From Chloroflexota bacterium (GTDB lineage Bacteria; Chloroflexota; JAJPGV01): a stretch of 64,000 nt of DNA. Positions 1 through 64,000 of this stretch are shown here, piece by piece (position 1 is the stretch's first letter; each line of letters opens with the position of its first letter). Both the position numbers and the translations under genes were made by a program. Where the stretch lies: the NCBI GenBank assembly GCA_021325635.1, contig JAJPGV010000027.1:1-64000 (forward strand), read 5' to 3'. A model generated the notes under the pieces. The model was not told where the DNA came from. It saw only the letters and a program-made list of their open reading frames with translations, and did no database searches.

Positions 1-107
1 CCTCCAGACCTCACCTCGCGGTGACGCCCTTACCTTCGCTTAATGGTTCCGATTCCCTGGGCCATAGAGGACTTTCACCTCCGAGAACGGGCGCATGCCC
101 GGCGTAC
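1..107 (-). mobile_element. 5' end of a group II intron (class C type), cut by the window edge
   Basis: Read on the minus strand, the segment starts GTACGCCGGGCATG at 107 and continues with GGAGGTGAAAGTCC (84-71), TTAAGCGAAGGTAAGGGC and CGCGAGGTG. This order of words matches what I recall of domain I of bacterial class C group II introns (starting GTGYGCCCGGCATG, later CGCAAGGGTGTC and GAATCTGAAGG). The 5' boundary lies just after the T-tract of the ferredoxin terminator, in the same orientation, which is the known insertion preference of class C introns. The first bases are GTACG rather than the usual GTGYG. The reverse transcriptase and the 3' end would lie outside the window. This is family knowledge recalled from memory, not a covariance search. 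Confidence 0.7.
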
Positions 108-109
108 CC

Positions 110-136
110 AAAAAGAGCCCGCCGCACGGCGGGCTC
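110..136 (-). terminator. Rho-independent terminator of the ferredoxin gene
   Basis: On the minus strand GAGCCCGCCG pairs with CGGCGGGCTC (115-124 with 127-136), closing on a very short loop. Five T residues follow (114-110). It lies 17 bases downstream of the ferredoxin stop and is a classic intrinsic terminator. The putative group II intron begins three bases after the T-tract. Confidence 0.9.
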
Positions 137-153
137 AGGCAAATGGCGTCAGC

Positions 154-396
154 CTACTTGTTGAAGTAGTCCGCGTTGATCTGAATGTACTTGCTCCACT
201 CGGCAGGCACTTCAGACTCTTCGAAGATGGCGTTGACGGGACACTCCGGCACACACGCGCCACAGTCGATGCACTCGTCAGGATGGATGTAGTACATGTC
301 ATCCTCATCCTTGGAGTAGATGCAATCTACCGGGCAAACTTCAACGCAAGCTGCGTCTTTAACACCGACACATGGTTCGGTGATGACGTACGCCAT
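154..396 (-). CDS. 7Fe ferredoxin ([3Fe-4S][4Fe-4S])
   Basis: An 80-residue cytoplasmic electron carrier. The first cluster motif is C9-x7-C17-x3-C21-P, in which the second cysteine of the usual CxxC is replaced (CVGV). This pattern marks the 7Fe Azotobacter-type ferredoxins with one [3Fe-4S] cluster. The second motif, CIDCGACVPECP at about 42-53, supplies the rest of the cluster ligands. The length and the short acidic C-terminal tail ending in NADYFNK fit the family. The gene is divergent from cobO, with 73 bp between them, and ends in a strong terminator. Its redox partner is not visible here. Confidence 0.95.
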   Translation of the reverse strand: MAYVITEPCVGVKDAACVEVCPVDCIYSKDEDDMYYIHPDECIDCGACVPECPVNAIFEESEVPAEWSKYIQINADYFNK

Positions 397-469
397 CTTC
401 TCGAAACGTCCTCCGAATTCTCGTCACTGCGCAAAAAGCGCACCCGGAAGTGTACCGTAACATCAGCGA

Positions 470-1012
470 ATGGCAGGGCTAAAAGAACGTCGTGGATTGA
501 TCCTGGTCCATACCGGGAACGGAAAAGGGAAAACAACCGCTGCGCTGGGGCTGGCCTTTCGCGCCCTCGGCTACGACATGCGAGTGCTGATGATCCAGTT
601 CCTCAAAGGCAACTGGAAGCCTGGCGAGTACCGAGCCGCGGCGAAATTCGAGCCGTTGCTGCGCCTCATGCCCATGGGTCAGGGATTCCTGTGGATCGAC
701 GCCGAGAACCAGGCGGACCGCAACCGATTGCTGGTGCAGCGAGCGTGGGAATACAGCCAGGAGCAGATCCTCGGCGGGCCCTGGGACATGGTGATCCTCG
801 ACGAGATCAACTACGCGGTGGGCTACGGCATGATTCCGGTCAGCGAAGTGGTGAACGCGCTGAGAAACAAACCGCCTCTGCTGCATGTAGTCCTTACAGG
901 CCGAGGTGCCCATCAAGACGTCGTCGACATTGCTGACACGGTTACGGAAATGCGACCAATCAAGCATGCGTTTGAACGGGGCACGGCGGCCCAAAAGGGA
1001 GTCGAATTCTAA
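470..1012 (+). CDS. cobO: Cob(I)yrinic acid a,c-diamide adenosyltransferase
   Basis: CobO/BtuR-type enzyme of 180 residues, which moves the 5'-deoxyadenosyl group of ATP to the cobalt of cobinamide or cobalamin. The N-terminal P-loop HTGNGKGKTTAALG (about 14-27) and the segment DMVILDEINYAVGYG are diagnostic. The length is normal for the family. The start is the ATG at 470. The product feeds adenosylcobalamin-dependent enzymes; the class II ribonucleotide reductase at 44.8-47.2 kb in this window is a likely consumer. I found no obvious cobalamin riboswitch in the short upstream region. Confidence 0.95.
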   Translation: MAGLKERRGLILVHTGNGKGKTTAALGLAFRALGYDMRVLMIQFLKGNWKPGEYRAAAKFEPLLRLMPMGQGFLWIDAENQADRNRLLVQRAWEYSQEQILGGPWDMVILDEINYAVGYGMIPVSEVVNALRNKPPLLHVVLTGRGAHQDVVDIADTVTEMRPIKHAFERGTAAQKGVEF

Positions 1013-1083
1013 GCCGCCTTCTTATCCGACTCTCACCCTTGCTTCACGAATGATTAACTTGCCAACGCTAGGGTGGTGATGTA

Positions 1084-3183
1084 ATGGAAAATAGAATTCC
1101 TCTTCCAGGCCGCTTGCCGGTCATCTCGGGCAAGGTCGTGGCAGTCGTGCTCGTCGCAGCTCTCGTGGTCAGCGGCGTGGTCGTGTACCGCAATAGAGCA
1201 GCCAGCCAAGCCGCCGCTACCAGCTACACGACCTCGGCCGTGCAGCGTGGAACGATTACCGACGCGGTGACCGGCACCGGGCCGATCTCGGCCGCCAAGG
1301 CCGTTCCGCTCAACTTCAAGTCATCCGGCAAGGTGGCCGAGATCGACGTCAAAGTTGGGGATCAGGTCAGCGCCGGCGACGTGCTGGCCAAGCTCGACGA
1401 CACCGATCTGAGGAGCCAGCTGCAGCAGGCTCAAGCAAGCCTGGCCAGTGCCCAGGCGGCCTACGACAAGCTCATGCAGGGAGCCCTGCCGACAGACGTT
1501 GCCGCCGCGCAGACGGCGATCGATTCGGCCAACACGCAGGTAGCCAATGCGCGCAAGGCGCTGGCGGGCGCCCAGGACACCGCGACCAAGGACCTGGCGT
1601 CGGCCCAGCAGGCGGTGAGCAGCGCACAGCAGAGCCAGGCTGACGCTCAGAAGAACCTGCAGGCCGCCCAGGCGCAGATCGACGCGGCCACCGCGAGTGA
1701 CAAAGTGACGCTGGCGAACGCCCAGCAGGCGCTGGCCGACGCGCAGAAAACGGCTCAGGCGCTGCCGGCTATCGTCGCCCAGCAGATCGAGCAGGCGAAG
1801 GACAAGCTGTACGCCGATCAGATCGCCGACGACGCTGCGGTTGGGCGCGGCGCTATGACATCCGACGCACGGCAGGCCGCCCTGGACGTGGACCAGACGG
1901 CAATTACCCAGGCCAACGCCTCCGCGCAGCAGCAGCTGGCACAGTCGCAGCAGACGCTGAACCAGGCCCAAGCCACCTTGAATAACGCCAACGCCACGCT
2001 GCAGAACGACCTGGCCAAGTTCCAGGGCCAGCTGGTATCGGCTCAGACGCAGGCGAACTCGGCCGATCAAGCTCTGAAGACCGCTCAGACCAACCTGGCC
2101 AGCGCCCAAGCCAAGGACAATCAGAGCGTCCAGTCGGCTCAGGCCCAGGTAGATTCGGCCGTGTCCTCGGTGCAGACGGCTCAGGCCGCCTACAACCAGA
2201 AGGTCGCGCCGCCCAGTCAGCCCGATATCGACGCCGCCAAGGCGCAGGTGGCACAGCAGACGGCAGCCACACAGCTGGCCCAGAACAACCTCGACGCCGC
2301 CGTCCTCAAGGCACCGACCGACGGCACGGTTACCGCGGTCAACGGCGCTGTGGGCCAGTGGCTCAGCGGAGGAGCCACCAGCGGCGCCTCGGCCAGCTCG
2401 GCCAGCGGCGCCAACACGACCAGCACGAGTACCGACTTCGTCGACCTGACCAGCCTCAGCGGGCTGCAGGTGACGGCGCAGGTCAACGAGGCAGACATCA
2501 GCCGGGTGAAAGTCGGCCAGCCGATCACCTTCACGGTCGACGCCAATCCCGGGCGGACGTTCACCGGCAAGGTCATCATCATCCAGCCACTGGGCCAGAC
2601 GAGCCAGAACGTGGTCAGCTACACGGTGACGAGCAGCGTCGATCAGACAAACGCGACGCTGCTGCCAGGCATGACGGCGACAATCAACATCATCGTCAAC
2701 CAGGTCAACAATGCGCTGGAAGTGCCAATGTCGGCGCTGACGTTTGCCCGAACCCAAACCTCGGCGTCGCGTACGAGCGGCCAGCAGGGCACGAGTCCCG
2801 CCGGCCAGAGCGCCCAGGCTTCGGCCGCTCCGGCTCAAGCCAGCGGGCAGGCGCAGGCGTCCGCCAACCCCAATCAAACTGGCGGACAGGCCGGCGGGCA
2901 GGCGCGAGCGCAAGGCGGCGGCCAAGCGCGGGCTCAGGGCAACGGCCAGGCCGGATTGTTCCAGCAGCCGGGAGGCCCCGGCATCCTGTACCTCATGAAG
3001 GACGGCAAGCCAACGCCGGTGCAGGTGATGTTCGGGCCCAGTGACGGTCGCTTCGTCCAGGTGGTGTCCGGCGTCAACGAAGGGGACCAGGTGATTACCG
3101 GCGGCGGTGGTGCCGGGCAGGCGCAAGCCGGCCAGCAGCAGCGCGGGCCAGCCGGCGCATTCGGGTTCGGCCCGGGCCGCTGA
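1084..3183 (+). CDS. MacA/HlyD-type efflux adaptor with very long coiled coil
   Basis: A 699-residue membrane-fusion protein. It has an N-terminal anchor (about 17-36), a first lipoyl/barrel-sandwich half (KSSGKVAEIDVKVGDQVSAGDVLAKLDD, about 79-106), a long Ala/Gln-rich helical hairpin (about 108-400), and the second lipoyl half LKAPTDGTVTAVNG. A beta-barrel with VDLTSLSGLQVTAQVNEADI follows, and then a low-complexity Gly/Gln/Ala segment (about 560-630). MacA proteins are usually near 370-400 residues, so both the coiled coil and the C-terminal linker are expanded. The start ATG follows a GGTGGTGAT ribosome-binding site. It is the first gene of a three-gene export operon, with ATPase and permease directly downstream. 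Confidence 0.9.
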   Translation: MENRIPLPGRLPVISGKVVAVVLVAALVVSGVVVYRNRAASQAAATSYTTSAVQRGTITDAVTGTGPISAAKAVPLNFKSSGKVAEIDVKVGDQVSAGDVLAKLDDTDLRSQLQQAQASLASAQAAYDKLMQGALPTDVAAAQTAIDSANTQVANARKALAGAQDTATKDLASAQQAVSSAQQSQADAQKNLQAAQAQIDAATASDKVTLANAQQALADAQKTAQALPAIVAQQIEQAKDKLYADQIADDAAVGRGAMTSDARQAALDVDQTAITQANASAQQQLAQSQQTLNQAQATLNNANATLQNDLAKFQGQLVSAQTQANSADQALKTAQTNLASAQAKDNQSVQSAQAQVDSAVSSVQTAQAAYNQKVAPPSQPDIDAAKAQVAQQTAATQLAQNNLDAAVLKAPTDGTVTAVNGAVGQWLSGGATSGASASSASGANTTSTSTDFVDLTSLSGLQVTAQVNEADISRVKVGQPITFTVDANPGRTFTGKVIIIQPLGQTSQNVVSYTVTSSVDQTNATLLPGMTATINIIVNQVNNALEVPMSALTFARTQTSASRTSGQQGTSPAGQSAQASAAPAQASGQAQASANPNQTGGQAGGQARAQGGGQARAQGNGQAGLFQQPGGPGILYLMKDGKPTPVQVMFGPSDGRFVQVVSGVNEGDQVITGGGGAGQAQAGQQQRGPAGAFGFGPGR

Positions 3184-3185
3184 CG

Positions 3186-3947
3186 ATGTCGCGACAGGAT
3201 TGGCCGACCGTCCAGGTCAACGATCTGCAGAAGGACTACCACCTGGGGAGCAACGTGGTACGCGCCCTGCGGGGGGTCAGCCTGAGCATCCAACCGGGTG
3301 AGTTCGTGGCCGTGATGGGACCCTCGGGCTCCGGCAAGTCCACCTTTATGAACCTGGTCGGCTGCCTCGATCGCCCCAGCGGGGGCGAATACTACCTCGA
3401 CGGCGAGTCGGTGCAGGACCTGAGCAAGGACCAGCTCGCAGCCGTGCGCAATCGCAAGATCGGCTTCGTGTTCCAGGGCTTCAACCTGCTGTCGAGGATG
3501 AACGCCCTCGGCAACGTGTCGCTGCCAATGATCTACGCGGGGGTGCCAGCCCAGGATCGCGAGACGCGGGCGTTGGAGGCGCTGCGTTTGGTTGGCCTGG
3601 AAAATCGGGCGCTGCACCGCCCCAACGAGCTTTCCGGCGGCCAGCAGCAGCGCGTTGCAATCGCTCGATCGCTGGTCAACCACCCTGCCCTAATCCTGGC
3701 GGACGAGCCAACCGGGAACCTGGACAGCCGCACCAGCATAGAGGTGATGGCCATCCTCCAGCGCCTCAACCACGCCGGCATCACCGTGCTGATGGTCACG
3801 CATGAGCCGGACATCGCGGCCTACTGCCGGCGCAATGTGCTGTTTCGGGACGGTAAGCTGGTCGAAGATCGGATGGTCGAGTCGCCACGCGTCGCGGAAG
3901 ACGAATTGGCCACGCTGCCAGCCCCGGATGAGGAGTTAGTCGCATGA
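3186..3947 (+). CDS. MacB/LolD-type ABC transporter ATPase
   Basis: A 253-residue ATPase that powers the MacB-type permease encoded next. Walker A is GPSGSGKST (about 43-51), the signature is LSGGQQQR, and Walker B is LILADEPTGNLDS. The H-loop His is in MVTHEPD. The DEPTGNLDS form and FQGFNLL are typical of the LolD/MacB subgroup, which drives mechanotransmission rather than substrate import. The gene follows the adaptor by two bases and overlaps the permease start by four bases, so the three genes form one translationally coupled unit. The substrate is not apparent. Confidence 0.95.
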   Translation: MSRQDWPTVQVNDLQKDYHLGSNVVRALRGVSLSIQPGEFVAVMGPSGSGKSTFMNLVGCLDRPSGGEYYLDGESVQDLSKDQLAAVRNRKIGFVFQGFNLLSRMNALGNVSLPMIYAGVPAQDRETRALEALRLVGLENRALHRPNELSGGQQQRVAIARSLVNHPALILADEPTGNLDSRTSIEVMAILQRLNHAGITVLMVTHEPDIAAYCRRNVLFRDGKLVEDRMVESPRVAEDELATLPAPDEELVA

Positions 3948-5248
3948 GCTCGGTTTCCGACGCAATCGGGACGCTCCCGCGCGAGCGAGAGCGAGCACCG
4001 GAGGGTTTTGCGACGCGTGGCATGAGCCTGGGCCAGAGCCTGGCCACCGCGCTCGAAGCCCTCAACGCCAACAAGCTGCGCTCGCTCCTGACCATGCTTG
4101 GCATCATCATCGGCGTGGGCGCGGTGATCATCATGATTTCGTTGGGGCGCGGCGCCAGCGCCAACGTGGCGCAGCGGCTGCAGGGCCTGGGCACCAATCT
4201 GCTCACAATCACCCCCGGAAGCGCGCGAGGCTTTGGGCCAGTGCGGATAGGCCAGGGCAGCGCCCCCACGCTGAGCGAAGCTGACGCGCAGGCCATCCAG
4301 GACGACATCACCGGCCTGCAGGGCGTGTCACCGGTGCTGACCGTGAGCGTGCAGGCCGTGAGCAACGGTGCCAACTGGTCGACCCGCGTGTCGGGCGTGT
4401 ACCCGTCGTACCAGGCAATCGAGAACTGGCAAGCGCAGGCCGGCTCCCTGCTGACCGACGCCGACCAGCAGCAGACGCAAACGTCGGCGGTCATAGGCCA
4501 GGTCGTGTTGGACAACCTCTTCGGCAACGGCAATACCGGCAGCGGAAACCCGGCCGATGCCATCGGCCAAACCATCCGCATCAATCGCGTGCCGTTCCAG
4601 ATCATCGGCGTGCTGGCGCCCAAGAACGGCGACCAGGACGACACGATCCTGGTGCCGTTCAGCACCGCTCGCCTGCGGCTGAGGAATCAGACCTTCGTAA
4701 GCCAGGTCGTGGTGCAGGTGGCGGATGCCAAGCAGATGGACTCGGTCCAGGCGCAGATCGGCGACCTGCTGCGGCAGCGACACCGCATCACCGGGTCGGT
4801 CGATGACTTCACCGTCCGCAACCTGAACAACATCGTGCAGACAGCGCAGGGGGTGACGCAGACCCTCACCCTGCTGCTGTCCGGCGTAGCAGCCGTATCC
4901 CTGCTGGTGGGCGGCATAGGCATCATGAACATCATGCTGGTGTCGGTCACCGAGCGCACGCGCGAGATCGGCATCCGATCGGCCATCGGGGCGCGAGCGC
5001 GTGACATCATGTCCCAGTTCCTGATTGAGGCCGTGTCGCTGAGCACCGCCGGCGGGGTCATCGGCATCGTGCTGGGCATATCGGGCTCGATAGCCGTAGC
5101 GCGATTCGCCAAGTGGACCACGGTGATCGCCCCCGAGTCGATCGTGCTGGCCTTCCTCTTCGCCGCTGGCGTAGGGATCTTCTTCGGCTACTATCCCGCC
5201 CGCAAAGCCAGTCAGCTCGATCCAATAGAAGCGCTCCGCTACGAGTAA
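3944..5248 (+). CDS. MacB/FtsX-family ABC transporter permease
   Basis: A 434-residue permease without its own ATPase domain. One transmembrane segment comes after an N-terminal cytoplasmic stretch (LRSLLTMLGIIIGVGAVIIM, about 46-65). It is followed by an extracytoplasmic MacB_PCD domain (about 70-300) and a C-terminal FtsX block with three helices (LLLSGVAAVSLLVGGIGIMN, then about 350-375 and 390-415). VSVTERTREIGIRSAIGA is the conserved coupling helix. It ends in the typical ASQLDPIEALRYE. With the adaptor and ATPase it should form a tripartite-like exporter or signalling complex in the envelope. Confidence 0.95.
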   Translation: MSSVSDAIGTLPRERERAPEGFATRGMSLGQSLATALEALNANKLRSLLTMLGIIIGVGAVIIMISLGRGASANVAQRLQGLGTNLLTITPGSARGFGPVRIGQGSAPTLSEADAQAIQDDITGLQGVSPVLTVSVQAVSNGANWSTRVSGVYPSYQAIENWQAQAGSLLTDADQQQTQTSAVIGQVVLDNLFGNGNTGSGNPADAIGQTIRINRVPFQIIGVLAPKNGDQDDTILVPFSTARLRLRNQTFVSQVVVQVADAKQMDSVQAQIGDLLRQRHRITGSVDDFTVRNLNNIVQTAQGVTQTLTLLLSGVAAVSLLVGGIGIMNIMLVSVTERTREIGIRSAIGARARDIMSQFLIEAVSLSTAGGVIGIVLGISGSIAVARFAKWTTVIAPESIVLAFLFAAGVGIFFGYYPARKASQLDPIEALRYE

Positions 5249-5766
5249 GGCGCTAGGCGCTGGGCGCTAGGCACGAGGCGCTGGTCGCTGGTCGCTGGTC
5301 GCTGGTCGCTGGTCGCTGGTCGCTGGTCGCTGGTCGCTGGTCGCTCGCAAGACGCTAGGCGCAAAGCGGGAGGCGCTGGGCGTTAGCCATCTTCATATCG
5401 ACTCGAAGCGCACCGAACAATGTAGCGCGGGGCCTTGCGCCCCGCCTCGCTCGGCCCATCCTCGATTCACAAGGGCGAGACCATTGGGCCTGACTCGTGG
5501 TGGCAGAGCCACCCAAACTCATATCGATCAGTACGGCGAGCGAGGCGGAGCGCAAGGCCCCGCGCTACATTGTTCGGTGCGCTTCGAGTCGATTTGAGGA
5601 ATGGCAGAGGTCAGGCGACCAGCGCCTCGCGCCTAGCGACCAGCGGCTCGCGCCCAGCGCCTCGCGCCTACCGCCTAACGACCAGCGCCTCGCCTACCAG
5701 CGCCTAGCGACCAGCGACCAGCGCCTACCGCCTCGCGCCTACCGCCTCGCGCCTACCGCCTCGCGC
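5249..5766. repeat. 520-bp imperfect palindrome with heptamer array between convergent genes
   Basis: No credible gene lies here. Nine head-to-tail copies of the 7-mer CTGGTCG occupy 5281-5343. A pair of 57-base inverted arms, 5397-5453 and 5537-5593, differ at one position and flank an 83-base centre. The right side (about 5620-5766) is built from words such as AGCGCCTCGCGCCTA and GCGACCAGCG. These are the reverse complements of the left-side words GGCGCTAGGCGCTGG and CGCTGGTCGC. The whole block is therefore one large hairpin-like structure between the ends of the permease and BI-1 genes. It could act as a bidirectional terminator, or it may be a non-autonomous mobile element. Confidence 0.85.
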
Positions 5767-6465
5767 CTACCAGTCTCGATTGCGGCTGCCGCCACCGCCC
5801 TGGAGGATGGATAGGAGCTGCAGCAGGGCAAGGAAGATGTTGAGCATGTCCAGGTACAGGCCAACGGCGAAGATGATGGCGTCGCCTTCGGTCGCGTACT
5901 TGGTCCTGGCCATGCGGTTGAGGTCGTACACGATGTAGCCGGAGAAAATAGCCACGACGGCCATCGAGATGACCACGTACAGCGCGGGCAGGTGCAGGAA
6001 CAGCCCGATGAGCGAGGTGACGATGATCGCGATCAGGCCCACGAACAGGATCCCGCCCAAGCCGCTCAGGTCGCGCCTGGTGGTGTAGCCGTAGGTGCCG
6101 GCCAGCAGCGTGATGGCGGCGGTGCCGGCGGCCGCGTTCAACACGATGCCGCTCATGCCCTGCGCCAGGAATGAATCCAGGATCGGCCCCAGCAGGAGCC
6201 CTTCACAGGCAGCGAAGGAATAGAGCAGGATGAGGTTGAGTGGCGACTTCTCGCGCAGCGCCATGAGCGCGAACACCAGTATGAGGCTGCCGATCAGTCC
6301 CAACAGATAGCTGCCAGGGCCAAGGACCGAGCCAACCACCACGCCGCCGCAGGTGAAGACGAAGGCGAACGCCAGCAGCGCCATGACCTTGCCGAGCAGC
6401 TGCGAACGCTGTCCAACTGCTGCCCGGTCGAACTGACCGTAGCCCAGATCCGAATAGTTCTGCAT
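5767..6465 (-). CDS. Bax inhibitor-1/YccA family membrane protein
   Basis: A 232-residue protein with about seven hydrophobic helices, ending in a short polar tail. Family features include the N-terminal LGKVMALLAFAFVFTCGG helix, the IVYDLNRM loop and a C-terminal helix ALGLYLDMLNIFLALLQLL-like. Members are pH-sensitive calcium-leak or stress-related channels of the cytoplasmic membrane, but the bacterial role is poorly defined. I chose the ATG at 6465, preceded by AGAGAGG, because the longer open frame upstream runs into the argS leader and looks non-coding. It is divergent from argS. Confidence 0.92.
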   Translation of the reverse strand: MQNYSDLGYGQFDRAAVGQRSQLLGKVMALLAFAFVFTCGGVVVGSVLGPGSYLLGLIGSLILVFALMALREKSPLNLILLYSFAACEGLLLGPILDSFLAQGMSGIVLNAAAGTAAITLLAGTYGYTTRRDLSGLGGILFVGLIAIIVTSLIGLFLHLPALYVVISMAVVAIFSGYIVYDLNRMARTKYATEGDAIIFAVGLYLDMLNIFLALLQLLSILQGGGGSRNRDW

Positions 6466-6564
6466 TGAACCGCCTCTCTTTCTTACGGAAGTGTACGTAT
6501 CAGCAGGCTGATTTGTTGCGTCCGCCTTCCCGAGTGGGGTGGAGGTGATGTCACACTTGTTCCC

Positions 6565-8292
6565 ATGCCATTTTCCTTTGAAGCGGACGTCGAGCAGGCG
6601 CTCCGGCAAGCCTTCGCGGCCTCGGGCGTCGAGGCGACCGCCGTGCCGCTGCGCAAGATCCCCTTTGCCGATGGCTGGGGCTTTGCCACGCAGCTGGCCC
6701 TCATGCAGGGCCGCGGCAAGGAGGGGGCACAGGCCCTCGCCGCCGAGGTCGCGGCGAGGCTGAGCTCGACACGCCAGTTCGAGCGAGTCGAGGCAGCCAA
6801 CGGCTACGTCAACGTCTACATCGAGACCAGGCAGGCAGCCGGCCACGTCATGGCCGGGATCCTGGCCGAGGGATCGCGCTATGGCTCTGGCGAGCCCACC
6901 CGGAAGCGGGTGATGGTGGAGTATTCCCAGCCCAATACCCACAAGGAATTCCACATCGGGCACCTGCGCAACGCCGCCTTCGGCAATGCCATCGTGCGGC
7001 TGCTGCGCTTCAGCGGCCATGAGGTGCTGGCGGCCAACTACATCGGCGACATCGGCGCGCACGTCATTCGCTGCCTGTGGTGCCTGCGGAAGTACCACGC
7101 CAACGACATACCGCCGGCCGACCGGCTGGACTGGCTGGGCAAGATCTACACGGAAGCCACGCAGCGCATCGAGGCCGACGAGCCCGGTGCAAAAGCCGAG
7201 GTGGCCGAGCTGTTCGCGCGCTGGGAGGCGCACGACCCCGATCTGCTGCAGCTGTGGCAGGAGACCAAGCAATGGTGCATGGACGAGCTGCACCGCATCT
7301 ACCGGCAGCTCGACGTGCAGTTCGACGTGTGGTACTTCGAGAGCGAGGTCGAAGCCGAGGGCAAGCGCATGGCCCAGGAGCTCATCGACAAAGGGGTGGC
7401 GGAGTACAGCGAAGGCCTGCCCATCGTCCGCTTGGGCGACAAGCTGGGCGTGCTGCCCATCCTGCGCAGCGATGGGACCTCCCTGTATCAGACCAAGGAG
7501 CTGGCTCTATCCGTGCAGAAATTCCGCGAGCACGAGCTGGATCAGTCCATCGTCATTACCGACGTGAGTCAATCGCTGTACTTCAAGCAGGTCATCAAGG
7601 TGCTGGAGCTGTACGGCTTCGAGCATGCCAGGGACATGGTCCACCTGGCCTACGAACGGGTGAACCTACCCGAAGGCAAGATGGCCTCCCGGTCGGGCAA
7701 CATCGTGGCCTATGAGGACCTGGCGGCCGAGGCGGCGCAGCGGGTAAGCGCCATCGTGGCGGAGAAGAACCCCGGCCTGCCACTCGAAGAGCGGGCCAGG
7801 GTGTCGGAGGAAGTCGCCATCAGCGCGCTCAAATTCACCATGCTGGGCGTGAGCAACACCAGCGTCATTACCTTCGAATGGGACCGGGTGCTGGATTTCG
7901 ATGGCTATGCCGGACCGTACCTGCAGTACGCGTACGTCCGCGCTTCCCGTATCCTCGACCGAGCGGCTGAGCAGGGCATTCCGGCAGGCTCGCACGCGGT
8001 GAGCGAGGACAGTGTTCCGGTCCTGCAGCCTGTGGAGCGCACGCTGCTCGAGACGATGGCCGATTTCCCAAGGGAGGTCAGCCGCGCCAGCGAGCAGCGC
8101 TCGCCGGTGACAATCGCCACCTATGCGTACAACCTGGCCAAGCAGTTCTCTGACTTCTACCAGAGCTGCCGGGTGCTGCAGGAGCCGGACGAGGACGTTC
8201 GCCGCTTCCGTCTGCGACTGGTAGCCTGCGTCAAGCAGGTGCTGGGCAACAGCCTGACGCTGCTGGGGCTTTCGCTGCCCGAATCGATGTAG
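6565..8292 (+). CDS. argS: Arginyl-tRNA synthetase
   Basis: A 575-residue class I synthetase that charges tRNA-Arg. It has the N-terminal Add-1 domain, the HIGH signature as FHIGHLRN (about 128-135), and a KMSKS counterpart in GKMASRSGN (about 369-377). The C-terminal anticodon-binding DALR domain contains YAYNLAKQFSDFYQSC and ends with LTLLGLSLPESM, as expected. Length is normal. The start ATG at 6565 follows a GGAGGTGAT site at 6541-6549, a somewhat long spacing. Its stop lies only five bases from the convergent rpoA stop. Confidence 0.97.
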   Translation: MPFSFEADVEQALRQAFAASGVEATAVPLRKIPFADGWGFATQLALMQGRGKEGAQALAAEVAARLSSTRQFERVEAANGYVNVYIETRQAAGHVMAGILAEGSRYGSGEPTRKRVMVEYSQPNTHKEFHIGHLRNAAFGNAIVRLLRFSGHEVLAANYIGDIGAHVIRCLWCLRKYHANDIPPADRLDWLGKIYTEATQRIEADEPGAKAEVAELFARWEAHDPDLLQLWQETKQWCMDELHRIYRQLDVQFDVWYFESEVEAEGKRMAQELIDKGVAEYSEGLPIVRLGDKLGVLPILRSDGTSLYQTKELALSVQKFREHELDQSIVITDVSQSLYFKQVIKVLELYGFEHARDMVHLAYERVNLPEGKMASRSGNIVAYEDLAAEAAQRVSAIVAEKNPGLPLEERARVSEEVAISALKFTMLGVSNTSVITFEWDRVLDFDGYAGPYLQYAYVRASRILDRAAEQGIPAGSHAVSEDSVPVLQPVERTLLETMADFPREVSRASEQRSPVTIATYAYNLAKQFSDFYQSCRVLQEPDEDVRRFRLRLVACVKQVLGNSLTLLGLSLPESM

Positions 8293-8297
8293 CGCGG

Positions 8298-9242
8298 CTA
8301 CTCGATCAGGCCGCGCTCGCGAAGCTTCTCCTGGACCTCTTCCACAGAGCGGCGGCCGAAGTTGCGAATGGCCATCAGGTCGTCATCGCTCATCGCCATG
8401 AGCTGCGTCACCTTGGTGATGTTGCTGCGGCGCAGGGCGTTGTAGGTGCGAGTGGACAGATCCAGGTCATCGATCGTGAGATCGACCGCCTCCTTGGGCA
8501 GTGCCTTGCCCCTGGCGGTGGCCGGAACGGCAGCGGCGGCCTCGATGGGCGCGTCCGAGCCAAGTCTCGCCAGCAGCGCAAAATGCTCCACCAGGATGTC
8601 CGCGGACTCCCGCATCGCCTTATCGGCGCTGATGCTGCCGTCGGTCTGGACCTCGATGAGCAGGCGATCGTAGTTCAATGACTGGCCCAGACGGGTCTGC
8701 TCGACGTGGTAGTTGACCTTCTCCACGGGCGTGAAAATGGCGTCTACGGCAAACTCGCCCAGCGACAGGCCCTGACGCGTTTCAGCGGGCACGTACCCCT
8801 TGCCCTTGTCGGTCAGCAGCTCCATCGCCAGCCGGGAGGTCTTGCCGGTCAGCGTGGCAATGTGCAGATCGGGATTCACAACCTCGATGTCGCCGCTGAC
8901 CTGAATGGCCTCCGCGGTGACTTCACCCTCGCCCTTCGCCTCAAGGCGCAGCGTCACGACCTCGTCCGTGGAGGACCGGAAGCGGACGCGCTTCAGATTC
9001 AGGAGGAGCTCGCTGACGTCCTCCTGTACGCCGGGGACGTCGGCATCCATGCTCAGCACGCCGTCGATCTTCACGACGGTGATTGCCCGCCCCGGCAGAG
9101 AGCTCAGCAGCACGCGCCGCAGAGCGCTGCCAACGGTGAGGCCATAGCCGCGCTCGAGGGGCTCGAGGGAGTACTTGGCCACAGAATCGGACGACTCCAG
9201 GGCCTGGAGTCGGGGAAGAGTAAGTTCAGCAGTATCGATCAC
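8298..9242 (-). CDS. rpoA: RNA polymerase alpha subunit
   Basis: A 314-residue alpha subunit. The N-terminal assembly domain spans about 1-230 and includes LEPLERGYGLTVGSALRRVLLSS and the FTPVEKVNYHVEQTR region. A linker follows, and then the C-terminal DNA/activator-binding domain (about 248-314) with LDLSTRTYNALRRSNI and NFGRRSVEEVQEKL. It looks complete. In most bacteria rpoA sits between rpsD and rplQ in the alpha operon. Here it is alone: downstream is convergent argS and upstream, on the same strand, is a signal peptidase. Whether a second rpoA exists elsewhere cannot be judged. Confidence 0.97.
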   Translation of the reverse strand: MIDTAELTLPRLQALESSDSVAKYSLEPLERGYGLTVGSALRRVLLSSLPGRAITVVKIDGVLSMDADVPGVQEDVSELLLNLKRVRFRSSTDEVVTLRLEAKGEGEVTAEAIQVSGDIEVVNPDLHIATLTGKTSRLAMELLTDKGKGYVPAETRQGLSLGEFAVDAIFTPVEKVNYHVEQTRLGQSLNYDRLLIEVQTDGSISADKAMRESADILVEHFALLARLGSDAPIEAAAAVPATARGKALPKEAVDLTIDDLDLSTRTYNALRRSNITKVTQLMAMSDDDLMAIRNFGRRSVEEVQEKLRERGLIE

Positions 9243-9301
9243 AACAGTTCAGCCTACCATCCCGCCGAAGATTTCGCAGGCTGCCGGCGCCGCCCAAGCA
9301 G

Positions 9302-10423
9302 CTAGGCCCTGACCCGGCGCGTGAAGAGGTTGCGAGCATTGACGGTAAGCGCGCTCCCCAGGATGAGCGTGAGCCCGAGCTTGACCCAGGCGTTGGAGCT
9401 GTACAACAGGGCATAGCCAACCACGGGCAGGACGGCCACCACTTTGCCGGCCAGGTCACTGGAGTGAAGCGCCCAGGGATCGGGCAGCGAGTTGGCATCG
9501 CCCTTGGTCCTGAACAGCAGGCCGCCGTCACCCTGCTCGATGGAGCTGACGCGGTGTGTGACGGAAAGATGCGGTGGCACCGGCTCAGCCGTCGTGACCA
9601 CGTCGCCAACCTGGATGGTCTGCGGCTTAGCGGGCACCACCACCACCACTGAGCCGACCGGAATGCCCGGCTCCATGCTGGGCGTGAGGACGACGAAGGT
9701 GTTGTACAGGCCGGCGCGGGGCACGATGGTCAACAGCGCAAACCCGACGATGACGGCAGCCGCAAGGCCGCTCGCAACCAGCCCCGCCAGCCGTATCCAG
9801 CGTCTGACAGCGATCGGCCGATGGCGAGCTTCCTGTTGGATAAGGATGGCTTCCTGCTCGAGCGCCACCAGGGACGGTCCCAGCGCCGGCGTCTCGGGCA
9901 TGTCGGCCAGCTCGGCCGCCACGATACTCGCATCCAGCGGCCGCTCCCGAGCGATGTCGGGCGGCTCGACGGGAGGCACGGTTTGCCGCAACGTCGTTGG
10001 AGGTCGCGGCTCGAATGCAGGCACGGGCGGGAGCGCAGGGACGGATTGGGCGGCCTCCGCTGCCTCCACGAGCACCGGCTTGGCCGGCGCCGGACCCGCG
10101 TGAGAGCGCTTTGGCCTCGGCGCCTCGACCGGCGGAGCAGCGGCGGCAGCGCCTGTCCGGGCGCCGGCAGGACGAGGCGGGGGCGCGGGAGTCGCCGACA
10201 GCTCGCTGTGCAGCCCCATTCGCCGCAGGAGATCGGCCGAGTCCGGAGCGAGGACGCTGGGTTCGACGGTGGCGGGCGGGGACGCGCTCCCGGCGGGAGA
10301 AGAGGGCCGCGAGCGGGGAGCGACCTTGCCGGAAGCTCGGACGTGGCGCGATCGGCGAGCCTGCGCAGCAGGCTCCGGAACGGCCGCGGGCCGGTTGCTC
10401 GCCCTTCGCGATGCCACTGTCAA
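9302..10423 (-). CDS. SipW-like signal peptidase I with long proline-rich N-terminus
   Basis: A 373-residue protein. The first 200 residues are Pro/Ala/Arg-rich and probably disordered. A transmembrane helix follows (about 208-230, LVASGLAAAVIVGFALLTIV). The catalytic domain then has TPSMEPGIPVGSVVVV with the nucleophile Ser, and VTHRV with a His in place of the usual Lys. The Ser-His form marks the ER/SipW-type leader peptidases. A second membrane helix lies near the C-terminus (about 335-360). The frame opens with TTG at 10423, behind a GGGAGGTG site about 16 bases upstream, so the exact start is uncertain. SipW-type enzymes often process surface or matrix proteins. Confidence 0.85.
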   Translation of the reverse strand: MTVASRRASNRPAAVPEPAAQARRSRHVRASGKVAPRSRPSSPAGSASPPATVEPSVLAPDSADLLRRMGLHSELSATPAPPPRPAGARTGAAAAAPPVEAPRPKRSHAGPAPAKPVLVEAAEAAQSVPALPPVPAFEPRPPTTLRQTVPPVEPPDIARERPLDASIVAAELADMPETPALGPSLVALEQEAILIQQEARHRPIAVRRWIRLAGLVASGLAAAVIVGFALLTIVPRAGLYNTFVVLTPSMEPGIPVGSVVVVVPAKPQTIQVGDVVTTAEPVPPHLSVTHRVSSIEQGDGGLLFRTKGDANSLPDPWALHSSDLAGKVVAVLPVVGYALLYSSNAWVKLGLTLILGSALTVNARNLFTRRVRA

Positions 10424-10517
10424 ATCAGTGTAAAGAGCACCTCCCGCAAGGCGAGCAAACGTGGTACCTTGAGGGGCGGGGGAGCAAGCAAAATGACATC
10501 ATCTTCAAAGCCAATCC

Positions 10518-11141
10518 ATGGCTAGAACCAATAGCTGCGTCTGCACCCACAGCCTGGCTGCCCATCACGTCGGGCAGTCCACGGCCTGCACCTTCTGCCA
10601 TTGCGCCGGCTTTCGCGACGACAAGGATTTCGAGGTCGCCACGACGGCCGGCGAGCTGACTGAGACACAGGAACGAGCGTTCAAGGTGCTGTCCGACCAC
10701 CCCGCGTTCACATCGCTGCGAGCGGAGGAGCTGGCGGAGATAGTGCGCTATGGCCGGCGGCGTCTGTATCTCGGCGGCGCAGTGGTCATTCAACCCGAGA
10801 TCGTGAGCCAGTCGCTCCATGTGCTGATGAAGGGCGAAGTGAGCGTCGAGCGCTGGGCGCCGAACAATCCTCGGCCTGCGCTGGTGGGCGAGTTTGGGCC
10901 CGGCAACGTCTTCGGCGAGCTGCGCAATTCCACGCACCAGCCGGCCACCTTGACAGTGCGTGCGCTGGTCGATTTGGAGACGTTCGAGCTGCAGGCCAAC
11001 GCTTTGGCCGAAATGTACAAAGAATCGGCTGACGTATTCCATAGAATCCTGCGCGAGGTGGACGAATCGCTGCGCCGTCGCCCATCCGGCGGGTCATCTG
11101 TGTCTTCGTCCGCCAACCTGCCCGAGACCAGCGCCCCCTGA
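10518..11141 (+). CDS. Cyclic-nucleotide-binding domain protein with N-terminal Cys/His cluster
   Basis: A 207-residue protein. The N-terminus carries a compact metal-binding-like motif with C7, C9, H11, H16/H17, C24, C27 and C29. Residues about 55-170 form a CAP_ED-like beta-roll (LFFGGAVVI-like start, LHVLMKGEVSVER, GPGNVFGELRN resembling the phosphate-binding cassette). The PBC arginine of true cAMP receptors is not obvious. No DNA-binding HTH follows; the C-terminus is a Ser/Pro-rich tail. It may sense a nucleotide or simply mediate protein contacts. It is divergent from the signal peptidase gene. Confidence 0.8.
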   Translation: MARTNSCVCTHSLAAHHVGQSTACTFCHCAGFRDDKDFEVATTAGELTETQERAFKVLSDHPAFTSLRAEELAEIVRYGRRRLYLGGAVVIQPEIVSQSLHVLMKGEVSVERWAPNNPRPALVGEFGPGNVFGELRNSTHQPATLTVRALVDLETFELQANALAEMYKESADVFHRILREVDESLRRRPSGGSSVSSSANLPETSAP

Positions 11142-11219
11142 GGCAGCGGCGTCGCGAGGGCGCCGATCCCGTCTTCGTTCGCGGCGATAAACTAGCCGGG
11201 CACTACCTGAACGGAGCGG

Positions 11220-12284
11220 ATGATGAGCCGAACGATCCTGTACGTAGGCACTGGCCGCGGGGTGTTCAAGGCGGAAGGCAACGGGCACGGCTATGCCATA
11301 GAGCCATTGGGCTTGCACGACAGCGGCGGGCTGCGCTGCCCAGTCATCGTAGACATACACGATCCACGCCGGCTCTACGCCGGAACGTCGAGCCGAGGCG
11401 TGACGGTGAGCGAGGACGGAGGCGCGGCCTGGCGCGAGATCAATCACGGCTTGGACAAGCAGGAGGTGTGGTGGCTGGAGCAGCATCCCAGGACGGGTGA
11501 GCTGTGGGCAGGAGTGTCACCCACGGCCATGTACAAGAGCGCCGATCGCGGCGAATCGTGGACCGAGTGCAGACAGCTCCAGAGCCTGCCAACCATTCCC
11601 GAATGGAGCTTCCCGCAGCCGCCGCACATCAGCCACGTGAAGCACATCAGTCTGCGGCCGGACGATCCCAGCCAGGTGCTGGGCGCGGTAGAAGAGGGCT
11701 GGCTGATTCGCAGTGTGGACGGGGGCGAGACATGGGAGAACCTGCGCAACGGCTGTGAGTTCGACGCGCACACCGTGTACTTCATGCCCGACAACCCCAG
11801 GGTGGTGCTCAGCACGAGCGGCCAGGGGTTTTACCGCAGTGAGGACGGAGGCGACTCCTTCGTGCGCATCCGCGGGGGCCTCGATCGGCGCTACATGGCC
11901 CAGCTGGCCATACACCCGAGCCGGCCGCAGACGATGTTTACCGCCGCCGCGGAGGTGCCGCCGCCGGGCTGGACGCGGCCCGAGGGTGCCAACTCGGCCT
12001 TCTACCGCAGCGACGACCAGGGCCGAACGTGGCGACAGCTGCACGGCGGACTGCCTGACCACATCAAGCCGGCGCCGCGCTGCGTCGCCGGCGATCCCGA
12101 CGATCCCGACGGCGTGTTCTTCGGTCTCACCGATGGATCGGTGTGGCTGACCAGGAACGGCGGGGAGTCGTTCGAGCGCATCCTGGACGTTCCGCTTCCG
12201 CCCGAGGCCAGCGACACGAGCGCCGTGCACGTGCGCAACGATCCGCGCTTCAACGCGGTTACCAGCATTCGGGTCGCACACTAA
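11220..12284 (+). CDS. BNR/Asp-box beta-propeller protein (cytoplasmic)
   Basis: A 354-residue protein with repeated sialidase-type Asp-boxes: SEDGGAAW, SADRGESW, SVDGGETW, SEDGGDSF, SDDQGRTW and TRNGGESF. These predict a six-bladed beta-propeller. There is no signal peptide and no catalytic sialidase residues, so it is not a sialidase. Similar proteins are annotated as glycosyl-hydrolase-like or photosystem-assembly-like without a known reaction. Start choice is ATG 11220 (MMSRTILYVGTGRGVF). The next gene begins 40 bases downstream. Confidence 0.85.
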   Translation: MMSRTILYVGTGRGVFKAEGNGHGYAIEPLGLHDSGGLRCPVIVDIHDPRRLYAGTSSRGVTVSEDGGAAWREINHGLDKQEVWWLEQHPRTGELWAGVSPTAMYKSADRGESWTECRQLQSLPTIPEWSFPQPPHISHVKHISLRPDDPSQVLGAVEEGWLIRSVDGGETWENLRNGCEFDAHTVYFMPDNPRVVLSTSGQGFYRSEDGGDSFVRIRGGLDRRYMAQLAIHPSRPQTMFTAAAEVPPPGWTRPEGANSAFYRSDDQGRTWRQLHGGLPDHIKPAPRCVAGDPDDPDGVFFGLTDGSVWLTRNGGESFERILDVPLPPEASDTSAVHVRNDPRFNAVTSIRVAH

Positions 12285-12323
12285 ATCGACCCCGCGACCG
12301 TAACGCCCAGCCCCGGAGGGCGG

Positions 12324-13643
12324 GTGCCGATGGCCGAGCTGGCACCGGAGGAAGCCATCCGCACCTTCGACGAGCCGCTGCTGGGCTACACCAGGGCGGA
12401 GGCTATCGAGGAAGCCAAACGGGCAGCCGGCTTCGACCTGAGCGCCGCCGAACAGGCGTGCCCCTTCCACATCGACATCCGCGCCTTCGTCGCCAGCATC
12501 GCCGCCGGCGACTTCGACGGGGCGCTGAGCACGATCTACCAGGCGCATCCCTGGCCAGGGATCCTGGGCCGGCACTGCCAGCGGCCATGCGAGGGCGGCC
12601 GGTACCTAGCGAGCGCCGATACGCCGTACGTCAGCGCGCTGGAACGCGCGGCAGCCGATCACGGCAACCGAGCGATCCTGCCGTTCCGCCCAGGACGGCC
12701 GAGCGGCAAGAGAGTAGCCATTGTCGGCGCCGGATCGGCCGGCTCGGCCGCGGCCTACGCGCTGCGGCAGCTGGGGCACGCGGTGGCGGCCTACGACCAG
12801 CTGCCGGTGCCGGGTGGCATGATGTTCGCGGGCTACCCGAACTTTCGCCTGCCGCTGGCCGTCCTCAACCAGGAGAACGCCCTGGAGGCCTGGGGCGTGG
12901 AGCCGCGCTGCGGCACTCGCCTGGACGCGGACATGGTGCGAGACTTGGTAGCGGACTACGACGCGGTCCTGCTCACCGCCGGAAAGTTCAAGGAAGTGCG
13001 CATGAACATTCCGGGCGAAGAGCTGGAGGGAGTATGGGACGCGCTCGACTTCCTCACGCAATTCAAGCTCGGTCGGAACCCGCCCATCGGCCAAGACGTC
13101 ATTGTGTGCGGCGCCGGCTACACCGCCCAGGATTCCTCACGCACCTGCCTGCGGCTGGGCCGCAAGGCGCGGATCCTCTACCGCCGAGCCAAGGAGGACA
13201 TGCCGGTGCTACCCCAGCTGCGGGAGCGCTTCGTAGCGCGCCAGGCAGCCGAGGGCGCGCCATACGTCTTCCAGACCACGCCCATCCGTATCCTGGGCTC
13301 GAACGGCCGGGTGACCGGCGTGGAGTGCGTCCGCACGCAGCCAGGCCCGCCCGACGAGAGCGGCCGGCCCGAGGCCATCCCGGTCCATGGATCGAGCTTC
13401 ACGCTGGAATGCGACACGCTGATAGAGGCCACCGGCGAGGAAGTGGACCTGTCTTTCCTGCCGCCGGAGATCCGGCTCACGGGCAGTCATGTGTGGGCCG
13501 ATCCACAGACCTGGATGACCAGCCTGCCGAAGCTCTTCGCGGCCGGCGAGATGACCGGGCTCAGGACGACGATGCGCGCCTTCGTGTCCGGCTTCGAGGC
13601 TGCCAGGCAGATCGATCGCTTTCTGACGGAGGCTGCAAGATAG
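12324..13643 (+). CDS. GltD-like FAD/NAD(P) oxidoreductase with reduced Fe-S N-terminus
   Basis: A 439-residue flavoprotein of the glutamate-synthase small-subunit family. Residues about 35-100 correspond to the Fer4_20 helical domain (ACPFHIDIRAFV, then GILGRHCQRPCEGG). Only one cysteine of the usual leading four is kept, so the normal two [4Fe-4S] clusters look incomplete. The FAD fingerprint is VAIVGAGSAGSAAAYAL (about 132-148), and the NAD(P) site is VCGAGYTAQDSS. The C-terminal FAD contact is FAAGEMTGLRTTMRAFVSGFEAA. No large GltB-like partner is nearby. The start is GTG 12324 or ATG 12330 behind GGAGG. A carbonic anhydrase gene overlaps its stop codon. Confidence 0.85.
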   Translation: MPMAELAPEEAIRTFDEPLLGYTRAEAIEEAKRAAGFDLSAAEQACPFHIDIRAFVASIAAGDFDGALSTIYQAHPWPGILGRHCQRPCEGGRYLASADTPYVSALERAAADHGNRAILPFRPGRPSGKRVAIVGAGSAGSAAAYALRQLGHAVAAYDQLPVPGGMMFAGYPNFRLPLAVLNQENALEAWGVEPRCGTRLDADMVRDLVADYDAVLLTAGKFKEVRMNIPGEELEGVWDALDFLTQFKLGRNPPIGQDVIVCGAGYTAQDSSRTCLRLGRKARILYRRAKEDMPVLPQLRERFVARQAAEGAPYVFQTTPIRILGSNGRVTGVECVRTQPGPPDESGRPEAIPVHGSSFTLECDTLIEATGEEVDLSFLPPEIRLTGSHVWADPQTWMTSLPKLFAAGEMTGLRTTMRAFVSGFEAARQIDRFLTEAAR

Positions 13644-14152
13644 AGCCATCTGACGGCTCCTTCGCGGACGTGCTGGCGGCCAACCAGCGCTACGCGGCGA
13701 GCCGTTTCCCGCTGCGCCTGCCAGCCCGCGCCTCACGCGGCCTCGCGCTGCTCACCTGCATAGACAGCCGCATCGATCCGCTCGCCGCGCTCGGTCTCCA
13801 GCTCGGTGAAGCCAAGATCCTGCGCAATGCCGGCGGCCGTGTGACCCCGGACGTGCTCCGGTCGCTGGTAGTCGCGGTTCGCCTTCTCGAGGTGGACCGT
13901 ATCCTGGTCATGCACCACACGCAGTGCGGCCTGATCGGCACCAGGGAAGGCCTGCTGGAGAAGCTCGCGGCTAAGGGACCGCTGCCCGACTGGGACTTCC
14001 TGGCGCTATCCGATCCGGACAGGGATCTCCGCTCCGACGTGCAGGCCATACGAGCTTGCCCCTTCCTGCCACCCGATACCCCCGTGGCCGGCGGCCGCTA
14101 CGACGTCGAAAGCGGCCGGCTGGAGATGGTGCTCGCGGAGGGGACTTCATAG
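13640..14152 (+). CDS. Beta-type carbonic anhydrase
   Basis: About 160-170 residues. Zinc and catalytic residues are visible: LTCIDSR (Cys-x-Asp-Ser-Arg) near residue 38 and HHTQCG (His-x2-Cys) near residue 92. This matches the short beta-carbonic anhydrase group that hydrates CO2 to bicarbonate in the cytoplasm. The start is unusual. No ATG, GTG or TTG lies in frame before GTG 13670. An ATA at 13640 overlaps the TAG of the preceding gene, has GGAGG seven bases upstream, and gives a natural N-terminus (EPSDGSFADVLAANQRY). I give the ATA start with caution; GTG 13670 is the conservative alternative. Confidence 0.85.
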   Translation: MEPSDGSFADVLAANQRYAASRFPLRLPARASRGLALLTCIDSRIDPLAALGLQLGEAKILRNAGGRVTPDVLRSLVVAVRLLEVDRILVMHHTQCGLIGTREGLLEKLAAKGPLPDWDFLALSDPDRDLRSDVQAIRACPFLPPDTPVAGGRYDVESGRLEMVLAEGTS

Positions 14153-14265
14153 GCGCTGCCCCACCACGGCGGGCGAGGCCAGGAAAGCAGCCGTCCGTCC
14201 GAATATGAGTCCGCGCTGACGAAACATGGAGCCCACTCGCCGATTGGCTGATTGGCTGATGGCCC

Positions 14266-14440
14266 CTAAGGCTCACCGCTACTCACGTCCACATAGTTGA
14301 GGCCGAAGATGTGCTCTGCGAGCACTTTCTTAAAGTCGTCACGCGTCAAGCCGTGTCCATCAGTTTCTCGATCGACTTGTCGCTTAACTCCCGTCCTCAT
14401 AGGACGGTCGCGGCTTGGCCTTGCGCGCGCTGCCACCCAT
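14266..14440 (-). pseudogene. Remnant of a small gene, broken by two frameshifts
   Basis: From an ATG at 14440 the frame reads MGGSARKAKPRPSYEDG and then stops. The next frame continues ELSDKSIEKLMDTA and stops. The third frame continues LTRDDFKKVLAEHIFG to a stop at 14266. Joining the three pieces gives one smooth soluble protein of about 57 residues. The breaks fall at a GGGA run (about 14388) and near CGGCTTGAC (about 14350). I do not recognise the family. It could be a real pseudogene or sequence error; an intact relative would decide. Confidence 0.5.
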
Positions 14441-14459
14441 ACGGCTTTGCTATAGCCCG

Positions 14460-14689
14460 CTACTCGATCACCTTGCCACCGAATAGACCGACCAATACAC
14501 CGAAGCCGGTCTTTATCAGCAGGTCTGCGGTGGTTTGTAGGTTTTGCAGCGACGACGCTTGGTTCTGGCTCGCTGGCGGATCGTACAGCAACAAAAAATT
14601 TGGATGGCGATACCGCCGATTACGGCGAGGGACATCACGATAACCGCCCACCGAAACTTGCCGCTTGGCGGGCTATCCTCGCTAGCTAT
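14460..14689 (-). pseudogene. Small membrane protein gene with homopolymer frameshift
   Basis: Read on the minus strand, codons from about 14689 give ASEDSPPSGKFRW, then a membrane helix AVIVMSLAVIGGIAIQIF. The frame breaks in a run of six T (about 14600-14607). The -1/+1 frame continues LLLYDPPASQNQASSL, LQTTADLLIKTG and a second helix GFGVLVGLFGGKVIE, ending at 14460. Together this would be a two-helix protein of about 75 residues. There is no ATG for the full form. An ATA at 14689-14687 overlaps the TAG of the upstream small gene; GTG 14638 and ATG 14635 are internal candidates. Confidence 0.55.
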
Positions 14690-14862
14690 CGACTAGAAAC
14701 GAGGGCTCCGTGGTCCTTCTTCTTGTCACCATCGTGGTCCTCATGCAGAGATGGAAGGTAGGTATCCCGAACGATGGTTCGAAAACGCTTGGATGCGAAC
14801 GCGCCGACGACGCCCGCAACGGCTCCTATGGCCACCAAAGAAAGGTTGACCAATGCCGGCAC
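14686..14862 (-). CDS. Small single-helix membrane protein, unknown function
   Basis: About 58 residues. It has a hydrophobic helix LSLVAIGAVAGVVGAFAS near the N-terminus, then a basic stretch KRFRTIVRD and a charged tail with HEDHDGDKKKDHG. I chose GTG 14862 because a full GGAGGTGAT lies eight bases before it (about 14870-14878). An ATG at 14868 overlaps that site and would be too close. It seems to head a three-gene set of tiny proteins, the other two now frameshifted. No family recognised; phage-holin-like or stress-related small proteins are possibilities only. Confidence 0.5.
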   Translation of the reverse strand: MPALVNLSLVAIGAVAGVVGAFASKRFRTIVRDTYLPSLHEDHDGDKKKDHGALVSSR

Positions 14863-15223
14863 GTTCATCACCTCCACGCCTCGCATTCCTGGTACCAAGT
14901 GCCTGGTATCCCCGGGCATACCCGAGTGCCTATCCTAGCAGACAGGCGGTGCTGAGGGGAATCCCCGAATGACCTAGCCCAGACCATAAATCACCTCGCA
15001 GCGGCATCATCTCTCCCGGGTCATAAACAATGCTCCAACACAGGGCCTATGGAGTGATAACGGGCCGGCGTGCGATGAAGACTATCGCGTGGATTGAACA
15101 TTGCTTTCCTTACGGAAGGCATATGTATGAGCGCGCGTCAGAATTGTTGATACCTGCTGTGAGGGGATAATTTGGCTAGCTGCCGAACGATACGCAAGAG
15201 CGGCATCCGAACCTGAAATAGAG
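14863..15223. other. Gene-free stretch upstream of tRNA-Phe
   Basis: I see no convincing open frame or RNA here. A possible minor promoter, TTGATA followed by GATAAT-like sequence, lies around 15150-15172, but it does not point to a clear gene. Confidence 0.4.
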
Positions 15224-15296
15224 TGCCGAGACGCAGAATCGAACTGCGGACACGTGGATTTTCAGTCCACTGCTCTACCAACTGAGCTATCTCGGC
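15224..15296 (-). tRNA. tRNA-Phe (anticodon GAA)
   Basis: The minus strand folds as a cloverleaf of 73 bases. The acceptor stem is GCCGAGA with TCTCGGC, the D-arm contains AGCTCAGTTGGTAGAGC, and the anticodon arm is GTGGA-CTGAAAA-TCCAC with anticodon GAA. The T-arm contains GTTCGATTC. The discriminator base is A and CCA is not encoded. All invariant positions I can check are normal. Confidence 0.97.
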
Positions 15297-15369
15297 TGAG
15301 AACCGGGTGATTATACCGCGGTTCCGGCGTATACCGAGCAGCCGTAACGGCGGGCGGTAGGCTTCTGGG

Positions 15370-15927
15370 ATGCCGGAGCGAACGATCGTGCTGGGGAGCG
15401 GCAACGCGGCCAAGCGGGAGCAGCTGCGCTGGCTGCTGGAGGGGCTGCCGCTGGTGGCCCTCCAACCCGCATCCATCGCAGTAGACGAGACGGCGGAAGA
15501 CCTGGAGGGCAATGCGCGGCTCAAAGCGCTGGCGCATTCGGCGCGGGGACTGGCCATTGCCTCCGACGGTGGGCTGGAGCTGCCGGGCGCGGCCGGGAGA
15601 TGGGACCCTGTGCTGACTCAGCGCATGGGCCAGGCGGGGCTGCGGCGGGTGGTCAGCGGGATCGAGAAGCGCACGGCGCGGTGGCGCGAAGCGGCGGCCA
15701 TCGCGGATCGGGGCAGGCTGCTGGTCAGCTGGACGGAGTCGGGCACGGAGGGGGTGCTGGCGCCGGAGCCGTGGCCGGAGCCCGGTGATTTCTGGGTGTG
15801 GGACATCTTCGTGTTCCCGGACCTTGGGAAGCGCTGGGCGCATCTCACGCCGGCCGAACGGCTTCAGGTGGATGTGACGTGGAGTCGGCTGAAGGAGCAC
15901 GTACGAGCCTTTTTCGCCAACCGCTGA
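15370..15927 (+). CDS. RdgB/HAM1-like non-canonical purine NTP pyrophosphatase, divergent
   Basis: A 185-residue protein resembling the HAM1/RdgB family, which cleaves ITP, dITP and XTP to monophosphates. The N-terminal VLGSGNAAKREQL corresponds to the SGNxxK substrate loop. ETAEDLEGNARLKA matches the conserved E-x3-F/L-x-N-A-x2-KA helix, and ASDGGLELP replaces the usual DDSGL(E/C)V. The overall length fits, but the C-terminal SHR-type motif is not clear. Function is likely but divergence is notable. It lies just after the oppositely oriented tRNA-Phe gene. Confidence 0.75.
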   Translation: MPERTIVLGSGNAAKREQLRWLLEGLPLVALQPASIAVDETAEDLEGNARLKALAHSARGLAIASDGGLELPGAAGRWDPVLTQRMGQAGLRRVVSGIEKRTARWREAAAIADRGRLLVSWTESGTEGVLAPEPWPEPGDFWVWDIFVFPDLGKRWAHLTPAERLQVDVTWSRLKEHVRAFFANR

Positions 15928-16042
15928 GGCGTAGTGGCGCCCGATTGCTTTGAAATGACTGGCCCTTCAAGCCTGGAGCGGATGCGTCACTCGACGTCCA
16001 CCATGACAGATCTTGGGGAGGGACCTTAAAAGGGCTGTCCGG

Positions 16043-16957
16043 CTAGGGGAGGGAAACGGTGTCGCCGTGACGGGCGATGAGGCCGTCGCGCTCGAGGCCG
16101 GCCAGGAGGGATTCGAGCCAGACCGGATCGTCGCGGCCGATCAGGGCGGGCAGGCGGGCGAGGGACAGCGGAGTGGTTTGGCGCAGGGCGTTGACCACGC
16201 GGCCTCGGAAGTAGCGATTCGTCGTCTCGAACGGCTGCGGCTCATAGCCGGCCTTGCGTTCCGCGACCACCTGGGGCTGGAACAGGATGGCAGGATGCGC
16301 CGCGCACAGGTCGATGGCGGGACAGCGATCGCAGCGCGGCTTGCGGCTGCCGCAGATGGTGGCGCCCAGGTCCATCAGCGCCTGATGCCAGTCGTAGGAC
16401 TGGCCGGCGGGGAGCGCCTCGGCCGACAGGACCTCCATCTCCGGCTCTGTGAGGGCGGCCACAGGGCCGCGGAACAGCCGGCCCAGCACACGCCGGACGT
16501 TGGTGTCCCAGAAGGTCACCTGCTGCTCGTAGGCGAAGCAGGCGATGGCGCCGGCAGTGTAACGGCCCACGCCCTTCAGGGCCATCAGCCCTTCGAAGGT
16601 CTCGGGCATCCGCCCCTCGTAATCCCGCACGCACTGGCAGGCGATCGCCTGCAGGCGCACGGCGCGACTGTTGTAGCCCAATGGGGCCCAGAGCCGGATG
16701 ACGTCGGACAGCGGCGCTTCCGCCAGGCTGCGAAGGGTGGGGTACACCTCCAGCCAGCACAGATACTTGGGCAGCACACGATCGACCTGGGTCTGCTGGA
16801 GCATGACTTCGGCCACCAGGATGTGATAGGGATCGCGGGTACGGCGCCAGGGCAGGTCGCGCTGGTGGGCGCGATACCAGTCCAGGATCGCGGACTGCAC
16901 TGAGGCGACCGTCGCGCGAGACGAGGCGGCCGGCAGTGTCGGTGCTGGAGCCGTCAA
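16043..16957 (-). CDS. mutY: A/G-specific adenine DNA glycosylase
   Basis: A 304-residue HhH-GPD glycosylase that removes adenine opposite 8-oxoguanine. The catalytic Glu is in EVMLQQTQV, the helix-hairpin-helix is LKGVGRYTAGAIACFA, and the catalytic Asp is in FWDTNVRRV. The [4Fe-4S] loop is C-x6-C-x2-C-x5-C (CGSRKPRCDRCPAIDLC). The C-terminal 90 residues lack a clear MutT-like domain and instead resemble a short winged-helix-like tail (YFRGRVVNALRQ). The short form resembles actinobacterial MutY. Its start overlaps the stop of the GntR regulator gene upstream by four bases (ATGA). Confidence 0.95.
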   Translation of the reverse strand: MTAPAPTLPAASSRATVASVQSAILDWYRAHQRDLPWRRTRDPYHILVAEVMLQQTQVDRVLPKYLCWLEVYPTLRSLAEAPLSDVIRLWAPLGYNSRAVRLQAIACQCVRDYEGRMPETFEGLMALKGVGRYTAGAIACFAYEQQVTFWDTNVRRVLGRLFRGPVAALTEPEMEVLSAEALPAGQSYDWHQALMDLGATICGSRKPRCDRCPAIDLCAAHPAILFQPQVVAERKAGYEPQPFETTNRYFRGRVVNALRQTTPLSLARLPALIGRDDPVWLESLLAGLERDGLIARHGDTVSLP

Positions 16958-17664
16958 TGGATGAGCTGGTCGGTGTGCTCGCCGAGGTGCGTCGCGATCG
17001 CCGCCCGCACAGCTTCGACGTCGCGCGAGGCGAAGGCGTCCAGCAGCGGCCGGTGGGCCTTCACGTAATGCGGCAGCGTGTCATAGGTGAGCTGATGCAG
17101 CCGCAAGTAGAGACGCAGCTGGCCCTCCATTGTCTTCCACACCTGGAGCAGGAGACCATGTCCCGCCAGCTCGTACAGCGCACGGTGGAACGTCAGGTGC
17201 GCCTCGAGCAGCTGCTCGGCGTCGTCGGCAGTGGCAGCGCGCTGCATGTCGGCGTAGAGCCGGCGGAAGGACTGCACGTCGGGACGGCGCACCCGCGCCA
17301 GGGCAAGCTCGGCGGCGAAGGCTTCCACTACCTTGCGCAGCGAGACGATCTCGGCCATCGCCGTGGGGCTGACCTGTGTCACGTACCAGCCCTTGAAGGG
17401 CAGGTTGAGCACCAGGCCCTCCTCCTCGAGCTGGCGCAGCGCCTCCCGCACCGGAGCCCGGCTGACGCCCATCTCTTCCGCGATGCGGCGCTCCACCAGG
17501 GGCGCGCCCGAAGGCAGCGTGCCATCGTGAATGGCTGCGCGGATCGACCGCGCCACCTCCTGACTGTAGGTGTGAGGCGTGAGGCGGCGGAAGACCGCCG
17601 GCGCGGCCGGCTCCGGAGAGGAGTCGAGTAGCGGTGCAGCGGGCGCCGTGCGAGCCATTGGCAA
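16954..17664 (-). CDS. GntR-family transcriptional regulator (FadR/FCD type)
   Basis: A 236-residue regulator. The winged HTH occupies about 25-95 (RSIRAAIHDGTLPSGAPL, RRIAEEMGVSRAPVREALRQLEEEGLV), and the C-terminal FCD helical domain about 100-230 (SLRKVVEAFAAELA). The FCD His residues that bind a metal are partly visible (AHLTFHRALYELAGH). Such proteins usually sense a small acid and act as repressors. It is divergent from gcvT, with 74 bp between, where a palindromic TGGTCGACCA lies; control of the glycine cleavage genes is a reasonable inference. It is translationally coupled to mutY. Confidence 0.93.
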   Translation of the reverse strand: MPMARTAPAAPLLDSSPEPAAPAVFRRLTPHTYSQEVARSIRAAIHDGTLPSGAPLVERRIAEEMGVSRAPVREALRQLEEEGLVLNLPFKGWYVTQVSPTAMAEIVSLRKVVEAFAAELALARVRRPDVQSFRRLYADMQRAATADDAEQLLEAHLTFHRALYELAGHGLLLQVWKTMEGQLRLYLRLHQLTYDTLPHYVKAHRPLLDAFASRDVEAVRAAIATHLGEHTDQLIH

Positions 17665-17693
17665 CGTTGATAGCGTACACTAAAGCTGATGCG

Positions 17694-17703
17694 TGGTCGA
17701 CCA
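17694..17703. promoter_or_regulatory. Candidate GntR/FCD operator TGGTCGACCA
   Basis: A perfect 10-base palindrome in the 74-bp divergent region between the GntR regulator and gcvT. FadR-subfamily regulators typically bind TGGTnnACCA-like palindromes, so the fit to the neighbour is good. A second partial match, GACCGTTGACCGGTTCGGTCC, follows directly but is less regular. Confidence 0.5.
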
Positions 17704-17738
17704 TCGACCGTTGACCGGTTCGGTCCGGAGCGCCGCTC

Positions 17739-18863
17739 TTGACCGGCGCCGCGACCCCCCTGCTCGCGACTCCGCTCCGGTCCGTCCACCTGCGCCTCGG
17801 CGGCCGCATGGTCGACTTTGCCGGCTGGGACATGCCGGTGCAGTATCCCGGCGGCATCGTGGCCGAGCACCACGCCGTGCGGCAGGGGTGCGGCCTGTTC
17901 GACCTGTCCCACATGGGCCGCGTATACGTGCGAGGAGCCGGCGCGCTCGCGCTGTCGCAGCAGTGCATGACGCGCGATCTGACCCGCGTGGAAGCCGGGC
18001 AGGCGGCTTACGGGCTGCTGTGCCGCGACGACGGCGGGATCCTGGACGACGTCATCGCCTACGTGCTGGCTCCCGAGGAGCTGCTGTTCGTGTTCAACGC
18101 CTCGAACCGCGAGAAGGACGTGGCCTGGTTCCAGGAGCAGCGCCAGCGGCTGGGGCTGCAGGCGCTGCTGGACGACGACACCTTTCAGACGGCGCTCATC
18201 GGCGTTCAGGGTCCAAACGGGCAGCGCATCCTGCAGCGCCTGACACCCGTCGACCTGGGGAGCATGCCGGGCTACAGCTTTCGCCAGGGTGAGGTCGCCG
18301 GCCGGGAGGCGCTCATTGCCCGCACCGGCTATACCGGGGAGGATGGCTTCGAGCTGTGCCTCGCGGCGGTCGACGCCGAAGCGGCCTGGATGAGCCTGCT
18401 CGACGGGGGGAACGTGACTGCCTGCGGGCTGGGCGCGCGCGACACGCTGCGAACAGAAGCGGGCATGCCGCTGTACGGGCACGAGATCGACGAGGCGACA
18501 AACCCCTACGAGGCAGGCCTCGGCTGGGCGGTGCAGCTCGGCAAGGGCGATTTCAGTGGACGCGAGCGGCTGGCGGCGCTGAAGGAAGCAGGCCCGAGCC
18601 GCAAGCTGGTGGGCCTACTGGTCGAGGAAGGCGGCGTTCCCCGCCCCGGCCATCCCATCGTGAGTCGCGAGGCGCCGGTAGGTCAGGTGACCAGCGGCAC
18701 CTTTTCACCCACGCTGAAGCGCAACATCGCCATGGGCTACGTCTCGACCGCTGCGATCAGCGACGAGCTGGCAGTCGAAATCCGGGGCAAAGCGGTGCCC
18801 GCCACGATCGTCCCACTGCCGTTCGTGCCCCACCACAGCCGGCCACGCGCGCCGAGAACCTGA
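17739..18863 (+). CDS. gcvT: Glycine cleavage system T protein (aminomethyltransferase)
   Basis: A 374-residue tetrahydrofolate-dependent enzyme that releases ammonia from aminomethyl-lipoyl GcvH and forms methylene-THF. Family motifs include VDFAGWDMPVQY near the N-terminus, GCGLFDLSHMGR, the ARTGYTGEDGFEL segment, and C-terminal GQVTSGTFSPTLKRNIAMGYV. Length is standard. The start is TTG 17739, with no better ATG in frame before the conserved core. It is the first gene of gcvT-gcvPA-gcvPB. The lipoyl carrier gcvH is not in this cluster. Confidence 0.96.
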   Translation: MTGAATPLLATPLRSVHLRLGGRMVDFAGWDMPVQYPGGIVAEHHAVRQGCGLFDLSHMGRVYVRGAGALALSQQCMTRDLTRVEAGQAAYGLLCRDDGGILDDVIAYVLAPEELLFVFNASNREKDVAWFQEQRQRLGLQALLDDDTFQTALIGVQGPNGQRILQRLTPVDLGSMPGYSFRQGEVAGREALIARTGYTGEDGFELCLAAVDAEAAWMSLLDGGNVTACGLGARDTLRTEAGMPLYGHEIDEATNPYEAGLGWAVQLGKGDFSGRERLAALKEAGPSRKLVGLLVEEGGVPRPGHPIVSREAPVGQVTSGTFSPTLKRNIAMGYVSTAAISDELAVEIRGKAVPATIVPLPFVPHHSRPRAPRT

Positions 18864-18926
18864 AGCAGGAGAGCACACTGAAGGGTCAAACAGCAATCCG
18901 GCACGCCTCGCGGCAGGCATAGCCCG

Positions 18927-20279
18927 ATGCCCGCATTCACGCAGCTTTCGGACGCCGAGCGCGAGAAGATGCTGCGCACCATCGGCGTACACAGCGCCGA
19001 GGATCTGTTCGGCGACGTTCCGGCCATCGCCCGCTTCCCGGAGCTCGACCTGCCGCCGGCCTTGACCGAAATGGAAGCCGGCCGGCACATGGCCGAGCTG
19101 GCCGGCCTGAACGCGCATACCAGGGAGTGGCCCAGCTTCATCGGCGGGGGAGCGTACAGCCATTACGCCCCTGCCGCAGTGGGCCACATCATGGGCTTGC
19201 CGCAGTTCTACACCGCCTACACCCCCTACCAGGCCGAAGTGAGTCAGGGGACGCTGCAGGCCATGTTCGAGTTCCAGTCGCTGACCTGTGAGCTCCTGGG
19301 CATGGACGTGGCCAACTCCTCGGTGTACGACGGCGCCTCCGGCGTAGGCGAGGCCCTCCTCATGGCCCAGCGCATCACCCAGAACGACCGGGTGGTCTTC
19401 GCGGGCAGCCTCAACCGGCACTGGCAGGCGGTGGCCCAAACGTACGTCAGCGGCCGGGACGTGGACATCGTGCGCAGCCAGATCGACCTGCACGGCGGCC
19501 AGCTGCGGGAAGCCGACCTGCTGTCGCTGGTAGACGACCGCACGGCCTGCGTCGTCGTGCAGCAGCCGGACTTCTTCGGACACATCCACGACCTGACCGG
19601 CCTGGCCGGCAAGCTGCACGAATGGGGAGCGCTGCTGGTCGTGTGCGTGGCGGATGCGACCTCGCTGGGGCTGTTGAAGTCGCCCGGTGAGTGGGACGCC
19701 GACATCGCGGTGGCCGAGGGACAGGCCCTGGGGCTGCCGCTGCAGTTCGGAGGCCCGTGGGCCGGGCTGATGGCCTGCCGCGGAGAGCACATGCGCCAGC
19801 TGCCCGGCCGCATCTCCGGCCAGACCACGGACCACGAAGGACGGCGCGGCTTCGTGCTGACGCTGCAGGCCCGAGAGCAGCACATCCGGCGGGAGAAGGC
19901 GACGTCCAACATCTGCACCGCGCAGACGCTGCTGGCCGTCGGGGTAAGCGCCTACCTGGCGCTGATGGGCCCCGACGGCTTGCGCGAGGTGGCACGGCAG
20001 TCCCATGCCAAGGCGGCCTACGCTGCCAGGGCCATCGGAGCGCTGCCGGGGTACCGGGTGCTCACAGCCGCGCCGTTCTACAACGAGATCCTGGTGGAGT
20101 GTCCGCTTGCCGGGCAGGAGATCCAAGAGCGACTGGCCAGCGCCAGGCTGCTGGCCGGGATTCCGGTCGGCCGGGACTACCCAGCGCTGAGCAAGGCGCT
20201 GCTGCTGGCATTCACAGAGCAGAACACCCGGGCAGAGATCGACCGCTTGGTCGATGCGCTGATGGAGGTGACGGCATGA
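18927..20279 (+). CDS. gcvPA: Glycine decarboxylase P protein, subunit 1
   Basis: A 450-residue N-terminal half of the split P protein, lacking the PLP-binding lysine that is carried by subunit 2. Motifs include FIGGGAYSHYAPAAVGHIMG, FYTAYTPYQAEVSQGTLQ, the MFEFQSLTCELLGMDVANSS-type region, and QQPDFFGHIHD. Together with GcvPB it decarboxylates glycine and transfers methylamine to GcvH. The stop overlaps the gcvPB start (ATGA at 20276-20279). Start ATG 18927 has a weak ribosome-binding site. Confidence 0.96.
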   Translation: MPAFTQLSDAEREKMLRTIGVHSAEDLFGDVPAIARFPELDLPPALTEMEAGRHMAELAGLNAHTREWPSFIGGGAYSHYAPAAVGHIMGLPQFYTAYTPYQAEVSQGTLQAMFEFQSLTCELLGMDVANSSVYDGASGVGEALLMAQRITQNDRVVFAGSLNRHWQAVAQTYVSGRDVDIVRSQIDLHGGQLREADLLSLVDDRTACVVVQQPDFFGHIHDLTGLAGKLHEWGALLVVCVADATSLGLLKSPGEWDADIAVAEGQALGLPLQFGGPWAGLMACRGEHMRQLPGRISGQTTDHEGRRGFVLTLQAREQHIRREKATSNICTAQTLLAVGVSAYLALMGPDGLREVARQSHAKAAYAARAIGALPGYRVLTAAPFYNEILVECPLAGQEIQERLASARLLAGIPVGRDYPALSKALLLAFTEQNTRAEIDRLVDALMEVTA

Positions 20280-21844
20280 TCGCCCATCGGGTGAATCCCA
20301 CTGGACAGGCCTCCCCACCGTCCGGCAGGCCGTCTCAGGCACAGATCTCCGCCTCGCATCCAGAGCCGGAGCCAAATGTCTCCGGGAACCCGAGCCTGCA
20401 GGCGGGCTCGCCAGGTGAGCCGCTGCTCAGCGAGCTATCCACGCCGGGCGTTCCGGGGCATGTCCTGCCCGACCCGGACGTACCCGCCGCCGATGACATC
20501 CCGCCGGCGCTGCTGCGAACAGGGCTGGCGCTGCCGGAGATCGGCGAGCTCGACGTAGTGCGCCATTTCACGCACCTGTCGCAGCGCAATTACGCCATCG
20601 ACTCCGGCTTCTACCCGCTGGGCTCGTGCACCATGAAGTACAACCCCAAGATCAACGAGGACGTCGCCCGGCTGCCCGGCATCGCGCACCTCCATCCGCT
20701 GCAGCCCGACAGCACCGCGCAGGGCGCCTTACGGCTGATCTACGAGCTCGAGCGGCTGCTGGCGGCGATCACCGGATTCAAAGCAGCCAGCATTCAGCCG
20801 GCGGCCGGCGCGCAGGGCGAGTTCACCGGGATGCTGATGATCCGCGCCTATCACCTGGCCAACGGCGACTCCAAGCGCCGCAAGGTGCTGGTGCCGGACT
20901 CGGCCCACGGCACGAACCCGGCGACGGCGGCCATGTGCGGCTACCACACCGTGGCCATTCCAACCGACCGCCACGGCAACGTCGACCTGGAACGGCTGCG
21001 GGCGGAGCTGGACGACACCGTCGTCGGTCTGATGCTCACGAACCCGAACACGCTGGGATTGTTCGAGCAGGGCCTGCTGGACGTTACGGCCGCGGTGCAC
21101 CAGGCCGGCGGGCTGGTGTACGGCGATGGTGCCAATCTCAATGCCATCCTGGGGGCCGTCAAGCCGGCGGACATGGGCTTCGACGTGCTGCACATCAACG
21201 TGCACAAGACGTTTTCCACGCCCCATGGCAGCGGCGGGCCGGGGGCCGGCCCGGTGGTCGTGGGCGACAAGCTGGCGCCGTTCTTGCCCGCACCCATCGT
21301 GATCCGCCGGCAGGATGGCAGCTACGCTCTGGATTTCGAGCGGCCGCAGAGCATCGGGCGCCTGAGCTATCACGGACACTTCGGCATCCTGGCGCGGGCG
21401 TACACCTACATCCGAATGCACGGCGCCGAGGGTCTCCGGCTGCTGAGCGAAACAGCGGTGTTGAACGCCAACTACCTGCGGACGCTGCTGCGCGACCTGT
21501 TCGACGTGCCGTTCGATCGCGGCTGCATGCACGAATTCGTGGTTTCCGCACGGCGCCAGAAGGCGGCTTTCGGCATCCGCACCCTGGACATCGCCAAGCG
21601 CCTGCTGGACTACGGCATCCACCCGCCGACGGTGTACTTCCCGCTCATTGTCGACGAAGGCATGCTCATTGAGCCGACGGAGGGAGAGTCGAAGCGCACG
21701 CTGGACAACTTCGCCGCGGTGCTGCGCCAGATCGTTCACGAAGCCGAGACCAATCCTGAGCTGTTGACCGGCGCGCCGCACCACACGCCCGTCGGCCGCC
21801 TGGACGAAGTGACCGCCGCGCGCAAGCCGGTCATTCGCTGGTAG
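20276..21844 (+). CDS. gcvPB: Glycine decarboxylase P protein, subunit 2
   Basis: A 522-residue PLP-dependent subunit. The PLP lysine is in HINVHKTFSTPHGSGGPG (about 304-321). Other family segments are YPLGSCTMKYNPKIN, QPAAGAQGEFTG, DSAHGTNPATA and LTNPNTLGLFE. The N-terminal 60 residues are a Pro/Ser/Gly-rich extension before the conserved LLSELSTPG. I place the start at ATG 20276, which overlaps the gcvPA stop. The longer open frame upstream is only antisense or out-of-frame reading of gcvPA. Confidence 0.96.
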   Translation: MIAHRVNPTGQASPPSGRPSQAQISASHPEPEPNVSGNPSLQAGSPGEPLLSELSTPGVPGHVLPDPDVPAADDIPPALLRTGLALPEIGELDVVRHFTHLSQRNYAIDSGFYPLGSCTMKYNPKINEDVARLPGIAHLHPLQPDSTAQGALRLIYELERLLAAITGFKAASIQPAAGAQGEFTGMLMIRAYHLANGDSKRRKVLVPDSAHGTNPATAAMCGYHTVAIPTDRHGNVDLERLRAELDDTVVGLMLTNPNTLGLFEQGLLDVTAAVHQAGGLVYGDGANLNAILGAVKPADMGFDVLHINVHKTFSTPHGSGGPGAGPVVVGDKLAPFLPAPIVIRRQDGSYALDFERPQSIGRLSYHGHFGILARAYTYIRMHGAEGLRLLSETAVLNANYLRTLLRDLFDVPFDRGCMHEFVVSARRQKAAFGIRTLDIAKRLLDYGIHPPTVYFPLIVDEGMLIEPTEGESKRTLDNFAAVLRQIVHEAETNPELLTGAPHHTPVGRLDEVTAARKPVIRW

Positions 21845-21865
21845 GCGGGCGCGCAAGCGCCCGCC
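21844..21865. terminator. Bidirectional hairpin between gcvPB and rnhA
   Basis: GGCGGGCGC (21844-21852) pairs perfectly with GCGCCCGCC (21857-21865) around a GCAA tetraloop. It sits between the convergent ends of gcvPB and rnhA. No long T-tract follows on either strand, so it is a strong structure but an imperfect intrinsic terminator. Confidence 0.7.
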
Positions 21866-21868
21866 GCA

Positions 21869-22345
21869 TCACACCTTCGGGACAGTCAGTCCCGTGCCAC
21901 GGGCGATGGCCTGCCGCGCCAACAAGTCGCAGCGCTCGTTCTCGATGTGGCCGTTGTGGCCGCGCACCCACTCCCAGCGCAGCCGCAGCCGGTCGCGCTC
22001 GGCATCGATGCACTCCCACAGGTCACGATTCAGCACCTCGGCTTTGCTAGCAGTGCGCCAACCTTTGCGCTTCCAGCCATCGAGCCAGGAGCAGGCGCCG
22101 TTGACCACGTACTGTGAATCGCTGACCACCGTAACCGAGCTGCCGCCGGGCACCAGCGACAGTCCCTGCAGCACGGCCGTCAGCTCCATGCGATTGTTGG
22201 TCGTTCGCGGATCGAAGCCGCTGCGCTCCTCCTCGTGACCATCCGGAAAGCGGACGACGGTGCCCCAGCCACCCGGACCAGGATTGCCGGAGCATGCACC
22301 GTCGGCGAAGACGGCGTAGGGACCCGAGGAAGAGACGTCAATCAT
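21869..22345 (-). CDS. rnhA: Ribonuclease HI
   Basis: A 158-residue enzyme that cleaves RNA in RNA-DNA hybrids. All catalytic residues are visible: Asp in VFADGACSGNPGPGGWG, Glu in NNRMELTAVLQGL, Asp in VVSDSQYVVNGA, and the His/Asp pair in VRGHNGHIENERCDLLARQ. The length is that of E. coli RNase HI. It follows the glycosyltransferase gene upstream without any gap, so it is the last gene of the polysaccharide operon, probably by position only. Confidence 0.97.
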   Translation of the reverse strand: MIDVSSSGPYAVFADGACSGNPGPGGWGTVVRFPDGHEEERSGFDPRTTNNRMELTAVLQGLSLVPGGSSVTVVSDSQYVVNGACSWLDGWKRKGWRTASKAEVLNRDLWECIDAERDRLRLRWEWVRGHNGHIENERCDLLARQAIARGTGLTVPKV

Positions 22346-23377
22346 CTAGGGGAGGATATCCAGCGCCGAGCGATACGCCGCGGCGGTCTGCTCGGCGCTG
22401 CGCTCCCAGGTGAAGCGCGCGGCCTGAGCCGGGCCCTTTCGTCTGAGCGGCTCGGGATCGTCCAACGCCCGCAGCATGGCATCGGCCATGGCGCGCTCGT
22501 CGTGGGGATCGAACAGCAGTCCGGCGTCCTCGACGATCTCCGGCAGCGAGGACGCGTTAGACGAAGCCACCGGGCAGCCGCAGGCCATGGCCTCGAGCGG
22601 GCCAAGGCCAAAACCCTCGTATAACGACGGGGCGACGAACAGCTCGGCATGGCGCAGGAGCTCGACCTTGCGCGCCTCATCCATCGCGCCGAGGAAGCGC
22701 ACCCGGTTACCCAGCGCCCCGGCCAGCGATCGCACGTCGGGGAACAGGGGGCCTGGCTCGGGCACCTGCCCGCCGATGGCCAGCAGCAGATCGGGTCGGC
22801 GCGCAGCCACCAGGGAGAAGGCGCGCAGCAGCGCGGGCACGTTCTTGCGCTGGTCCATGCCACCGATGTAGAAGACGTAGGGCCGGTCCAGCGGCGGCGG
22901 TCCGGAGCGATCCGGCGTGTAGCGGGGATCGACTCCCAGGTACACCACGTGCACCCGTTCCGGCGCGACGTGCAGCCGATCGAGCACGTCGCGCCGGCTG
23001 CACTCGGAGTCGACCAGGATGGCCTCGGCGGAGCGGCAGGCCAGCGCCTGCAGCCAGGTGTAGGCTCGCACCAGCAGCGAGCCTCGATAGGCCGGCAGAA
23101 TCACAGGTATGAGGTCGTGGATCGTCACCACCGCCGGGCGGTCACGCTTGAGGGGCAGGGCGAAGTAGGGCCCGTGCAGCAGGTCAGCGCCAGAGGCGCG
23201 CGCCTGCCGAGGCCAGCCGGACTGCTCCCAGCGCACCTTGCCCACGTTGCCGAGCAGGCCAGGAGGCCGGTGCACCGCTACCTCGACGCCGCGCAGGTGC
23301 TGCAGCAGATGGGTGACGTACTGCCCGCTGCCGGTGTGCTCGTTGGCCAGGAAATAGCCGTTGAGCGAGACTCTCAC
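22346..23377 (-). CDS. Family 4 glycosyltransferase
   Basis: A 343-residue GT-B enzyme. The N-terminal acceptor half contains NEHTGSGQYVTHLLQHL and VVTIHDLIPV. The nucleotide-sugar half contains YVFYIGGMDQRKNVPALLRAF and the conserved E-x7-E segment APSLYEGFGLGPLEAMACGCPV. It should act at the cytoplasmic membrane face, adding one sugar to a growing lipid-linked unit. The GTG start at 23377 overlaps the TGA of the upstream glycosyltransferase (GTGA). Sugar and linkage are not predictable. Confidence 0.93.
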   Translation of the reverse strand: MRVSLNGYFLANEHTGSGQYVTHLLQHLRGVEVAVHRPPGLLGNVGKVRWEQSGWPRQARASGADLLHGPYFALPLKRDRPAVVTIHDLIPVILPAYRGSLLVRAYTWLQALACRSAEAILVDSECSRRDVLDRLHVAPERVHVVYLGVDPRYTPDRSGPPPLDRPYVFYIGGMDQRKNVPALLRAFSLVAARRPDLLLAIGGQVPEPGPLFPDVRSLAGALGNRVRFLGAMDEARKVELLRHAELFVAPSLYEGFGLGPLEAMACGCPVASSNASSLPEIVEDAGLLFDPHDERAMADAMLRALDDPEPLRRKGPAQAARFTWERSAEQTAAAYRSALDILP

Positions 23378-24483
23378 CGCCGGCCCAGCTCCTCGTAGAT
23401 GCCCTTCAGCTGCAGCGCCGACGATCGCCAGGAAAAGCGCTTGGCCTGCTCCAACCCCGCCGCCGACAGCTCTGCGCGCATGGCGGGCTCGGCAGCGAGG
23501 CGACGCACAGCGCCGGCGATAGCCGTGGTGTCCTCCGGGTCGAAGGTCAGCGCCGCGCTGCCGGTGACTTCAGGCAGACTGGAGACGTTCGACACGGCTA
23601 CGGGCGTGCCGCACGACATCGCTTCGAGGGCGGGCAAGCCGAAGCCCTCGTAGAGCGAAGGACAGACGAAAAGCTCGGCCAGGTTGTACAGCGCGGCCAG
23701 CTGCTCGTCGGACACATAGCCGGGGGCGACGACACGAGGAGCCGACAGCTTCTCCAGCACACCCTCGTACAGCCAGCCGCGGGCACCCACAATCACCAGG
23801 TGGTGGGGCAGATCGAGCGACTCGAAGGCATCGATCAAGCGCGCGATGTTCTTGCGCGGCTGCAGCGTCCCGGCAGTGAGGATGAACGGCCGCGGGATCT
23901 CGAGGCCGGCCAGCAGGCGCTCCGCTTCCCCGGCGGCCAGCGGACGGAAGCGCTCACTCGCAGCCGAGTAGACCACTTCCAGCTTGGCGGCCGGAACCCG
24001 GTACAGGCGGACGAGATCGTCTGCCGTTGCGCGTGAGTCCGCCAGCACGCGATCCGCGGCATGGACCGACCTCGGGACGGCGCGGCGCAGGTAGCGGCGC
24101 AGGCTGGGCACCGCGCACTCGGGCCGGATCTCGAACGTGAGATCGTGCACCGTGAGCACGGTGCGGGCGGATCGCACCGGAGCGAGCACGAAGTCAGGCG
24201 CATGGAAGACGTCCACACCGCCGGCCAGCAGATCGGCCCACAGCGGCAGCCGCAGACGCTGCCAGAGGACGGTCTGCCAGCGCTCAGGCAGCGGCAGCCG
24301 GGTCAGGTAGAGATTGGGCTGGGCGGGAACGGAGCTGAGGTCGGAGGCCGGCGAGCGTGCAAAGAGCAGGCTGTAGTAGTTGACGTCATCGAGCTCGAAG
24401 AGCGCCGTGAACAGCTCGCGGGTCAGCCGTCCGATGCCGGCCTGCTGGTTAAGGCCGGCTGTGTAATCGACGCCAATGCGCAA
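23374..24483 (-). CDS. Family 4 glycosyltransferase
   Basis: A roughly 369-residue GT-B enzyme, a paralogue of the one downstream. It opens LRIGVDYTAGLNQQAGIGR, has TVLTVHDLTFEIRPE in the acceptor half, then FILTAGTLQPRKNIARLIDAF and VCPSLYEGFGLPALEAMSCGTPVA in the donor half. The open frame extends far upstream, but that part is out-of-frame reading of the flippase gene. I chose TTG 24483 as the first plausible start after the flippase stop. Coupled to the next gene by a four-base overlap. Confidence 0.9.
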   Translation of the reverse strand: MRIGVDYTAGLNQQAGIGRLTRELFTALFELDDVNYYSLLFARSPASDLSSVPAQPNLYLTRLPLPERWQTVLWQRLRLPLWADLLAGGVDVFHAPDFVLAPVRSARTVLTVHDLTFEIRPECAVPSLRRYLRRAVPRSVHAADRVLADSRATADDLVRLYRVPAAKLEVVYSAASERFRPLAAGEAERLLAGLEIPRPFILTAGTLQPRKNIARLIDAFESLDLPHHLVIVGARGWLYEGVLEKLSAPRVVAPGYVSDEQLAALYNLAELFVCPSLYEGFGLPALEAMSCGTPVAVSNVSSLPEVTGSAALTFDPEDTTAIAGAVRRLAAEPAMRAELSAAGLEQAKRFSWRSSALQLKGIYEELGRR

Positions 24484-24554
24484 GGGTGAGCCGCTCGCTC
24501 GACCTGAGGATGACGCCGAGCTGGAGGAAGGTTCCTGGCCCTCGCCCGCGGCTG

Positions 24555-25589
24555 CTATCGCGCTCGCTTGCTGGTGAAGTACACCACGGCGCCGCTGACG
24601 ACAAGCGCCCAGTAGCTGACCAGCCGATCCATGATCACGATGGCCAGCGCCAGGCCCGCAGGCATGCCGACGAAGATCAGGATGCCGGTGAGACCGCCCT
24701 CCACCGCGCCAAGGCCGCCCGGAGTGGGGACCAAGGTGAGGATGGACGAGGTCACCATGGCAAAGATAGCGGTCAGGAAGCTGAACTGAGCGAGCTGCGG
24801 GCTGCCGCCGGCCAGGGCATGGGCCACGGCAAACAGGCGGGCCGCTTCGCACAACCAGGCCACGAAGGTGAAGGAGAGCACGATCTCGAGCGACTTGAAC
24901 GACCCCAGGGCGCCTTCCTCGAACTTGCGATAGATGCTCAGCACCCGCTCAGAGGCGAAGCGCGCGAAGACCGCCTCCCCAAAATGGCGCATGAACAGCA
25001 GCACCGCGGACATGAGCACGGCCAGCACGATGCCGATAGTCAGGATGAGGCGCACCTCATCGGGCAGCTTGTTGCCGAAGACGATGAGCCCGGTGATACC
25101 GAACGTGAAAAAAATGATCAGCGTGTCGATGATGCGCTCGGCGAAGATCGTGCCGACCGACTTGGACATGGAGACCTTCTCGTTCTTCTTGAGCAGATAG
25201 CCGCGGAAGACGTCGCCGATCTTGGCCGGGACCAGGCAGTTCACAAACCACGAGAGGAACAGGATCTCGGTCACTTCCAGCCGTGGATGGTTCTCTCCCA
25301 CGTTTCGCAGCAGCTGATGCCAGCGCAATCCCCGAGCCGGGAATGTCAGCGCGTAGGCAACGAACGCCAGCAGGTACACCGGCACGTTGACGCCGGCCAT
25401 GTACTTGAGCGCTGAAGAGAAGTCCCCCAGCTTGCTGAACACGGCCACCAGCAGCAGCACCGCCACCACGAAGGACAGGATCGTCTTGGAGTTGAATACC
25501 CTGCGCTTGAGCGAGACACTCTCGCCTTCGAGCTGACTCTCCGCGGGCTCGATCTTCAGGTCAGCAGCTCGCGACAGACTGTCGGCCAT
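24555..25589 (-). CDS. Lysylphosphatidylglycerol synthase TM-region/flippase-like protein (UPF0104)
   Basis: A 344-residue polytopic protein with about eight membrane helices. It resembles the flippase half of MprF: LVPAKIGDVFRGYLLKKNE near residue 110 and VPTPGGLGAVEGGLTGILIF near the C-terminus are the conserved sequences. In polysaccharide clusters such proteins are thought to move lipids or lipid-linked intermediates. No lysyl transferase domain is present. ATG 25589 overlaps the upstream stop as TGATG. Confidence 0.9.
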   Translation of the reverse strand: MADSLSRAADLKIEPAESQLEGESVSLKRRVFNSKTILSFVVAVLLLVAVFSKLGDFSSALKYMAGVNVPVYLLAFVAYALTFPARGLRWHQLLRNVGENHPRLEVTEILFLSWFVNCLVPAKIGDVFRGYLLKKNEKVSMSKSVGTIFAERIIDTLIIFFTFGITGLIVFGNKLPDEVRLILTIGIVLAVLMSAVLLFMRHFGEAVFARFASERVLSIYRKFEEGALGSFKSLEIVLSFTFVAWLCEAARLFAVAHALAGGSPQLAQFSFLTAIFAMVTSSILTLVPTPGGLGAVEGGLTGILIFVGMPAGLALAIVIMDRLVSYWALVVSGAVVYFTSKRAR

Positions 25590-27040
25590 CAGGCGGCCAT
25601 CAGCGACGGCACGATGGTGGTCGAAGGCTGTTGAGCGCTCCCCAGGCGTGCTACCGCGCCCGCGACTCCCAGCAGCAGGCCGAGCAGGACCGGCATCCCG
25701 TGTACGAACATGTTGTCCACCAGATTATGAATGGATAGGGCAGTCAGGCTGCCCAGCAGACCCAGCGCCACTCCGTACCATAGCCCTCGTGGCGCCCGGG
25801 CAACCGCCCTCCCCACCTCGCGGAAGGCAGCGACGACGAGCAGCAAATACGCGGCCAGGCCGACTAAGCCGGTCTCCGCGGCGGCGTTCAGATAGTAGTC
25901 GTGGGCATGGCCCAGCACGGTCTCCCAGCCTTGAGCCGCGTACTGGGGATAGGACGAGATGTAGTTGCCGATACCGACGCCCAGGACCGGATTGTTCTGG
26001 AACATGTTCAGGCCCGCCTGCCAGAATGCCAGACGCTGGACAGCAGAGAAGTTCTCGGAGGTGACGCTGTCCAGGCTGACTCCCGACAGGCCGAAGGCGG
26101 CCAGCACGCGGCCGCTGACGCCGAACGGGATGACGCCGAACACGGCGGCCAGGATCACCATGCTGCCCGCCAGCAAGCTCAGCCAGATCCACACGGCAAC
26201 GCGCTGGCTGGCGACAATGCCCATGACCAGCAGCGCCACGGCGAAGCCCAGCCAAGCGCCCCTGGAAAGGGTCGTTACCATGACCACCGCCACTGCCGCG
26301 GCCGCCAGCGCGACCCATACCCGCAGCCAGCGGCCGGGGGCGAACAGCGCAATGCCCACGAGGATGGGCAGGGTGAGGTTGAGGTAGCCGGCAAAGGGAT
26401 TGGGCTGGCCGAAGGTGCCGTAGGCCCGCAGGATCAGACCGCCTATGAGAAACTGCGGCGGCCCCAGTCGCAGCACTACCTGCGCGGCACCGATCGCCGT
26501 CTCGGCCAGCGCGCCCACGGTCAGGACCGCCAGCAGCGCCCCCACGCGCCGGCCACTGTTCAGCAACCCAACCGCCAGCCAGTACACAGCTGTGAATTCG
26601 AGCCATTTGGCCAGCTCCTTGGCGCTCTGCAGCTGGTCGTCGGCCTTGAAGAAGGACAGCAGCATGGCCGCCATGAGGACGATCATGGGCCTCAGCAGAG
26701 GAGCGCTGTGCCAGCCACCGCGCTCGATAGCCAGCTTCCGGGCGAAAAAGGCCACCAACGTCAGGGCAACCACGCCCTCGGTGATGGTGATGTTTACCTC
26801 GGTCGGGTCCGTGCCCCGCAGGCTCTGGAAGGGGACGGTCAAGGCCAGCAGATAGACGCCCACTTCGGGCTTGACCGTGACGAGGGTGACCGCGCCCACG
26901 GCGGCGATCGCCAGCGCGCTGTAGAGGGGCGGAGCGAGCGCTATGGCAGCGCCCAGCGCTGCCAGCAGGACCGCTGCGCCAGCACCGAGATGCGGCCGCG
27001 CCAACGAACGGCGGCCGATACCCAGTGCGCTGACGCTCAA
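25589..27040 (-). CDS. O-antigen ligase/polymerase (Wzy_C) family protein
   Basis: A 483-residue membrane protein with about 12 hydrophobic helices. The long extracytoplasmic loop carries the family motif NPVLGVGIGNYISSYPQYAA followed by GHAHDYYLNAAAETG, with the functionally important His. A cytoplasmic-side arginine-rich loop and TLSRGAWLGF are also typical. Such proteins polymerise or ligate undecaprenyl-linked glycans outside the membrane. The start is TTG 27040, overlapping the epimerase stop as TTGA. A second Wzy-type domain lies in the fusion protein two genes upstream. Confidence 0.92.
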   Translation of the reverse strand: MSVSALGIGRRSLARPHLGAGAAVLLAALGAAIALAPPLYSALAIAAVGAVTLVTVKPEVGVYLLALTVPFQSLRGTDPTEVNITITEGVVALTLVAFFARKLAIERGGWHSAPLLRPMIVLMAAMLLSFFKADDQLQSAKELAKWLEFTAVYWLAVGLLNSGRRVGALLAVLTVGALAETAIGAAQVVLRLGPPQFLIGGLILRAYGTFGQPNPFAGYLNLTLPILVGIALFAPGRWLRVWVALAAAAVAVVMVTTLSRGAWLGFAVALLVMGIVASQRVAVWIWLSLLAGSMVILAAVFGVIPFGVSGRVLAAFGLSGVSLDSVTSENFSAVQRLAFWQAGLNMFQNNPVLGVGIGNYISSYPQYAAQGWETVLGHAHDYYLNAAAETGLVGLAAYLLLVVAAFREVGRAVARAPRGLWYGVALGLLGSLTALSIHNLVDNMFVHGMPVLLGLLLGVAGAVARLGSAQQPSTTIVPSLMAA

Positions 27041-27978
27041 ACCTTCAGCTCCGTCCTGAACCAGGCAATGGTGCTCTTGAGTCCCTCCTCCAACGGCACA
27101 CGCGGCGTCCAGCCGAGTTGCGTGCGGGCACGGGTGATGTCCGGCCGCCGACGGGTGGGATCGTCTTCGCGCGGCGGAAAGAACTCGATCTTGGACTTGG
27201 AGCCCGTCAGCTCGAGGACCATCTCGGCCAGCTCCAGCAGGGTGAACTCCCCTGGGTTGCCGAGGTTGAACACCTGGCCGACGGTGTCCTCCTCGAACTG
27301 CGCTTTCAGGATGCCCTGGACCAGGTCATCGACGTAGCAGAAGCTGCGGGTCTGGGTGCCATCACCGTAGATCGGCAGCGCCTCGCCCAGCAGCGCCCTG
27401 CAGATGAAGTTCGGAACCACACGCCCGTCGTCGGCTTGGCTGCGAGGTCCGTACGTGTTGAAGATACGGATCAGGCGCGCGTCCAGGCCGTGAAGACGGT
27501 GAAAGTCCATCGTGATCGACTCGGCGTAGCGCTTCCCTTCGTCATAGCAGCTGCGGATACCGTGGGGGTTGACGTTGCCCCAATAGGTCTCCGGCTGGGG
27601 ATGCACCTCCGGCTCCCCGTACACCTCCGACGTCGAAGCCTGCAGGAAGCGCGCGGAATGGCGGGTGGCCAGGCAAAGCAGGTGGTAGGTGCCCTCGGCG
27701 TTCACGCGAGCCGTCTCGATCGGGTGCGCCAGATAGCCGACGGGGCTGGCGGGGCTGGCCAGGTTGAACACGGCGTCGACCGGCCAGTCTGCCGGCAGAC
27801 CTTCGATGATGTCGTGCTGCACGAAGGTGAATCCGGGACGTGAAGCGAACGACTCGATGTTGCGGCGCCGGCCAGTCAGCAGGTTGTCGACGCAGATGAC
27901 CTGATGTCCAGCGCCGAGCAGGGTTTCGCAAAGGTGGGAACCGATGAAACCGGCGCCACCTGACACCAGGATATTCAG
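27037..27978 (-). CDS. UDP-glucuronate decarboxylase-like NAD-dependent epimerase/dehydratase
   Basis: About 313 residues of the extended SDR family. The NAD site is VSGGAGFIGSHL, and the catalytic triad includes Ser/Thr in ASTSEVYGEP and YxxxK in YDEGKRYAE. The segments ETYWGNVNPHGIRSCYDEGKR and NTYGPRSQADDGRVVPNF closely resemble UDP-xylose synthases. The likely product is UDP-xylose or a similar pentose donor for the adjacent transferases. I extend the start to CTG 27978, giving NILVSGGAGF. AGGAG lies eight bases upstream, and the codon overlaps the preceding stop as CTGA. GTG 27966 would cut off the first beta strand. Confidence 0.88.
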   Translation of the reverse strand: MNILVSGGAGFIGSHLCETLLGAGHQVICVDNLLTGRRRNIESFASRPGFTFVQHDIIEGLPADWPVDAVFNLASPASPVGYLAHPIETARVNAEGTYHLLCLATRHSARFLQASTSEVYGEPEVHPQPETYWGNVNPHGIRSCYDEGKRYAESITMDFHRLHGLDARLIRIFNTYGPRSQADDGRVVPNFICRALLGEALPIYGDGTQTRSFCYVDDLVQGILKAQFEEDTVGQVFNLGNPGEFTLLELAEMVLELTGSKSKIEFFPPREDDPTRRRPDITRARTQLGWTPRVPLEEGLKSTIAWFRTELKV

Positions 27979-30900
27979 GGAACAGACTCCTCTCGGTGGG
28001 GGCTATCCCATTCTATCGTCTGCAGCAGGCCCACGGTCAGCCAGAAGACGAGCGCCAGGTCGACCAGGAAATAGGAATTGTCGACCAGCCCATGGACCAG
28101 CGTATCGACCATGCAGGCCACGAGACCGACGGCGGCGGCACGGGGGAAGCCGGCCGCCACCTTCAACACGCGTGCCGCCAGCCTGAAGAAGCAGACCTGC
28201 AGCCAGACCATGGCCGCGATGCCAAAGACGCCAATTCGGGTCCAGAAGTCGAGCGCCAGATCGTGAGGATGAGACAGATCGGGCTCGTTGCGTGCGAGCG
28301 GCAGGATGTAGCGCGGATACTGGTACAGGAAGTTGTCCAGGCCAACGCCAAAGATGGGGTGGTCGCGAATCATGGCCACCGAGGATCGCCACAACTCCAG
28401 CCGCGAGAAGCCGGTCGAGCCGGGGGTGAACTGCACGATCGACTGGATACGCCGGGCCTGCACCGAGCCCAGCGCCGCGCCTGCCAGCAGGCCGCCGCCG
28501 AGCATCAGCCCGAGCCAACGCCGGCCAGCAAAGGCGCCCACCACCAGCAGGGCCGCGAAGTCACCCAGCCAGGCTCCGCGGGTGAAGGACAGCACCACGC
28601 CTACGAGGGCCAGCAGGCCCATGGCGGCATAGGCTGCGCGCCAGCGCCGCGGCTCGGGCGCAAGCAGCGCCAGCGCAGCAGCGAGCGGCACGATCCGGCC
28701 CAGGTACAGGGCGAAATTATCCGGCGACCGGTACACGCCGACCATGCGCAGCACACCTTCGGCCTGGATGCCCTGGTGCCGAGCGTACTGCACCACACCG
28801 GCCAGGGCCACGACGGTGCCCCCAAGCAGCAGCGCCCGAAGCATGGGCCGCAGCGGAGGACGGACGGTCAGAAGCAGCCAGAAGAACAGCAGCGGCTCGA
28901 GCACGTCCGTCCGCCATTCACGCAGCGCGTAGCGCGGATAGTCGGCGGCGAACACGGAAGCCGTGGCCGCCGCAAAGAGCAGCAGCGCCGGCCACATGAG
29001 CTCGCTTCGCGGCCAGGCCCACTCGCCGCGCCAGGCGCTGCGCAGCAGCCAGGCGGCGATGCAGAGCCAGATGACGGCCTCGGACAGCGGCACATCCAGG
29101 GCGCCGATGTGGCGCGGCTGGAGGTAGAAGGGCGCCACCAACGGCACGAACACGAGGGCCAGGTCTGGCCGCCACAGGGCAGCGCCGGCAAACAACAGCG
29201 CGCCGAACAGCGCAACAGGCAGTGGACGGCCGGCATAGAACAGTCCCAGGCTGACGCCCAGCGCCGCCAGGGGCACGAGCAGGCCGCCGGGAAGAGCCGC
29301 CAACCGGCCGTTCAGCGCAGCGAGACGCTGGCTGGCGCCGCCCGAATAGCGCGCCAATCGCCGCGCGGTCATCGCCAGCGTCTTCCAGCCAAGCAGGACG
29401 AGCCCCAGCCCCAGTAAGATGCCACCGGCGTAGGCAGTCCGCTGATCCTTCGTCAGGCCCACCCCGAAGCCTTCGATCTGCACCGCCGGGCCGGACGAAA
29501 GCGGGCTCTGCCGGCCGCTCACGGTCAGCGTGAGCTGGTGCCGGCCGAAGGGCAGTCCAGCCGCGACAGCTACGCGACTGGCTGCCGGTGACGGAGCGTA
29601 CAGATCGACCGCGGCTCGCCCGGCGTCGTCTTTGGGCACCTCGGTCGCATACGTGGGGGAGCCGTCGACGGACAGGTAGGCGATGCCGAAATTAGGCCCG
29701 CGCATGACCTCCACGCTCGCCGCGCTGCCGTCGAAAACCAGCGTGGCGGTTGCAGCCGAGACCGGGCTCGCCATGCCTGATGGCGAAGGCGACGGCGCCG
29801 AGACCGTTTGCCACGCTCCGTCGTAGGTCACCGAGCCCTCGATGGCGGAATGGTTACCCGTGGCCGCCGCCGGCGGCAGGTGCATCACGTTCGCCAGCGC
29901 GGTGTAGACCGGCCGAGGCTGGAAGTCCTGTCCTACCAGGCCGAAGAACTGCGTCGGGTCGGCCGGCGCCGGCGCGGGATCCTGGAACAGCCAGACGTTG
30001 GCGACGCCCATCCAGGGCCACTCGCGGCGCATACGCTGGTAGGCCGCCACGGTGTAGCTCGCCTGCCGATCCAGGCTGACGCTCCCCCAGGGCGAGGGGT
30101 CTCCGGACCAGCCGGAGGGGAGCGCGTTCCAGCCAAACTCGCAAACCCACACCGATTTGCCGGCGTCGCCGTTGCGGACCATCACCTCCCGGTCCAGGAC
30201 GACACGGCCAACGTTGGTGTTGTGGCTATCGACAATGGCTTTGCGCGCGGCGTTGGGATGCAGCGGTAAGTCCTGCCATGGATCTTCGGGGCCGGCGCGA
30301 AGGCCATAGGCCTGAGCGCCCAGCACGTCGAAAAAGCCTTTGGCCCCGGCGTCGTACATCTGCTGCAGGTAGACGGGGTCCGGACGGTTCTTGGTGCAGC
30401 AGTCGGTCGTGGGCGTCAGCGCGGCCGACAGCACCACAATGCTGGGATCAGCCTCCTTGGCGCGCCGATAGCCAATCTGCAGCAGCCGGGTGTAGGCCAC
30501 GGGGTCGACCGGTTGGTAGCCCCAATCTTCGAAGCGGTTGGGCTCGTTCCAGATCTGCACGTAGTGGATGCGGCCCCGGAAGTGCTGCACGAAGGCGTAC
30601 ACAAAGTCGCCGTAGTCGTCGTAATCGATCGGCGGCGCGCTGTCCGCGCTGCCCGGGGCCCGCGCCCAGTCCGGCGGCCGTTCGAGCCGGGCAATGACCT
30701 GCAGGCCGGCTGCGTCTGCCGCGTCGACCAACCGGTCGTACTTGTCCCAGGCGCTCTTACCGTTCTTGTGGTCGAAGAAATCGCCCTTGGCCGAGATCTC
30801 GATCTCGTTCCAGCCGAACACCTGTCGGACCCAGCCGAAGCCGGCGCCGCCAATCATGTCGACGCTGCGCCGCAGATCCTCGTCACGCACGATCTTGTCC

Positions 30901-31076
30901 AGCTCGACGTTGACGCCGTATGGATTCGCCGGGAGATTGGAGGCGGCCGCGACGGGGACACCGTAGGCCACGCCGCGGGTCATGGCGTGGTCCAGCAGCA
31001 CTGTCGCCGCGCCGAGCAAGCACAGCAGCGACGCGACAAGCCACGAGCGGGAAGAAGGCGCTAAGGGAAGCCTCAC
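27975..31076 (-). CDS. Fusion of a secreted glycosidase-like domain to an O-antigen ligase/polymerase domain
   Basis: A 1033-residue protein. Residues about 12-30 form an anchor or signal helix. Residues about 50-400 form a clan GH-A TIM-barrel-like domain (GH39/cellulase-like) with the acid/base pair in WNEPN (E178) and the candidate nucleophile in CEFGWN (E313). A beta-rich module (about 415-540, with GPNFGIAYLSVDGS) follows. From about 545 onward it is polytopic, with about 10-12 helices and the Wzy_C motif FGVGLDNFLYQYPRY plus SHPHDLALDF. One protein therefore appears to hold both glycan-building and glycan-cleaving modules on the outer face of the membrane. It overlaps the next gene by four bases and shares its front half with the adjacent lipoprotein. 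Confidence 0.9.
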   Translation of the reverse strand: MRLPLAPSSRSWLVASLLCLLGAATVLLDHAMTRGVAYGVPVAAASNLPANPYGVNVELDKIVRDEDLRRSVDMIGGAGFGWVRQVFGWNEIEISAKGDFFDHKNGKSAWDKYDRLVDAADAAGLQVIARLERPPDWARAPGSADSAPPIDYDDYGDFVYAFVQHFRGRIHYVQIWNEPNRFEDWGYQPVDPVAYTRLLQIGYRRAKEADPSIVVLSAALTPTTDCCTKNRPDPVYLQQMYDAGAKGFFDVLGAQAYGLRAGPEDPWQDLPLHPNAARKAIVDSHNTNVGRVVLDREVMVRNGDAGKSVWVCEFGWNALPSGWSGDPSPWGSVSLDRQASYTVAAYQRMRREWPWMGVANVWLFQDPAPAPADPTQFFGLVGQDFQPRPVYTALANVMHLPPAAATGNHSAIEGSVTYDGAWQTVSAPSPSPSGMASPVSAATATLVFDGSAASVEVMRGPNFGIAYLSVDGSPTYATEVPKDDAGRAAVDLYAPSPAASRVAVAAGLPFGRHQLTLTVSGRQSPLSSGPAVQIEGFGVGLTKDQRTAYAGGILLGLGLVLLGWKTLAMTARRLARYSGGASQRLAALNGRLAALPGGLLVPLAALGVSLGLFYAGRPLPVALFGALLFAGAALWRPDLALVFVPLVAPFYLQPRHIGALDVPLSEAVIWLCIAAWLLRSAWRGEWAWPRSELMWPALLLFAAATASVFAADYPRYALREWRTDVLEPLLFFWLLLTVRPPLRPMLRALLLGGTVVALAGVVQYARHQGIQAEGVLRMVGVYRSPDNFALYLGRIVPLAAALALLAPEPRRWRAAYAAMGLLALVGVVLSFTRGAWLGDFAALLVVGAFAGRRWLGLMLGGGLLAGAALGSVQARRIQSIVQFTPGSTGFSRLELWRSSVAMIRDHPIFGVGLDNFLYQYPRYILPLARNEPDLSHPHDLALDFWTRIGVFGIAAMVWLQVCFFRLAARVLKVAAGFPRAAAVGLVACMVDTLVHGLVDNSYFLVDLALVFWLTVGLLQTIEWDSPHREESVP

Positions 31077-31137
31077 CAGCGCACGGGCCGGGCGAACGGA
31101 TACGTGCGGAGGGCTATGGCCGCGATCAGCCTTACGC

Positions 31138-32724
31138 TCAGTCCCCTACCGTGAAGCCGTCGACAAAGGCGAAGGCGTCCTGTGAGGCCGGATTCCTCGA
31201 TCCGCTGACGGTCAGCTGCAGCACGTGCTTGGCGTAGCTCAAACCGTCGGCTATCGGCTGGTCCTGCGCGTAGAGACGCTGCGCCGAATAGAGGTCGAGA
31301 AAGGCCTTGCCATCGGTGTTCCGCTTCAGCTTATTCGGCACGGTTGACGACCCATCGATGGAGACGTAGGCGATGCCGGCGTTGGGCCCGGTGATGGTCC
31401 TGAGGCGAATGCTGCTGCCGCGGAAGGTGATGAGCAGCGTAGCGTTAGGCTTGCTGCTGGCCAGCAGAGCGCCGCCGCTGGCCTTGGGATCCAGCTGGAG
31501 CGTCCAGTTACTGCTGATCTTGCCGTCGTCGCTCGGCTGAAGCGCCGGGGACGTCTCCTCGTAGTCCCCGGGGAGGGCAATCTGCAGATCCTTGGTCTCA
31601 TTCTGGATCTCGGCGTACAGCGGGGTAGGTGAGAAGTCGGGGTTGACCATGCGGAAGTAGTACTCCGAGTCCGACGGCGGATTGCGCGTACCGTCCTGGC
31701 GGAAGTACCAGATGTTAATCACCCCCACCCACGGCCAGGAACGCGCCATCTTGATGGCTTCGCGGGTGTAATCGGCCTGCTGCTGCTCGGTGACACGGCC
31801 CCACTTCAGCCTGTCCGTGGGCATATCGGCCGGGGAGGCATTCCAGCCGAACTCGTCGAACCACACCGGCTTGGCGGCGTCGCCGCTGTCCTCCATGATC
31901 TTTCGCTCCAGCAATACGCGCTGGAAGTTCAGCCGGTCGGGATCGGGCGGGTCGGTAGGCGGCTGGGACAGGCCATAGGCATTGGCGGACATGATGTCGA
32001 AGTAGCTCTTGCCCCCCGCGGCGTAGACCCCCTTCAAGAAGTCCAGGTCGGACTCATTCTGGGGCGAATGCTCCAGCGTGATGGCCAGCGGCGCGCTGAG
32101 GATGATGGCGTTCGGATCGGCTTCCTTGGCCCGGGTGTAGCCCGCCTTGAGGAGCTGCACGTAGGCTGCCGGAGCGGGCGCCTTTCCCCAACCCAGGAAG
32201 ATGTTTGGCTCATTCCAGAGCTGGTAGTAGCGGATGCCCTTGCCCTTGAGGTGACTCACCACGGTGTAGACAAAATCGCCGAAGTCAGCCACGTTGTCGG
32301 GTGGCGCTTGCGGTTGGCTGTTGTCCGCACGCGTCCAGTTAGGGGGCGCGTCCAGGCGCACGATAGCCTGCAGGCCAAACTCGTTGATCAGGTCCAGACG
32401 CTTGTCGTACTTCTCCCAGGAGGGCTTGTTGAACTTTGTATCGACGTACTCGCCCTTGCGCTCCGGCTCGATCTCGAACCAGGGAACCTCCTGCTTGACC
32501 CAGCCGATGCCGGCATCCTTGATCATCTGCAGCTCGCGGCGCATCTTCCACTCCTCGACCTCACGATCGAGGAAGACGTTGACGCCGTACGGATTCACGT
32601 CGGTGAAGGGCACTGTGCGCAGCGGGAGCGGATTTGGGCGCTCACCGCAGGACACCAGGACCAGGCACAGCAAGACCGATCCCAGGACCTTGTGGATGGC
32701 GCGGCGCGGCGAATTCAACGCCAC
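31138..32724 (-). CDS. Secreted glycosidase-like lipoprotein, paralogue of the fusion protein's front half
   Basis: A 528-residue protein. The signal sequence ends in a lipobox LVSC (C26). A GH-A-like barrel follows with WNEPN (E172) and DEFGWN (E291). The C-terminal beta module contains GPNAGIAYVSIDGSS, almost the same phrase as in the fusion protein. Both catalytic Glu positions are kept, so hydrolase or transglycosidase activity is plausible. GTG 32724 is one start option; TTG 32718, overlapping the upstream stop as TTGA, is another and gives a cleaner signal peptide. The substrate is likely the polysaccharide made by this operon. Confidence 0.88.
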   Translation of the reverse strand: MALNSPRRAIHKVLGSVLLCLVLVSCGERPNPLPLRTVPFTDVNPYGVNVFLDREVEEWKMRRELQMIKDAGIGWVKQEVPWFEIEPERKGEYVDTKFNKPSWEKYDKRLDLINEFGLQAIVRLDAPPNWTRADNSQPQAPPDNVADFGDFVYTVVSHLKGKGIRYYQLWNEPNIFLGWGKAPAPAAYVQLLKAGYTRAKEADPNAIILSAPLAITLEHSPQNESDLDFLKGVYAAGGKSYFDIMSANAYGLSQPPTDPPDPDRLNFQRVLLERKIMEDSGDAAKPVWFDEFGWNASPADMPTDRLKWGRVTEQQQADYTREAIKMARSWPWVGVINIWYFRQDGTRNPPSDSEYYFRMVNPDFSPTPLYAEIQNETKDLQIALPGDYEETSPALQPSDDGKISSNWTLQLDPKASGGALLASSKPNATLLITFRGSSIRLRTITGPNAGIAYVSIDGSSTVPNKLKRNTDGKAFLDLYSAQRLYAQDQPIADGLSYAKHVLQLTVSGSRNPASQDAFAFVDGFTVGD

Positions 32725-34730
32725 GTCAACTGGAAGCTGGAGTAGGCTGCCGCAAGGGGGCGGCGGTCCAAGCTTTGGCCGTCGGTGGCCTCGTACGCAG
32801 AGGTCGCCATGGTGTGCTCCAGGGTAACGGTGTTGAGTCCCTCGGCATGGAACAACGTTGCCGGCAGAGACATGTTATACGGCGCCCAGTCGGTCACCAT
32901 CGAAAGCGTAGCCGCTGCCTGCCCGTTGACGGCAACGGTCAGCTGCTGCCCTCTGGGATAGGCCACGCCGACCAGCTGCAGGGTGGCGTCGGAAGGACGG
33001 TCCACCCAGAACCGTATCCGGGCCTGCAGGCCCGTCCATCGCGCCGGAAGGTCGGAGATTTCCTCGGGCCGGTACCAGCCGTCCTGCAGGTAGCGCACGT
33101 CCTCGGGCGTCCCGATGCGGACCGCGCTCGATGGCAGAACGAGATCCTGCGCCCGAACGCCAGGCAGCGGATGATAGACGGCCAGCCACACGCTGGCGGC
33201 CTTCGGCAGCACCAGCGGATCGCGCTGGAAGACGCGGGTGTCCGCGCCAACGAAGCTATCGGGCGCGTCGAAGCCCTCCTTGTCCAGCACCACCAGATTG
33301 CTGTACGCAGTGGAGGCAAGATCCCGATCTAAGGCCGCCCGGTCGAGCTCGTCGATGAGGTAGGTCCTGAAGCTCGGCGCCCGGTAGCGGACGGCGTTGT
33401 AGGAAGAGCCGGCGACCACCAGTGTGCTCTCAGGCGGAAAGGTCTGCTCGATGTAGGCGGCGGCCTGCTCCGGCGGGGCCGGGATCGTATCCAGGGCATG
33501 GACCAGCGGCCACGCGGCCCAGCCGAAGTACGCCGCCAGGCCCACACAGGAGACGGCGGCGAAGCGGCGCACCAACCGCCCGGCCGAAGCGCTCCAGCCG
33601 GCCCCGGCGCCCGCGAGCAGCAGCAGCATGGGCGGCACGACCGGCAGCACCTTGCGGGGATCGTCGGGCCGCAGGAGCAGCAGCATGAAGACCGCGTATG
33701 GCGCCAGCCAGGCAACGGCCAGCTGACGGACGGCAGGGCCATTGAGAGCCACCAGCACGACCAGCGCGCAAGCGAGGGCGGCGAACGCCGGCAGCCCCGC
33801 CTGCCGTGGACCTCCGAAGTATGCGCTGAAGACCGACCCGAACTCGGCAAGCCGGGTCCCCACGTTGCTGGCGGTCAGCGGACGGGCGAACAGGCTATCG
33901 GTGCTGCCTACGTAGCTGGACTGGCCGGCCAGCGAGGCCCAGGCCGTGGCGGCGTCGGGGAAGCTGCGCAGCAGAGGCAGTGCCCAGGCTGCACAGACGA
34001 GGACGAAGGCCGCGGCTCCGGCGCACAGCAGCAGGACTGCCCTGCGGCCGACCCGAAGCAGGCCGGGCAGCACCAGGAACAGCAGCGCCGACAGCGGGAC
34101 CAACGCATCCTGGGGTCGCACTCCAGCAGCGACCCCGGCGGCAGCGCAGCCCGACACCAGATACCAGAACGACGAACGGGGGCGTGCGTGCTGTCGCTCC
34201 GAGCTCGCCCCAACCGTGGCCCCACCGGCCGAGCGCCATGCGCGGTTCAGGAGGAAGACGGACAACACGGCGAAGGTGAGGCCAGGCACGTCGGACAGGG
34301 CCATCTCGCTGCTCAGCCAGAAGAGCGGCATCGTCGCCAGCGGCAGAGCGGCCCAACGAGCGCCCGAGTCGACGCCCAGCCCGCCCACCAGCAGGACGGC
34401 CAAGGCGCCGCATAGCGCGCTCAGAATGGTGAGCGCCGCCTGATGGTCGGGCACGGCCAGGCTTACCAGCCGGGCGAGAGCGATGTAGGCCGGGTAGCCC
34501 GGTGGCTGAGGCTGATTGTGCAAGGGATCGAAGTGGTCGATGGCTCGCGCGAAGTTGAACGAGTCGAAATCGTCCAGGGACACCGAGCGCGTCAGCCCGT
34601 ATGCAACAGCGGTCGCGGCGGACAGCGCCAGCACGGCCAGCCACAGCCATCTATTCGCCTCCCGAGGCCGCTGCGGCCGCCGTTTCGGCGCTTCTGCCGC
34701 CTCGAGTCCCACCACCGATAGCGGGCTCAC
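32715..34730 (-). CDS. GT39/ArnT-like membrane glycosyltransferase with C-terminal beta module
   Basis: About 671 residues with about 10-12 N-terminal membrane helices. The first extracytoplasmic loop holds the acidic motif SLDDFDSFNFARAIDHFDP, typical of polyprenyl-phosphate-sugar-dependent transferases. A soluble region from about 440 contains YLIDELDRAALDRD, and a lectin-like stretch closes the protein (LQARIRFWVDRPSDATLQLVG onward). I chose GTG 34730, which overlaps the comF stop as GTGA, because the longer frame reads through comF. It overlaps the lipoprotein gene downstream. Confidence 0.85.
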   Translation of the reverse strand: MSPLSVVGLEAAEAPKRRPQRPREANRWLWLAVLALSAATAVAYGLTRSVSLDDFDSFNFARAIDHFDPLHNQPQPPGYPAYIALARLVSLAVPDHQAALTILSALCGALAVLLVGGLGVDSGARWAALPLATMPLFWLSSEMALSDVPGLTFAVLSVFLLNRAWRSAGGATVGASSERQHARPRSSFWYLVSGCAAAGVAAGVRPQDALVPLSALLFLVLPGLLRVGRRAVLLLCAGAAAFVLVCAAWALPLLRSFPDAATAWASLAGQSSYVGSTDSLFARPLTASNVGTRLAEFGSVFSAYFGGPRQAGLPAFAALACALVVLVALNGPAVRQLAVAWLAPYAVFMLLLLRPDDPRKVLPVVPPMLLLLAGAGAGWSASAGRLVRRFAAVSCVGLAAYFGWAAWPLVHALDTIPAPPEQAAAYIEQTFPPESTLVVAGSSYNAVRYRAPSFRTYLIDELDRAALDRDLASTAYSNLVVLDKEGFDAPDSFVGADTRVFQRDPLVLPKAASVWLAVYHPLPGVRAQDLVLPSSAVRIGTPEDVRYLQDGWYRPEEISDLPARWTGLQARIRFWVDRPSDATLQLVGVAYPRGQQLTVAVNGQAAATLSMVTDWAPYNMSLPATLFHAEGLNTVTLEHTMATSAYEATDGQSLDRRPLAAAYSSFQLTWR

Positions 34731-35386
34731 GTACGCCCCTGGTCCTGTCGCGCCACGACCAGACCCCAGACCTGCGCCGCACCGGCGCGGAGCAGCGGCG
34801 TCGCGCAGGCGAAGAGCGTGCTGCCGGTGGTGCACACGTCATCGATCAGCAGCACCGTCTGGCCCGCAACCAGACCAGGGTCTGCGCAGACGAAGGCGCC
34901 TTTGACGTTGGTTTGCCGCTCGGCGCGGCTCCGGCCTACCTGCTCGCCGGTCTCACGCACGCGAGCAGCGGCGTCGACAACCGGCAAACCCAACCGGCGA
35001 CCAAGGTGATCCGCCAGAAGGCGAGCCTGGTTGTAGCCGCGCTGCCGCTCGCGTTTGGGGTGCAGCGGCAGCGGCGCGAGCACAGTGGCCGGCGGCAGCT
35101 GCCCCACCACCGGCTCCAGAAAGCCGGCCAGTGGCTGGGCCATAGCGCGGTGACCGTTGTACTTCAGCCGGTGGATGGCCAGGCGAACGGCGCCGTCGTA
35201 GCGAGCCGCGGCCCGAATGCCGTGGATGCCCGGGCGATCCCTGGCGCAGTCCTGGCAGCGAGGGCCGTGGCCCACTTCGCGCCCACAGCACTCGCACAGC
35301 GGAGGCGTCATGAGGTGAACCTCTCCCCGGCATTCGGCGCAGATCCAATCTCCCAGCCGGCGGCACTGCACGCAGCGCCGCGGCAA
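34727..35386 (-). CDS. comF: ComF-family phosphoribosyltransferase-like protein
   Basis: A 219-residue protein. The N-terminal zinc-finger-like part has CVQCRR, CAEC, CECCGRE and CQDC. The PRTase domain follows with APLPLHPKRERQRGYNQA and the PRPP-binding loop VLLIDDVCTTGSTL. ComF proteins are linked to DNA uptake and replication restart. The frame as given begins at TTG 35386. Upstream codons in the same frame encode HASLRSALDLLLPRRC, which resembles normal ComF N-termini, so the true start may be a CTG near 35425. It is the first gene of the polysaccharide operon by position. Confidence 0.9.
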   Translation of the reverse strand: MPRRCVQCRRLGDWICAECRGEVHLMTPPLCECCGREVGHGPRCQDCARDRPGIHGIRAAARYDGAVRLAIHRLKYNGHRAMAQPLAGFLEPVVGQLPPATVLAPLPLHPKRERQRGYNQARLLADHLGRRLGLPVVDAAARVRETGEQVGRSRAERQTNVKGAFVCADPGLVAGQTVLLIDDVCTTGSTLFACATPLLRAGAAQVWGLVVARQDQGRT

Positions 35387-35486
35387 GAGGAGATCGAGGG
35401 CGGAGCGGAGCGAAGCGTGGAGGCCAGGCAGAGGGCTGCCGAAGGAACGCGTCCCTAACGTGCCGATCTAGCGGTCAGCGCCCGGA

Positions 35487-36170
35487 TCAGTCCGGGTCCA
35501 TCTTGATCCAGCCCTTGCGCAGGGCATAGACCACGGCTTGCGTGCGGTCGTTGACGGCCAGCTTGCGAAGGATGGAGGTGATGTGATTCTTCACCGTCTG
35601 ATCGCTGATTTTCAACACACGGGCAATCTCTTTGTTGCTGTTGCCCTTGGCGATGTAGTCCAGCACCTCGACCTCACGGGCAGACAGGGGCACGAACAGC
35701 GGCTCGGTCCCCGGCTCGCCCACGGCCAGCTCGCGGAACGACTTGAGCACTCGCGAAGCGAGCAGCGGCCGCGCCAGCACGTTGTCGTTGATCAGGTACT
35801 CGCCCTGGCTCACACGACGGACGGCATCGATGAGCACGAGCGGATCGACGTCCTTCAGGAAGTAGGCCGCCGCGCCCAGCTTGATGGCGCGGAACAGGTC
35901 CTCCTCGTCTTCCTGGTCGGTGATGATCACCACGCCCGTACGCGGCTGGATGTGCTTGATCGATCGCAGGACCTCGAGTCCGTTCATGACCGGTAGCGAG
36001 ACGTCGATCAGCATCAAGTCGGGCGAGCTGCCGCTGGCTTCATTGACCGCGGTCTGCCCGTCCGCCGCCTCGCCAACCACGAGCATGTCGGGCTGTGCTT
36101 CGAGCGTTGCCCGGATGCCCTGGCGAAACAGTGGATGAGCGTCCACGATGAAGACGCTTATCTGGTCCAT
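35487..36170 (-). CDS. NarL/FixJ-type response regulator (orphan)
   Basis: A 227-residue regulator. The receiver domain (about 1-120) has the phospho-acceptor Asp in LMLIDVSLPVMNG, the Thr/Ser in VVIITDQEDEE, and Lys in YFLKDVDPL. A LuxR-type HTH follows (about 160-220: LSAREVEVLDYIAKGNSNKEI, VKNHITSILRKL). No histidine kinase gene is adjacent. Start is ATG 36170 (MDQISVFIVDAH); the first acidic pocket has a single Asp rather than the usual pair. Confidence 0.94.
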   Translation of the reverse strand: MDQISVFIVDAHPLFRQGIRATLEAQPDMLVVGEAADGQTAVNEASGSSPDLMLIDVSLPVMNGLEVLRSIKHIQPRTGVVIITDQEDEEDLFRAIKLGAAAYFLKDVDPLVLIDAVRRVSQGEYLINDNVLARPLLASRVLKSFRELAVGEPGTEPLFVPLSAREVEVLDYIAKGNSNKEIARVLKISDQTVKNHITSILRKLAVNDRTQAVVYALRKGWIKMDPD

Positions 36171-36236
36171 GGGTCGGCGGCAGTATATCATCGGCCGGAA
36201 CGCGGGCAGGCTGTGTAAGCTCGATTCCAGCGGCCG

Positions 36237-36539
36237 TCAAGGCCGCAAGGACTCCAGGCGCGCCTGCACGGCGGCAGGAGAAATGGCGTGCAGGAGCACG
36301 CTTTTCCTTCGGGATTGCCGGCCAGCGGCGATCTCGACGTCCGCCTGTCGCAGATCGAAGATCTTGGCCAGATAGGTCACCAGCCGAGCGTTGGCCTTCC
36401 CTTCGACGGCAGGCGCTTTGAGACGCACGAGCAGCCCGGATTCCGGCCGGAATGACGCTTCGTCACGGGAGCTGCCGGGCTGTACGCGAACCTCCAGTCT
36501 GACGCCGTCCGAGCCGGTGTCACCAGAGCGTCGAAGCAT
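36237..36539 (-). CDS. DUF167 (YggU-family) protein
   Basis: A 100-residue protein of the DUF167 family. Conserved segments are VRLEVRVQPGSSRDE, LLVRLKAPAVEGKANARLV and EIAAGRQSRRKSVLL. Function is unknown; the fold is a small alpha/beta domain. It lies nine bases after the FliD-like gene on the same strand and may be co-transcribed with it. Confidence 0.92.
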   Translation of the reverse strand: MLRRSGDTGSDGVRLEVRVQPGSSRDEASFRPESGLLVRLKAPAVEGKANARLVTYLAKIFDLRQADVEIAAGRQSRRKSVLLHAISPAAVQARLESLRP

Positions 36540-36547
36540 GCCAGCCG

Positions 36548-37936
36548 CTAGAAGAGCGAGTTGATGAACAGTCCCTGGGCAAACAGCTGCGCATACAACA
36601 GGGCGCTGAGCGTGTGACTGGCCAGCAGCTGCTGCGGGGTCACCAGGCCCGACGACAGCGAGACCGCAGGCACGAACTCCGGGGCGCCCAGCCGTGAGGT
36701 CGGCCCGGAGACGATGTCGGCGGCGAACCGGCCGATGGTCGGAGCCAAGCCGTTGGGCGAGCCGATCACCTGCTCCGCATAGCCCGGCCGATCGTCGAAC
36801 ACGCCGGCGAACTCGGCCCGGTCCAGCACCGGGTCGCCGTTGGCGTCGAGACTGATCCCGACCTCGCTCATGGCCGGTTGCAGACGCTCGAGCAGGGCGC
36901 TGCAGTCGCTGGCAAAGGCCTTGGACAGATACCGAGCGTTGTCGCGAATGATCTGGCGCAGCAGCCGCAGCGCTTCGATGAGGTGCGCCACGGCGCCGGC
37001 GACCGCGAGCTGATCGGGGCCGACGTTCACGGTCAGCTCGACTCCAGGCGCGGCCCGATGCAGCGCCAGCTGCACCTTGCCTCGACCGAGCACGATCACG
37101 TTGGTGGGCGAGATGGTCCGCACGCCATTGAGACGGTAGATCACGTCATGTGCCGGACGCACGACGTGGCCGGCGCCGCTGACCCTGACCAAGGAGCCCT
37201 TGTAGTCGGTGAGCGAGAAGGCGCTGCCGGCGCCGGTTTCGTTGCCGGTCAGGGCAATCTGCACCGTACCGGTGGTGGGTCGAACGAGCATAGCCAGCAC
37301 GCCGAGGTTGGCATGGTTGACGGCCGCCGCGAACTTGTTGAGAGCCAGATCGTGGCTGTCGCCGTCTTCGATATCCACGGTGATAGTCCGACCGCCGATG
37401 CGAGTGCGCAGCTCGACCTTGTAGTCGCCGGCAGGGAGAGCGATCGGAGCGTCCGCGGGGAGGAGCTGGCCGAGATTCTCCTGTGCGGCGGCCACACCCT
37501 CGACGACGATCTTGTAGCGGCCGCTGCCGGATCCGGCCGTGGCGATACCCGTCACCACGGCCGGGTCCGAGCTGACCACCCCAACCTGTTGGAAGGCGTT
37601 GAAGGCATTGTTGGGCGAGAGGGCACTGGCCGCGGCAGCGACCGATCCGGCCGCCAGCGCGAGGTTGGACAGAGCCTGGCCGACCTGCTGCTGGTACTGC
37701 TCTTGCAGCAGCAGCGGCGGCGGTCCGCTCAGCGCTTGCGCAACGAGCTGCGCTGCACTGGGCAGCCGAGCGCCAAAAGGCAGCTCATGGCCAGCCCGAT
37801 CCTCGGTGCTTTTGGTCAGCGCCTCCACCAGCGTTTTGTCGCTGATGACCGGCAGCCGCGGCAGCTGCCGGTTCGACGCCGGCTCCAGCTCGTCGCTGTC
37901 CAGTGGAGCGCGACGCGGGACGGGCAACCTATCCAT
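36548..37936 (-). CDS. FliD-like (flagellar hook-associated protein 2-like) protein, isolated
   Basis: A 462-residue protein resembling the filament cap family. The middle contains SSDPAVVTGIATAGSGSGRYKI and VVEGVAAAQENLGQ, similar to the FliD N-terminal domain. YRLNGVRTISPTNVIVLGRGKVQLAL resembles the second FliD segment (NG...S.SN.v....gv.l.L). C-terminal coiled regions are present, but the usual terminal helix is not clear. There is no secretion signal, as expected for a type III substrate, yet no flagellar gene is in the window. I set the start at ATG 37936 because the longer frame upstream is Arg/Pro-rich and not convincing. Confidence 0.65.
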   Translation of the reverse strand: MDRLPVPRRAPLDSDELEPASNRQLPRLPVISDKTLVEALTKSTEDRAGHELPFGARLPSAAQLVAQALSGPPPLLLQEQYQQQVGQALSNLALAAGSVAAAASALSPNNAFNAFQQVGVVSSDPAVVTGIATAGSGSGRYKIVVEGVAAAQENLGQLLPADAPIALPAGDYKVELRTRIGGRTITVDIEDGDSHDLALNKFAAAVNHANLGVLAMLVRPTTGTVQIALTGNETGAGSAFSLTDYKGSLVRVSGAGHVVRPAHDVIYRLNGVRTISPTNVIVLGRGKVQLALHRAAPGVELTVNVGPDQLAVAGAVAHLIEALRLLRQIIRDNARYLSKAFASDCSALLERLQPAMSEVGISLDANGDPVLDRAEFAGVFDDRPGYAEQVIGSPNGLAPTIGRFAADIVSGPTSRLGAPEFVPAVSLSSGLVTPQQLLASHTLSALLYAQLFAQGLFINSLF

Positions 37937-38156
37937 GTGACATGTGTGCCTAGACCATACCCTTATCCGAGTATCGTCCGCGGACGGGCGAGGCCGCACC
38001 TGGCAGGGCAACGGACACGTCCTCCGCCTCAAATATGGTGTTGGTTTCAGGTCTCGCAGTGCAGGGCGAGGCCGGCGCGAGGCCGCGCTGCACTGTCTCA
38101 CAGTGCAAGGCTCTGCGCACCTGACGATGCTCCCCCACGTCCAAGAACTGCTCGGT

Positions 38157-38165
38157 TGGTATAAT
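38157..38165 (+). promoter_or_regulatory. Extended -10 promoter element for the peroxiredoxin gene
   Basis: TGG directly before TATAAT (38160-38165) makes an extended -10 element. No good -35 lies 17 bases upstream, which is acceptable for extended -10 promoters. It would start transcription about 50 bases before the ATG at 38222. An inverted repeat around 38056-38106 (GCAGTGCAG with CTGCACTGT) lies upstream. Confidence 0.55.
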
Positions 38166-38221
38166 TGATATGATCGCCTCACCAGCTCCATCGACAGAAT
38201 GCGTTAGTAAGGAGAAAGAGC

Positions 38222-38881
38222 ATGGATGCCGCCGCGACCGCCGTACGACAGATCCCTCGTATCAACGACCCGGCGCCCGATTTCGAGGCCAACTCGACTC
38301 ACGGGCCCATCAAGCTTTCGGACTTCAAAGGCAAATGGGTGGTGATGTTCTCTCATCCGGCCGACTTCACGCCTGTGTGCTCCACCGAGTTCGTCGGCTT
38401 CACTCGCCGCTGGCCCGATTTCGAACGCCGTGGCGTTCAGCTGATCGGCATCAGCGTGGACAGCGTGCAGTCACACCTGGCCTGGATCGACAACATCAAC
38501 AGCGCCATGGGCGTGGACGTGCCCTTCCCCGTGATTGCCGACCTGGACACGAAAGTGTCGCAGCTGTACGGCATGATCCATCCGGGCGCCAGTGCCACCA
38601 CGACCGTTCGCTGCGTGTTCTTCATCGATCCCAAGCAGGTCATTCGCGCCATCATCTACTACCCCATGCAGGTTGGTCGCAACATGGACGAGATCCTGCG
38701 CGTCGTCGACGCGCTCCAATTGGTGGACGCCAACGCCGTCTCGACCCCCGCCGACTGGCGACCGGGCGATCCTGTGGTGGTGCCGGCGCCGTCCACCATG
38801 GAGGGGCTGAAGAAGCGCAAGTCCGGGCAGGATGACGGCCTGGACGTGAAAGAGTGGTACCTGTCTACGAAGAAGCTTTAG
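38222..38881 (+). CDS. 1-Cys peroxiredoxin (Prx6-like)
   Basis: A 219-residue thiol peroxidase. The peroxidatic Cys is in FTPVCSTEF (about 53-61), preceded by VVMFSHPADF. The downstream Arg in TTVRCVFFIDP and the extended C-terminal domain (TPADWRPGDPVVVPAP) are those of the Prx6 class. It reduces hydrogen peroxide and alkyl hydroperoxides. The start ATG follows AAGGAG at normal distance. It is divergent from the FliD-like gene and convergent with the dehydrogenase genes. Confidence 0.95.
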   Translation: MDAAATAVRQIPRINDPAPDFEANSTHGPIKLSDFKGKWVVMFSHPADFTPVCSTEFVGFTRRWPDFERRGVQLIGISVDSVQSHLAWIDNINSAMGVDVPFPVIADLDTKVSQLYGMIHPGASATTTVRCVFFIDPKQVIRAIIYYPMQVGRNMDEILRVVDALQLVDANAVSTPADWRPGDPVVVPAPSTMEGLKKRKSGQDDGLDVKEWYLSTKKL

Positions 38882-38940
38882 GGTCGAGGGTCGAGGGTTC
38901 AGGGTTTGGCGTTCAGGGTTTAGGGGTCAGGGGATGGGGC
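38882..38940. repeat. Short degenerate repeats (GGGTCGAG / TTCAGGGTTT)
   Basis: Directly behind the peroxiredoxin stop, the words GGGTCGAGGGTCGAGGGTT and TTCAGGGTTT...TTCAGGGTTTAGGGG repeat in imperfect form. Like the block at 5.2-5.8 kb, it lies between convergent genes. Confidence 0.6.
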
Positions 38941-38945
38941 TAGGC

Positions 38946-38970
38946 CCCGCCCCTGGCCGGTTGGGGCGGG
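38946..38970. terminator. GC-rich hairpin between convergent genes
   Basis: CCCGCCCC (38946-38953) pairs with GGGGCGGG (38963-38970) around a nine-base loop. It touches the stop codon of the E1-beta gene. Without a T-tract it is a structural barrier rather than a textbook terminator. Confidence 0.55.
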
Positions 38971-39939
38971 TTAGTAGGCGGCGAGCTTGCGGACTTCGTC
39001 CAGGATGCGCTCCGTGGAGGGCAGATAGGCTTCCTCGAGCACGTGGCTGAAGCTGAAGTGGACGTCGGGTCCGGCAATGCGGACGACGGGACCATCCAGG
39101 TGCTCGAAGGCTTCCTCGGCCAGCAGCGCAGAGATTTCCGCGCCGACTCCGCCGGTTTTGTTGTCCTCGTGCAGCACGATTGCCTTGCTGGTCTTCTTCA
39201 CGGAGTCCAGGATGGCCTGTCGATCGAGCGGGCAGAGGGTGCGCAGGTCCAGCACCTCCACGGAGACGCCCTCCTTGTCCGCCAGTTCCGCCGCTTCGAG
39301 CGCTCGGTGGACCATCGCACCGTAGGTCACGATTGATAGGTCTCGGCCCTGGCGGCGCACCGCGGCTACCCCAAAGGGCACCGGCTCATCGGGCAGGACG
39401 TCCGCCTTCTGGCGGCGATACAGGTACTTGTGCTCGAAAAAGAGCACAGGATCGGGGTCCCGGATAGCGCTGAGCAGCAGGCCCTTGGCGTCCTCAGCCG
39501 TCGAGGGTGTGGCAATCTTCAGACCTGGCACGTGCAGGAACAGCGCCTCGACGCACTGCGAGTGGAAAGGTCCGCCGTGCACGCCGCCACCGAATGGCGC
39601 TCGCACTGTGATGGGACAGTGGTACATGCCCTGGGTGAGGTAGCGGATCTTGGCGGCTTCGTTGATGATCTGGTTCATCGCCGGGTGGATGTAGTCGGCG
39701 AACTGGATCTCGGCCACCGGACGCAGGCCATTGAGGGCGGCACCGATGCTGACCGCGAGGATGCTGGACTCGGCCAGCGGCGAGTCGATCACCCGCTCGC
39801 GGCCAAAGCGATCGACGAAGCCTTCGGTCGCTCGAAAGACTCCGCCTTCCCCAACGTCTTCCCCGAGGACGATGACGCGCTCGTCGCGCTCCATCTCCTG
39901 GTACAGGCCCTCGCGGATGGCTTCGATGAAGGTCGACAT
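38971..39939 (-). CDS. 2-oxoacid (pyruvate or branched-chain) dehydrogenase E1 beta subunit
   Basis: A 322-residue TPP-enzyme subunit. LGEDVGEGGVFRATEGFVDRFG, PVAEIQFADYIHPAMNQI and FFEHKYLYR are typical. The C-terminal transketolase domain (VEVLDLRTLCPLDRQAIL) is complete. With the alpha subunit it decarboxylates a 2-oxoacid and acylates the lipoyl E2. No E2 or E3 gene is in the window. It overlaps the alpha gene as TGATG. Confidence 0.95.
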   Translation of the reverse strand: MSTFIEAIREGLYQEMERDERVIVLGEDVGEGGVFRATEGFVDRFGRERVIDSPLAESSILAVSIGAALNGLRPVAEIQFADYIHPAMNQIINEAAKIRYLTQGMYHCPITVRAPFGGGVHGGPFHSQCVEALFLHVPGLKIATPSTAEDAKGLLLSAIRDPDPVLFFEHKYLYRRQKADVLPDEPVPFGVAAVRRQGRDLSIVTYGAMVHRALEAAELADKEGVSVEVLDLRTLCPLDRQAILDSVKKTSKAIVLHEDNKTGGVGAEISALLAEEAFEHLDGPVVRIAGPDVHFSFSHVLEEAYLPSTERILDEVRKLAAY

Positions 39940-41066
39940 CAGCTGAAGAAGGAGCCTTCTCCCAGGGACAGGGGATCGAGCTTGGAATGGGGCGGCGCCG
40001 AAGCGGAATCGCCCTCCTGCTCGTGACCAAAGAGGTGGTCCAACAGCGTCGAAGCATCGGCCTCGGGTGCGCTCTCGGCCTGGGCTGCCGCCCGTTCCAC
40101 CTGGGCTTTGGTCTCGGCATCGATCTGGTTCAGTCCGGCTTCGTCCAGGACGTGGCCGTGAATCAGCCGGCGGCGGAAGGCATCCATAGGATCATGGCGC
40201 TGCAGCGCCTCACGCTCCTCCGCTGACAGGTAACGGCGATCATCGTCGTCGCTGGAATGCGGACGCAGACGGCGGACCTTGGCCTCAATCAGCGTGGGTC
40301 CGCCGCCGTGGCGCGCTTTCTCCACCGCACGAGCGGTGGCTCGATAGACCTCTTCAGGATCGGTCCCGTCGATCAGCACGCCCTCCATGGCGTAGGCGGA
40401 GGCGCGGTCCACGACGTTCACGACCGGCATCTGCCGGGCAACCGGGATCGATATGGCGTAGCCGTTGTTCACACAGAAGAACACCAGCGGCAGCCTGTGC
40501 ACAGCGGCCCAGTTCATGCCTTCGTGGAAATCGCCCTCGCTGGTCGCGCCGTCGCCAAAGTAGACGATGGTCACCACGTCCTCACCCTTGATCTTGGCGG
40601 CCAGCGCGGCGCCGGCGGCCTGAGGGATCTGCGTGGCCACGACGCTGGTGACAGGCATGATGCGCAGCTTGTCGTCCGCCAGGTGCCATGGTAGGTGCCG
40701 GCTGCTGCCGTTCGTCCTGGCGGGCTTGGCGTAGGAGCTCATGAACAGGTCCACAGGCTCCATGCCCAGCGTCAGGGCAACGCCGATGTCCCGGTAATAG
40801 GTGAAGACGACGTCGTGGCCAGCGCGCAGAGCGTAGGCGCTGCCAACCTGGGCTGCTTCATGTCCTTTGCAGGAAGCGACGAAGCTGATCTTGCCCTGGC
40901 GGTTGAGGTTCCATGATTTCTCGTCGACGGCGCGCGTCAGCGACATGAAGCGGTAGAGGCGACGAAGGTCATCCTCCGCGAGATCGGGGCTGCCGCGATC
41001 GCTGCCGCTCGTCTTCGTTGGCTGCGGGCCAACGACCATTTCACGCATCATATTCGCAGGCTTCAT
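39939..41066 (-). CDS. 2-oxoacid dehydrogenase E1 alpha subunit (branched-chain type)
   Basis: A 375-residue TPP-binding subunit. The ThDP motif is GDGATSEGDFHEGMNWAAV followed by FFCVNNGYAISIP. The phosphorylation-loop equivalent is RLRPHSSDDDDRRY. SASCKGHEAAQVG-like and YYRDIGVALTLGM match branched-chain E1-alpha better than pyruvate E1-alpha. A Ser/Pro tail of about 40 residues follows. The start ATG 41066 has AGGAG 12 bases upstream. It is the first gene of the pair. Confidence 0.93.
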   Translation of the reverse strand: MKPANMMREMVVGPQPTKTSGSDRGSPDLAEDDLRRLYRFMSLTRAVDEKSWNLNRQGKISFVASCKGHEAAQVGSAYALRAGHDVVFTYYRDIGVALTLGMEPVDLFMSSYAKPARTNGSSRHLPWHLADDKLRIMPVTSVVATQIPQAAGAALAAKIKGEDVVTIVYFGDGATSEGDFHEGMNWAAVHRLPLVFFCVNNGYAISIPVARQMPVVNVVDRASAYAMEGVLIDGTDPEEVYRATARAVEKARHGGGPTLIEAKVRRLRPHSSDDDDRRYLSAEEREALQRHDPMDAFRRRLIHGHVLDEAGLNQIDAETKAQVERAAAQAESAPEADASTLLDHLFGHEQEGDSASAPPHSKLDPLSLGEGSFFS

Positions 41067-41171
41067 GTGGCGAGCAACACTCCTTTGTGTTCCTGCGGAC
41101 CCAGCGGAATCGTACCATGCGGCGGGCTGCTTGGAACCGCTCCCGAGGAGATCCGACGCGTTGCTGAGGCG

Positions 41172-41888
41172 CTATTTCCGGGCCATGAGGATGGCCCGCT
41201 GAAGCTCGCGCCAGGGGCACTCCGACGCGCTGAAGCCGGCCTTCCGCAGCCATGCCAGGTGCTGCTCCAGCGTACCGGCGAAGCGTGAGCCGGTGTCCGA
41301 CTCGGCGGCCGCGGGGGGCCGGGTGTCGCCATCACGCTGCGCCCGCCGCGCGCGATAAGCCGCGTCGATCAGGGGCTGGAGCGGCGCGCTGGAGGCGATG
41401 TTGTCCCCCGTCAGGAACACCGCTCCAGGCGCCAGCAAGCCGCAAGACTCTCGATAGACGCGGCGAATGGCTGCCGCATCGAACAGGTTGTGAATGGCCT
41501 GATAGGAGACCATCGCCTCGAGCTGCCTGCCGGCCAATGGCTTGGACCAGCCGGCTCGGCTGAAGTCCGTCTGCAGCAGCTCAACACGACCTTCATGGCG
41601 GCCCAGGTTCTCGGCCGCACGTGCCAGCATCGCTTCAGAGCCGTCGATGCATACGGCCCGGCTGTTGGGGAAGGCGTCCAGCACCGCCGCCGCCAGGGCG
41701 CCGCCGCCCGCACCCAGATCGCCAAATGCGAACGTGTCGTTGGGACCGAACGGCAGCAGGCGGCACATCAGCCAGAAGTGCAGCCCACGCTCAGCCTCTC
41801 TCGTCTGCGCGCCCTGCAGCCAGCTATCGACGTATTCCGCCGACGTCCAATCGTGGGCGCCGCGGCGAAGCCCCTCCGCGCTGATCAT
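41172..41888 (-). CDS. Class I SAM-dependent methyltransferase
   Basis: A 238-residue Rossmann methyltransferase. Motif I is FGDLGAGGGALAAAVLD, motif II is AVCIDGSEAML, and the DxS/YQAIHNL region corresponds to motif IV. The substrate is unknown. It sits between the E1 pair and the TauE permease without clear operon links. Confidence 0.88.
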   Translation of the reverse strand: MISAEGLRRGAHDWTSAEYVDSWLQGAQTREAERGLHFWLMCRLLPFGPNDTFAFGDLGAGGGALAAAVLDAFPNSRAVCIDGSEAMLARAAENLGRHEGRVELLQTDFSRAGWSKPLAGRQLEAMVSYQAIHNLFDAAAIRRVYRESCGLLAPGAVFLTGDNIASSAPLQPLIDAAYRARRAQRDGDTRPPAAAESDTGSRFAGTLEQHLAWLRKAGFSASECPWRELQRAILMARK

Positions 41889-41933
41889 CAGGCATTCCCT
41901 CGTACCAGTTGGTGCCCCATTCTAGCGGTTGGG

Positions 41934-41961
41934 TTGACTCTCGACGCCAGCCGGCGATAAG
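41934..41961 (+). promoter_or_regulatory. Sigma-70-like promoter upstream of the TauE/SafE gene
   Basis: TTGACT (41934-41939) and GATAAG (41956-41961) are separated by 16 bases and point towards the gene at 42055. The spacing is within the normal range. Confidence 0.5.
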
Positions 41962-42054
41962 ATGTTTTATGACTAAGTCGATTAACAAAGTCAACTTTCG
42001 CTCGCTTAAGGCGGGCCAGCGACAGTCGATAGTGAAGGTAGGAAGCGCGGTCCC

Positions 42055-42849
42055 ATGACGTTCCCCGTCCCCATCAATCCGGTGGCCATCGGTCTCGGCG
42101 CATTCGTTGGCCTGCTGGTGGGGCTGACGGGCATGGGCGGCGCCTCACTGATGACCCCGCTGCTCATCCTGGTTGCCGGCGTGCGGCCGGTGGTGGCGGT
42201 GGGGACCGACATCGCCTACTCCGTCGTCTCCAAATTGGCGGGCGCGAACGTGCACGTGCGACAGGGCACGGTCGACTGGAAGGTCACGCGCCGGCTGGCC
42301 ATGGGCAGCCTGCCCGGGAGCCTGCTCGGCGTGTTCGTCCTCAGCCGGTTCAAGGCTCAGCTCAGTGAAGGCGACCTGGACCGAGTCGTCATCCATGCCG
42401 TGGGCATCATGCTGGTCGTGGTCTCACTGGTCATGCTGGCGCGAGTGATCCTGCCGCGGCTCTTGCCCGGCAAGCTGCCGGCCATTGGAATGGACGCGCC
42501 GCATGCGAACCTGTGGCTGCCCGTACTGGGGGGTGTCGTGGGCTTTCTGGTGGGCCTGACGTCGGTCGGCAGCGGATCGCTGATCGTGCCCGTGCTCAGC
42601 CTCCTTACAGCGCTGCCTGCAGCGCGCATCGTGGGAACGGACATTACCCACGCCGTGCTGCTGCTGGCCGTTTCGGCCATCGGCCAATCGACGCTGGGCA
42701 CCATCGACTACGCCATGACGCTCAGCCTGCTGCTGGGGTCGGTGCCGGGTGTCATCGTCGGCAGTAAGCTGTGCCTGCGCTTCCCGGAGCTTCCTCTTCG
42801 GTTGGCGCTCGCCGTCGTCCTGCTCATCTCGGCCAGCCGCCTTCTCTAG
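42055..42849 (+). CDS. TauE/SafE (TSUP) family membrane permease
   Basis: A 264-residue protein with about eight membrane helices in two repeats. The two signature stretches are GLLVGLTGMGGASLMTPLL and GFLVGLTSVGSGSLIVPVL. The family exports or imports sulfur-containing anions such as sulfite or sulfoacetate. Nothing in the neighbourhood fixes the substrate. It is convergent with the CoxG gene. Confidence 0.93.
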   Translation: MTFPVPINPVAIGLGAFVGLLVGLTGMGGASLMTPLLILVAGVRPVVAVGTDIAYSVVSKLAGANVHVRQGTVDWKVTRRLAMGSLPGSLLGVFVLSRFKAQLSEGDLDRVVIHAVGIMLVVVSLVMLARVILPRLLPGKLPAIGMDAPHANLWLPVLGGVVGFLVGLTSVGSGSLIVPVLSLLTALPAARIVGTDITHAVLLLAVSAIGQSTLGTIDYAMTLSLLLGSVPGVIVGSKLCLRFPELPLRLALAVVLLISASRLL

Positions 42850-42880
42850 CTGAGCGCCTGGCGGCGATCAGCGCTCCGAT

Positions 42881-43330
42881 CTAAGAGGAGACCGCCTTCT
42901 TCACGTTTTCGGTAAATTCGGCCATCATCTGCTCCGTCTTCTTGCGAATCACGGGCTGGCCGAACTCGCCGAGCTTGCCCAGCACGCTGGCATCGGTGGT
43001 GATGGTCAGGCGAACTTCCTGCGGGCCAAGGTCATCGAGCTGCATGCCCATGCGCGCCTGCACGCCGCCGCCGATCTTACGATCCGAGGCCTGCGCGGTC
43101 ATCGAGGCTCTCCCGGCCGGCTCGTCACGCTGGTCCATGACGATCTTGCCGGCCAGCGAAAGGGCGATGGGCCCAACCCTCACCTTGAGGATGCCCTCAT
43201 AGCTGTCACCGTCCAACGACTTGACGTCCTGCACGCCGGGCACGCACTGCGAAACGCGTGGAACGTCCATGAGGAACTCCCAGACCTTAGCCTTGGGGGC
43301 GGCGATGACGGCGCTGTGCTCGAAATTCAC
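42881..43330 (-). CDS. CoxG-like SRPBCC protein
   Basis: A 149-residue protein of the CoxG/SRPBCC family. MNFEHSAVIAAPKAKVWEFLMD, the PGVQDVKSLDGD segment and YEGILKVRVGPIALSLAGK are typical. In carboxydotrophs CoxG helps anchor CO dehydrogenase to the membrane. It overlaps the medium-subunit gene by four bases. Confidence 0.93.
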   Translation of the reverse strand: MNFEHSAVIAAPKAKVWEFLMDVPRVSQCVPGVQDVKSLDGDSYEGILKVRVGPIALSLAGKIVMDQRDEPAGRASMTAQASDRKIGGGVQARMGMQLDDLGPQEVRLTITTDASVLGKLGEFGQPVIRKKTEQMMAEFTENVKKAVSS

Positions 43331-44205
43331 CGTCCGTTGACCGCGCCGCCGGCACGCTCCAGGGCCTTCTCCAGCGCCCTGCGAACGAAGACGCCTACCA
43401 TCTCTTTCTTATAGGCCGCCGAGCCCCGCCCGTCGGACACCGGGTCCGCCAGATCCTTGGCTTTCTCAGCTGCCGCGCGCAGCGCCTCGGGCGTCGGCCG
43501 TTGACCGGTCAGCATGCGCTCCGTTTCCTGGCAGCGGCGGGCGGTGGGCGCGGCCGAGCCGAAGGCCACGCGCACGTCCTTCAGAACGCCGTCTTCGAGC
43601 ACGGTGACCGCCGCGGCAGACACGGTGGCGTAGTCGTCGGCAGTTCGGGGCAGGAACTTCAGGTAGGCATAGCCGGCGTTGTTCGGCAGGACCGGCACCA
43701 GGGCATCGATCAGCAGCTCGTCGGGCCTGATGGCCGTCTCGTAGTAGTCGACCATAAAGTCCTTCAGCGGCAGCGTGCGCGTGCCGGACTTGGAGCGCAG
43801 GCTGACGTCGGCGTTCAGGGCCAGCAGGGACACCTGCGGATCCTGGTTCGGATCGCCGTGCACCAGCCCGCCGCCCACCGTCGCGAAATTTCGAATGCGG
43901 ACCGTGGCCACCTTGCTGTAGGTCTCCGCCAAAAGCGGCAGCATCTGTCCCACCTCGGCAGACTTCACCAACGCTTGGTGATTGCACAGCGCGCCGATGC
44001 GCACCTTACCGTCGCTGATCTCCAGACCATCCAGCCCCCGGACAGCTCCGAGACTGATCAGCGCTTCCGGATTCACCAGCCGCTGCTTCATCATGTTGAC
44101 CAGGCCCGTTCCACCAGCCACGATCTTGGCATCCTCACCCTTGGAAACGATCAGGTCCAGCGCCTCGTCGACGCTGGTGGGTGCGAAGAACTCGAAGCTG
44201 TTCAC
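43327..44205 (-). CDS. Molybdenum hydroxylase FAD-binding (medium, CoxM-type) subunit
   Basis: A 292-residue FAD subunit. FAD contacts are KIVAGGTGLVNMMKQRL and TVGGGLVHGDPNQD. The C-terminal CO-dehydrogenase flavoprotein domain follows. It passes electrons from the small Fe-S subunit to an acceptor. Overlaps coxS- and coxG-type genes on both sides by four bases. Confidence 0.94.
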   Translation of the reverse strand: MNSFEFFAPTSVDEALDLIVSKGEDAKIVAGGTGLVNMMKQRLVNPEALISLGAVRGLDGLEISDGKVRIGALCNHQALVKSAEVGQMLPLLAETYSKVATVRIRNFATVGGGLVHGDPNQDPQVSLLALNADVSLRSKSGTRTLPLKDFMVDYYETAIRPDELLIDALVPVLPNNAGYAYLKFLPRTADDYATVSAAAVTVLEDGVLKDVRVAFGSAAPTARRCQETERMLTGQRPTPEALRAAAEKAKDLADPVSDGRGSAAYKKEMVGVFVRRALEKALERAGGAVNGR

Positions 44206-44678
44206 GCCGCGGCCTCGGCTTCAGCCGCCTTCAGGATGGACTCGAGGATCTTGTAATAGCCGGTGCAGCGGCACAGGTTGCCCATCATCCAGTCCTTGAC
44301 CTGGTCCACGGTGGGCCTGGGATTTTCGTCGATCAGCGCCCGAGCAGCCATGATCTGGCCTGAGGTGCAGATGCCGCACTGGAAGCCGCCGTAGTCGATG
44401 AACGCCTGCTGCACCGGATCCAGCTGGCCATCCTTGGCCAAGCCCTCGATGGTGTTGATTTCAGCGCCGTCGGCCATCACCGCCAGGTAGATGCAGCTGC
44501 TGATCATCTTGCCGTTGAGGAGCATGGTGCAGGCACCGCACACGCCCACGCCGCAGCCTTCAACGCTGCCGGTGAGACCGAGGTCGTAGCGGATGCAGTC
44601 GATCAGTGTCCGAGTGGTGGGGACCTCGACCTCGTGCCGTTGACCGTTGACGGTCAGAGCTATGCGCTTCTTGATCAT
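44202..44678 (-). CDS. Molybdenum hydroxylase [2Fe-2S] (small, CoxS-type) subunit
   Basis: A 158-residue subunit carrying two [2Fe-2S] clusters. The plant-type ferredoxin loop is GCGVGVCGACTMLLNG, and the second domain has CGICTSGQIMAA and LCRCTGYYKI. It is the first gene of a small-medium-CoxG operon. The molybdopterin large subunit (CoxL-type), usually adjacent, is missing. Upstream are 146 bp and then the nrdJ 3' end. Confidence 0.95.
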   Translation of the reverse strand: MIKKRIALTVNGQRHEVEVPTTRTLIDCIRYDLGLTGSVEGCGVGVCGACTMLLNGKMISSCIYLAVMADGAEINTIEGLAKDGQLDPVQQAFIDYGGFQCGICTSGQIMAARALIDENPRPTVDQVKDWMMGNLCRCTGYYKILESILKAAEAEAAA

Positions 44679-44824
44679 GTTTCGTTCCCAGCCGTCAGTC
44701 GCTGGCCGCTCGGCAGGTTAGCCAAGGACCGCGCGCAGAGATTCTACCGAACGCGGGAGAGCAGGCGAACCCGCGGAGCCGTTCGCGGCGGCCGGCAGAG
44801 GCCGCCGCAAGTCCGGTTTCTAGA

Positions 44825-47164
44825 TCAGCACTCCGAGAAGCCGCAGCCGTGGCACTTCTTGCAGCCCTCTTCGTAGATCAGGGTGTAGCCACCGCACGAT
44901 GGGCACAGGTTGCCGGTCCAGTTCTTGGCTGGGCCAACGCTCATGATGGCCTCGGCCAGGCCGCCCGACTCCACCTTCTTGCCGTTGCCGTTGGGGTGGC
45001 TGCCGAGATGCTTCTCGATGGCCTGGGCCACGGCGTCCGGCAGCGAGCGCACCTGCTCGGCGCCGAAGCCGACCGAGCGGCTGCCGCCGATGTTGCGCAG
45101 CTGCGCGGCGATCGCCCGCAGCCGGTCATTGGGGGACATGGGCGATGGAGTCCGCAGGTTCAACGAGATGAGCCGGCCGATGGCCTCGGCCATGGCGGCG
45201 ATGTCATTGCCGGCGCGACCGACGTTGACGAACACCTCGAGCGGCCCTTCGTCGTCGCTGTTGATGGTGATGTTGACCGTGCCTTCGGGGGCCTTCACCG
45301 CTCGCGTATAGCCCTGGACGACGGCCGGCCGCGGCTTGATGGTGGCCGGGATCTCGGGCGCGCTGTAGGCTGCCGCCGCCTTGGTGCGGAGCTCGCCGCC
45401 CATCTCCGTGTCCGGCGAAGGCGCCGCCTGGGTGGCCGCTCCGACGCCGACGTTGAGCACCTGCGCGCCCTTGCAGCCATCACGGAAGACGGTGATGCCC
45501 ATGCAGCCGGTGTCGTAGGCCAGCTTGTACGCCTCGGCCACGTCCGCGGTGACCGCGTCGTTCGGCAGGTTGACCGTCTTCGACACGGCGTTGTCGGTGA
45601 ACTTCTGGAAGGCCGCCTGCATGCGCACGTGCCATTCCGGCGCGATCTCGTGCGAGGTGACGAAGACCTCCCGGACGTCCTCCGGCACTTCATCGATCCC
45701 GTGGAGCGTGCCCGTCTCCAGCACCTTGTCCATCAACGCCTCGCTGTAGAAGCCGCGCTCACGGGCGATCTCCTCGAACAGCGGATTGACGAAGCGCAGC
45801 TGGCGCTTGCCGCTCTTGTGCATGAAGGCCAGCGCGAAGATGGGCTCGATGCCCGAGGAGCAGTCGGCAATGATGCTGATGGTCCCGGTGGGCGCGATAG
45901 TGGTGACGGTGGAGTTGCGGATCTCCTTACCGTTCTTGTAGATCGACCTCGACCAGTTGGGGAACGGCCCGCGCTCGAGAGCCAGCTTCTCCGACTCTGA
46001 GTGGCCGATGCGATTGATGAAGGCCATGGTCTCGCCGGCCAGGTCGAGCGCCCGCTCACTGTTGTAGGGGATGCCCAGCTTGAACAGCAGGTCGGCCCAG
46101 CCCATCACGCCCAGGCCGATGCGCCGGTTGGCGCCGACCATCTCCACGATCTCGGGCAGCGGGTAGGGGTTGATCTCGATGACGTCGTCCAGGAAACGAA
46201 CGGAGGTGCGGATGGCCTTCTCCATGTCGTCCCAGTCGATGCTCTGATCCGGCTTCACGAACGCCGCGACGTTGAGCGAGCCGAGGTTGCAGGCCTCGTA
46301 AGGCAGCAGGGGCTGCTCTCCGCAGGGATTGGTGGCCTCAACGGCGCCAACCTCAGGCGTGGGATTAGCCGGGCCGGCGTTGATGCGATCGAGGAACACC
46401 ATGCCCGGGTCGCCCGTAGCCCAGGCAGCGTCGACGATGCGGTCGAACACCATGCGGGCGCTGACGCGCTCGACAACGCCGCCGTCGCGCGGATCGATCA
46501 GGTCATAGTCCTCACCGGCTGCCAGGGCCTGCATGAACGCGTCCGTGGCGCCGACCGAGATGTTGAAGTTGGTGATGGTGCCGTCGCGCTTGCAGTCGAT
46601 GAACCTGAGGATGTCGGGATGATCGACCTTCAGGATGCCCATGTTGGCGCCGCGACGAGTGCCGCCCTGCTTGATCTGCTCGGTCGCTTCGTTGAAGATA
46701 CGCATGAAGCTGACGGGTCCGCTGGCCACGCCATGAGTGGCCGAGACCACGGCGCCCTCGGGCCGCAGCCGAGAGAAGGCGAAGCCGGTTCCGCCGCCGC
46801 TCTTATGGATAATGGCTGCGTGCTTCACGGAATCGAAGATGCCGTCGATGCTGTCCGGCACAGGCAGCACGAAACACGCCGATAGCTGCTGGCCGTTGTT
46901 CTTGCCGGCGTTCATCAGCGTCGGCGAGTTGGGCATGAACTTGCGGTCGATCATGATCTCGAAGAAGCGATCCTCGACCTCGGCCTGCTTCTTGGCGCTG
47001 CTGTACTTCTTCTCGGCCTCGGCAACGGCGCGGGCCACGCGGCGGCACATGCCATCTTCGTCTTCGATCAGCCGGCCATCTTTCTTCCACAGATATCGCT
47101 CCGCCAGGACCTTCCTCGCGGGCTCAGACCACACCCCGGCTTTGACCGAAGAACTAACTGCCAT
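44825..47164 (-). CDS. nrdJ: Adenosylcobalamin-dependent ribonucleotide reductase (class II)
   Basis: About 779 residues. It reduces ribonucleotides using a cobalamin-derived thiyl radical. Motifs include MPNSPTLMNAG, the IHKSGGGTGFAFSRLRP region, and ATNPCGEQPLLPYEACNLGS with the active-site NPCGE. A TSCAD-like C-terminal zinc-ribbon closes the protein (LCPSCGGYTLIYEEGCKKCHGCG). I chose ATG 47164 (MAVSSSVK), which has AGGGAG six bases upstream. Adenosylcobalamin could come from the CobO encoded at 470-1012. Confidence 0.96.
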   Translation of the reverse strand: MAVSSSVKAGVWSEPARKVLAERYLWKKDGRLIEDEDGMCRRVARAVAEAEKKYSSAKKQAEVEDRFFEIMIDRKFMPNSPTLMNAGKNNGQQLSACFVLPVPDSIDGIFDSVKHAAIIHKSGGGTGFAFSRLRPEGAVVSATHGVASGPVSFMRIFNEATEQIKQGGTRRGANMGILKVDHPDILRFIDCKRDGTITNFNISVGATDAFMQALAAGEDYDLIDPRDGGVVERVSARMVFDRIVDAAWATGDPGMVFLDRINAGPANPTPEVGAVEATNPCGEQPLLPYEACNLGSLNVAAFVKPDQSIDWDDMEKAIRTSVRFLDDVIEINPYPLPEIVEMVGANRRIGLGVMGWADLLFKLGIPYNSERALDLAGETMAFINRIGHSESEKLALERGPFPNWSRSIYKNGKEIRNSTVTTIAPTGTISIIADCSSGIEPIFALAFMHKSGKRQLRFVNPLFEEIARERGFYSEALMDKVLETGTLHGIDEVPEDVREVFVTSHEIAPEWHVRMQAAFQKFTDNAVSKTVNLPNDAVTADVAEAYKLAYDTGCMGITVFRDGCKGAQVLNVGVGAATQAAPSPDTEMGGELRTKAAAAYSAPEIPATIKPRPAVVQGYTRAVKAPEGTVNITINSDDEGPLEVFVNVGRAGNDIAAMAEAIGRLISLNLRTPSPMSPNDRLRAIAAQLRNIGGSRSVGFGAEQVRSLPDAVAQAIEKHLGSHPNGNGKKVESGGLAEAIMSVGPAKNWTGNLCPSCGGYTLIYEEGCKKCHGCGFSEC

Positions 47165-47212
47165 CTCCAACTCCCTCAAAACTAAGCCGCCAACAAAACA
47201 TCACGCCGGATC

Positions 47213-47232
47213 GTGATCAAATGAACGATCAC
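47213..47232. promoter_or_regulatory. Inverted repeat GTGATC-N8-GATCAC upstream of nrdJ
   Basis: The two half-sites lie 49 bases before the nrdJ start, suitably placed for a regulator. It does not look like the usual NrdR box (acaCwAtATaTwGtgt), so the protein is unknown. Confidence 0.4.
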
Positions 47233-47321
47233 AGTAGCGTGACAGTGACGGCATTCTACTCTCATTCTGGGGGTTGTGCAAGACTCAATTTCGGGGGCCA
47301 TCCAGGCCTGGATGGCTCGAT

Positions 47322-47349
47322 CTGACACTGTTCAGATGTTCAGTATAAC
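47322..47349 (+). promoter_or_regulatory. Promoter of the gamma-carbonic anhydrase gene
   Basis: CTGACA (47322-47327) and TATAAC (47344-47349) with a 16-base spacer point to the GTG start at 47373. A GAGGAG-like site lies between. Confidence 0.55.
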
Positions 47350-47372
47350 GAGCGCAGAGGAGCGTAAACATC

Positions 47373-47939
47373 GTGGAAATCCATCCCCATCACGGCGCCA
47401 TGCCCGAGATTCATCCCACTGCCTGGGTGGCGCCGGGAGCGCACATTATCGGAGACGTACATATCGGCGAGGGCGCGGGCGTCTGGTTCGGCTCGGTGCT
47501 GCGCGGCGACATGTGCTCCATCTCCATCGGACGCTTCACCAACGTGCAGGACAACACCGTGATTCACATCGAGTCCGAGGAGCGGGATCACCCCTGCCGG
47601 CCATGCATCGTCGGTGACTATGTGACCATCGGCCACGCCTGCATCATCCACGGCTGCACCATCGACGATCGCGTGCTGGTGGGCATGGGCTCGGTGCTCA
47701 TGAACTGGTCGCACATCGCTTCGGATACCATCCTCGGCGCCCGCGCCCTGGTTTCGGAGCGCAAGGAGATCCCCAGCCGATCGCTGGTGCTCGGCATCCC
47801 CGGGAAGATCGTGCGCGAGCTGTCCGACGAAGAAGTGGGCCACATCATGCATTCGGCCGACACCTACCGGGCCCTGGCGCAGAGCTATCGCAATCCTGGA
47901 ACGCCGTTTACGGTTCCCGGACTGGAGCCTCGCCGCTAG
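47373..47939 (+). CDS. Gamma-carbonic anhydrase/hexapeptide-repeat protein
   Basis: A 188-residue left-handed beta-helix protein. Zinc ligands are in NTVIHIESEERDHPC and in IGHACIIHGC (H-x4-H). The repeat GVWFGSVLRGD, followed by the C-terminal helix, is typical of the YrdA/PaaY/CA group. Activity as a true carbonic anhydrase is not proven for many members. GTG 47373 is the start. Its end overlaps the convergent PIG-L gene by four bases. Confidence 0.93.
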   Translation: MEIHPHHGAMPEIHPTAWVAPGAHIIGDVHIGEGAGVWFGSVLRGDMCSISIGRFTNVQDNTVIHIESEERDHPCRPCIVGDYVTIGHACIIHGCTIDDRVLVGMGSVLMNWSHIASDTILGARALVSERKEIPSRSLVLGIPGKIVRELSDEEVGHIMHSADTYRALAQSYRNPGTPFTVPGLEPRR

Positions 47940-48799
47940 TCCGGCACCCCGAGAAGCAGATCGGGCAGCGGGCGCAGGCCATCGATCGCGGCCCGATTGG
48001 TAGCGTGCAGCAGCTTGAAATACGCCGTTCGGAACGCTTCCGCCAAAATGTGGATGGGCCAGGTCATCAGGAAATCATCGGCGGTGATCTGCGTCTTGTG
48101 CCGGCGCAGGGCTTCACGCAGCACGCCGGCATACCTGCCAACATCCACCGCGGCGTCAGCCTCGGCCACCGTGATGGCGCCGGGGAGCTCACCCGCATGC
48201 TCGAACCAGCCAAGCTCGAGGTTCTCGGCCTTCAGCTGCTCGACCAGACGCTCGCGGCCATCGACGGCGATGCCGTTGGCAAACAGGCGGTCGACCGTCC
48301 ACGGCGGCAGGCCACCGGCCGAAACCGCCGGATCGGCCGCCATCTGCACGCCGCGAACCGTCGCCCGATGGCACATGACGTGATCGGGATGGCCGTAGGT
48401 CCCGAACTCGTTTTCGGTGACGACGATCTTCGGCCGGAGCTCGCGAATGACCGCGGCGATGCGCTCACCCGATTCGTCGAGCGGCGCGTTCCAGAAGGCA
48501 GCCGGGTTGTTGTTGGCTTCGGTGCCCTGCATGCCCGAGTCGCGATAGCCGAGCAGGCGCAGCTGGTCGACACCCAGCACGGCGCAGGATTCGCGCAGCT
48601 CGCGCTCGCGAATCTGTCCCAATCGTGGCCGTGCCTCGTCCTCATTCAAGGCAGGGTCGCGAATCTCGCCTTCCTCGCCCAGCGTGCAGGTCAGCACCCC
48701 TACGGGAATGCCCCGTTCGTGGTAATAGGCCAGCAGGCCTCCCGTGCCGGTAACTTCGTCGTCGGGATGGGGCCGCACGGCCAGCAGGGTGACGGACAT
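47936..48799 (-). CDS. PIG-L/MshB-like zinc deacetylase
   Basis: A 287-residue enzyme. The zinc motif PHPDDE occurs near residue 10 and GHPDHVMCHRA near 135. The family deacetylates GlcNAc-inositol-type substrates (MshB in mycothiol synthesis) or cleaves mycothiol conjugates (Mca). FGTYGHPDH is the Mca/MshB-type segment. No other mycothiol gene is seen here, so the substrate is uncertain. Confidence 0.92.
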   Translation of the reverse strand: MSVTLLAVRPHPDDEVTGTGGLLAYYHERGIPVGVLTCTLGEEGEIRDPALNEDEARPRLGQIRERELRESCAVLGVDQLRLLGYRDSGMQGTEANNNPAAFWNAPLDESGERIAAVIRELRPKIVVTENEFGTYGHPDHVMCHRATVRGVQMAADPAVSAGGLPPWTVDRLFANGIAVDGRERLVEQLKAENLELGWFEHAGELPGAITVAEADAAVDVGRYAGVLREALRRHKTQITADDFLMTWPIHILAEAFRTAYFKLLHATNRAAIDGLRPLPDLLLGVPD

Positions 48800-48856
48800 C
48801 CAGTCGAGTATTGCATGCGAGCTGCCGTGTTCGAAGCAACCCAGGGCTAGCCAGAT

Positions 48857-51121
48857 CTACGCAGCAGGCACGAGCAGGCGGTCCGCGGTCGACCCATCCG
48901 CCAGGACGTAGGAAATGCGCCGGCCGGACCCGTCGTAGGCGCCGAGCTCGAACCAGGCGGCAGCTGCCGTCCAAGGCAGCCTGAAGGACTCCACTTGGAC
49001 GTCGCCAGGGCGCCAATCGAGTGTGGGCGCCAGCGGCTGGCGGTCGTCCTGCGCAAGCAGCTTGCCCTGTTCGTCCAGCGTATGGGCGAACCAGGTGTAG
49101 CTGCCTCCCGGAGCTCTCTGCACCGACACCTGCGCCTGGATGAGGCTGCCGCCGGAGCCGTCGTGGCCCAGGCCAACGGAATCGATGGTCCAGCCGGCCA
49201 CGGATCTGGCGCCGGCCGTGACGACGTGCCAGTCCCTGGCATTCATGAGCGTGCCGATGGGCTCCTGCCGGCCAAGCGGTCGCTGCCGCGAGTCATAGAC
49301 CGACACCTTGAGCTGGTAGGCGCCGGGCAGGCCAACAGCCGGCGGCAGCGGCACTCCCACGTAGTCGACGTAGCCGACCCCGGGCTGCCAGCGGGAGGTG
49401 GGCAAGGCGCCATCGAACGGCTGCGCGTCATGCTGCGCCAGCCGGTTCACGCCGGCGGCGTCGAGCACCTGCACGGAGACGGTGTAGTCCGCGCTGGGAG
49501 CTTCCTGGACGGTCCACAACAGCCTCACAGGCAGCACGGCGCCGGCCGTCGGCTGGCCGATCCGGGCCTGATCGAGATTCAATGGCCCGAAGCTCTTGGC
49601 CACTCGCGCCCCACCGGGCAGAGCCGCCGCCTGGCCTGCCGGAGCCGGCAGGTAATGCTCCAGGCGCAGCCCGCCGCCGTACCACTTCTCGGACACGTGC
49701 ACGGCGTGCTCGTTCAGCCAGCTCTCGACGGCGTGGCGCCGGTCGAGCGCGAGCATCAGCCACACCCCGGTGTGCGCCGACATGGCGTCGTTCAAGGCGC
49801 TCTCGACCTGGGCCGGACTGTCCGACAGCGGCAGCGACAGCGACCCGATCGGCCCGCCGATCCGAGCGTAATAGTCCACGGCCGTGACCTGCACGGGCGA
49901 GTCGTAGATCAGCAGCTCGCCGGGCAGCGCCTGGGCGTGCAGCTGGCCGAACAGCGCGCGGTAGTCATCCCGGGCGACGGCAGGATCGAAGGCGCTGCGG
50001 GCCAGCGCGAGGCCCGTCCACAACGCGAACGCCGTCCCGCCGGCGGCCAGCGCGACCCGTCCCTGGACCGGCCCGATCCGGCCCGTTTGCAGGACCTGCT
50101 CCGCCGCCAGCGCCAGCAGCGCGATCCAGGCGGGCAGGCCAACCACGATGTAGCGGACGTCGTACACGCCTGGAAGGAGCGCGCCCATGAGGTACACGCC
50201 AACGAACGGCACGACCGCATAGCCCGCGAGCATGGCCACCGCGCTGTGGCGGCGCGCCAGGCGCCAGGCCGTGAGGACGCAGGCCGCCATGAGCAGGACC
50301 GCGGGAGCGCCGCTCAGGCCCAGGTCCGCGGCGCGGCCGAAGAACACGAATACGGCGCCACCGAGCACGAACTGCGCGGGATTGGGCGCGGCGAGGCCCG
50401 TGGTCTGGGCGCCGCCGGCAACGAAGCGCTGGTAGGCCAGAGCGAGGCTCGGCGCGCACAGGGCCAGCGCTCCGGCGTTCGCCAGCCACCACCCTCGGGG
50501 CGGGCGAAGATGGCGACGTGCGAGCAGCGGCAGATTCAGCCCAAGCAGGGCCAGCGCGGCGTAATAGTAGGAGCTGAGGGCCGCGGCGGCCGCAAGCCCG
50601 TACACCATCCACAGCCAGGTCTTCTTCAGGGCCAGGGCACGAAAGAGCACGTAGGCCGCAATCAGGACAAGGACGGTCCCAAGCATGTGGAGGCGAGCTT
50701 CCTGGGCGTAATAGACGGCCAGCGCGGACACCGCTCCCAGGACGCCGGCGAGTGCTGCCGCCCGGCGACCGGCCAGCAGCCGCAGGAGCTGATACAGCAG
50801 CGGCACCAGCAGCAGCCCGATGGCCAGCGACAGGTAGCGCACGGCATACTCGCTGCTGCCGGCGAGATGCATCCAGCCCCACAGCGCCAGGAAGTGCGGC
50901 AGGGGATCGGGCGCCGCCTGCCCCACTATGGCCGCCAACCCCTGGCGGGCAACGTCGACGCTGTAGGTCTCATCCCACCACAACGATTGGAAATCCAAGC
51001 GCCCGGCACGCAGGCCGAAGCCCAGCAGCAGCGCGACGCACGGCACGATCGCGCGCAGCAACGTGGCTCGCTCCATTGAAGGCCGATGTGCGGAAGGCCT
51101 GGCGGGAGTGAGAGCCGTCAC
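48857..51121 (-). CDS. GT39-like membrane glycosyltransferase with large C-terminal beta module
   Basis: About 754 residues. The first half has 10-12 membrane helices and the catalytic-type acidic motif LDFQSLWWDETYSVD near the N-terminus. The second half (about 480-754) is soluble and rich in beta strands (YTVSVQVLDAAGVNRLAQHDAQ and similar). I set the start at GTG 51121; ATG 51076 and TTG 51166 are alternatives. It is a paralogue of the next gene. Confidence 0.85.
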   Translation of the reverse strand: MTALTPARPSAHRPSMERATLLRAIVPCVALLLGFGLRAGRLDFQSLWWDETYSVDVARQGLAAIVGQAAPDPLPHFLALWGWMHLAGSSEYAVRYLSLAIGLLLVPLLYQLLRLLAGRRAAALAGVLGAVSALAVYYAQEARLHMLGTVLVLIAAYVLFRALALKKTWLWMVYGLAAAAALSSYYYAALALLGLNLPLLARRHLRPPRGWWLANAGALALCAPSLALAYQRFVAGGAQTTGLAAPNPAQFVLGGAVFVFFGRAADLGLSGAPAVLLMAACVLTAWRLARRHSAVAMLAGYAVVPFVGVYLMGALLPGVYDVRYIVVGLPAWIALLALAAEQVLQTGRIGPVQGRVALAAGGTAFALWTGLALARSAFDPAVARDDYRALFGQLHAQALPGELLIYDSPVQVTAVDYYARIGGPIGSLSLPLSDSPAQVESALNDAMSAHTGVWLMLALDRRHAVESWLNEHAVHVSEKWYGGGLRLEHYLPAPAGQAAALPGGARVAKSFGPLNLDQARIGQPTAGAVLPVRLLWTVQEAPSADYTVSVQVLDAAGVNRLAQHDAQPFDGALPTSRWQPGVGYVDYVGVPLPPAVGLPGAYQLKVSVYDSRQRPLGRQEPIGTLMNARDWHVVTAGARSVAGWTIDSVGLGHDGSGGSLIQAQVSVQRAPGGSYTWFAHTLDEQGKLLAQDDRQPLAPTLDWRPGDVQVESFRLPWTAAAAWFELGAYDGSGRRISYVLADGSTADRLLVPAA

Positions 51122-51140
51122 CGGCGGCCGCCCTTCCGTC

Positions 51141-53513
51141 TCAGGCAGCGCTCGAGGCGGAGTCAATAATCACCGCACCCAGGATGAGATGATCCACCGC
51201 CCCACTGCCGTCAACCGTGAGCCGATCGCCGGTAGCCTGCAGGTACATGCCGACTTCGATCTGATAGCTGCCAGGCGGCATGGCGGCCGGCAGGGCGATC
51301 ACGTAATCGTCGTCGATGATCTCACCGGACTGCCAGCGAATGGTGGGCTGCCGGCCGCCGGCGGGCTGGCTGTCACGCTGTGCCGCGACGTGCCCGGCCG
51401 CATCGAGCAGATGCACGAAGACCGTGTAGTTCTGGCTGAATGGCTCCAGCGCCTGCCACTGCAGCCGCACCGACAGGTCCTGTCCCGCGTGCGCCGGCTG
51501 CGGCTCCGCGTTATAAGACGTCAGCTCCGCGCTCCCACCGAAGGTACGGGCCACAACGTTGGCCAGCGGAGGCTCGGTCGAGCGAGGGGAGGCGACGGCG
51601 TGGGCCTCGACGCCCACCGAGGTCAATGGCAGCAGACTGCCGTCGGGCAGCACCGCCGAGATCGGTGGGTGCCCGGCCGGGGCCCAGGCGCCCACCGGGA
51701 TGGAGAACCAAGCCTGGCCGGGAAAGGCGACGGCCGAGAACGTCTTGCCGCCAAAGGTCAGCCGCTCGGGCAGGGCCGGGCAGGAAGGAGGCAGCGGCGC
51801 GGCTCCGCAACCGGACCGGCCATAGAGCGCCAGGTTCAACACGTCGCCCACCCGAACGTCGTCCAGTGGCTGGTCGTAGCCTCCAATCCCCGGCACCGCC
51901 GTGAGGTGCTGCGGAACGAAGCTTGGGTCGAGGGAGCGGGCGGGAGCATCGGACAGGTCATACAGGGCTACCCGCCGATCGCCCACGGTGAGCTGGAGCG
52001 TCAGCCGGCGATGGGCGTTGAGCCAGTCTCGGACGGGATGCTCCGCACCGGCGTCATGCCCGCCCGACTCCTGGACCAGCCACAGTGCCCGATAGTCCGA
52101 GGCCCAGCGCGAGAAGATCTGATCGGCATAGGCAGTGTCGACCGGCTGATTCAGCGGTATCGCCACCCAGGGAAGCGACCCACGGTAATCGAGCATGAAC
52201 AGATGGAAATTCCAATCGGGATCGAAGACGACGACGTCGCCCGGGCGCTCGTAGGCAGCTACGAACTCGGCCAGGCTCTGATAGTCGTCGGTGCGATGGC
52301 TGGCGGCATACATCGGCGGCAGCACCGCCAGCGCCAGCGCGGCCGACAGCGCCAACGGGGCCAAGCGGACCCAGCCCGGAAGCGCAGCGGCAGCCACGGC
52401 GACGAGCAGGACCAGGGCCGGCAGGGCGGGCAGCGCATAACGGGTCTGATAGGCCGGGCTGAAGAACAGCCCGCGCTGCAGAGTAACGGCGTACGCTGCC
52501 AGCGGCAGACCGGCCGTGACTAACAGCAGCCACAGCACGACAAGCCGAGCGTGGGAGCGGCGAACGAGAGCGACGGCCAGGAGCAGCACCAGCCCCAGGC
52601 CAAGCGCGACGAGCAGCGGGATGAAGCCGGCGACGTCGGTGTCGATGCCGATCGTGAGCTGCGCCCAGGTGGCCGACAGGAAGTCGCGCCAGGCGAGCGG
52701 AGCGGTCTGGCCGCCGGCAAATCGGATGGCATGCCGGCTGAAGAAGACGAGCCAGGGCAGGAACAGTGTGATGCTGGCGATCTGCATGCCCAGCCAGGCG
52801 CCGAGCACGGACCACCGGTGGGCAGCTTTGCGTCTGGCGGCAACACCGCTGCCCAGCACCAGCAGGCCCTCGAGGGCGACCAGGACGGCGAAGAAGTACA
52901 GGGTGAACAGGCCGGCGAGGTTGATGACGCCGAGGGCCGCCAGCCACAGCCCTCGCTGGCCACGTACGTCCTTCGGGCCCGGGCGGGCTCGCGCGCCGGC
53001 GGCGCCTGGTGACCGGACGCCCGCCGGCAACGGCAGGACGTTCCAAGCATGGAGGAAGCGAAACAGCGCGTACATCGAGAGCGCGCACAGCAGCCCGACC
53101 AGGGCATACATCCTGATCTGCTGCGACCACCAGACGTGAAAGCGCGCAACGGCCAGCAGGAACGCCGCGGCCAGGCCGCAGTAGGGACCGGCCAAACGCC
53201 GGCCGGCCGCGGCGCACACCGGGACGGTCAGTACACCAAAGGCCACGGCCATGAACCGGAGGGCGAAGATGCTGCGCCCGGCCAGCGGCATCCACAGCTG
53301 ATACAGCAGGTAGCTCAGCGGTGGATGGGTATCGGACGCCGTGCGCAGCAGCATGGCCGGCGTGTCCAAGCTGGCCAGCCAGGAGGTGAAGCCCTCGTCG
53401 AACCAGGGATTGGCGTCGGACAGCTTGTGCAGCCGCAGGACCGCGGCAAGCAGCGTGACACCCGCGAGCAGCGGAATGTACGCCCCAACCAATGAGCGGC
53501 GTCTGTTCTTCAT
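51141..53513 (-). CDS. GT39-like membrane glycosyltransferase with C-terminal beta module
   Basis: A 790-residue paralogue of the preceding entry. The acidic loop is SDANPWFDEGFTSWLA near residue 40, and the helices HPPLSYLLYQLWMPLAG follow. The C-terminal module contains QNYTVFVHLLDAAGHVAAQRD, very close to the same position in its neighbour. Such tandem paralogues are frequent in surface-polysaccharide regions. ATG 53513 is the start. Confidence 0.88.
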   Translation of the reverse strand: MKNRRRSLVGAYIPLLAGVTLLAAVLRLHKLSDANPWFDEGFTSWLASLDTPAMLLRTASDTHPPLSYLLYQLWMPLAGRSIFALRFMAVAFGVLTVPVCAAAGRRLAGPYCGLAAAFLLAVARFHVWWSQQIRMYALVGLLCALSMYALFRFLHAWNVLPLPAGVRSPGAAGARARPGPKDVRGQRGLWLAALGVINLAGLFTLYFFAVLVALEGLLVLGSGVAARRKAAHRWSVLGAWLGMQIASITLFLPWLVFFSRHAIRFAGGQTAPLAWRDFLSATWAQLTIGIDTDVAGFIPLLVALGLGLVLLLAVALVRRSHARLVVLWLLLVTAGLPLAAYAVTLQRGLFFSPAYQTRYALPALPALVLLVAVAAAALPGWVRLAPLALSAALALAVLPPMYAASHRTDDYQSLAEFVAAYERPGDVVVFDPDWNFHLFMLDYRGSLPWVAIPLNQPVDTAYADQIFSRWASDYRALWLVQESGGHDAGAEHPVRDWLNAHRRLTLQLTVGDRRVALYDLSDAPARSLDPSFVPQHLTAVPGIGGYDQPLDDVRVGDVLNLALYGRSGCGAAPLPPSCPALPERLTFGGKTFSAVAFPGQAWFSIPVGAWAPAGHPPISAVLPDGSLLPLTSVGVEAHAVASPRSTEPPLANVVARTFGGSAELTSYNAEPQPAHAGQDLSVRLQWQALEPFSQNYTVFVHLLDAAGHVAAQRDSQPAGGRQPTIRWQSGEIIDDDYVIALPAAMPPGSYQIEVGMYLQATGDRLTVDGSGAVDHLILGAVIIDSASSAA

Positions 53514-53554
53514 TCGGAGCGCGCGGAGCAGGCTCCGCTATCAGGCCGGATCAG

Positions 53555-54811
53555 CTACTTCTGAGGGAGCGGGAATCCCACGATGCCATTCTCACCCGGA
53601 GCGGTGTCCTGCGCATACACGATCTTATTGGTCTCGTCGATGATGGCCGTGCCGGCACGGCCCTTCAGCGGCACGTTGGTCATAAATTTGACCGGCGATC
53701 CTCCGAAGACGCCGATCTGCGGGCCGTGGTAGAAGTCCCGGGCACCGAAGACGAAGCGGTCGAGCTTGGCGCTGTAGTTCACCAGGTCGCCGGTGCCCAC
53801 ATTATTGATTGTGCTGACCACCTTGCCCTGCTTGGTGTCGAAAATCGCGACGTGCTGGTCGGCCGGATTGTTACAGCCCAGCAGCGCTTCACCCTGCGGA
53901 TTGATCGCTATGCCATTGGGAATGCACTTGTCGGCCAGCTCGATCTTCTTGACCAGCTCATCCTTGTTGGGATCCACCTGGTACAGCGCATTGTCCCGGC
54001 CGGCGCCGACGTACAGCATGCCGTCCGCGGACGACAGGTAGATGGCTTCCAGGGTCGTGCCGGGGGTGGCGATCTTCTTGGTCATCTTGCTGGTGGCGGG
54101 ATCGACGACGGCGATGAAGCCCTCGCCATTGGCCGCGCCATAGACCTTCTTGTGCACCGGGTCGTAGTAGACCAGGTCGATCCGGCCCGTGCCGCCTGCG
54201 GGGATCTTGGTGATGACCGTGTTGGCGGTGGGCGAACCAGGATCGGTGTCGATGACCGAGAAGGAGCTGTCGCGGTTGCCTGTAATCACACGCTTGGCTT
54301 CAGGCAGGATGACCATGCCATTGGATCCGATACCGAGGCTGACGGAGCGCACGTATTTGGCCGACGAGGTGGAGACGTCATAGACGTCGACGGCCATCTC
54401 CGTCTCGTTGTCGACGTACAGCGTATGCGTCGCCTGGTTGATGTCGATGGTATCGATGCTGGTAGCGCCGTTGGCATTCGGAGCCGGGTAGACGGTCAGG
54501 GGCTCCTGCGTGGTGTCCGCGGCCACAACCGGCAGGGTTGTCGCGGTTGGCGCAGGGCTGGCCGAGGCTGAAGCGGATGCCGACGCGGCCGGCTTGGCGG
54601 AGGCCGCGGTCGAAGCAGCGGGCTTCGGCGAAGCAGACGCAGCGGCGCTCGTGATGGGGGACGGCGCGGCGCTCGGCTTCACGGACGCGAGTGCAGCGCT
54701 GGGCGCAGCGCTGCCGGGATTGGTGGCGACGGGCGCGGAAGCGCCGCCGCAGGCTGACAGGATGAGGCCAAGACCAAGGCAGGCGATAGAGACGTGCCGT
54801 GGACAACGCAT
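53555..54811 (-). CDS. YVTN-type beta-propeller lipoprotein
   Basis: A 418-residue surface lipoprotein. The lipobox is LSAC (C21). An Ala/Ser/Pro-rich linker (about 24-110) leads to a seven-bladed-type propeller: repeats such as KRVITGNRDSSFSVIDTDP, EGFIAVVDPATSKMTKKI and VAIFDTKQGKVVSTINNVG. The start ATG 54811 follows GGAGAG by seven bases. It is separated from the cupredoxin-like gene upstream by a strong terminator hairpin. Confidence 0.9.
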   Translation of the reverse strand: MRCPRHVSIACLGLGLILSACGGASAPVATNPGSAAPSAALASVKPSAAPSPITSAAASASPKPAASTAASAKPAASASASASASPAPTATTLPVVAADTTQEPLTVYPAPNANGATSIDTIDINQATHTLYVDNETEMAVDVYDVSTSSAKYVRSVSLGIGSNGMVILPEAKRVITGNRDSSFSVIDTDPGSPTANTVITKIPAGGTGRIDLVYYDPVHKKVYGAANGEGFIAVVDPATSKMTKKIATPGTTLEAIYLSSADGMLYVGAGRDNALYQVDPNKDELVKKIELADKCIPNGIAINPQGEALLGCNNPADQHVAIFDTKQGKVVSTINNVGTGDLVNYSAKLDRFVFGARDFYHGPQIGVFGGSPVKFMTNVPLKGRAGTAIIDETNKIVYAQDTAPGENGIVGFPLPQK

Positions 54812-54920
54812 GTCGTAACTCTCCCTCTTCTTCGATGGTCGCCGGGCAACCGCCCAAGCATACGCCACCGGGTAGGCCGAGTTAGCGGCGGCGATAGCGA
54901 CCATTCACCCTCAGGATCGC

Positions 54921-54951
54921 AGAAAGGGCGGCCCGGCGGGCCGCCCTTTCT
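54921..54951 (-). terminator. Perfect 14-bp hairpin terminator of the cupredoxin-like gene
   Basis: AGAAAGGGCGGCCC (54921-54934) pairs fully with GGGCCGCCCTTTCT (54938-54951) around a three-base loop. On the minus strand the 3' arm ends TTTCT. It lies 43 bases after the stop of the upstream cupredoxin-like gene. Confidence 0.85.
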
Positions 54952-54993
54952 GACGTTCGCGCTGCCGCGCGAATCAGCATCGTCAGCTGATGG

Positions 54994-56124
54994 TCAGGAC
55001 TTGGGAATCACGACCGTGACTTCGCCCACAAAGACGGGAAGCTGCTTGCCGATAAATCCGGAGATGGTCGGATCGATCAGGCCCAGCTCTTCGCCCGACT
55101 GGTAGTTGTAGTCGGTCTTGCAGACGGTCGGATCGCCACAGGCGTTGTATGTCCAGCTCTGGCCAGGCGCGAGTCCGGGCGACTCCAACGGATCGTAGCC
55201 GTTGTAGGCGTCCGAGCCGGTGCTGCCCTTGGTCAGGGCGTGAACACGAGCCCCGTTGTTGACCCAAGTGATGCTCGTCCCCGGGGTTACCCACACCCAG
55301 GCAGGATCGAAGCCCTTGACGTCATCAATGGTCACGGTGACGTTACCACTCAGGGGGCTTTTGGCGCTGCCGCCCAGCGCGCCAGCTCCCGACTGGCCTG
55401 CCAAAGTCTCGCCGTTCTTGTTGTAGCAGAGAGCCGGTGCGCCGTCCTGCGGCGTGACCAACGCGGCGCACTTGCCACCATTGATGTTGTCCGGGGTAGG
55501 CGGCAGCAAATTCGTGCCAGGCAGCGTGTCGGCCAGGCTGTGTGGGATATCGGAGGTGCCGAGGTTCGTGGAACCGCTGCCACTGTCGTAGCTCTTCACC
55601 TTAATGGAGGCCGGGGTGCAGTTGAAGCTCGGGTTGTTGTTCCCGAACAGGCAGTCGGTGGCCGAGGTGAACATGACCGTCCCGGAGTTCACGAGGCCTC
55701 CGTCAACCTGCTGGCCAGGGGCCAAGCCGCCGGTATCGAAGTTGATCTGGCCCTTGTTCTTGTTCTTGCTGGTGAGCGGAATCTGGGTGCAGACGGGGAA
55801 GCAGGTAGGACTCCATGGAGCAATCTGGCCGGGCATCGCGGTCACCGTGTGCACCTGCGTGCCGTTGTTGATGATGTGGATCATGTCCTTGAAGGGACTC
55901 TCGTACTTGGCCACAGAGTAGCTCTGCTGGTCGAAGCCGCTGTCGGTGATGGTGATGGTCACCTGGTTGCTGGGCGTAGCGGTGGCCTTGGGCGTCGAGC
56001 TGGAAGCGCTCCCGCTCGAGCTCGAGCTATCGGCGGCGAGTCCTGCCTGCGGGACCAGCAACAGCCCCAGGGTGAGAACAGCGCCCGCGGCGACAAGTCG
56101 CTGGGCTGCCTTTTTCGGGATCAT
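54994..56124 (-). CDS. Secreted protein with two cupredoxin-like domains
   Basis: A 376-residue secreted protein. The signal peptide ends near LAADS (about 30), then a Ser-rich linker. Domain 1 (about 43-175) has VTITITDSGFDQQSYSV and NNGTQVHTVTAMP. Domain 2 (about 240-376) has VTVTIDDVKGFDPAWVWV, TPGTSITWVNNGARVHAL and YNACGDPTVC. These are plastocyanin-like sequences, but the full Cys-His-His-Met copper set is not certain in either domain. ATG 56124 follows GAAGGAG. Confidence 0.85.
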   Translation of the reverse strand: MIPKKAAQRLVAAGAVLTLGLLLVPQAGLAADSSSSSGSASSSTPKATATPSNQVTITITDSGFDQQSYSVAKYESPFKDMIHIINNGTQVHTVTAMPGQIAPWSPTCFPVCTQIPLTSKNKNKGQINFDTGGLAPGQQVDGGLVNSGTVMFTSATDCLFGNNNPSFNCTPASIKVKSYDSGSGSTNLGTSDIPHSLADTLPGTNLLPPTPDNINGGKCAALVTPQDGAPALCYNKNGETLAGQSGAGALGGSAKSPLSGNVTVTIDDVKGFDPAWVWVTPGTSITWVNNGARVHALTKGSTGSDAYNGYDPLESPGLAPGQSWTYNACGDPTVCKTDYNYQSGEELGLIDPTISGFIGKQLPVFVGEVTVVIPKS

Positions 56125-56656
56125 GTCACTCCTTCTCAATCTGTGGAAATCTGAATAGCGTCATTCGGCGTAACCAATAAGCGGTGACAACCGCACCCGG
56201 AAGCGGGCGACGCCGTCACCTGGAGCGCATTCATGCAGTTGAGAAGCGCATTCTTTGACTCCTTAGAGATTCTTTGGCTTTCGGTTCACCTGGATTGTCT
56301 TGGGCCCGGTCTCGGGGCTTCCATGCCTCTGGCGTAGGCGTGGAACCTGCTGACCGGGACTAGGCTAGCAGCAACCTATCACAACCCTCGTCGGGCGCAT
56401 TGACCGTACCCCCGCGCGCGATGTCCCCCTTTCTGCGAAAGGTCGCCGACCACGGGCCGCAGCGCAGCTTCCCCGCACCCTCAGCAACCACAGCCCGATC
56501 TGCGCGTTGGCCGCCTCGTATCCGGCTTGCCGGGGATTGTACAGGACACTCCCGCTCGGGACAAGATCCGCGCGCTAACGTCGACGACTCCTGCTTCCTG
56601 GACCGACCAAGGCACGCCCAGATCACGCCCACAGGGAGCCCGCCGAGGCCGCCTTC
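56125..56656. other. Gene-free region with one shared motif
   Basis: No convincing gene in about 530 bases. GCAACCTATCACAA at 56371-56384 recurs with one mismatch upstream of the membrane LuxR regulator (62489-62502). It may be an operator shared by the secreted-protein block. Confidence 0.4.
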
Positions 56657-57646
56657 CTACTGCACGCCGTCGATGCTCATGAGCACGGTATCGTAGCCGG
56701 TGGCGTTCCCCACAACGTCGAAGGTCGCTCTCTTTGATTGGCCGGCGGGAATAACGTCATCAGGCCCGCCGCTGCCGACCGCCAACAGCTCCCCGCCCTT
56801 CAGGAAGGCAGCCTGAACCGTGACGCTGTGAGCAACCGTATCGTCGTTCTTGACCTCCGCGATCACGGTGACGCCGCTGCCGCTGCCGGACACCACCTGC
56901 TTGATGGAGAGCTTGGACGCCGCCGTGGCGGCGGGAGTCGCCGGCGCGTTGGCCAGCAGCTTGTCCATGGTCACGTTCACGCTGTCGTAGGTAGCCGGAA
57001 TTGAGCCGGTGTAGATCGACAGCACCGCCGCACGACGCTCGTTCGGCTTGAGGTCGTTGACGCTGCCGCTGGCCGTGGCCACCGTATTGCCGCCGCTGAC
57101 GAAGGTCGCCTTCACGGCGAAGCTCACAACCTGCCCGGTGGGATTGGTCGCCAGGACGGCCGCGGCGCCCACGCCGCTTGTGGCAAAGACGACCGGCTTC
57201 CCAAAGGTCACACCGGGGTTGACGCCGGCATCGGGTGCGGGCGCAGGGGCGGGCCCGGCGGCGGCCGGCGTCGACGGGGCCGCGCCGCCCACCAGCGGCA
57301 GGCCGTCGGGGTTCGCCTCCCACGGGAAGCGCTGGGTATTCAATCGCGCGACCAGCCCGTCGGGACCATTGATCCAGGTCTGATAGCCGTTCGTGAAGGC
57401 CGTCCAGTTGTCCGCCTTGCGCCAGACCATCAGCCCCTTGGCGGTGTGCTCCTGGGCATCGCCATTGCCGGCAAATGCCTGGTTGTCCAGGCAATCGCCG
57501 ACGTCGGTGGCATCGAGATCGTGCAGGGTCTTGAAGCCCAGAATGTACTGGCAGGCCTGGGGAGCAGGCGCCGTCTGGGCGTAGGCCGAGCCGGCAAACG
57601 CCACCAGCGTAATGAACGGCACAACGGCCAACACGGACTTCATCAT
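56657..57646 (-). CDS. Secreted protein with a conserved Cys-containing domain and FxLYD-like domain
   Basis: A 329-residue exported protein with a signal peptide ending near SAYAQ. The first domain (about 30-110) contains CQYILGFKTLHDLDATDVGDC and TKGLMVWRKADNWTAFT-like text, with two Cys likely disulfide-bonded. After a Pro/Ala linker come two similar beta domains (about 150-245 and 250-329), the second with VTVIAEVKNDDTVAHSVTV and AVGSGGPDDVIPAGQSK, like FxLYD domains. ATG 57646 follows AGGAG by seven bases. Function unknown. Confidence 0.85.
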   Translation of the reverse strand: MMKSVLAVVPFITLVAFAGSAYAQTAPAPQACQYILGFKTLHDLDATDVGDCLDNQAFAGNGDAQEHTAKGLMVWRKADNWTAFTNGYQTWINGPDGLVARLNTQRFPWEANPDGLPLVGGAAPSTPAAAGPAPAPAPDAGVNPGVTFGKPVVFATSGVGAAAVLATNPTGQVVSFAVKATFVSGGNTVATASGSVNDLKPNERRAAVLSIYTGSIPATYDSVNVTMDKLLANAPATPAATAASKLSIKQVVSGSGSGVTVIAEVKNDDTVAHSVTVQAAFLKGGELLAVGSGGPDDVIPAGQSKRATFDVVGNATGYDTVLMSIDGVQ

Positions 57647-57902
57647 GGTCGATCTCCTGTGCGATAGAGCCGGCTGAAGCACGGACCCTGTGCTCACTGT
57701 CGCCGAAGGCAAGCAAAAGGTCAAGCGCCGGATGAGTGATGGGCTACGAGCCCGGCTCTTACGTCGCGCGGACCGGCGCGCGCATGTTGATCGTCGCTCG
57801 ACCGATGCGGTTCAGGACTTGCCATGGGTCGACGGTTGCTCGTCGGTGCACGGCGGGGCGCAAGCGCGGTCCAGTCCGGCCGGTCGCTGTCTTGGGCTGC
57901 TG

Positions 57903-60900
57903 TTAGCTGCGCGCGCCGCGGACCACGGCGGACGAAGCCTTGGCCGGCGGTGCCCCCGAAGGGCCAACGTCGGTAGCGTTCACGTATCCGTAGTTGCCGG
58001 TGTCCGGATCGAGCACCAGCAGGCGGTTCCCAATCTGCGGCTCAACCACCTGCAGGTAGCTGAACTGGTCCTTGTTGCCAAAGGTCTGCGACGTGGCCGG
58101 GTCGAAGCTGGACAGCACCGGCGCATCGGGCGCCAGGGTTTGCACGTAACCCACCGGGTTGGTCACCACCACCACTGAAGAGCCGATGGCCTGGGTGTAC
58201 ACCGTGACCGTGCCCGTCTGGATGTTGGTGCTGGCGTTGGAGGGGGCAAAGATGACGAAGGTGGCAATGGGGAAATGCAGCGGATTGGCAATGGCCGGCG
58301 TAAGCTCGTCGACCACGTAAGCCGCGGTCAACGTCTCCGGGCGGCCCTTGGCCTGTCCGACGTCCGCGGCGTTGTACTTGAACACGATCGGGATGGGCAC
58401 CGGGAAGGTCGTCACCGGCGCGCCATTCCTGTCCGTGATGTTGATGCTGAAGGTCGACCCGTTGGGGCTGTACTGGGCAGGCCCTCCGGGCACCGGCAGA
58501 TTGGTGGCCGGATGAATGTCGAAGGTCGCCTGCCCGCCGGCAACCCCCGCCAGCGCGGCAGGCGGAACGACCACCGCCGCGTTTCCGGCCACGATGATGC
58601 CGCCGGTGGCAGCGGAAACGTTGGCGGTGATGGGCGCCGGCGCATTCGCGGTCAGCACGCCGGGATCAATAGGCGGAGCGGCAGGCGGCGCATTGACCGT
58701 GCCCAGGGTGGTCGGGATGCTGACGTTGGTGTTGGCGGGCAGGTCGGAGACGCCGGTCCCGGCCGAGGCGGTGCCAACCACCTGGACTCCGCCGCTAGCC
58801 GAGCTTGTCGAGCTGGTCGTGACCACCACCCCACCGCTGGCGCCGGTGCTGGCCGGAGCTGTGGTGGTGGTCGTCGTCGTTGCGCTGGACGTCCCTCCAC
58901 CGCCGCCGGAAGACGTGGTGCTGGTGGCCGTCGTGGTGCTCAGCGCCACGCCGATACCCACCGGCGTCGAAGCGAACAGGCCCGACGTCAAGCCGTGCGC
59001 GAACGCCACGTACACACCGGAGGTTGCACCGGCGGGCACCGTGAACGAGGCGCTGATGGTGCCACTGCCGCTCGCGGTTACCGGCGAGGCCGTGGAGGTG
59101 GAGTCCAGGCCGGGCGCGAGAACCGACTCGCCCGGCACGAAACCAGAGCCGGTCACCGTGATCGTGGCGCCGGCGGCCACGCTGCTGTTAGGGCTCAGCG
59201 AGATCGAGGGCGAGTAGCCGGTGACGGCCAGCTGGGCGCTCGCTCCAAGCTGGGAGCTGCTGCCCTGAGCATGCAGCACATGGGTCCCGGTCGAAGCGAA
59301 GTAGGGAATGAAGACGCTGGCGCTGAACGCCCCGGACGTGTTGGCTGTCGCGGTGACCGGCGTGCCCGCGAGCACCGTCGACGTCGTGCATGAGCCGGAG
59401 CTGGCGCAGATCGGCCCGTTCAGCAGCACAGCCTCGCTGGGCGCAAAGTTGGAGCCGCTGACGGTGATGGTCGTTCCTGCCTGCTGCGCCGCTGTCGGAG
59501 CGCTGATGGCCGGCGTGCCGCGGGTGAGGGTCACGACTGCCGAAGTGGTCTTGGATCCGTTGGTCGCCGTGGCCACGTAGGTGCCGGGGAATGAGCCGTA
59601 GGCCACGGTGGCGCTCGTTGACGCCGTCCCGGCGGAGTTGGCCGGCGCCGTCGCGGCGGTCACTCCCGGCATCGAGAAGGTCACCGTGTCGGCGGGGCTG
59701 GCGACCCAGTTCGTGCCGGTGAAGGTAATCGACGAGCCTTCGGCCACAGTCGTGGGCGCCACTGCCAGCCCTTTGGTGCTGTTGATGGTGAACGGACCAT
59801 TGGCCGATTGCGAGCTGACGTTCGAGGTCGTGTCCTGCGCCCGGACCGACCAGGTGCCGGGCGCACCGAGCGGGATGGTCAGGGGGAAGCTCGCGATGCC
59901 GCCACTGCTGGCATTGGTCGTAGCGCTCCAGCCAGGGGAGCCGGAGAACGTCACCTGGTCGGTCCCGGTGCCGAACGTCCCGTTCGCAATCGAGGCTGTC
60001 ACGGACTGGCCGCTGTTGCCATTGGTGGGACTCAGCGTCATGACATGGCCCGTGGTACCCCCGCTGACGGTTAACGTCGACGCCGCGGTCGCGGAGCAAT
60101 GCGCCTTGTTGATCCCACTGGAAACCTCGTGGCTGGCGTGGATGGTGTAGCCACCCGGTTGCAGCGCCGATGAAAGCGTGAACGGCTGATTGCTGAAGGC
60201 GCCGCTGCTGTCGGTCGTGACGTTGACCTTCGGTCCAGGCCCAAGCAGATCGATCGATTCCGTTGGCCCGAAGCCTGAGCCGCTGACCTGGATCGACGTC
60301 GTCGTGCCAGGCGTGGCGCTGGTCGGAGTGAACGATATCGTTGCCGCCTTGGCGTTGACGCTCAATTGGCCAGGTCCCGGCAGCGCCGCCAGCAGGTTCG
60401 ACTGCAGGCCCTTGGCCAGCAGCGTGAAGCTGGTGCTGCTGGCGGCGCCCCCGTCGCAAGTCACAACGTACTGCGCCTGCGCCTTGCCCGTGGCATCGGC
60501 ATTGACGGGCGTCTGGGTGCCGCCGATGGGGGATCCCACGAACTGCACCTGCTCTCCCGGCGCGAAGCCCATCGCCGTGAGAGTGACGGTTTGTCCGGGA
60601 GTCACGGGGTTTAGACTGGCGCTGATCTGCGGGTTGGCCGCGGTCACGCTCACCCCGGAGATAAGGGCTTTCCTGCCCGAGACGACCCCGCCGGCTCGAA
60701 AGAAATAGCTGCCCGTCGGGATATCAGGAGGGTACTGCACCGTCGTCGTGGCCTTGCCGCTGCTGTCGGCTGTCACGCAGCTAGCCAGGACAAAGCACAC
60801 GCTTTCGCCCGCGCCGAAGCCGGTCGCGGTGGCCGTTATCGCCGTGCCGGCGGTGGCGCTCGCCGGACTGAGGGACACCGCCGGAGAAGCGGCATTGAGG

Positions 60901-61262
60901 ACGAACGAGGTGCTGGCCGTCAGGCCCGAGGTTCCGCCCTTGGCGGCAACAAGGTAGGTGTTGGCCGGGAGCGTAGCGTCGGTAACGAGAGGCATCGTGA
61001 AGCCGCCGCCGCTGGCGGTCACGCTCAAATTGGCAAAGCCGGACAGCGTCACGGTCTCGCCGGAGGTGAAGCCGCTGCCGGTTAGCGTCACCGTATCTCC
61101 GGCGGTGAGCGTCGCTGGGGAGGCAGTGATCGACGGCCCGGCGGAGGCCATGACCTGACCACCGCCGAGCATCGCGGTGACGAGCGACACCATGAGCGCA
61201 ACGGGAAGCCCACCCACCGACCTCCATCTCATCCACCCGTTCAAGCCGTTCTGGACGCGCAT
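57903..61262 (-). CDS. Giant secreted Ig/IPT-repeat adhesin-like protein
   Basis: A 1119-residue exported protein. The signal peptide ends near QVMASAG (about 41). About eight repeats of roughly 90 residues follow (about 43-760), each opening like ITASPATLTAGDTVTLTGSGF and LSPNSSVAAGATITVTGSGF with xxPGESV turns. A Thr/Ser/Gly linker spans about 765-830. The C-terminal 280 residues form another beta-rich domain (VVVPPAALAG is ZU5-like). No sortase motif or membrane anchor at the end. It probably acts on the cell surface or is released. Confidence 0.9.
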   Translation of the reverse strand: MRVQNGLNGWMRWRSVGGLPVALMVSLVTAMLGGGQVMASAGPSITASPATLTAGDTVTLTGSGFTSGETVTLSGFANLSVTASGGGFTMPLVTDATLPANTYLVAAKGGTSGLTASTSFVLNAASPAVSLSPASATAGTAITATATGFGAGESVCFVLASCVTADSSGKATTTVQYPPDIPTGSYFFRAGGVVSGRKALISGVSVTAANPQISASLNPVTPGQTVTLTAMGFAPGEQVQFVGSPIGGTQTPVNADATGKAQAQYVVTCDGGAASSTSFTLLAKGLQSNLLAALPGPGQLSVNAKAATISFTPTSATPGTTTSIQVSGSGFGPTESIDLLGPGPKVNVTTDSSGAFSNQPFTLSSALQPGGYTIHASHEVSSGINKAHCSATAASTLTVSGGTTGHVMTLSPTNGNSGQSVTASIANGTFGTGTDQVTFSGSPGWSATTNASSGGIASFPLTIPLGAPGTWSVRAQDTTSNVSSQSANGPFTINSTKGLAVAPTTVAEGSSITFTGTNWVASPADTVTFSMPGVTAATAPANSAGTASTSATVAYGSFPGTYVATATNGSKTTSAVVTLTRGTPAISAPTAAQQAGTTITVSGSNFAPSEAVLLNGPICASSGSCTTSTVLAGTPVTATANTSGAFSASVFIPYFASTGTHVLHAQGSSSQLGASAQLAVTGYSPSISLSPNSSVAAGATITVTGSGFVPGESVLAPGLDSTSTASPVTASGSGTISASFTVPAGATSGVYVAFAHGLTSGLFASTPVGIGVALSTTTATSTTSSGGGGGTSSATTTTTTTAPASTGASGGVVVTTSSTSSASGGVQVVGTASAGTGVSDLPANTNVSIPTTLGTVNAPPAAPPIDPGVLTANAPAPITANVSAATGGIIVAGNAAVVVPPAALAGVAGGQATFDIHPATNLPVPGGPAQYSPNGSTFSINITDRNGAPVTTFPVPIPIVFKYNAADVGQAKGRPETLTAAYVVDELTPAIANPLHFPIATFVIFAPSNASTNIQTGTVTVYTQAIGSSVVVVTNPVGYVQTLAPDAPVLSSFDPATSQTFGNKDQFSYLQVVEPQIGNRLLVLDPDTGNYGYVNATDVGPSGAPPAKASSAVVRGARS

Positions 61263-61391
61263 ACCCCTACCACTCCAATGCTCTCCAAGAATTTCGTGCA
61301 GACGGCCGAGGCTGAGGGCCTTCCCTGCCCTGCAAATCGCGGCTCATGCTACCGGGCAGGCACAAGGGGCGCATCCCCCAATTGGTGTATT

Positions 61392-62459
61392 TCATGCCGG
61401 GCGATAGACGTCGAAGCGGGTGAGCAGGACCACGTCCGGGGAGAGCGCCCCAAAGCGCACGGATCCCGCCGGCAGAGGGCTGCCGGGATCCGTGACGCCC
61501 GCCGCCAGACGTCCTGCCTGGTAGACCTCCAGTCGCTGGCCTCGAAGCATGACGGTGATGGCGCTGTCCGCGCCCTGGGGCAGCGGGTCCAGGTAGCGGC
61601 CCACCGGCAGCAGGACTTGCAGGGTAGTACCCGTGTTGCACTGGGCGCGCTGCATGCTGACCGCGCCCGAGGTTGGTTCGACCGTTACCCGGTAGAACTG
61701 ATCGGAGTCGTCGACACAGCCGCGCAGCTGGACCTGGTAGCCGGCATCCCCAGACAGCTGGCGAGCGTGCGATTGCACCACGAAGTCTTGCGCCAAGACG
61801 TTTCGGGCCACCGCGAACTCGAACGCCCTGTCGGCATGGAATTCGAGGCCGGCGGCGGTAAAGCGAACGTCGTTGCCCTCGACCTGGGTGTGGGGAATGA
61901 ACTGCGCCTCGCCCTGCGACGGCTGGAAGCTGAACAGCAGGCTGCCATGGCCAGGGCCGGCAGCCAGGGCCTGCGTGGCATTCGCCGCGTGGGTGCGGAT
62001 GGCAAGTGCCACGACCAGCACCCCCATTACGCCGAGCAGCAGGCCGGCCGGCAGCAAGAGCCGGGGACGCGACACGGCGCCAGCCGGCGAATCGAACGGC
62101 GATGCGGGCCGAGACGAAACGGTCTGCACTGTCTCTCCGCGCAGGACCTCCGATGGCGACACAGCAGCGGCGGCGGGGAGCGGCCTGGACGCGTAAGGCA
62201 GCTCAACGAGCCCGTGCGAGACCGCGATCGCGGCCACCTGAGCCCGGCGGTGCACGTTGAGCTTGGTCAGAATGTGCTTGACGTGCCTGGACACCGTGGC
62301 CGGCGTAATGCACAGAGCCTCAGCGATCTCCGGATTGGTGAGGCCCTCGCCCACGAGTCGAGCAACCTCAATCTCGCGGCGAGAAAGCAGCTGCAGCACG
62401 CCTGGCGGCAGGCACGATCCTTCCTGGTTAGGCCTGCCCAAGACGGTGCTCAGCGCCAT
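61392..62459 (-). CDS. Membrane-anchored LuxR-type regulator with extracytoplasmic sensor domain
   Basis: A 355-residue one-component regulator. The LuxR HTH comes first (about 24-81: LLSRREIEVARLVGEGLTNP, VSRHVKHILTKLNVHRR). A transmembrane helix follows (about 134-156), then an outer domain (about 165-355) with YQVQLRGCVDDSDQFYRVTV, similar to laminin-G/3-keto-glycoside-hydrolase-like sandwiches. It could bind a glycan or other ligand outside and act on DNA inside, as in ToxR-type proteins. I chose ATG 62459 behind GGAGGGAA. It is the first gene upstream of the adhesin gene, on the same strand. Confidence 0.88.
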   Translation of the reverse strand: MALSTVLGRPNQEGSCLPPGVLQLLSRREIEVARLVGEGLTNPEIAEALCITPATVSRHVKHILTKLNVHRRAQVAAIAVSHGLVELPYASRPLPAAAAVSPSEVLRGETVQTVSSRPASPFDSPAGAVSRPRLLLPAGLLLGVMGVLVVALAIRTHAANATQALAAGPGHGSLLFSFQPSQGEAQFIPHTQVEGNDVRFTAAGLEFHADRAFEFAVARNVLAQDFVVQSHARQLSGDAGYQVQLRGCVDDSDQFYRVTVEPTSGAVSMQRAQCNTGTTLQVLLPVGRYLDPLPQGADSAITVMLRGQRLEVYQAGRLAAGVTDPGSPLPAGSVRFGALSPDVVLLTRFDVYRPA

Positions 62460-62565
62460 TTCCCTCCAAGCCCCCACCAACTTCTATCGCAACCTACCAC
62501 AATGCCGCCCGTTCGGTCGACATCGTTAGCCGCATCTGGTGGGGCACCGACGTAGGGTGGAAGTC

Positions 62566-63951
62566 ATGAGATGGCCGTGGCGGCGATCCGCAGCAGGCAG
62601 CAACGTCCACGTTCGGGAAGAGGCGGCTTATCCGTCCGGAACCCTGGAGGACTTCTACTGGGGCCGGCCGGTCAGCGGCACCGAAGAGGACTACCTGTGG
62701 CGCCGCCTGTCGGACAGCTGGTATCAGAAGGACGTCGTCCCGGCCACGTACCTGGAGCTGCACAACCAGTGCTACGAGGCCTACAACTCCAATCCGCTGG
62801 CCAAGCAAGCGATCGAGATCACCACCTCCATGGTCCTGGGCAGCGGGCTCAAGGTTGTGGCCCACAGCCAGCGCGTCCAGAAGATCCTCGACCGCTTCTG
62901 GCACGACGCCGACAACCACATGGACCTGCGTGTCTACAGCCTGTGCACCGAGCTAGCGCTGTACGGCGAGCAGTTCGTCCGATTCTTCGTGAACCCCATC
63001 GACGGCGCGGTCAAGATCGGGCAGATCGATCCGTCGACGATCGATGAGATCGAGACGGATCCCAACAACGTCGAGCGGCCGCTGCGGTTCCACCAGCGGC
63101 CCGTCGGTGAACTCACGGGTCGTGACCAGCCGGCAGCGAGCGGCGGGGCGTCCACCGGACCAGCCACCTTCTCGAGCGGCGCCCGATTCCCACAGTCCGG
63201 CACGTCGGACGGCCGCTGGCTCGACGCCGGCGAAGAGGTGGTCCAGTTCGCCATCAACAAGGTCAGCAACGCCAAGCGCGGACAGAGCGACCTGGCCACC
63301 ATGCTCGTCTGGCTGCGGCGGTACAAGGACTGGCTGACCGACCGCGTGCGCCTCAACAAGTACAAGGGCGCATTTCTGTGGGACGTGAAGCTCACCGGCG
63401 CGGACAAGAAAACCATCGACCGCAAACGCAACGAGTACGGCTACCCGCCGCTGCCGGGCAGCGTCATCGTGCACAACGAAGGCGAGGAGTGGGCCGCCAT
63501 CGAGCCCAAAATCGGGGCCGACCAGGTCGAGGCCGATGGCCGGGCCATCAAGATGATGGTGGCCGTCGGCGCCGGGCTGCCGGAGCACTACCTGGCCGAA
63601 GGCGGCAACGTCAACCGCGCGACGGCGGCCGAGATGGGCCTGCCCACACTGAAGCGCTTCGAGCGACGGCAGGACTACTTCGGCTTCATGCTGCGCACCG
63701 TCCTCGACCGCGTGCTGCACGAAGCCGAGCTGGCCGGATTGCTGTCTCCACGAGCGGACCAGCGCTACGACGTCGTCTTTCCGCCCATCGACGTGGACGA
63801 CGGTCGGAACGTAGCCGCCGCCGTGGGACAGCTGGTGCCGGCCCTGCAGGCTGCCAAACAGGAAGGCTGGCTGAGCGACGCCGCCGCCGTGAAGCTGCTG
63901 CACCGCTTCCTGGGAGGGGACGCCTTCGACGCGGCCGAGCAGCAGGGCTGA
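62566..63951 (+). CDS. Phage portal protein
   Basis: A 461-residue portal protein. LEDFYWGRPVSGTEEDYLWRRLSDSWYQ, QCYEAYNSNPLAKQAIEI and RLNKYKGAFLWDVKLTG are typical of tailed-phage portals that form the dodecameric DNA entry ring of the head. The start is ATG 62566 (MRWPWRRS) after GGTGGAAG. No terminase gene precedes it; the neighbour upstream is the host-like LuxR gene in the opposite direction. It suggests the start of a prophage, satellite or gene-transfer-agent-like cluster. Confidence 0.92.
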   Translation: MRWPWRRSAAGSNVHVREEAAYPSGTLEDFYWGRPVSGTEEDYLWRRLSDSWYQKDVVPATYLELHNQCYEAYNSNPLAKQAIEITTSMVLGSGLKVVAHSQRVQKILDRFWHDADNHMDLRVYSLCTELALYGEQFVRFFVNPIDGAVKIGQIDPSTIDEIETDPNNVERPLRFHQRPVGELTGRDQPAASGGASTGPATFSSGARFPQSGTSDGRWLDAGEEVVQFAINKVSNAKRGQSDLATMLVWLRRYKDWLTDRVRLNKYKGAFLWDVKLTGADKKTIDRKRNEYGYPPLPGSVIVHNEGEEWAAIEPKIGADQVEADGRAIKMMVAVGAGLPEHYLAEGGNVNRATAAEMGLPTLKRFERRQDYFGFMLRTVLDRVLHEAELAGLLSPRADQRYDVVFPPIDVDDGRNVAAAVGQLVPALQAAKQEGWLSDAAAVKLLHRFLGGDAFDAAEQQG

Positions 63952-63952
63952 G

Positions 63953-64000
63953 ATGCCGGGCGAGAGCTACTATCCGCTGACCAGCCCGGAACGGACGAAT
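63953..64000 (+). CDS. Start of the next phage-cluster gene (partial)
   Basis: An ATG one base after the portal stop opens MPGESYYPLTSPERTN and stays open to the window end. Too short to identify. By position it may be a head-morphogenesis or protease gene. Confidence 0.4.
   Translation, partial: MPGESYYPLTSPERTN

Follow-up and report, generated by a model that had tools for sequence, protein, structure and literature searches.

A PslG-like glycosidase domain fused to a Wzy/WaaL-type membrane enzyme in Chloroflexota

Why several exopolysaccharide operons include a gene for an enzyme that breaks down the very polymer made there is a matter of debate. In a locus of a Chloroflexota draft genome, a glycosidase and a Wzy-type membrane enzyme constitute a single polypeptide, an arrangement that may help to explain why bacteria place a cutting enzyme at the site of their own polysaccharide synthesis. 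The locus lies within the window, a stretch of 64,000 nucleotides at the start of contig JAJPGV010000027.1. A sequence-only reading of this DNA had described a 1033-residue protein with a GH-A-like barrel in front of a complete O-antigen ligase/polymerase domain and had regarded the architecture as undescribed. In agreement with the latter, no description of a glycosidase-Wzy fusion was found in the open-access literature.

Layout of the fusion protein

The open reading frame of the fusion contains neither internal stops nor ambiguous bases (Table 1), and the same single-frame fusion was verified in 49 other genomes from 15 Chloroflexota families, some of them single-contig, so that the two-part protein described before stands as a genuine gene product. 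From the N- to the C-terminus it comprises a transmembrane helix, the GH-A barrel, a β-sandwich and the Wzy_C membrane domain. According to hydrophobicity, the GH part is flanked by the N-terminal helix and by a second transmembrane helix (residues 549–571), with the number of membrane passages preceding the active loop being uncertain; the GH part and the active loop of the Wzy domain may both lie on the outer face of the membrane. AlphaFold models of the GH part and of the full-length protein were weak (pLDDT 56 and 49, respectively); the Wzy part was unusable, and the quality of the full-length model did not suffice to locate the two active sites. Strands of the β-sandwich were predicted at positions 409–488 of the GH model (residues 442–521) and at residues 442–520 of the full-length model. 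A PHROGs search gave no match. Among the fusions the GH part is the best-conserved portion, with a mean identity of 44% versus 33% for the Wzy part.

Table 1. Features of the fusion gene and its surroundings (coordinates refer to the window)
Feature	Coordinates	Strand	Basis
GH-Wzy fusion CDS	27975..31076	-	1033 aa, GTG start; single open frame
PslG/GH39-type (β/α)8 barrel, residues 45–400	29877..30944	-	profile A3 vs PDB, Foldseek, model DSSP
E178 (WNEPN), predicted acid/base, aligns with PslG Glu165	30543..30545	-	alignment
E313 (CEFGW), predicted nucleophile, aligns with PslG Glu276	30138..30140	-	alignment
β-sandwich domain, residues 401–545	29442..29876	-	predicted strands in models, low confidence
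TM helix 549–571, links GH part to membrane domain	29364..29432	-	hydrophobicity; helix 543–577 in full-length model
Wzy_C / O-antigen ligase-type membrane domain, residues 590–1025	28002..29309	-	Pfam; profile A4
R892, counterpart of WaaL-family Arg (E. coli R288 position)	28401..28403	-	invariant 31/31; 7tpg alignment
H938 of HxH motif, counterpart of WaaL-family His (E. coli H338 position)	28263..28265	-	invariant 31/31; 7tpg alignment
Multi-TM protein, probably GT-C glycosyltransferase (inferred)	32715..34835	-	weak TMEM260-like E 0.06
Solo PslG-like GH, 528 aa, both Glu present	31138..32724	-	61 bp upstream of fusion
UDP-glucuronate decarboxylase (UDP-xylose synthesis)	27037..27966	-	4gll UXS1 E 1e-103, full length
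Second, unfused Wzy_C protein	25589..27040	-	Pfam Wzy_C E 2.6e-23
Flippase-like / LPG_synthase_TM protein	24555..25589	-	PF03706 E 3.7e-48; TIGR00374
GT4 glycosyltransferase	23374..24852	-	Glycos_transf_1 E 1.3e-29
GT4 glycosyltransferase	22346..23377	-	Glycos_transf_1 E 2.5e-32

Comparison with known structures revealed that PslG of Pseudomonas aeruginosa is the closest relative of the barrel. With a profile built from 40 GH domains (A3), PslG was the first match in the PDB (E 1.7e-29, 334 profile positions), followed by GH39 xylosidases at E 1e-13 and weaker. A Foldseek search with the barrel model, in which DSSP assigns alternating strands and helices, returned PslG structures at ranks 1 to 3 (E 7e-17 for the first). 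In Pfam, GH5 matched residues 70–194 below threshold, whereas the protein was not matched by Glyco_hydro_39 (PF01229) at an E-value limit of 0.01; therefore the domain is referred to as PslG-like and GH39-related, not as a GH39 member by Pfam. A generic GH5/cellulase identity was discarded, since profile and fold searches favour PslG. The earlier assignment to GH-A thus holds and is narrowed to the PslG/GH39 type, the kinship with PslG having been missed.

PslG is a retaining endo-β-glucanase encoded in the Psl biosynthesis cluster (PMC11912335), and the fusion gene is likewise part of a polysaccharide biosynthesis operon. With a well-known exopolysaccharide-operon glycosidase as nearest relative, the pairing of glycosidase and polymerase is less alien. 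PslG, however, is a separate protein, reported to be periplasmic in a diderm host, whereas the module described here is fused to a polymerase or ligase. The Pel operon hydrolase and the alginate lyase AlgL are further polysaccharide degraders encoded together with synthesis machinery (PMC11912335). Their likeness to the fusion lies in this pairing of a degrading enzyme with synthesis. Both belong to enzyme families unrelated to the GH part, and we know of no enzyme of the Pel hydrolase or AlgL type that is fused to a Wzy-type enzyme.

The membrane domain was recognized by Pfam, as the sequence-only reading had expected, with Wzy_C (PF04932) matching residues 820–956 (E 2.4e-19, 70 bits against a gathering cut-off of 31.7), and a profile of the Wzy part (A4) matched WaaL (7tpg) with an E-value of 6.4e-12. 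Five residues, Arg892, His936, His938, His995 and Asp999, are invariant in all 31 aligned fusions. Arg892 and the HxH motif match R288 and H338 of WaaL (active residues of WaaL and PglL: PMC3643930). Length, Wzy_C match and invariance of R892, H936 and H938 agree with the description of this domain as complete. In contrast to WaaL, Wzy and PglL, the fusion adds an N-terminal glycosidase part of 545 residues, which is predicted to be extracytoplasmic, and R833, the counterpart of the R215 position of WaaL, is kept in most fusions but not in all.

The catalytic glutamates and a clade lacking the nucleophile

Both glutamates of the barrel were located at the residues assigned previously and form the same pair as in PslG, for which the catalytic roles are described (PMC11912335). 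Lack of conservation in orthologues, which the sequence-only reading had named as counter-evidence, applies to part of the family, while most fusions keep the pair: the position of E178 is occupied by glutamate in 41 out of 43, that of E313 in 34. In the remaining nine, which form one clade, position 313 is His, Asn, Gln, Ser or Ala. Unlike PslG, part of the fusion family therefore lacks the nucleophile, and cleavage can not be obligatory. Despite this loss the barrel of the clade is still conserved, with a mean identity of 42%, which is above its Wzy value. Its dN/dS (NG86) is about 0.14 between L050 and L061 and 0.25 between L049 and L062; the GH domain of this clade is under purifying selection, and hydrolysis is therefore not its sole role. 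Accordingly, trimming of glycans, as proposed by the sequence-only reading, does not hold as a universal function. Retention of the domain in a lineage without the nucleophile represents a natural experiment on cutting versus holding.

Operon and host genomes

The order solo GH, GH-Wzy, UDP-GlcA decarboxylase-type SDR, second Wzy, flippase-like protein and GT4 is common to the window and L045; parts of it are present in L042, L043, L052 and L056, and in L054 the order is kept with an unfused Wzy. The solo GH, which adds to the earlier description of the locus, shares 42% identity with the GH part of the fusion, and the tree divides the GH domains into two groups of old separation, one fused and one solo. 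The unfused second Wzy is likewise an old clade apart from the fused Wzy. The putative GT-C protein had no Pfam match at 0.01, and its frame shares 10 bp with the beginning of the solo GH gene. The GT4 gene at 23374 overlaps its neighbour by 298 bp, and its true start probably lies downstream.

Eighteen genomes were tested for surface-glycan genes, 17 with the fusion, including that of the window, and one (G018) with an unfused neighbour. LpxC and Wza (Poly_export) were found in none of the 18, in contrast to what is known of the Psl and WaaL systems, and the chemistry is therefore not that of LPS; a reading as LPS O-antigen ligase was dropped, since the hosts tested have no LPS acceptor and no such lipid A synthesis gene. 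Wzz was present in 16 of the 18, in the genome of the window only on another contig (C56), and the window locus has neither a Wza-type outer membrane exporter nor a Wzz co-polymerase. The fusion hence offers an entry to surface-glycan assembly in Chloroflexota, where the tested genomes are devoid of lipid A synthesis.

Proposed mechanism and alternatives

Retention of the fusion in many families argues strongly, if indirectly (as a 'Rosetta stone'), that the PslG-type GH and the Wzy/WaaL-type enzyme cooperate where the glycan is made. In our preferred reading, to which we assign a probability of roughly 0.5, the protein is a synthase-tethered PslG whose GH module would keep hold of the growing chain and, in the majority of lineages, trim or release it. 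An extracytoplasmic PslG-type endo-glycosidase module would be permanently tethered to a Wzy/WaaL-type polymerase or ligase of the inner (cytoplasmic) membrane, within an operon for a UDP-xylose-using exopolysaccharide or cell-surface glycan of bacteria without LPS. Situated at the exit point of the nascent lipid-linked chain, the module would bind the chain and in most lineages cut it on the membrane, resulting in length setting, product release or clearing of stalled chains, whereas in one clade it would have turned into a catalytically dead glycan-holding domain. The single sugar-nucleotide gene suggests a substrate involving a xylose-type precursor, and the operon's own polymer is the presumed target of cleavage and length control. 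More tentatively, the tethered glycosidase may measure chain length or release the product for a Wzy-type synthase at a cell surface without LPS and Wza, replacing Wzz at the locus and acting in one lineage as a pure clamp; catalysis and holding would then be two separable functions of one module.

In the strongest alternative, which we consider rather unlikely, the GH part would mainly clamp the chain or present substrate to Wzy without hydrolysing it; catalysis would be secondary or residual even in members with both glutamates, and cutting would be left to the solo GH. The conserved, selected barrel of the clade lacking the nucleophile is consistent with this, as is the solo GH with active-looking motifs that adjoins the fusion in many genomes, where it could do all the cutting. 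However, most fusions kept E178 and E313, and most members of the clade without nucleophile have no solo GH next to the fusion, contrary to what a simple division of labour predicts.

Retaining enzymes of clan GH-A are capable of transglycosylation, and the polymerase tether would bring donor and acceptor together in an operon that holds two Wzy_C proteins. A two-step polymerase/transferase, in which the GH moves chain blocks to an acceptor (a chain or a cell-wall anchor), is nevertheless improbable, being without specific sequence support and impossible for the clade that lost the nucleophile. Slightly less probable still is a ligase or O-oligosaccharyltransferase acting onto a non-LPS surface carrier, with the GH freeing or trimming the donor. 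The Wzy_C superfamily does cover ligases and protein O-oligosaccharyltransferases besides polymerases, and the second Wzy_C gene could supply the polymerase; the matches of the fusion to PEP_O_lig_1 and TfpM, however, are weak and far below the curated cut-offs, LpxC is lacking in all 18 genomes tested and no carrier was identified. Artificial joining of two genes through misassembly or a frameshift, conceivable in a draft of 63 contigs, is for practical purposes excluded by the uninterrupted frame and its recurrence in the 49 further genomes.

A search of plasmids gave separate GH or Wzy matches and no fusion, and a single scan of genome contigs, made to look for the fusion outside the phylum, yielded one relative, on a Chloroflexi contig broken at its end. 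GH-GT2 and GH-PMT fusions were each observed in one genome, the relatives of which carry both genes side by side.

One reading frame for a glycosidase and a Wzy domain

The GH-Wzy protein is encoded by a single open reading frame, which starts with GTG and contains neither stop codons nor ambiguous bases. Pfam places Wzy_C at residues 820–956 (E = 2.4e-19) and, only below threshold, GH5 at residues 70–194. The hydrophobicity scan displays an N-terminal helix (residues 9–33), no membrane segment between residues 33 and 549, and a segment at 549–571 followed by a polytopic domain up to about residue 1022. Overall and third-position GC cross the domain junction without a break, and a dip is confined to the last stretch of the gene.

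Relatives were sought in 400 Chloroflexota genomes, among which the window's class is represented by no other genome. Many full-length one-ORF relatives were recovered, mostly with 34–44% identity, and ORF-level checks located GH and Wzy domains within one frame in 49 further genomes with 15 family labels besides that of the window; this count includes locus L073, whose sequence ends within the Wzy part. Some genomes with a verified fusion consist of a single contig. Since full-length one-frame relatives occur across the phylum, an assembly or frameshift artefact is rejected, and the fusion proposed in the sequence-only reading is real. The fusion of genome G236 carries a tandem second partial GH copy, either real or an assembly duplication.

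Coordinates of the fusion gene, its surroundings and features of other loci
Feature	Location	Coordinates	Strand	Length (aa)
GH-Wzy fusion	window	27975–31076	-	1033
Solo PslG-like GH	window	31138–32724	-	
Operon	window	34835–22346		
FliD-similar protein	window	36548–38191	-	547
GH-Wzy with second GH copy	L039 (G236)	583–4293	+	1236
G5-domain protein	L050	6322–8097	+	
G5-domain protein	L052	2838–4430	+	
GH-GT2 frame	L059 (G152)	7039–10038	-	999
GH-PMT_2 frame	L063 (G018)	1113–4499	-	1129
GH-like/SBP_bac_3 protein	L003 (contig C25)	892–2580	-	562

Relationship to PslG and the catalytic glutamates

In a single-sequence search against the PDB, the GH part gave weak matches only. A profile (A3) built from 40 GH domains, fused and solo, matched P. 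aeruginosa PslG best (E = 1.7e-29, positions 16–349), with GH39 β-xylosidases far behind (1e-13 and weaker); the Pfam GH39 model gave no match in the window's fusion. An AlphaFold model of residues 34–560, weak and based on three sequences (mean pLDDT 55.8), folds into a barrel followed by a β-sandwich, and Foldseek ranks PslG structures first to third (E = 7e-17 to 7e-16), ahead of a GH39 enzyme in fourth place. E178 (IWNEPN) and E313 (WVCEFGW), found at the very residues named beforehand as catalytic, coincide in the HMM alignment with the two glutamates of PslG, whose chain positions 139 and 250, counted along the chain, correspond with an offset of 26 to Glu165 (acid/base) and Glu276 (nucleophile; PMC11912335). 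PslG is a glycosidase encoded among the Psl synthesis genes (PMC11912335), whereas here the glycosidase is fused to a Wzy/WaaL-type domain.

The Glu pair is intact in most fusions, and one clade has lost E313. Among 31 aligned fusions, E178 is present in 29 and E313 in 24; with 12 further fusions the summed counts reach 41/43 and 34/43. E313 is replaced by H, N, Q, S or A, and all losses among the GH-tree rows fall within one branch; two additional losses (L061, L062) belong to congeners of rows in that branch. In the E313-less clade, mean identity is 41.9% for the GH part versus 38.3% for the Wzy part, and for the congeneric pairs L050/L061 (where dS is close to saturation) and L049/L062, NG86 dN/dS of the GH part is about 0.14 and 0.25, respectively. 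By these sequence measures the GH domain is not decaying, and it therefore has a nucleophile-independent function, for which glycan binding is the simplest candidate. In two genomes of this clade, at L050 and L052, a gene ahead of the fusion encodes a G5-domain protein that weakly resembles DPPIV_N.

Membrane domain, operon and envelope

A profile (A4) of 25 membrane domains of this kind retrieved one solved relative, WaaL (7tpg, E = 6.4e-12). For WaaL and PglL, three functional residues have been described (PMC3643930). R892, H936, H938, H995 and D999 are invariant across the 31 aligned fusions; in several of them R833, placed at the position of WaaL R215, is replaced by K, A, E or V. Sequence cannot separate polymerase from ligase for this domain.

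The operon genes are tightly packed on one strand in the order probable GT-C, solo PslG-like GH, GH-Wzy, UDP-glucuronate decarboxylase, second Wzy_C, flippase-like LPG_synthase_TM and two GT4s. The decarboxylase matches 4gll (E = 1e-103), and its presence suggests a xylose-containing polymer. L045 keeps the window's order with an SDR-family gene in the decarboxylase's place; L042 carries the solo GH and the fusion together with the second Wzy and the flippase-like gene, and L043 carries the first three of these. Downstream of the fusion, L056 and L052 have an SDR-family gene and then another Wzy. L054 matches the operon order, except that its Wzy is unfused. The weakly FliD-similar protein is also encoded in the window.

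In the GH tree, fused and solo copies form two groups, each spanning families; the sole "solo" row on the fused side, L011, is a gene truncated by its contig end. Fused and downstream Wzy domains likewise form distinct clades. Three unfused Wzy rows (L054, L058, L060) lie inside the fused-type clade, so that some lineages have either lost the GH part or retain the arrangement from before the fusion.

The envelope was surveyed in 18 genomes, 17 bearing the fusion plus G018, which has an unfused Wzy neighbour. LpxC and Wza families, both detected in control genomes, were each found in 0/18, and a role of the fusion in LPS is therefore excluded; the absence of Wza is compatible with a surface lacking a Wza-type outer-membrane exporter. 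Wzz occurs in 16/18 genomes, in the window's genome only on contig C56, away from the contig of the fusion.

Possible function and other PslG-like fusions

PslG levels are reportedly critical for Psl biosynthesis, according to the title of one study. In the favoured reading of the fusion, a PslG-type module would be tethered beside the polymerase or ligase, presumably at the outer face, where it would hold the emerging chain, its presumed substrate, and cut it where the Glu pair is intact, possibly affecting chain length. The full-length model (pLDDT 48.8) is too weak to position the two active sites. The components are known; for their fusion, searches of the open-access literature brought up no description, and a system of this type is not known.

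PslG-like GH domains also occur in other combinations. In G152 one shares a frame with a GT2 glycosyltransferase, and in G104 and G208, of the same family, the two genes adjoin unfused. In G018 the partner is a GT-C PMT_2 domain; GH and PMT_2 adjoin in G216, and the genes for the solo GH and the probable GT-C protein overlap in the window. On contig C25 of the window's genome, a GH-like domain stands before a solute-binding domain of family 3 (SBP_bac_3, E = 5e-18) in a single protein.

Follow-up and report, generated by a model that had tools for sequence, protein, structure and literature searches.

PslG of Pseudomonas aeruginosa (PDB entries 5BX9, 4ZN2 and 9G17) is a hydrolase that is encoded in, and acts on, its own exopolysaccharide system. 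It is reported, in the portions of PMC11912335 drawn on here, as a retaining endo-glucosidase classed in GH39, with Glu165 as the acid-base and Glu276 as the nucleophile. Psl production is described, in excerpts of PMC6813494 and PMC9075953, as influenced by the inner-membrane pool of PslG and by its catalytic residues. A cutting enzyme encoded with synthesis genes is also described for the AlgL and PelA types (excerpts of PMC9075953 and PMC11912335).

The gene considered here lies in a polysaccharide operon within the window, by which we mean the whole 64,000-nucleotide stretch of Chloroflexota DNA that was analysed. Its features are as follows.

31138-32724, minus strand: predicted stand-alone lipoprotein of 528 residues (signal sequence with lipobox, GH-A barrel and C-terminal jelly-roll)
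32647-32724, minus strand: predicted signal sequence, lipobox Cys at residue 26 (translation reading and regular expression)
31603-32604, minus strand: GH39-like (beta/alpha)8 barrel with WNEPN (acid/base) and DEFGWN (nucleophile)
31141-31545, minus strand: C-terminal beta jelly-roll module, CE2_N-like, with a carbohydrate-binding-like fold

The frame is open, starts with GTG and encodes 528 residues. The N-terminus, MALNSPRRAIHKVLGSVLLCLVLVSCGERPN, consists of a basic n-region and a hydrophobic stretch followed by LVSC and then G; LVSC occupies residues 23-26 and was recognized by direct reading and by a regular expression as a fair signal-peptidase-II pattern. The product is probably a lipid-anchored protein. 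The initial annotation had called it a membrane-tethered lipoprotein, and the n-region, the hydrophobic stretch and the lipobox Cys near the N-terminus are present, so that a tether is predicted for the window gene. According to the regular expression, which overlooks some plausible lipoboxes and accepts some doubtful ones, a lipobox occurs in two of 37 two-domain orthologues of the lipoprotein clade (window included) versus 18 of 27 barrel-only orthologues, in nine of 60 members of the other stand-alone group and in one of 49 fused proteins. Most lipobox-negative members start with an N-terminal hydrophobic segment (assessed by eye). Judged from these N-termini, membrane tethering looks general across the barrel family, and predicted lipoprotein status marks the window gene and the barrel-only branch rather than the family as a whole. 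At L039:2413-5028 a Lon protease gene lies ahead of a barrel-only lipoprotein gene, and genes of similar length are found there in related loci.

Residues 27-528 were modelled from an alignment of 59 sequences (mean pLDDT 94.8, pTM 0.93), and the model is a (beta/alpha)8 barrel of clan GH-A. PslG was the top match by sequence profile (E 3.4e-20), by Foldseek (E 5.9e-24) and by VIA-align against PDB structures (Z 32.9, 3.1 Å over 315 residues); GH39 enzymes rank after it in the PDB comparisons. The glutamates of WNEPN and DEFGWN align with Glu165 and Glu276 of PslG, respectively. No Pfam cut-off was passed by the window lipoprotein, for which only a sub-threshold GH113 match was obtained, and the GH39 profile PF01229 (E <= 0.01) matched 12 of 59 relatives, the window lipoprotein not being among them. 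The C-terminal module modelled alone is a beta jelly-roll-like sandwich (pLDDT 93.9) with fold matches to BT_2959, a xanthan lyase, a xanthan-binding module and mannan esterases. CE2_N (PF17996) was matched at E <= 0.01 by 30 of 40 modules, the window module alone not matching. Among plasmid records, the most significant match of the lipoprotein (E 1e-29, 27% identity) is a Methanomethylovorans (archaeal) 'disaggregatase related repeat-containing protein' (L238:4881-7433). A distant barrel relative on a Paracoccus plasmid (L240:753-5954) has genes for an O-antigen ligase family protein and a flippase in its vicinity.

The neighbouring features, listed from the upstream gene onwards, are given below.

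32715-34835, minus strand: multi-spanning membrane protein upstream of the lipoprotein and in the same unit (GT-C-like by eye only)
27975-31076, minus strand: fusion protein of 1033 residues (N-terminal hydrophobic anchor, paralogous barrel, the same module and a Wzy_C polymerase/ligase half)
29892-30929, minus strand: fusion barrel, with catalytic WNEPN and CEFGWN intact
27037-27966, minus strand: NAD-dependent epimerase/dehydratase, operon gene
25589-27040, minus strand: second Wzy_C protein, stand-alone, operon gene
24555-25589, minus strand: LPG_synthase_TM / flippase-like domain protein
23374-24852, minus strand: GT4 glycosyltransferase
22346-23377, minus strand: GT4 glycosyltransferase

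The fusion gene lies downstream of the lipoprotein gene after a gap of 61 nt, and the membrane-protein gene at 32715-34835 overlaps the lipoprotein gene by 10 nt. The genes downstream of the lipoprotein gene are on one strand and closely packed by coordinates, and the gene does sit inside a polysaccharide operon, the setting originally assigned to it. The 32715-34835 product had neither a Pfam nor an NCBIfam match at 0.01 and showed no similarity to the PMT_2 gene from L065. The C-terminal half of the fusion is Wzy_C (2.4e-19), of the O-antigen ligase/polymerase family PF04932, a domain that the 31138-32724 product does not contain. BLASTP aligned the lipoprotein with the N-terminal half of the fusion at 346 bits (E 3e-112, 40% identity over 505 residues). 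The alignment spans the barrel and the C-terminal beta module, both of which the initial annotation had recognized as shared, and two adjoining copies this similar cannot be chance. Upstream of the operon, a 547-residue open reading frame (window 36548-38191, minus strand) shows weak FliD_N / flagellar-cap similarity. The window genome (G000) has nine places with a Wzy_C match on seven contigs, several of them in frames of 900-1100 residues besides the fusion.

The same two domains in adjoining genes at 40% identity would suit the history first proposed for this pair, in which a local duplication was followed by fusion of one copy to the polymerase. The phylogeny of the barrels argues otherwise. 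In a 92-barrel tree all 46 fusion-type barrels (the split L131 counted) lie on one side of a branch with support 91.7. In a 178-barrel tree, support for the fusion clade, to which the stand-alone L232 also belongs, is 97, and the clade that contains the window lipoprotein has 64 rows (support 93); L076 and L136 were omitted from both trees as long branches. A careful tree of 60 rows separates the lipoprotein clade at 100/100. AU tests rejected sisterhood of the two window barrels (p 0.0077 and 0.0088) and the placement of the window lipoprotein in the fusion set (p 0.0005), and the local-duplication history is accordingly highly improbable. Members of many families are found in the lipoprotein clade and likewise in the fusion clade, and each window barrel has its own orthologues across the phylum; given this and the rejected sisterhood, the window barrels are deep paralogues. 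They nevertheless belong to one family and do not group in distant ones.

For rooting, PslG was supplemented with five less distant barrels taken from plasmid records. A tree rooted on these six unites the fusion barrels with the other stand-alone group (99/97) and leaves the lipoprotein rows outside. Alternative orders of the lipoprotein, fusion and third groups gave AU p values of 0.067 and 0.111; a topology that unites the lipoprotein and fusion clades and leaves the third group apart was not rejected (p 0.067), and the order of the three is not fully settled. An ancient duplication in the ancestor of the families of the phylum is possible. The outside-rooted and careful AU trees were calculated from hand-picked sets of 61 and 60 barrels, respectively. 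A root on PslG alone, which placed the fusion barrels basal, was discounted because the PslG branch is very long; nine long rows were omitted from that tree and near-identical rows were thinned. A single clade of fused Wzy halves was rejected (AU p 1.8e-6), with seven changes at fewest. The Wzy tree leaves out nine contig-edge, partial or very divergent rows (L080, L083, L095, L113, L044, L116, L122, L127 and L107), and its Wzy-2 rows were reduced to six. Since the fused Wzy halves are scattered and the fused barrels form nearly one clade, the trees point to an old fusion that was later lost or split in places, or else to domain exchange.

Gene order, for which the initial annotation had suggested a survey, was compared across 400 Chloroflexota genomes. 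A barrel match at E <= 1e-25 was found in 150 genomes and a match to the Wzy half of the fusion at E <= 1e-40 in 100; among the 101 Wzy matches listed, 57 (counted by eye) lie in open frames of at least 968 residues. Profile searches and family codes placed GH::Wzy_C fusions in 20 family-level groups of the phylum. The separate and the fusion form both exist: a lipoprotein-type gene accompanies a separate wzy in, for example, L053, L055, L060, L061, L064 and L066, and a fusion in the window, L063, L078, L089 and L037-L048. The 84 wzy-1 genes tallied comprise 46 fused, 35 unfused and three that are undecidable at contig edges (L116, L122 and L127 were dropped, and the selection did not include L080). 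The gene immediately upstream of wzy-1 encodes a stand-alone barrel in 16 of the 46 fused and 12 of the 35 unfused cases, or 17 and 13 by inspection, as L049 and L062, which have over-extended starts, were not credited with an upstream barrel gene. Gaps between the barrel gene and wzy-1 are below 60 nt in 21 of 28 cases. Unfused operons often share the downstream order epimerase, Wzy2, flippase-like protein and GT4. Profile searches also identified module-only genes of 229-269 residues directly ahead of unfused wzy in five loci (L067:4234-4962, L121:4209-4958, L124:6474-7235, L128:6320-7129 and L135:6207-6896); L067, with a module-only gene and a BM gene both upstream, was tallied under BM. 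In L131 the barrel and wzy are encoded by two genes. These five loci and L131 look like remnants or splits of fusions.

The lipoprotein clade also extends beyond such operons. An operon gene (any of six) was present within the fetched flank of four of 27 lipoprotein-clade loci (duplicates of the wzy-1 tally excluded). Many members, chiefly from Anaerolineae, are not near any wzy, and the family is therefore not tied to the operon everywhere; in the two orphan loci inspected (L138 and L147) the barrel lies among housekeeping genes. Orphan members that adjoin unrelated genes, and the presence of beta-xylosidases among GH39-like enzymes, would fit a nutritional or cell-wall glycosidase that stands beside the operon by chance. 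We consider this unlikely, as a barrel gene is found directly upstream of both fused and unfused wzy-1 in many families, mostly with the short gaps given above, and in-frame fusions join paralogous barrels to enzymes of polymer synthesis. A scan of genome contigs with the lipoprotein as a single query found nothing. With an alignment as the query, the best 80 of 561 matches were all assigned to Chloroflexi/Chloroflexota or to classes or orders thereof.

Both window barrels retain the catalytic Glu pair. Among relatives, both glutamates are retained in 62 of 64 lipoprotein-clade barrels and in all 60 of the other stand-alone group (122 of 124 together), and the count is 31 of 49 for fused-type barrels, or 27 of 46 for the first set alone. 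In the other 18 fused barrels at least one of the two residues is missing; some have lost the nucleophile, others the acid-base, mostly by a change of NEP to DEP. The description of both proteins as hydrolases thus holds for the window pair as far as the catalytic residues go, but the 18 altered fused barrels make it unfit for all members. In L050 (3992-5245) and L051 (12032-13288) the nucleophile Glu of the lipoprotein-clade barrel is replaced by Ala, and each of these loci carries an intact fused barrel; L078 shows the reverse, with the fused barrel altered and the stand-alone barrel intact. An association between catalytic loss and a missing adjacent stand-alone gene (Fisher test, 15/1 versus 12/18, p 0.0004) is not claimed, because the losses amount to only two changes on the fused-barrel tree and independent pairs gave no support.

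Two further kinds of fusion were found. The barrel and module are joined to PMT_2 in one frame of 1129 residues (L052:3610-6999) and to GT2 in one frame of 999 residues (L054:4039-7038). Each occurs in one genome, in draft assemblies of about 50 and 120 contigs, so that an assembly error is possible for either. Unfused barrel genes adjoin a GT2 match in G104, G208, G128 and G184 and a match to the PMT_2 half in G216. Tentatively, and with considerable doubt, the barrel and jelly-roll may be regarded as a portable unit that accompanies polymer-making membrane enzymes in Chloroflexota and has joined no fewer than three kinds of them (Wzy_C, PMT_2 and GT2) by fusion; in a large lineage the Wzy_C-fused barrel, short of catalytic residues, would serve as a chain-holding guide or length ruler and the separate tethered barrels would cut.

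For the window gene, we think it somewhat probable that the product resembles PslG in being a retaining endo-glycosidase, is tethered to the membrane and processes the operon's polymer beside the fusion, the two proteins being old paralogues and not recent duplicates. The analysis establishes the domain content, the predicted fold, the pair of catalytic residues, the gene order, the separation in the trees and the residue losses; we infer the surface location, lipidation, endo-activity and substrate, and the division of labour with the fusion. A lipid-anchored, outward-facing barrel with a carbohydrate-binding-like jelly-roll would work beside the GH::Wzy_C fusion and cut the nascent or finished polysaccharide, thereby setting the chain length or releasing the chain. 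Through the fused copy, a barrel of this kind would be held at the polymerase, and the two would be separately inherited paralogues kept together. The fused barrel probably only binds or guides the chain in the part of the phylum where its catalytic residues are lost. By analogy with PslG, for which the membrane pool and the catalytic residues matter to Psl, it is most likely the operon's own chain that the lipoprotein would cut, at the membrane. A retaining catalytic pair is generally known to permit transglycosylation, and two Wzy_C proteins in one operon suggest more than one transfer step; the barrel might instead transfer the Wzy product chain to a wall polymer or to another chain. This would require an acceptor to be postulated, and PslG, the nearest characterized relative, is reported as a hydrolase in the text taken from PMC11912335; we rate transfer as quite unlikely.

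Comparison of many genomes suggests that barrel cutters trim or guide surface polysaccharide during synthesis, and the polymerase physically contains a glycosidase-type domain in 20 family-level groups of a single phylum. If the tentative reading of the fused barrel as a ruler is true, the phylum contains a polysaccharide polymerase with a built-in chain-length ruler derived from a hydrolase. It is not settled how Wzy-type polymerases set chain length, particularly in systems that lack an evident co-polymerase, and a role in length control is testable because fused, split, barrel-less and catalytically altered versions occur naturally. A narrow search of open-access titles and abstract openings, with subscription journals largely outside it, found no description of a glycosidase-Wzy_C fusion.

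PslG, the best structural match, shares with the lipoprotein the barrel fold, the catalytic pair, a place within an exopolysaccharide operon and membrane association (predicted for the lipoprotein), although identity in the structural alignments is only 16-19%. The CE2_N-like jelly-roll and the predicted lipid anchor set the window lipoprotein apart from PslG, and to our knowledge no PslG-Wzy fusion exists. GH39 beta-xylosidases (e.g. PDB entries 2BFG and 1PX8) have the same clan GH-A barrel and retaining pair but match the model less well (VIA Z 28.6 and below), and we know of none that is a member of a polymer operon. The AlgL- and PelA-type enzymes have other folds, and none is known to us as a fusion with a Wzy_C protein. 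The arrangement described here is real, old and conserved in kind, and is a new variation on a known theme, that of hydrolases encoded in polysaccharide operons.
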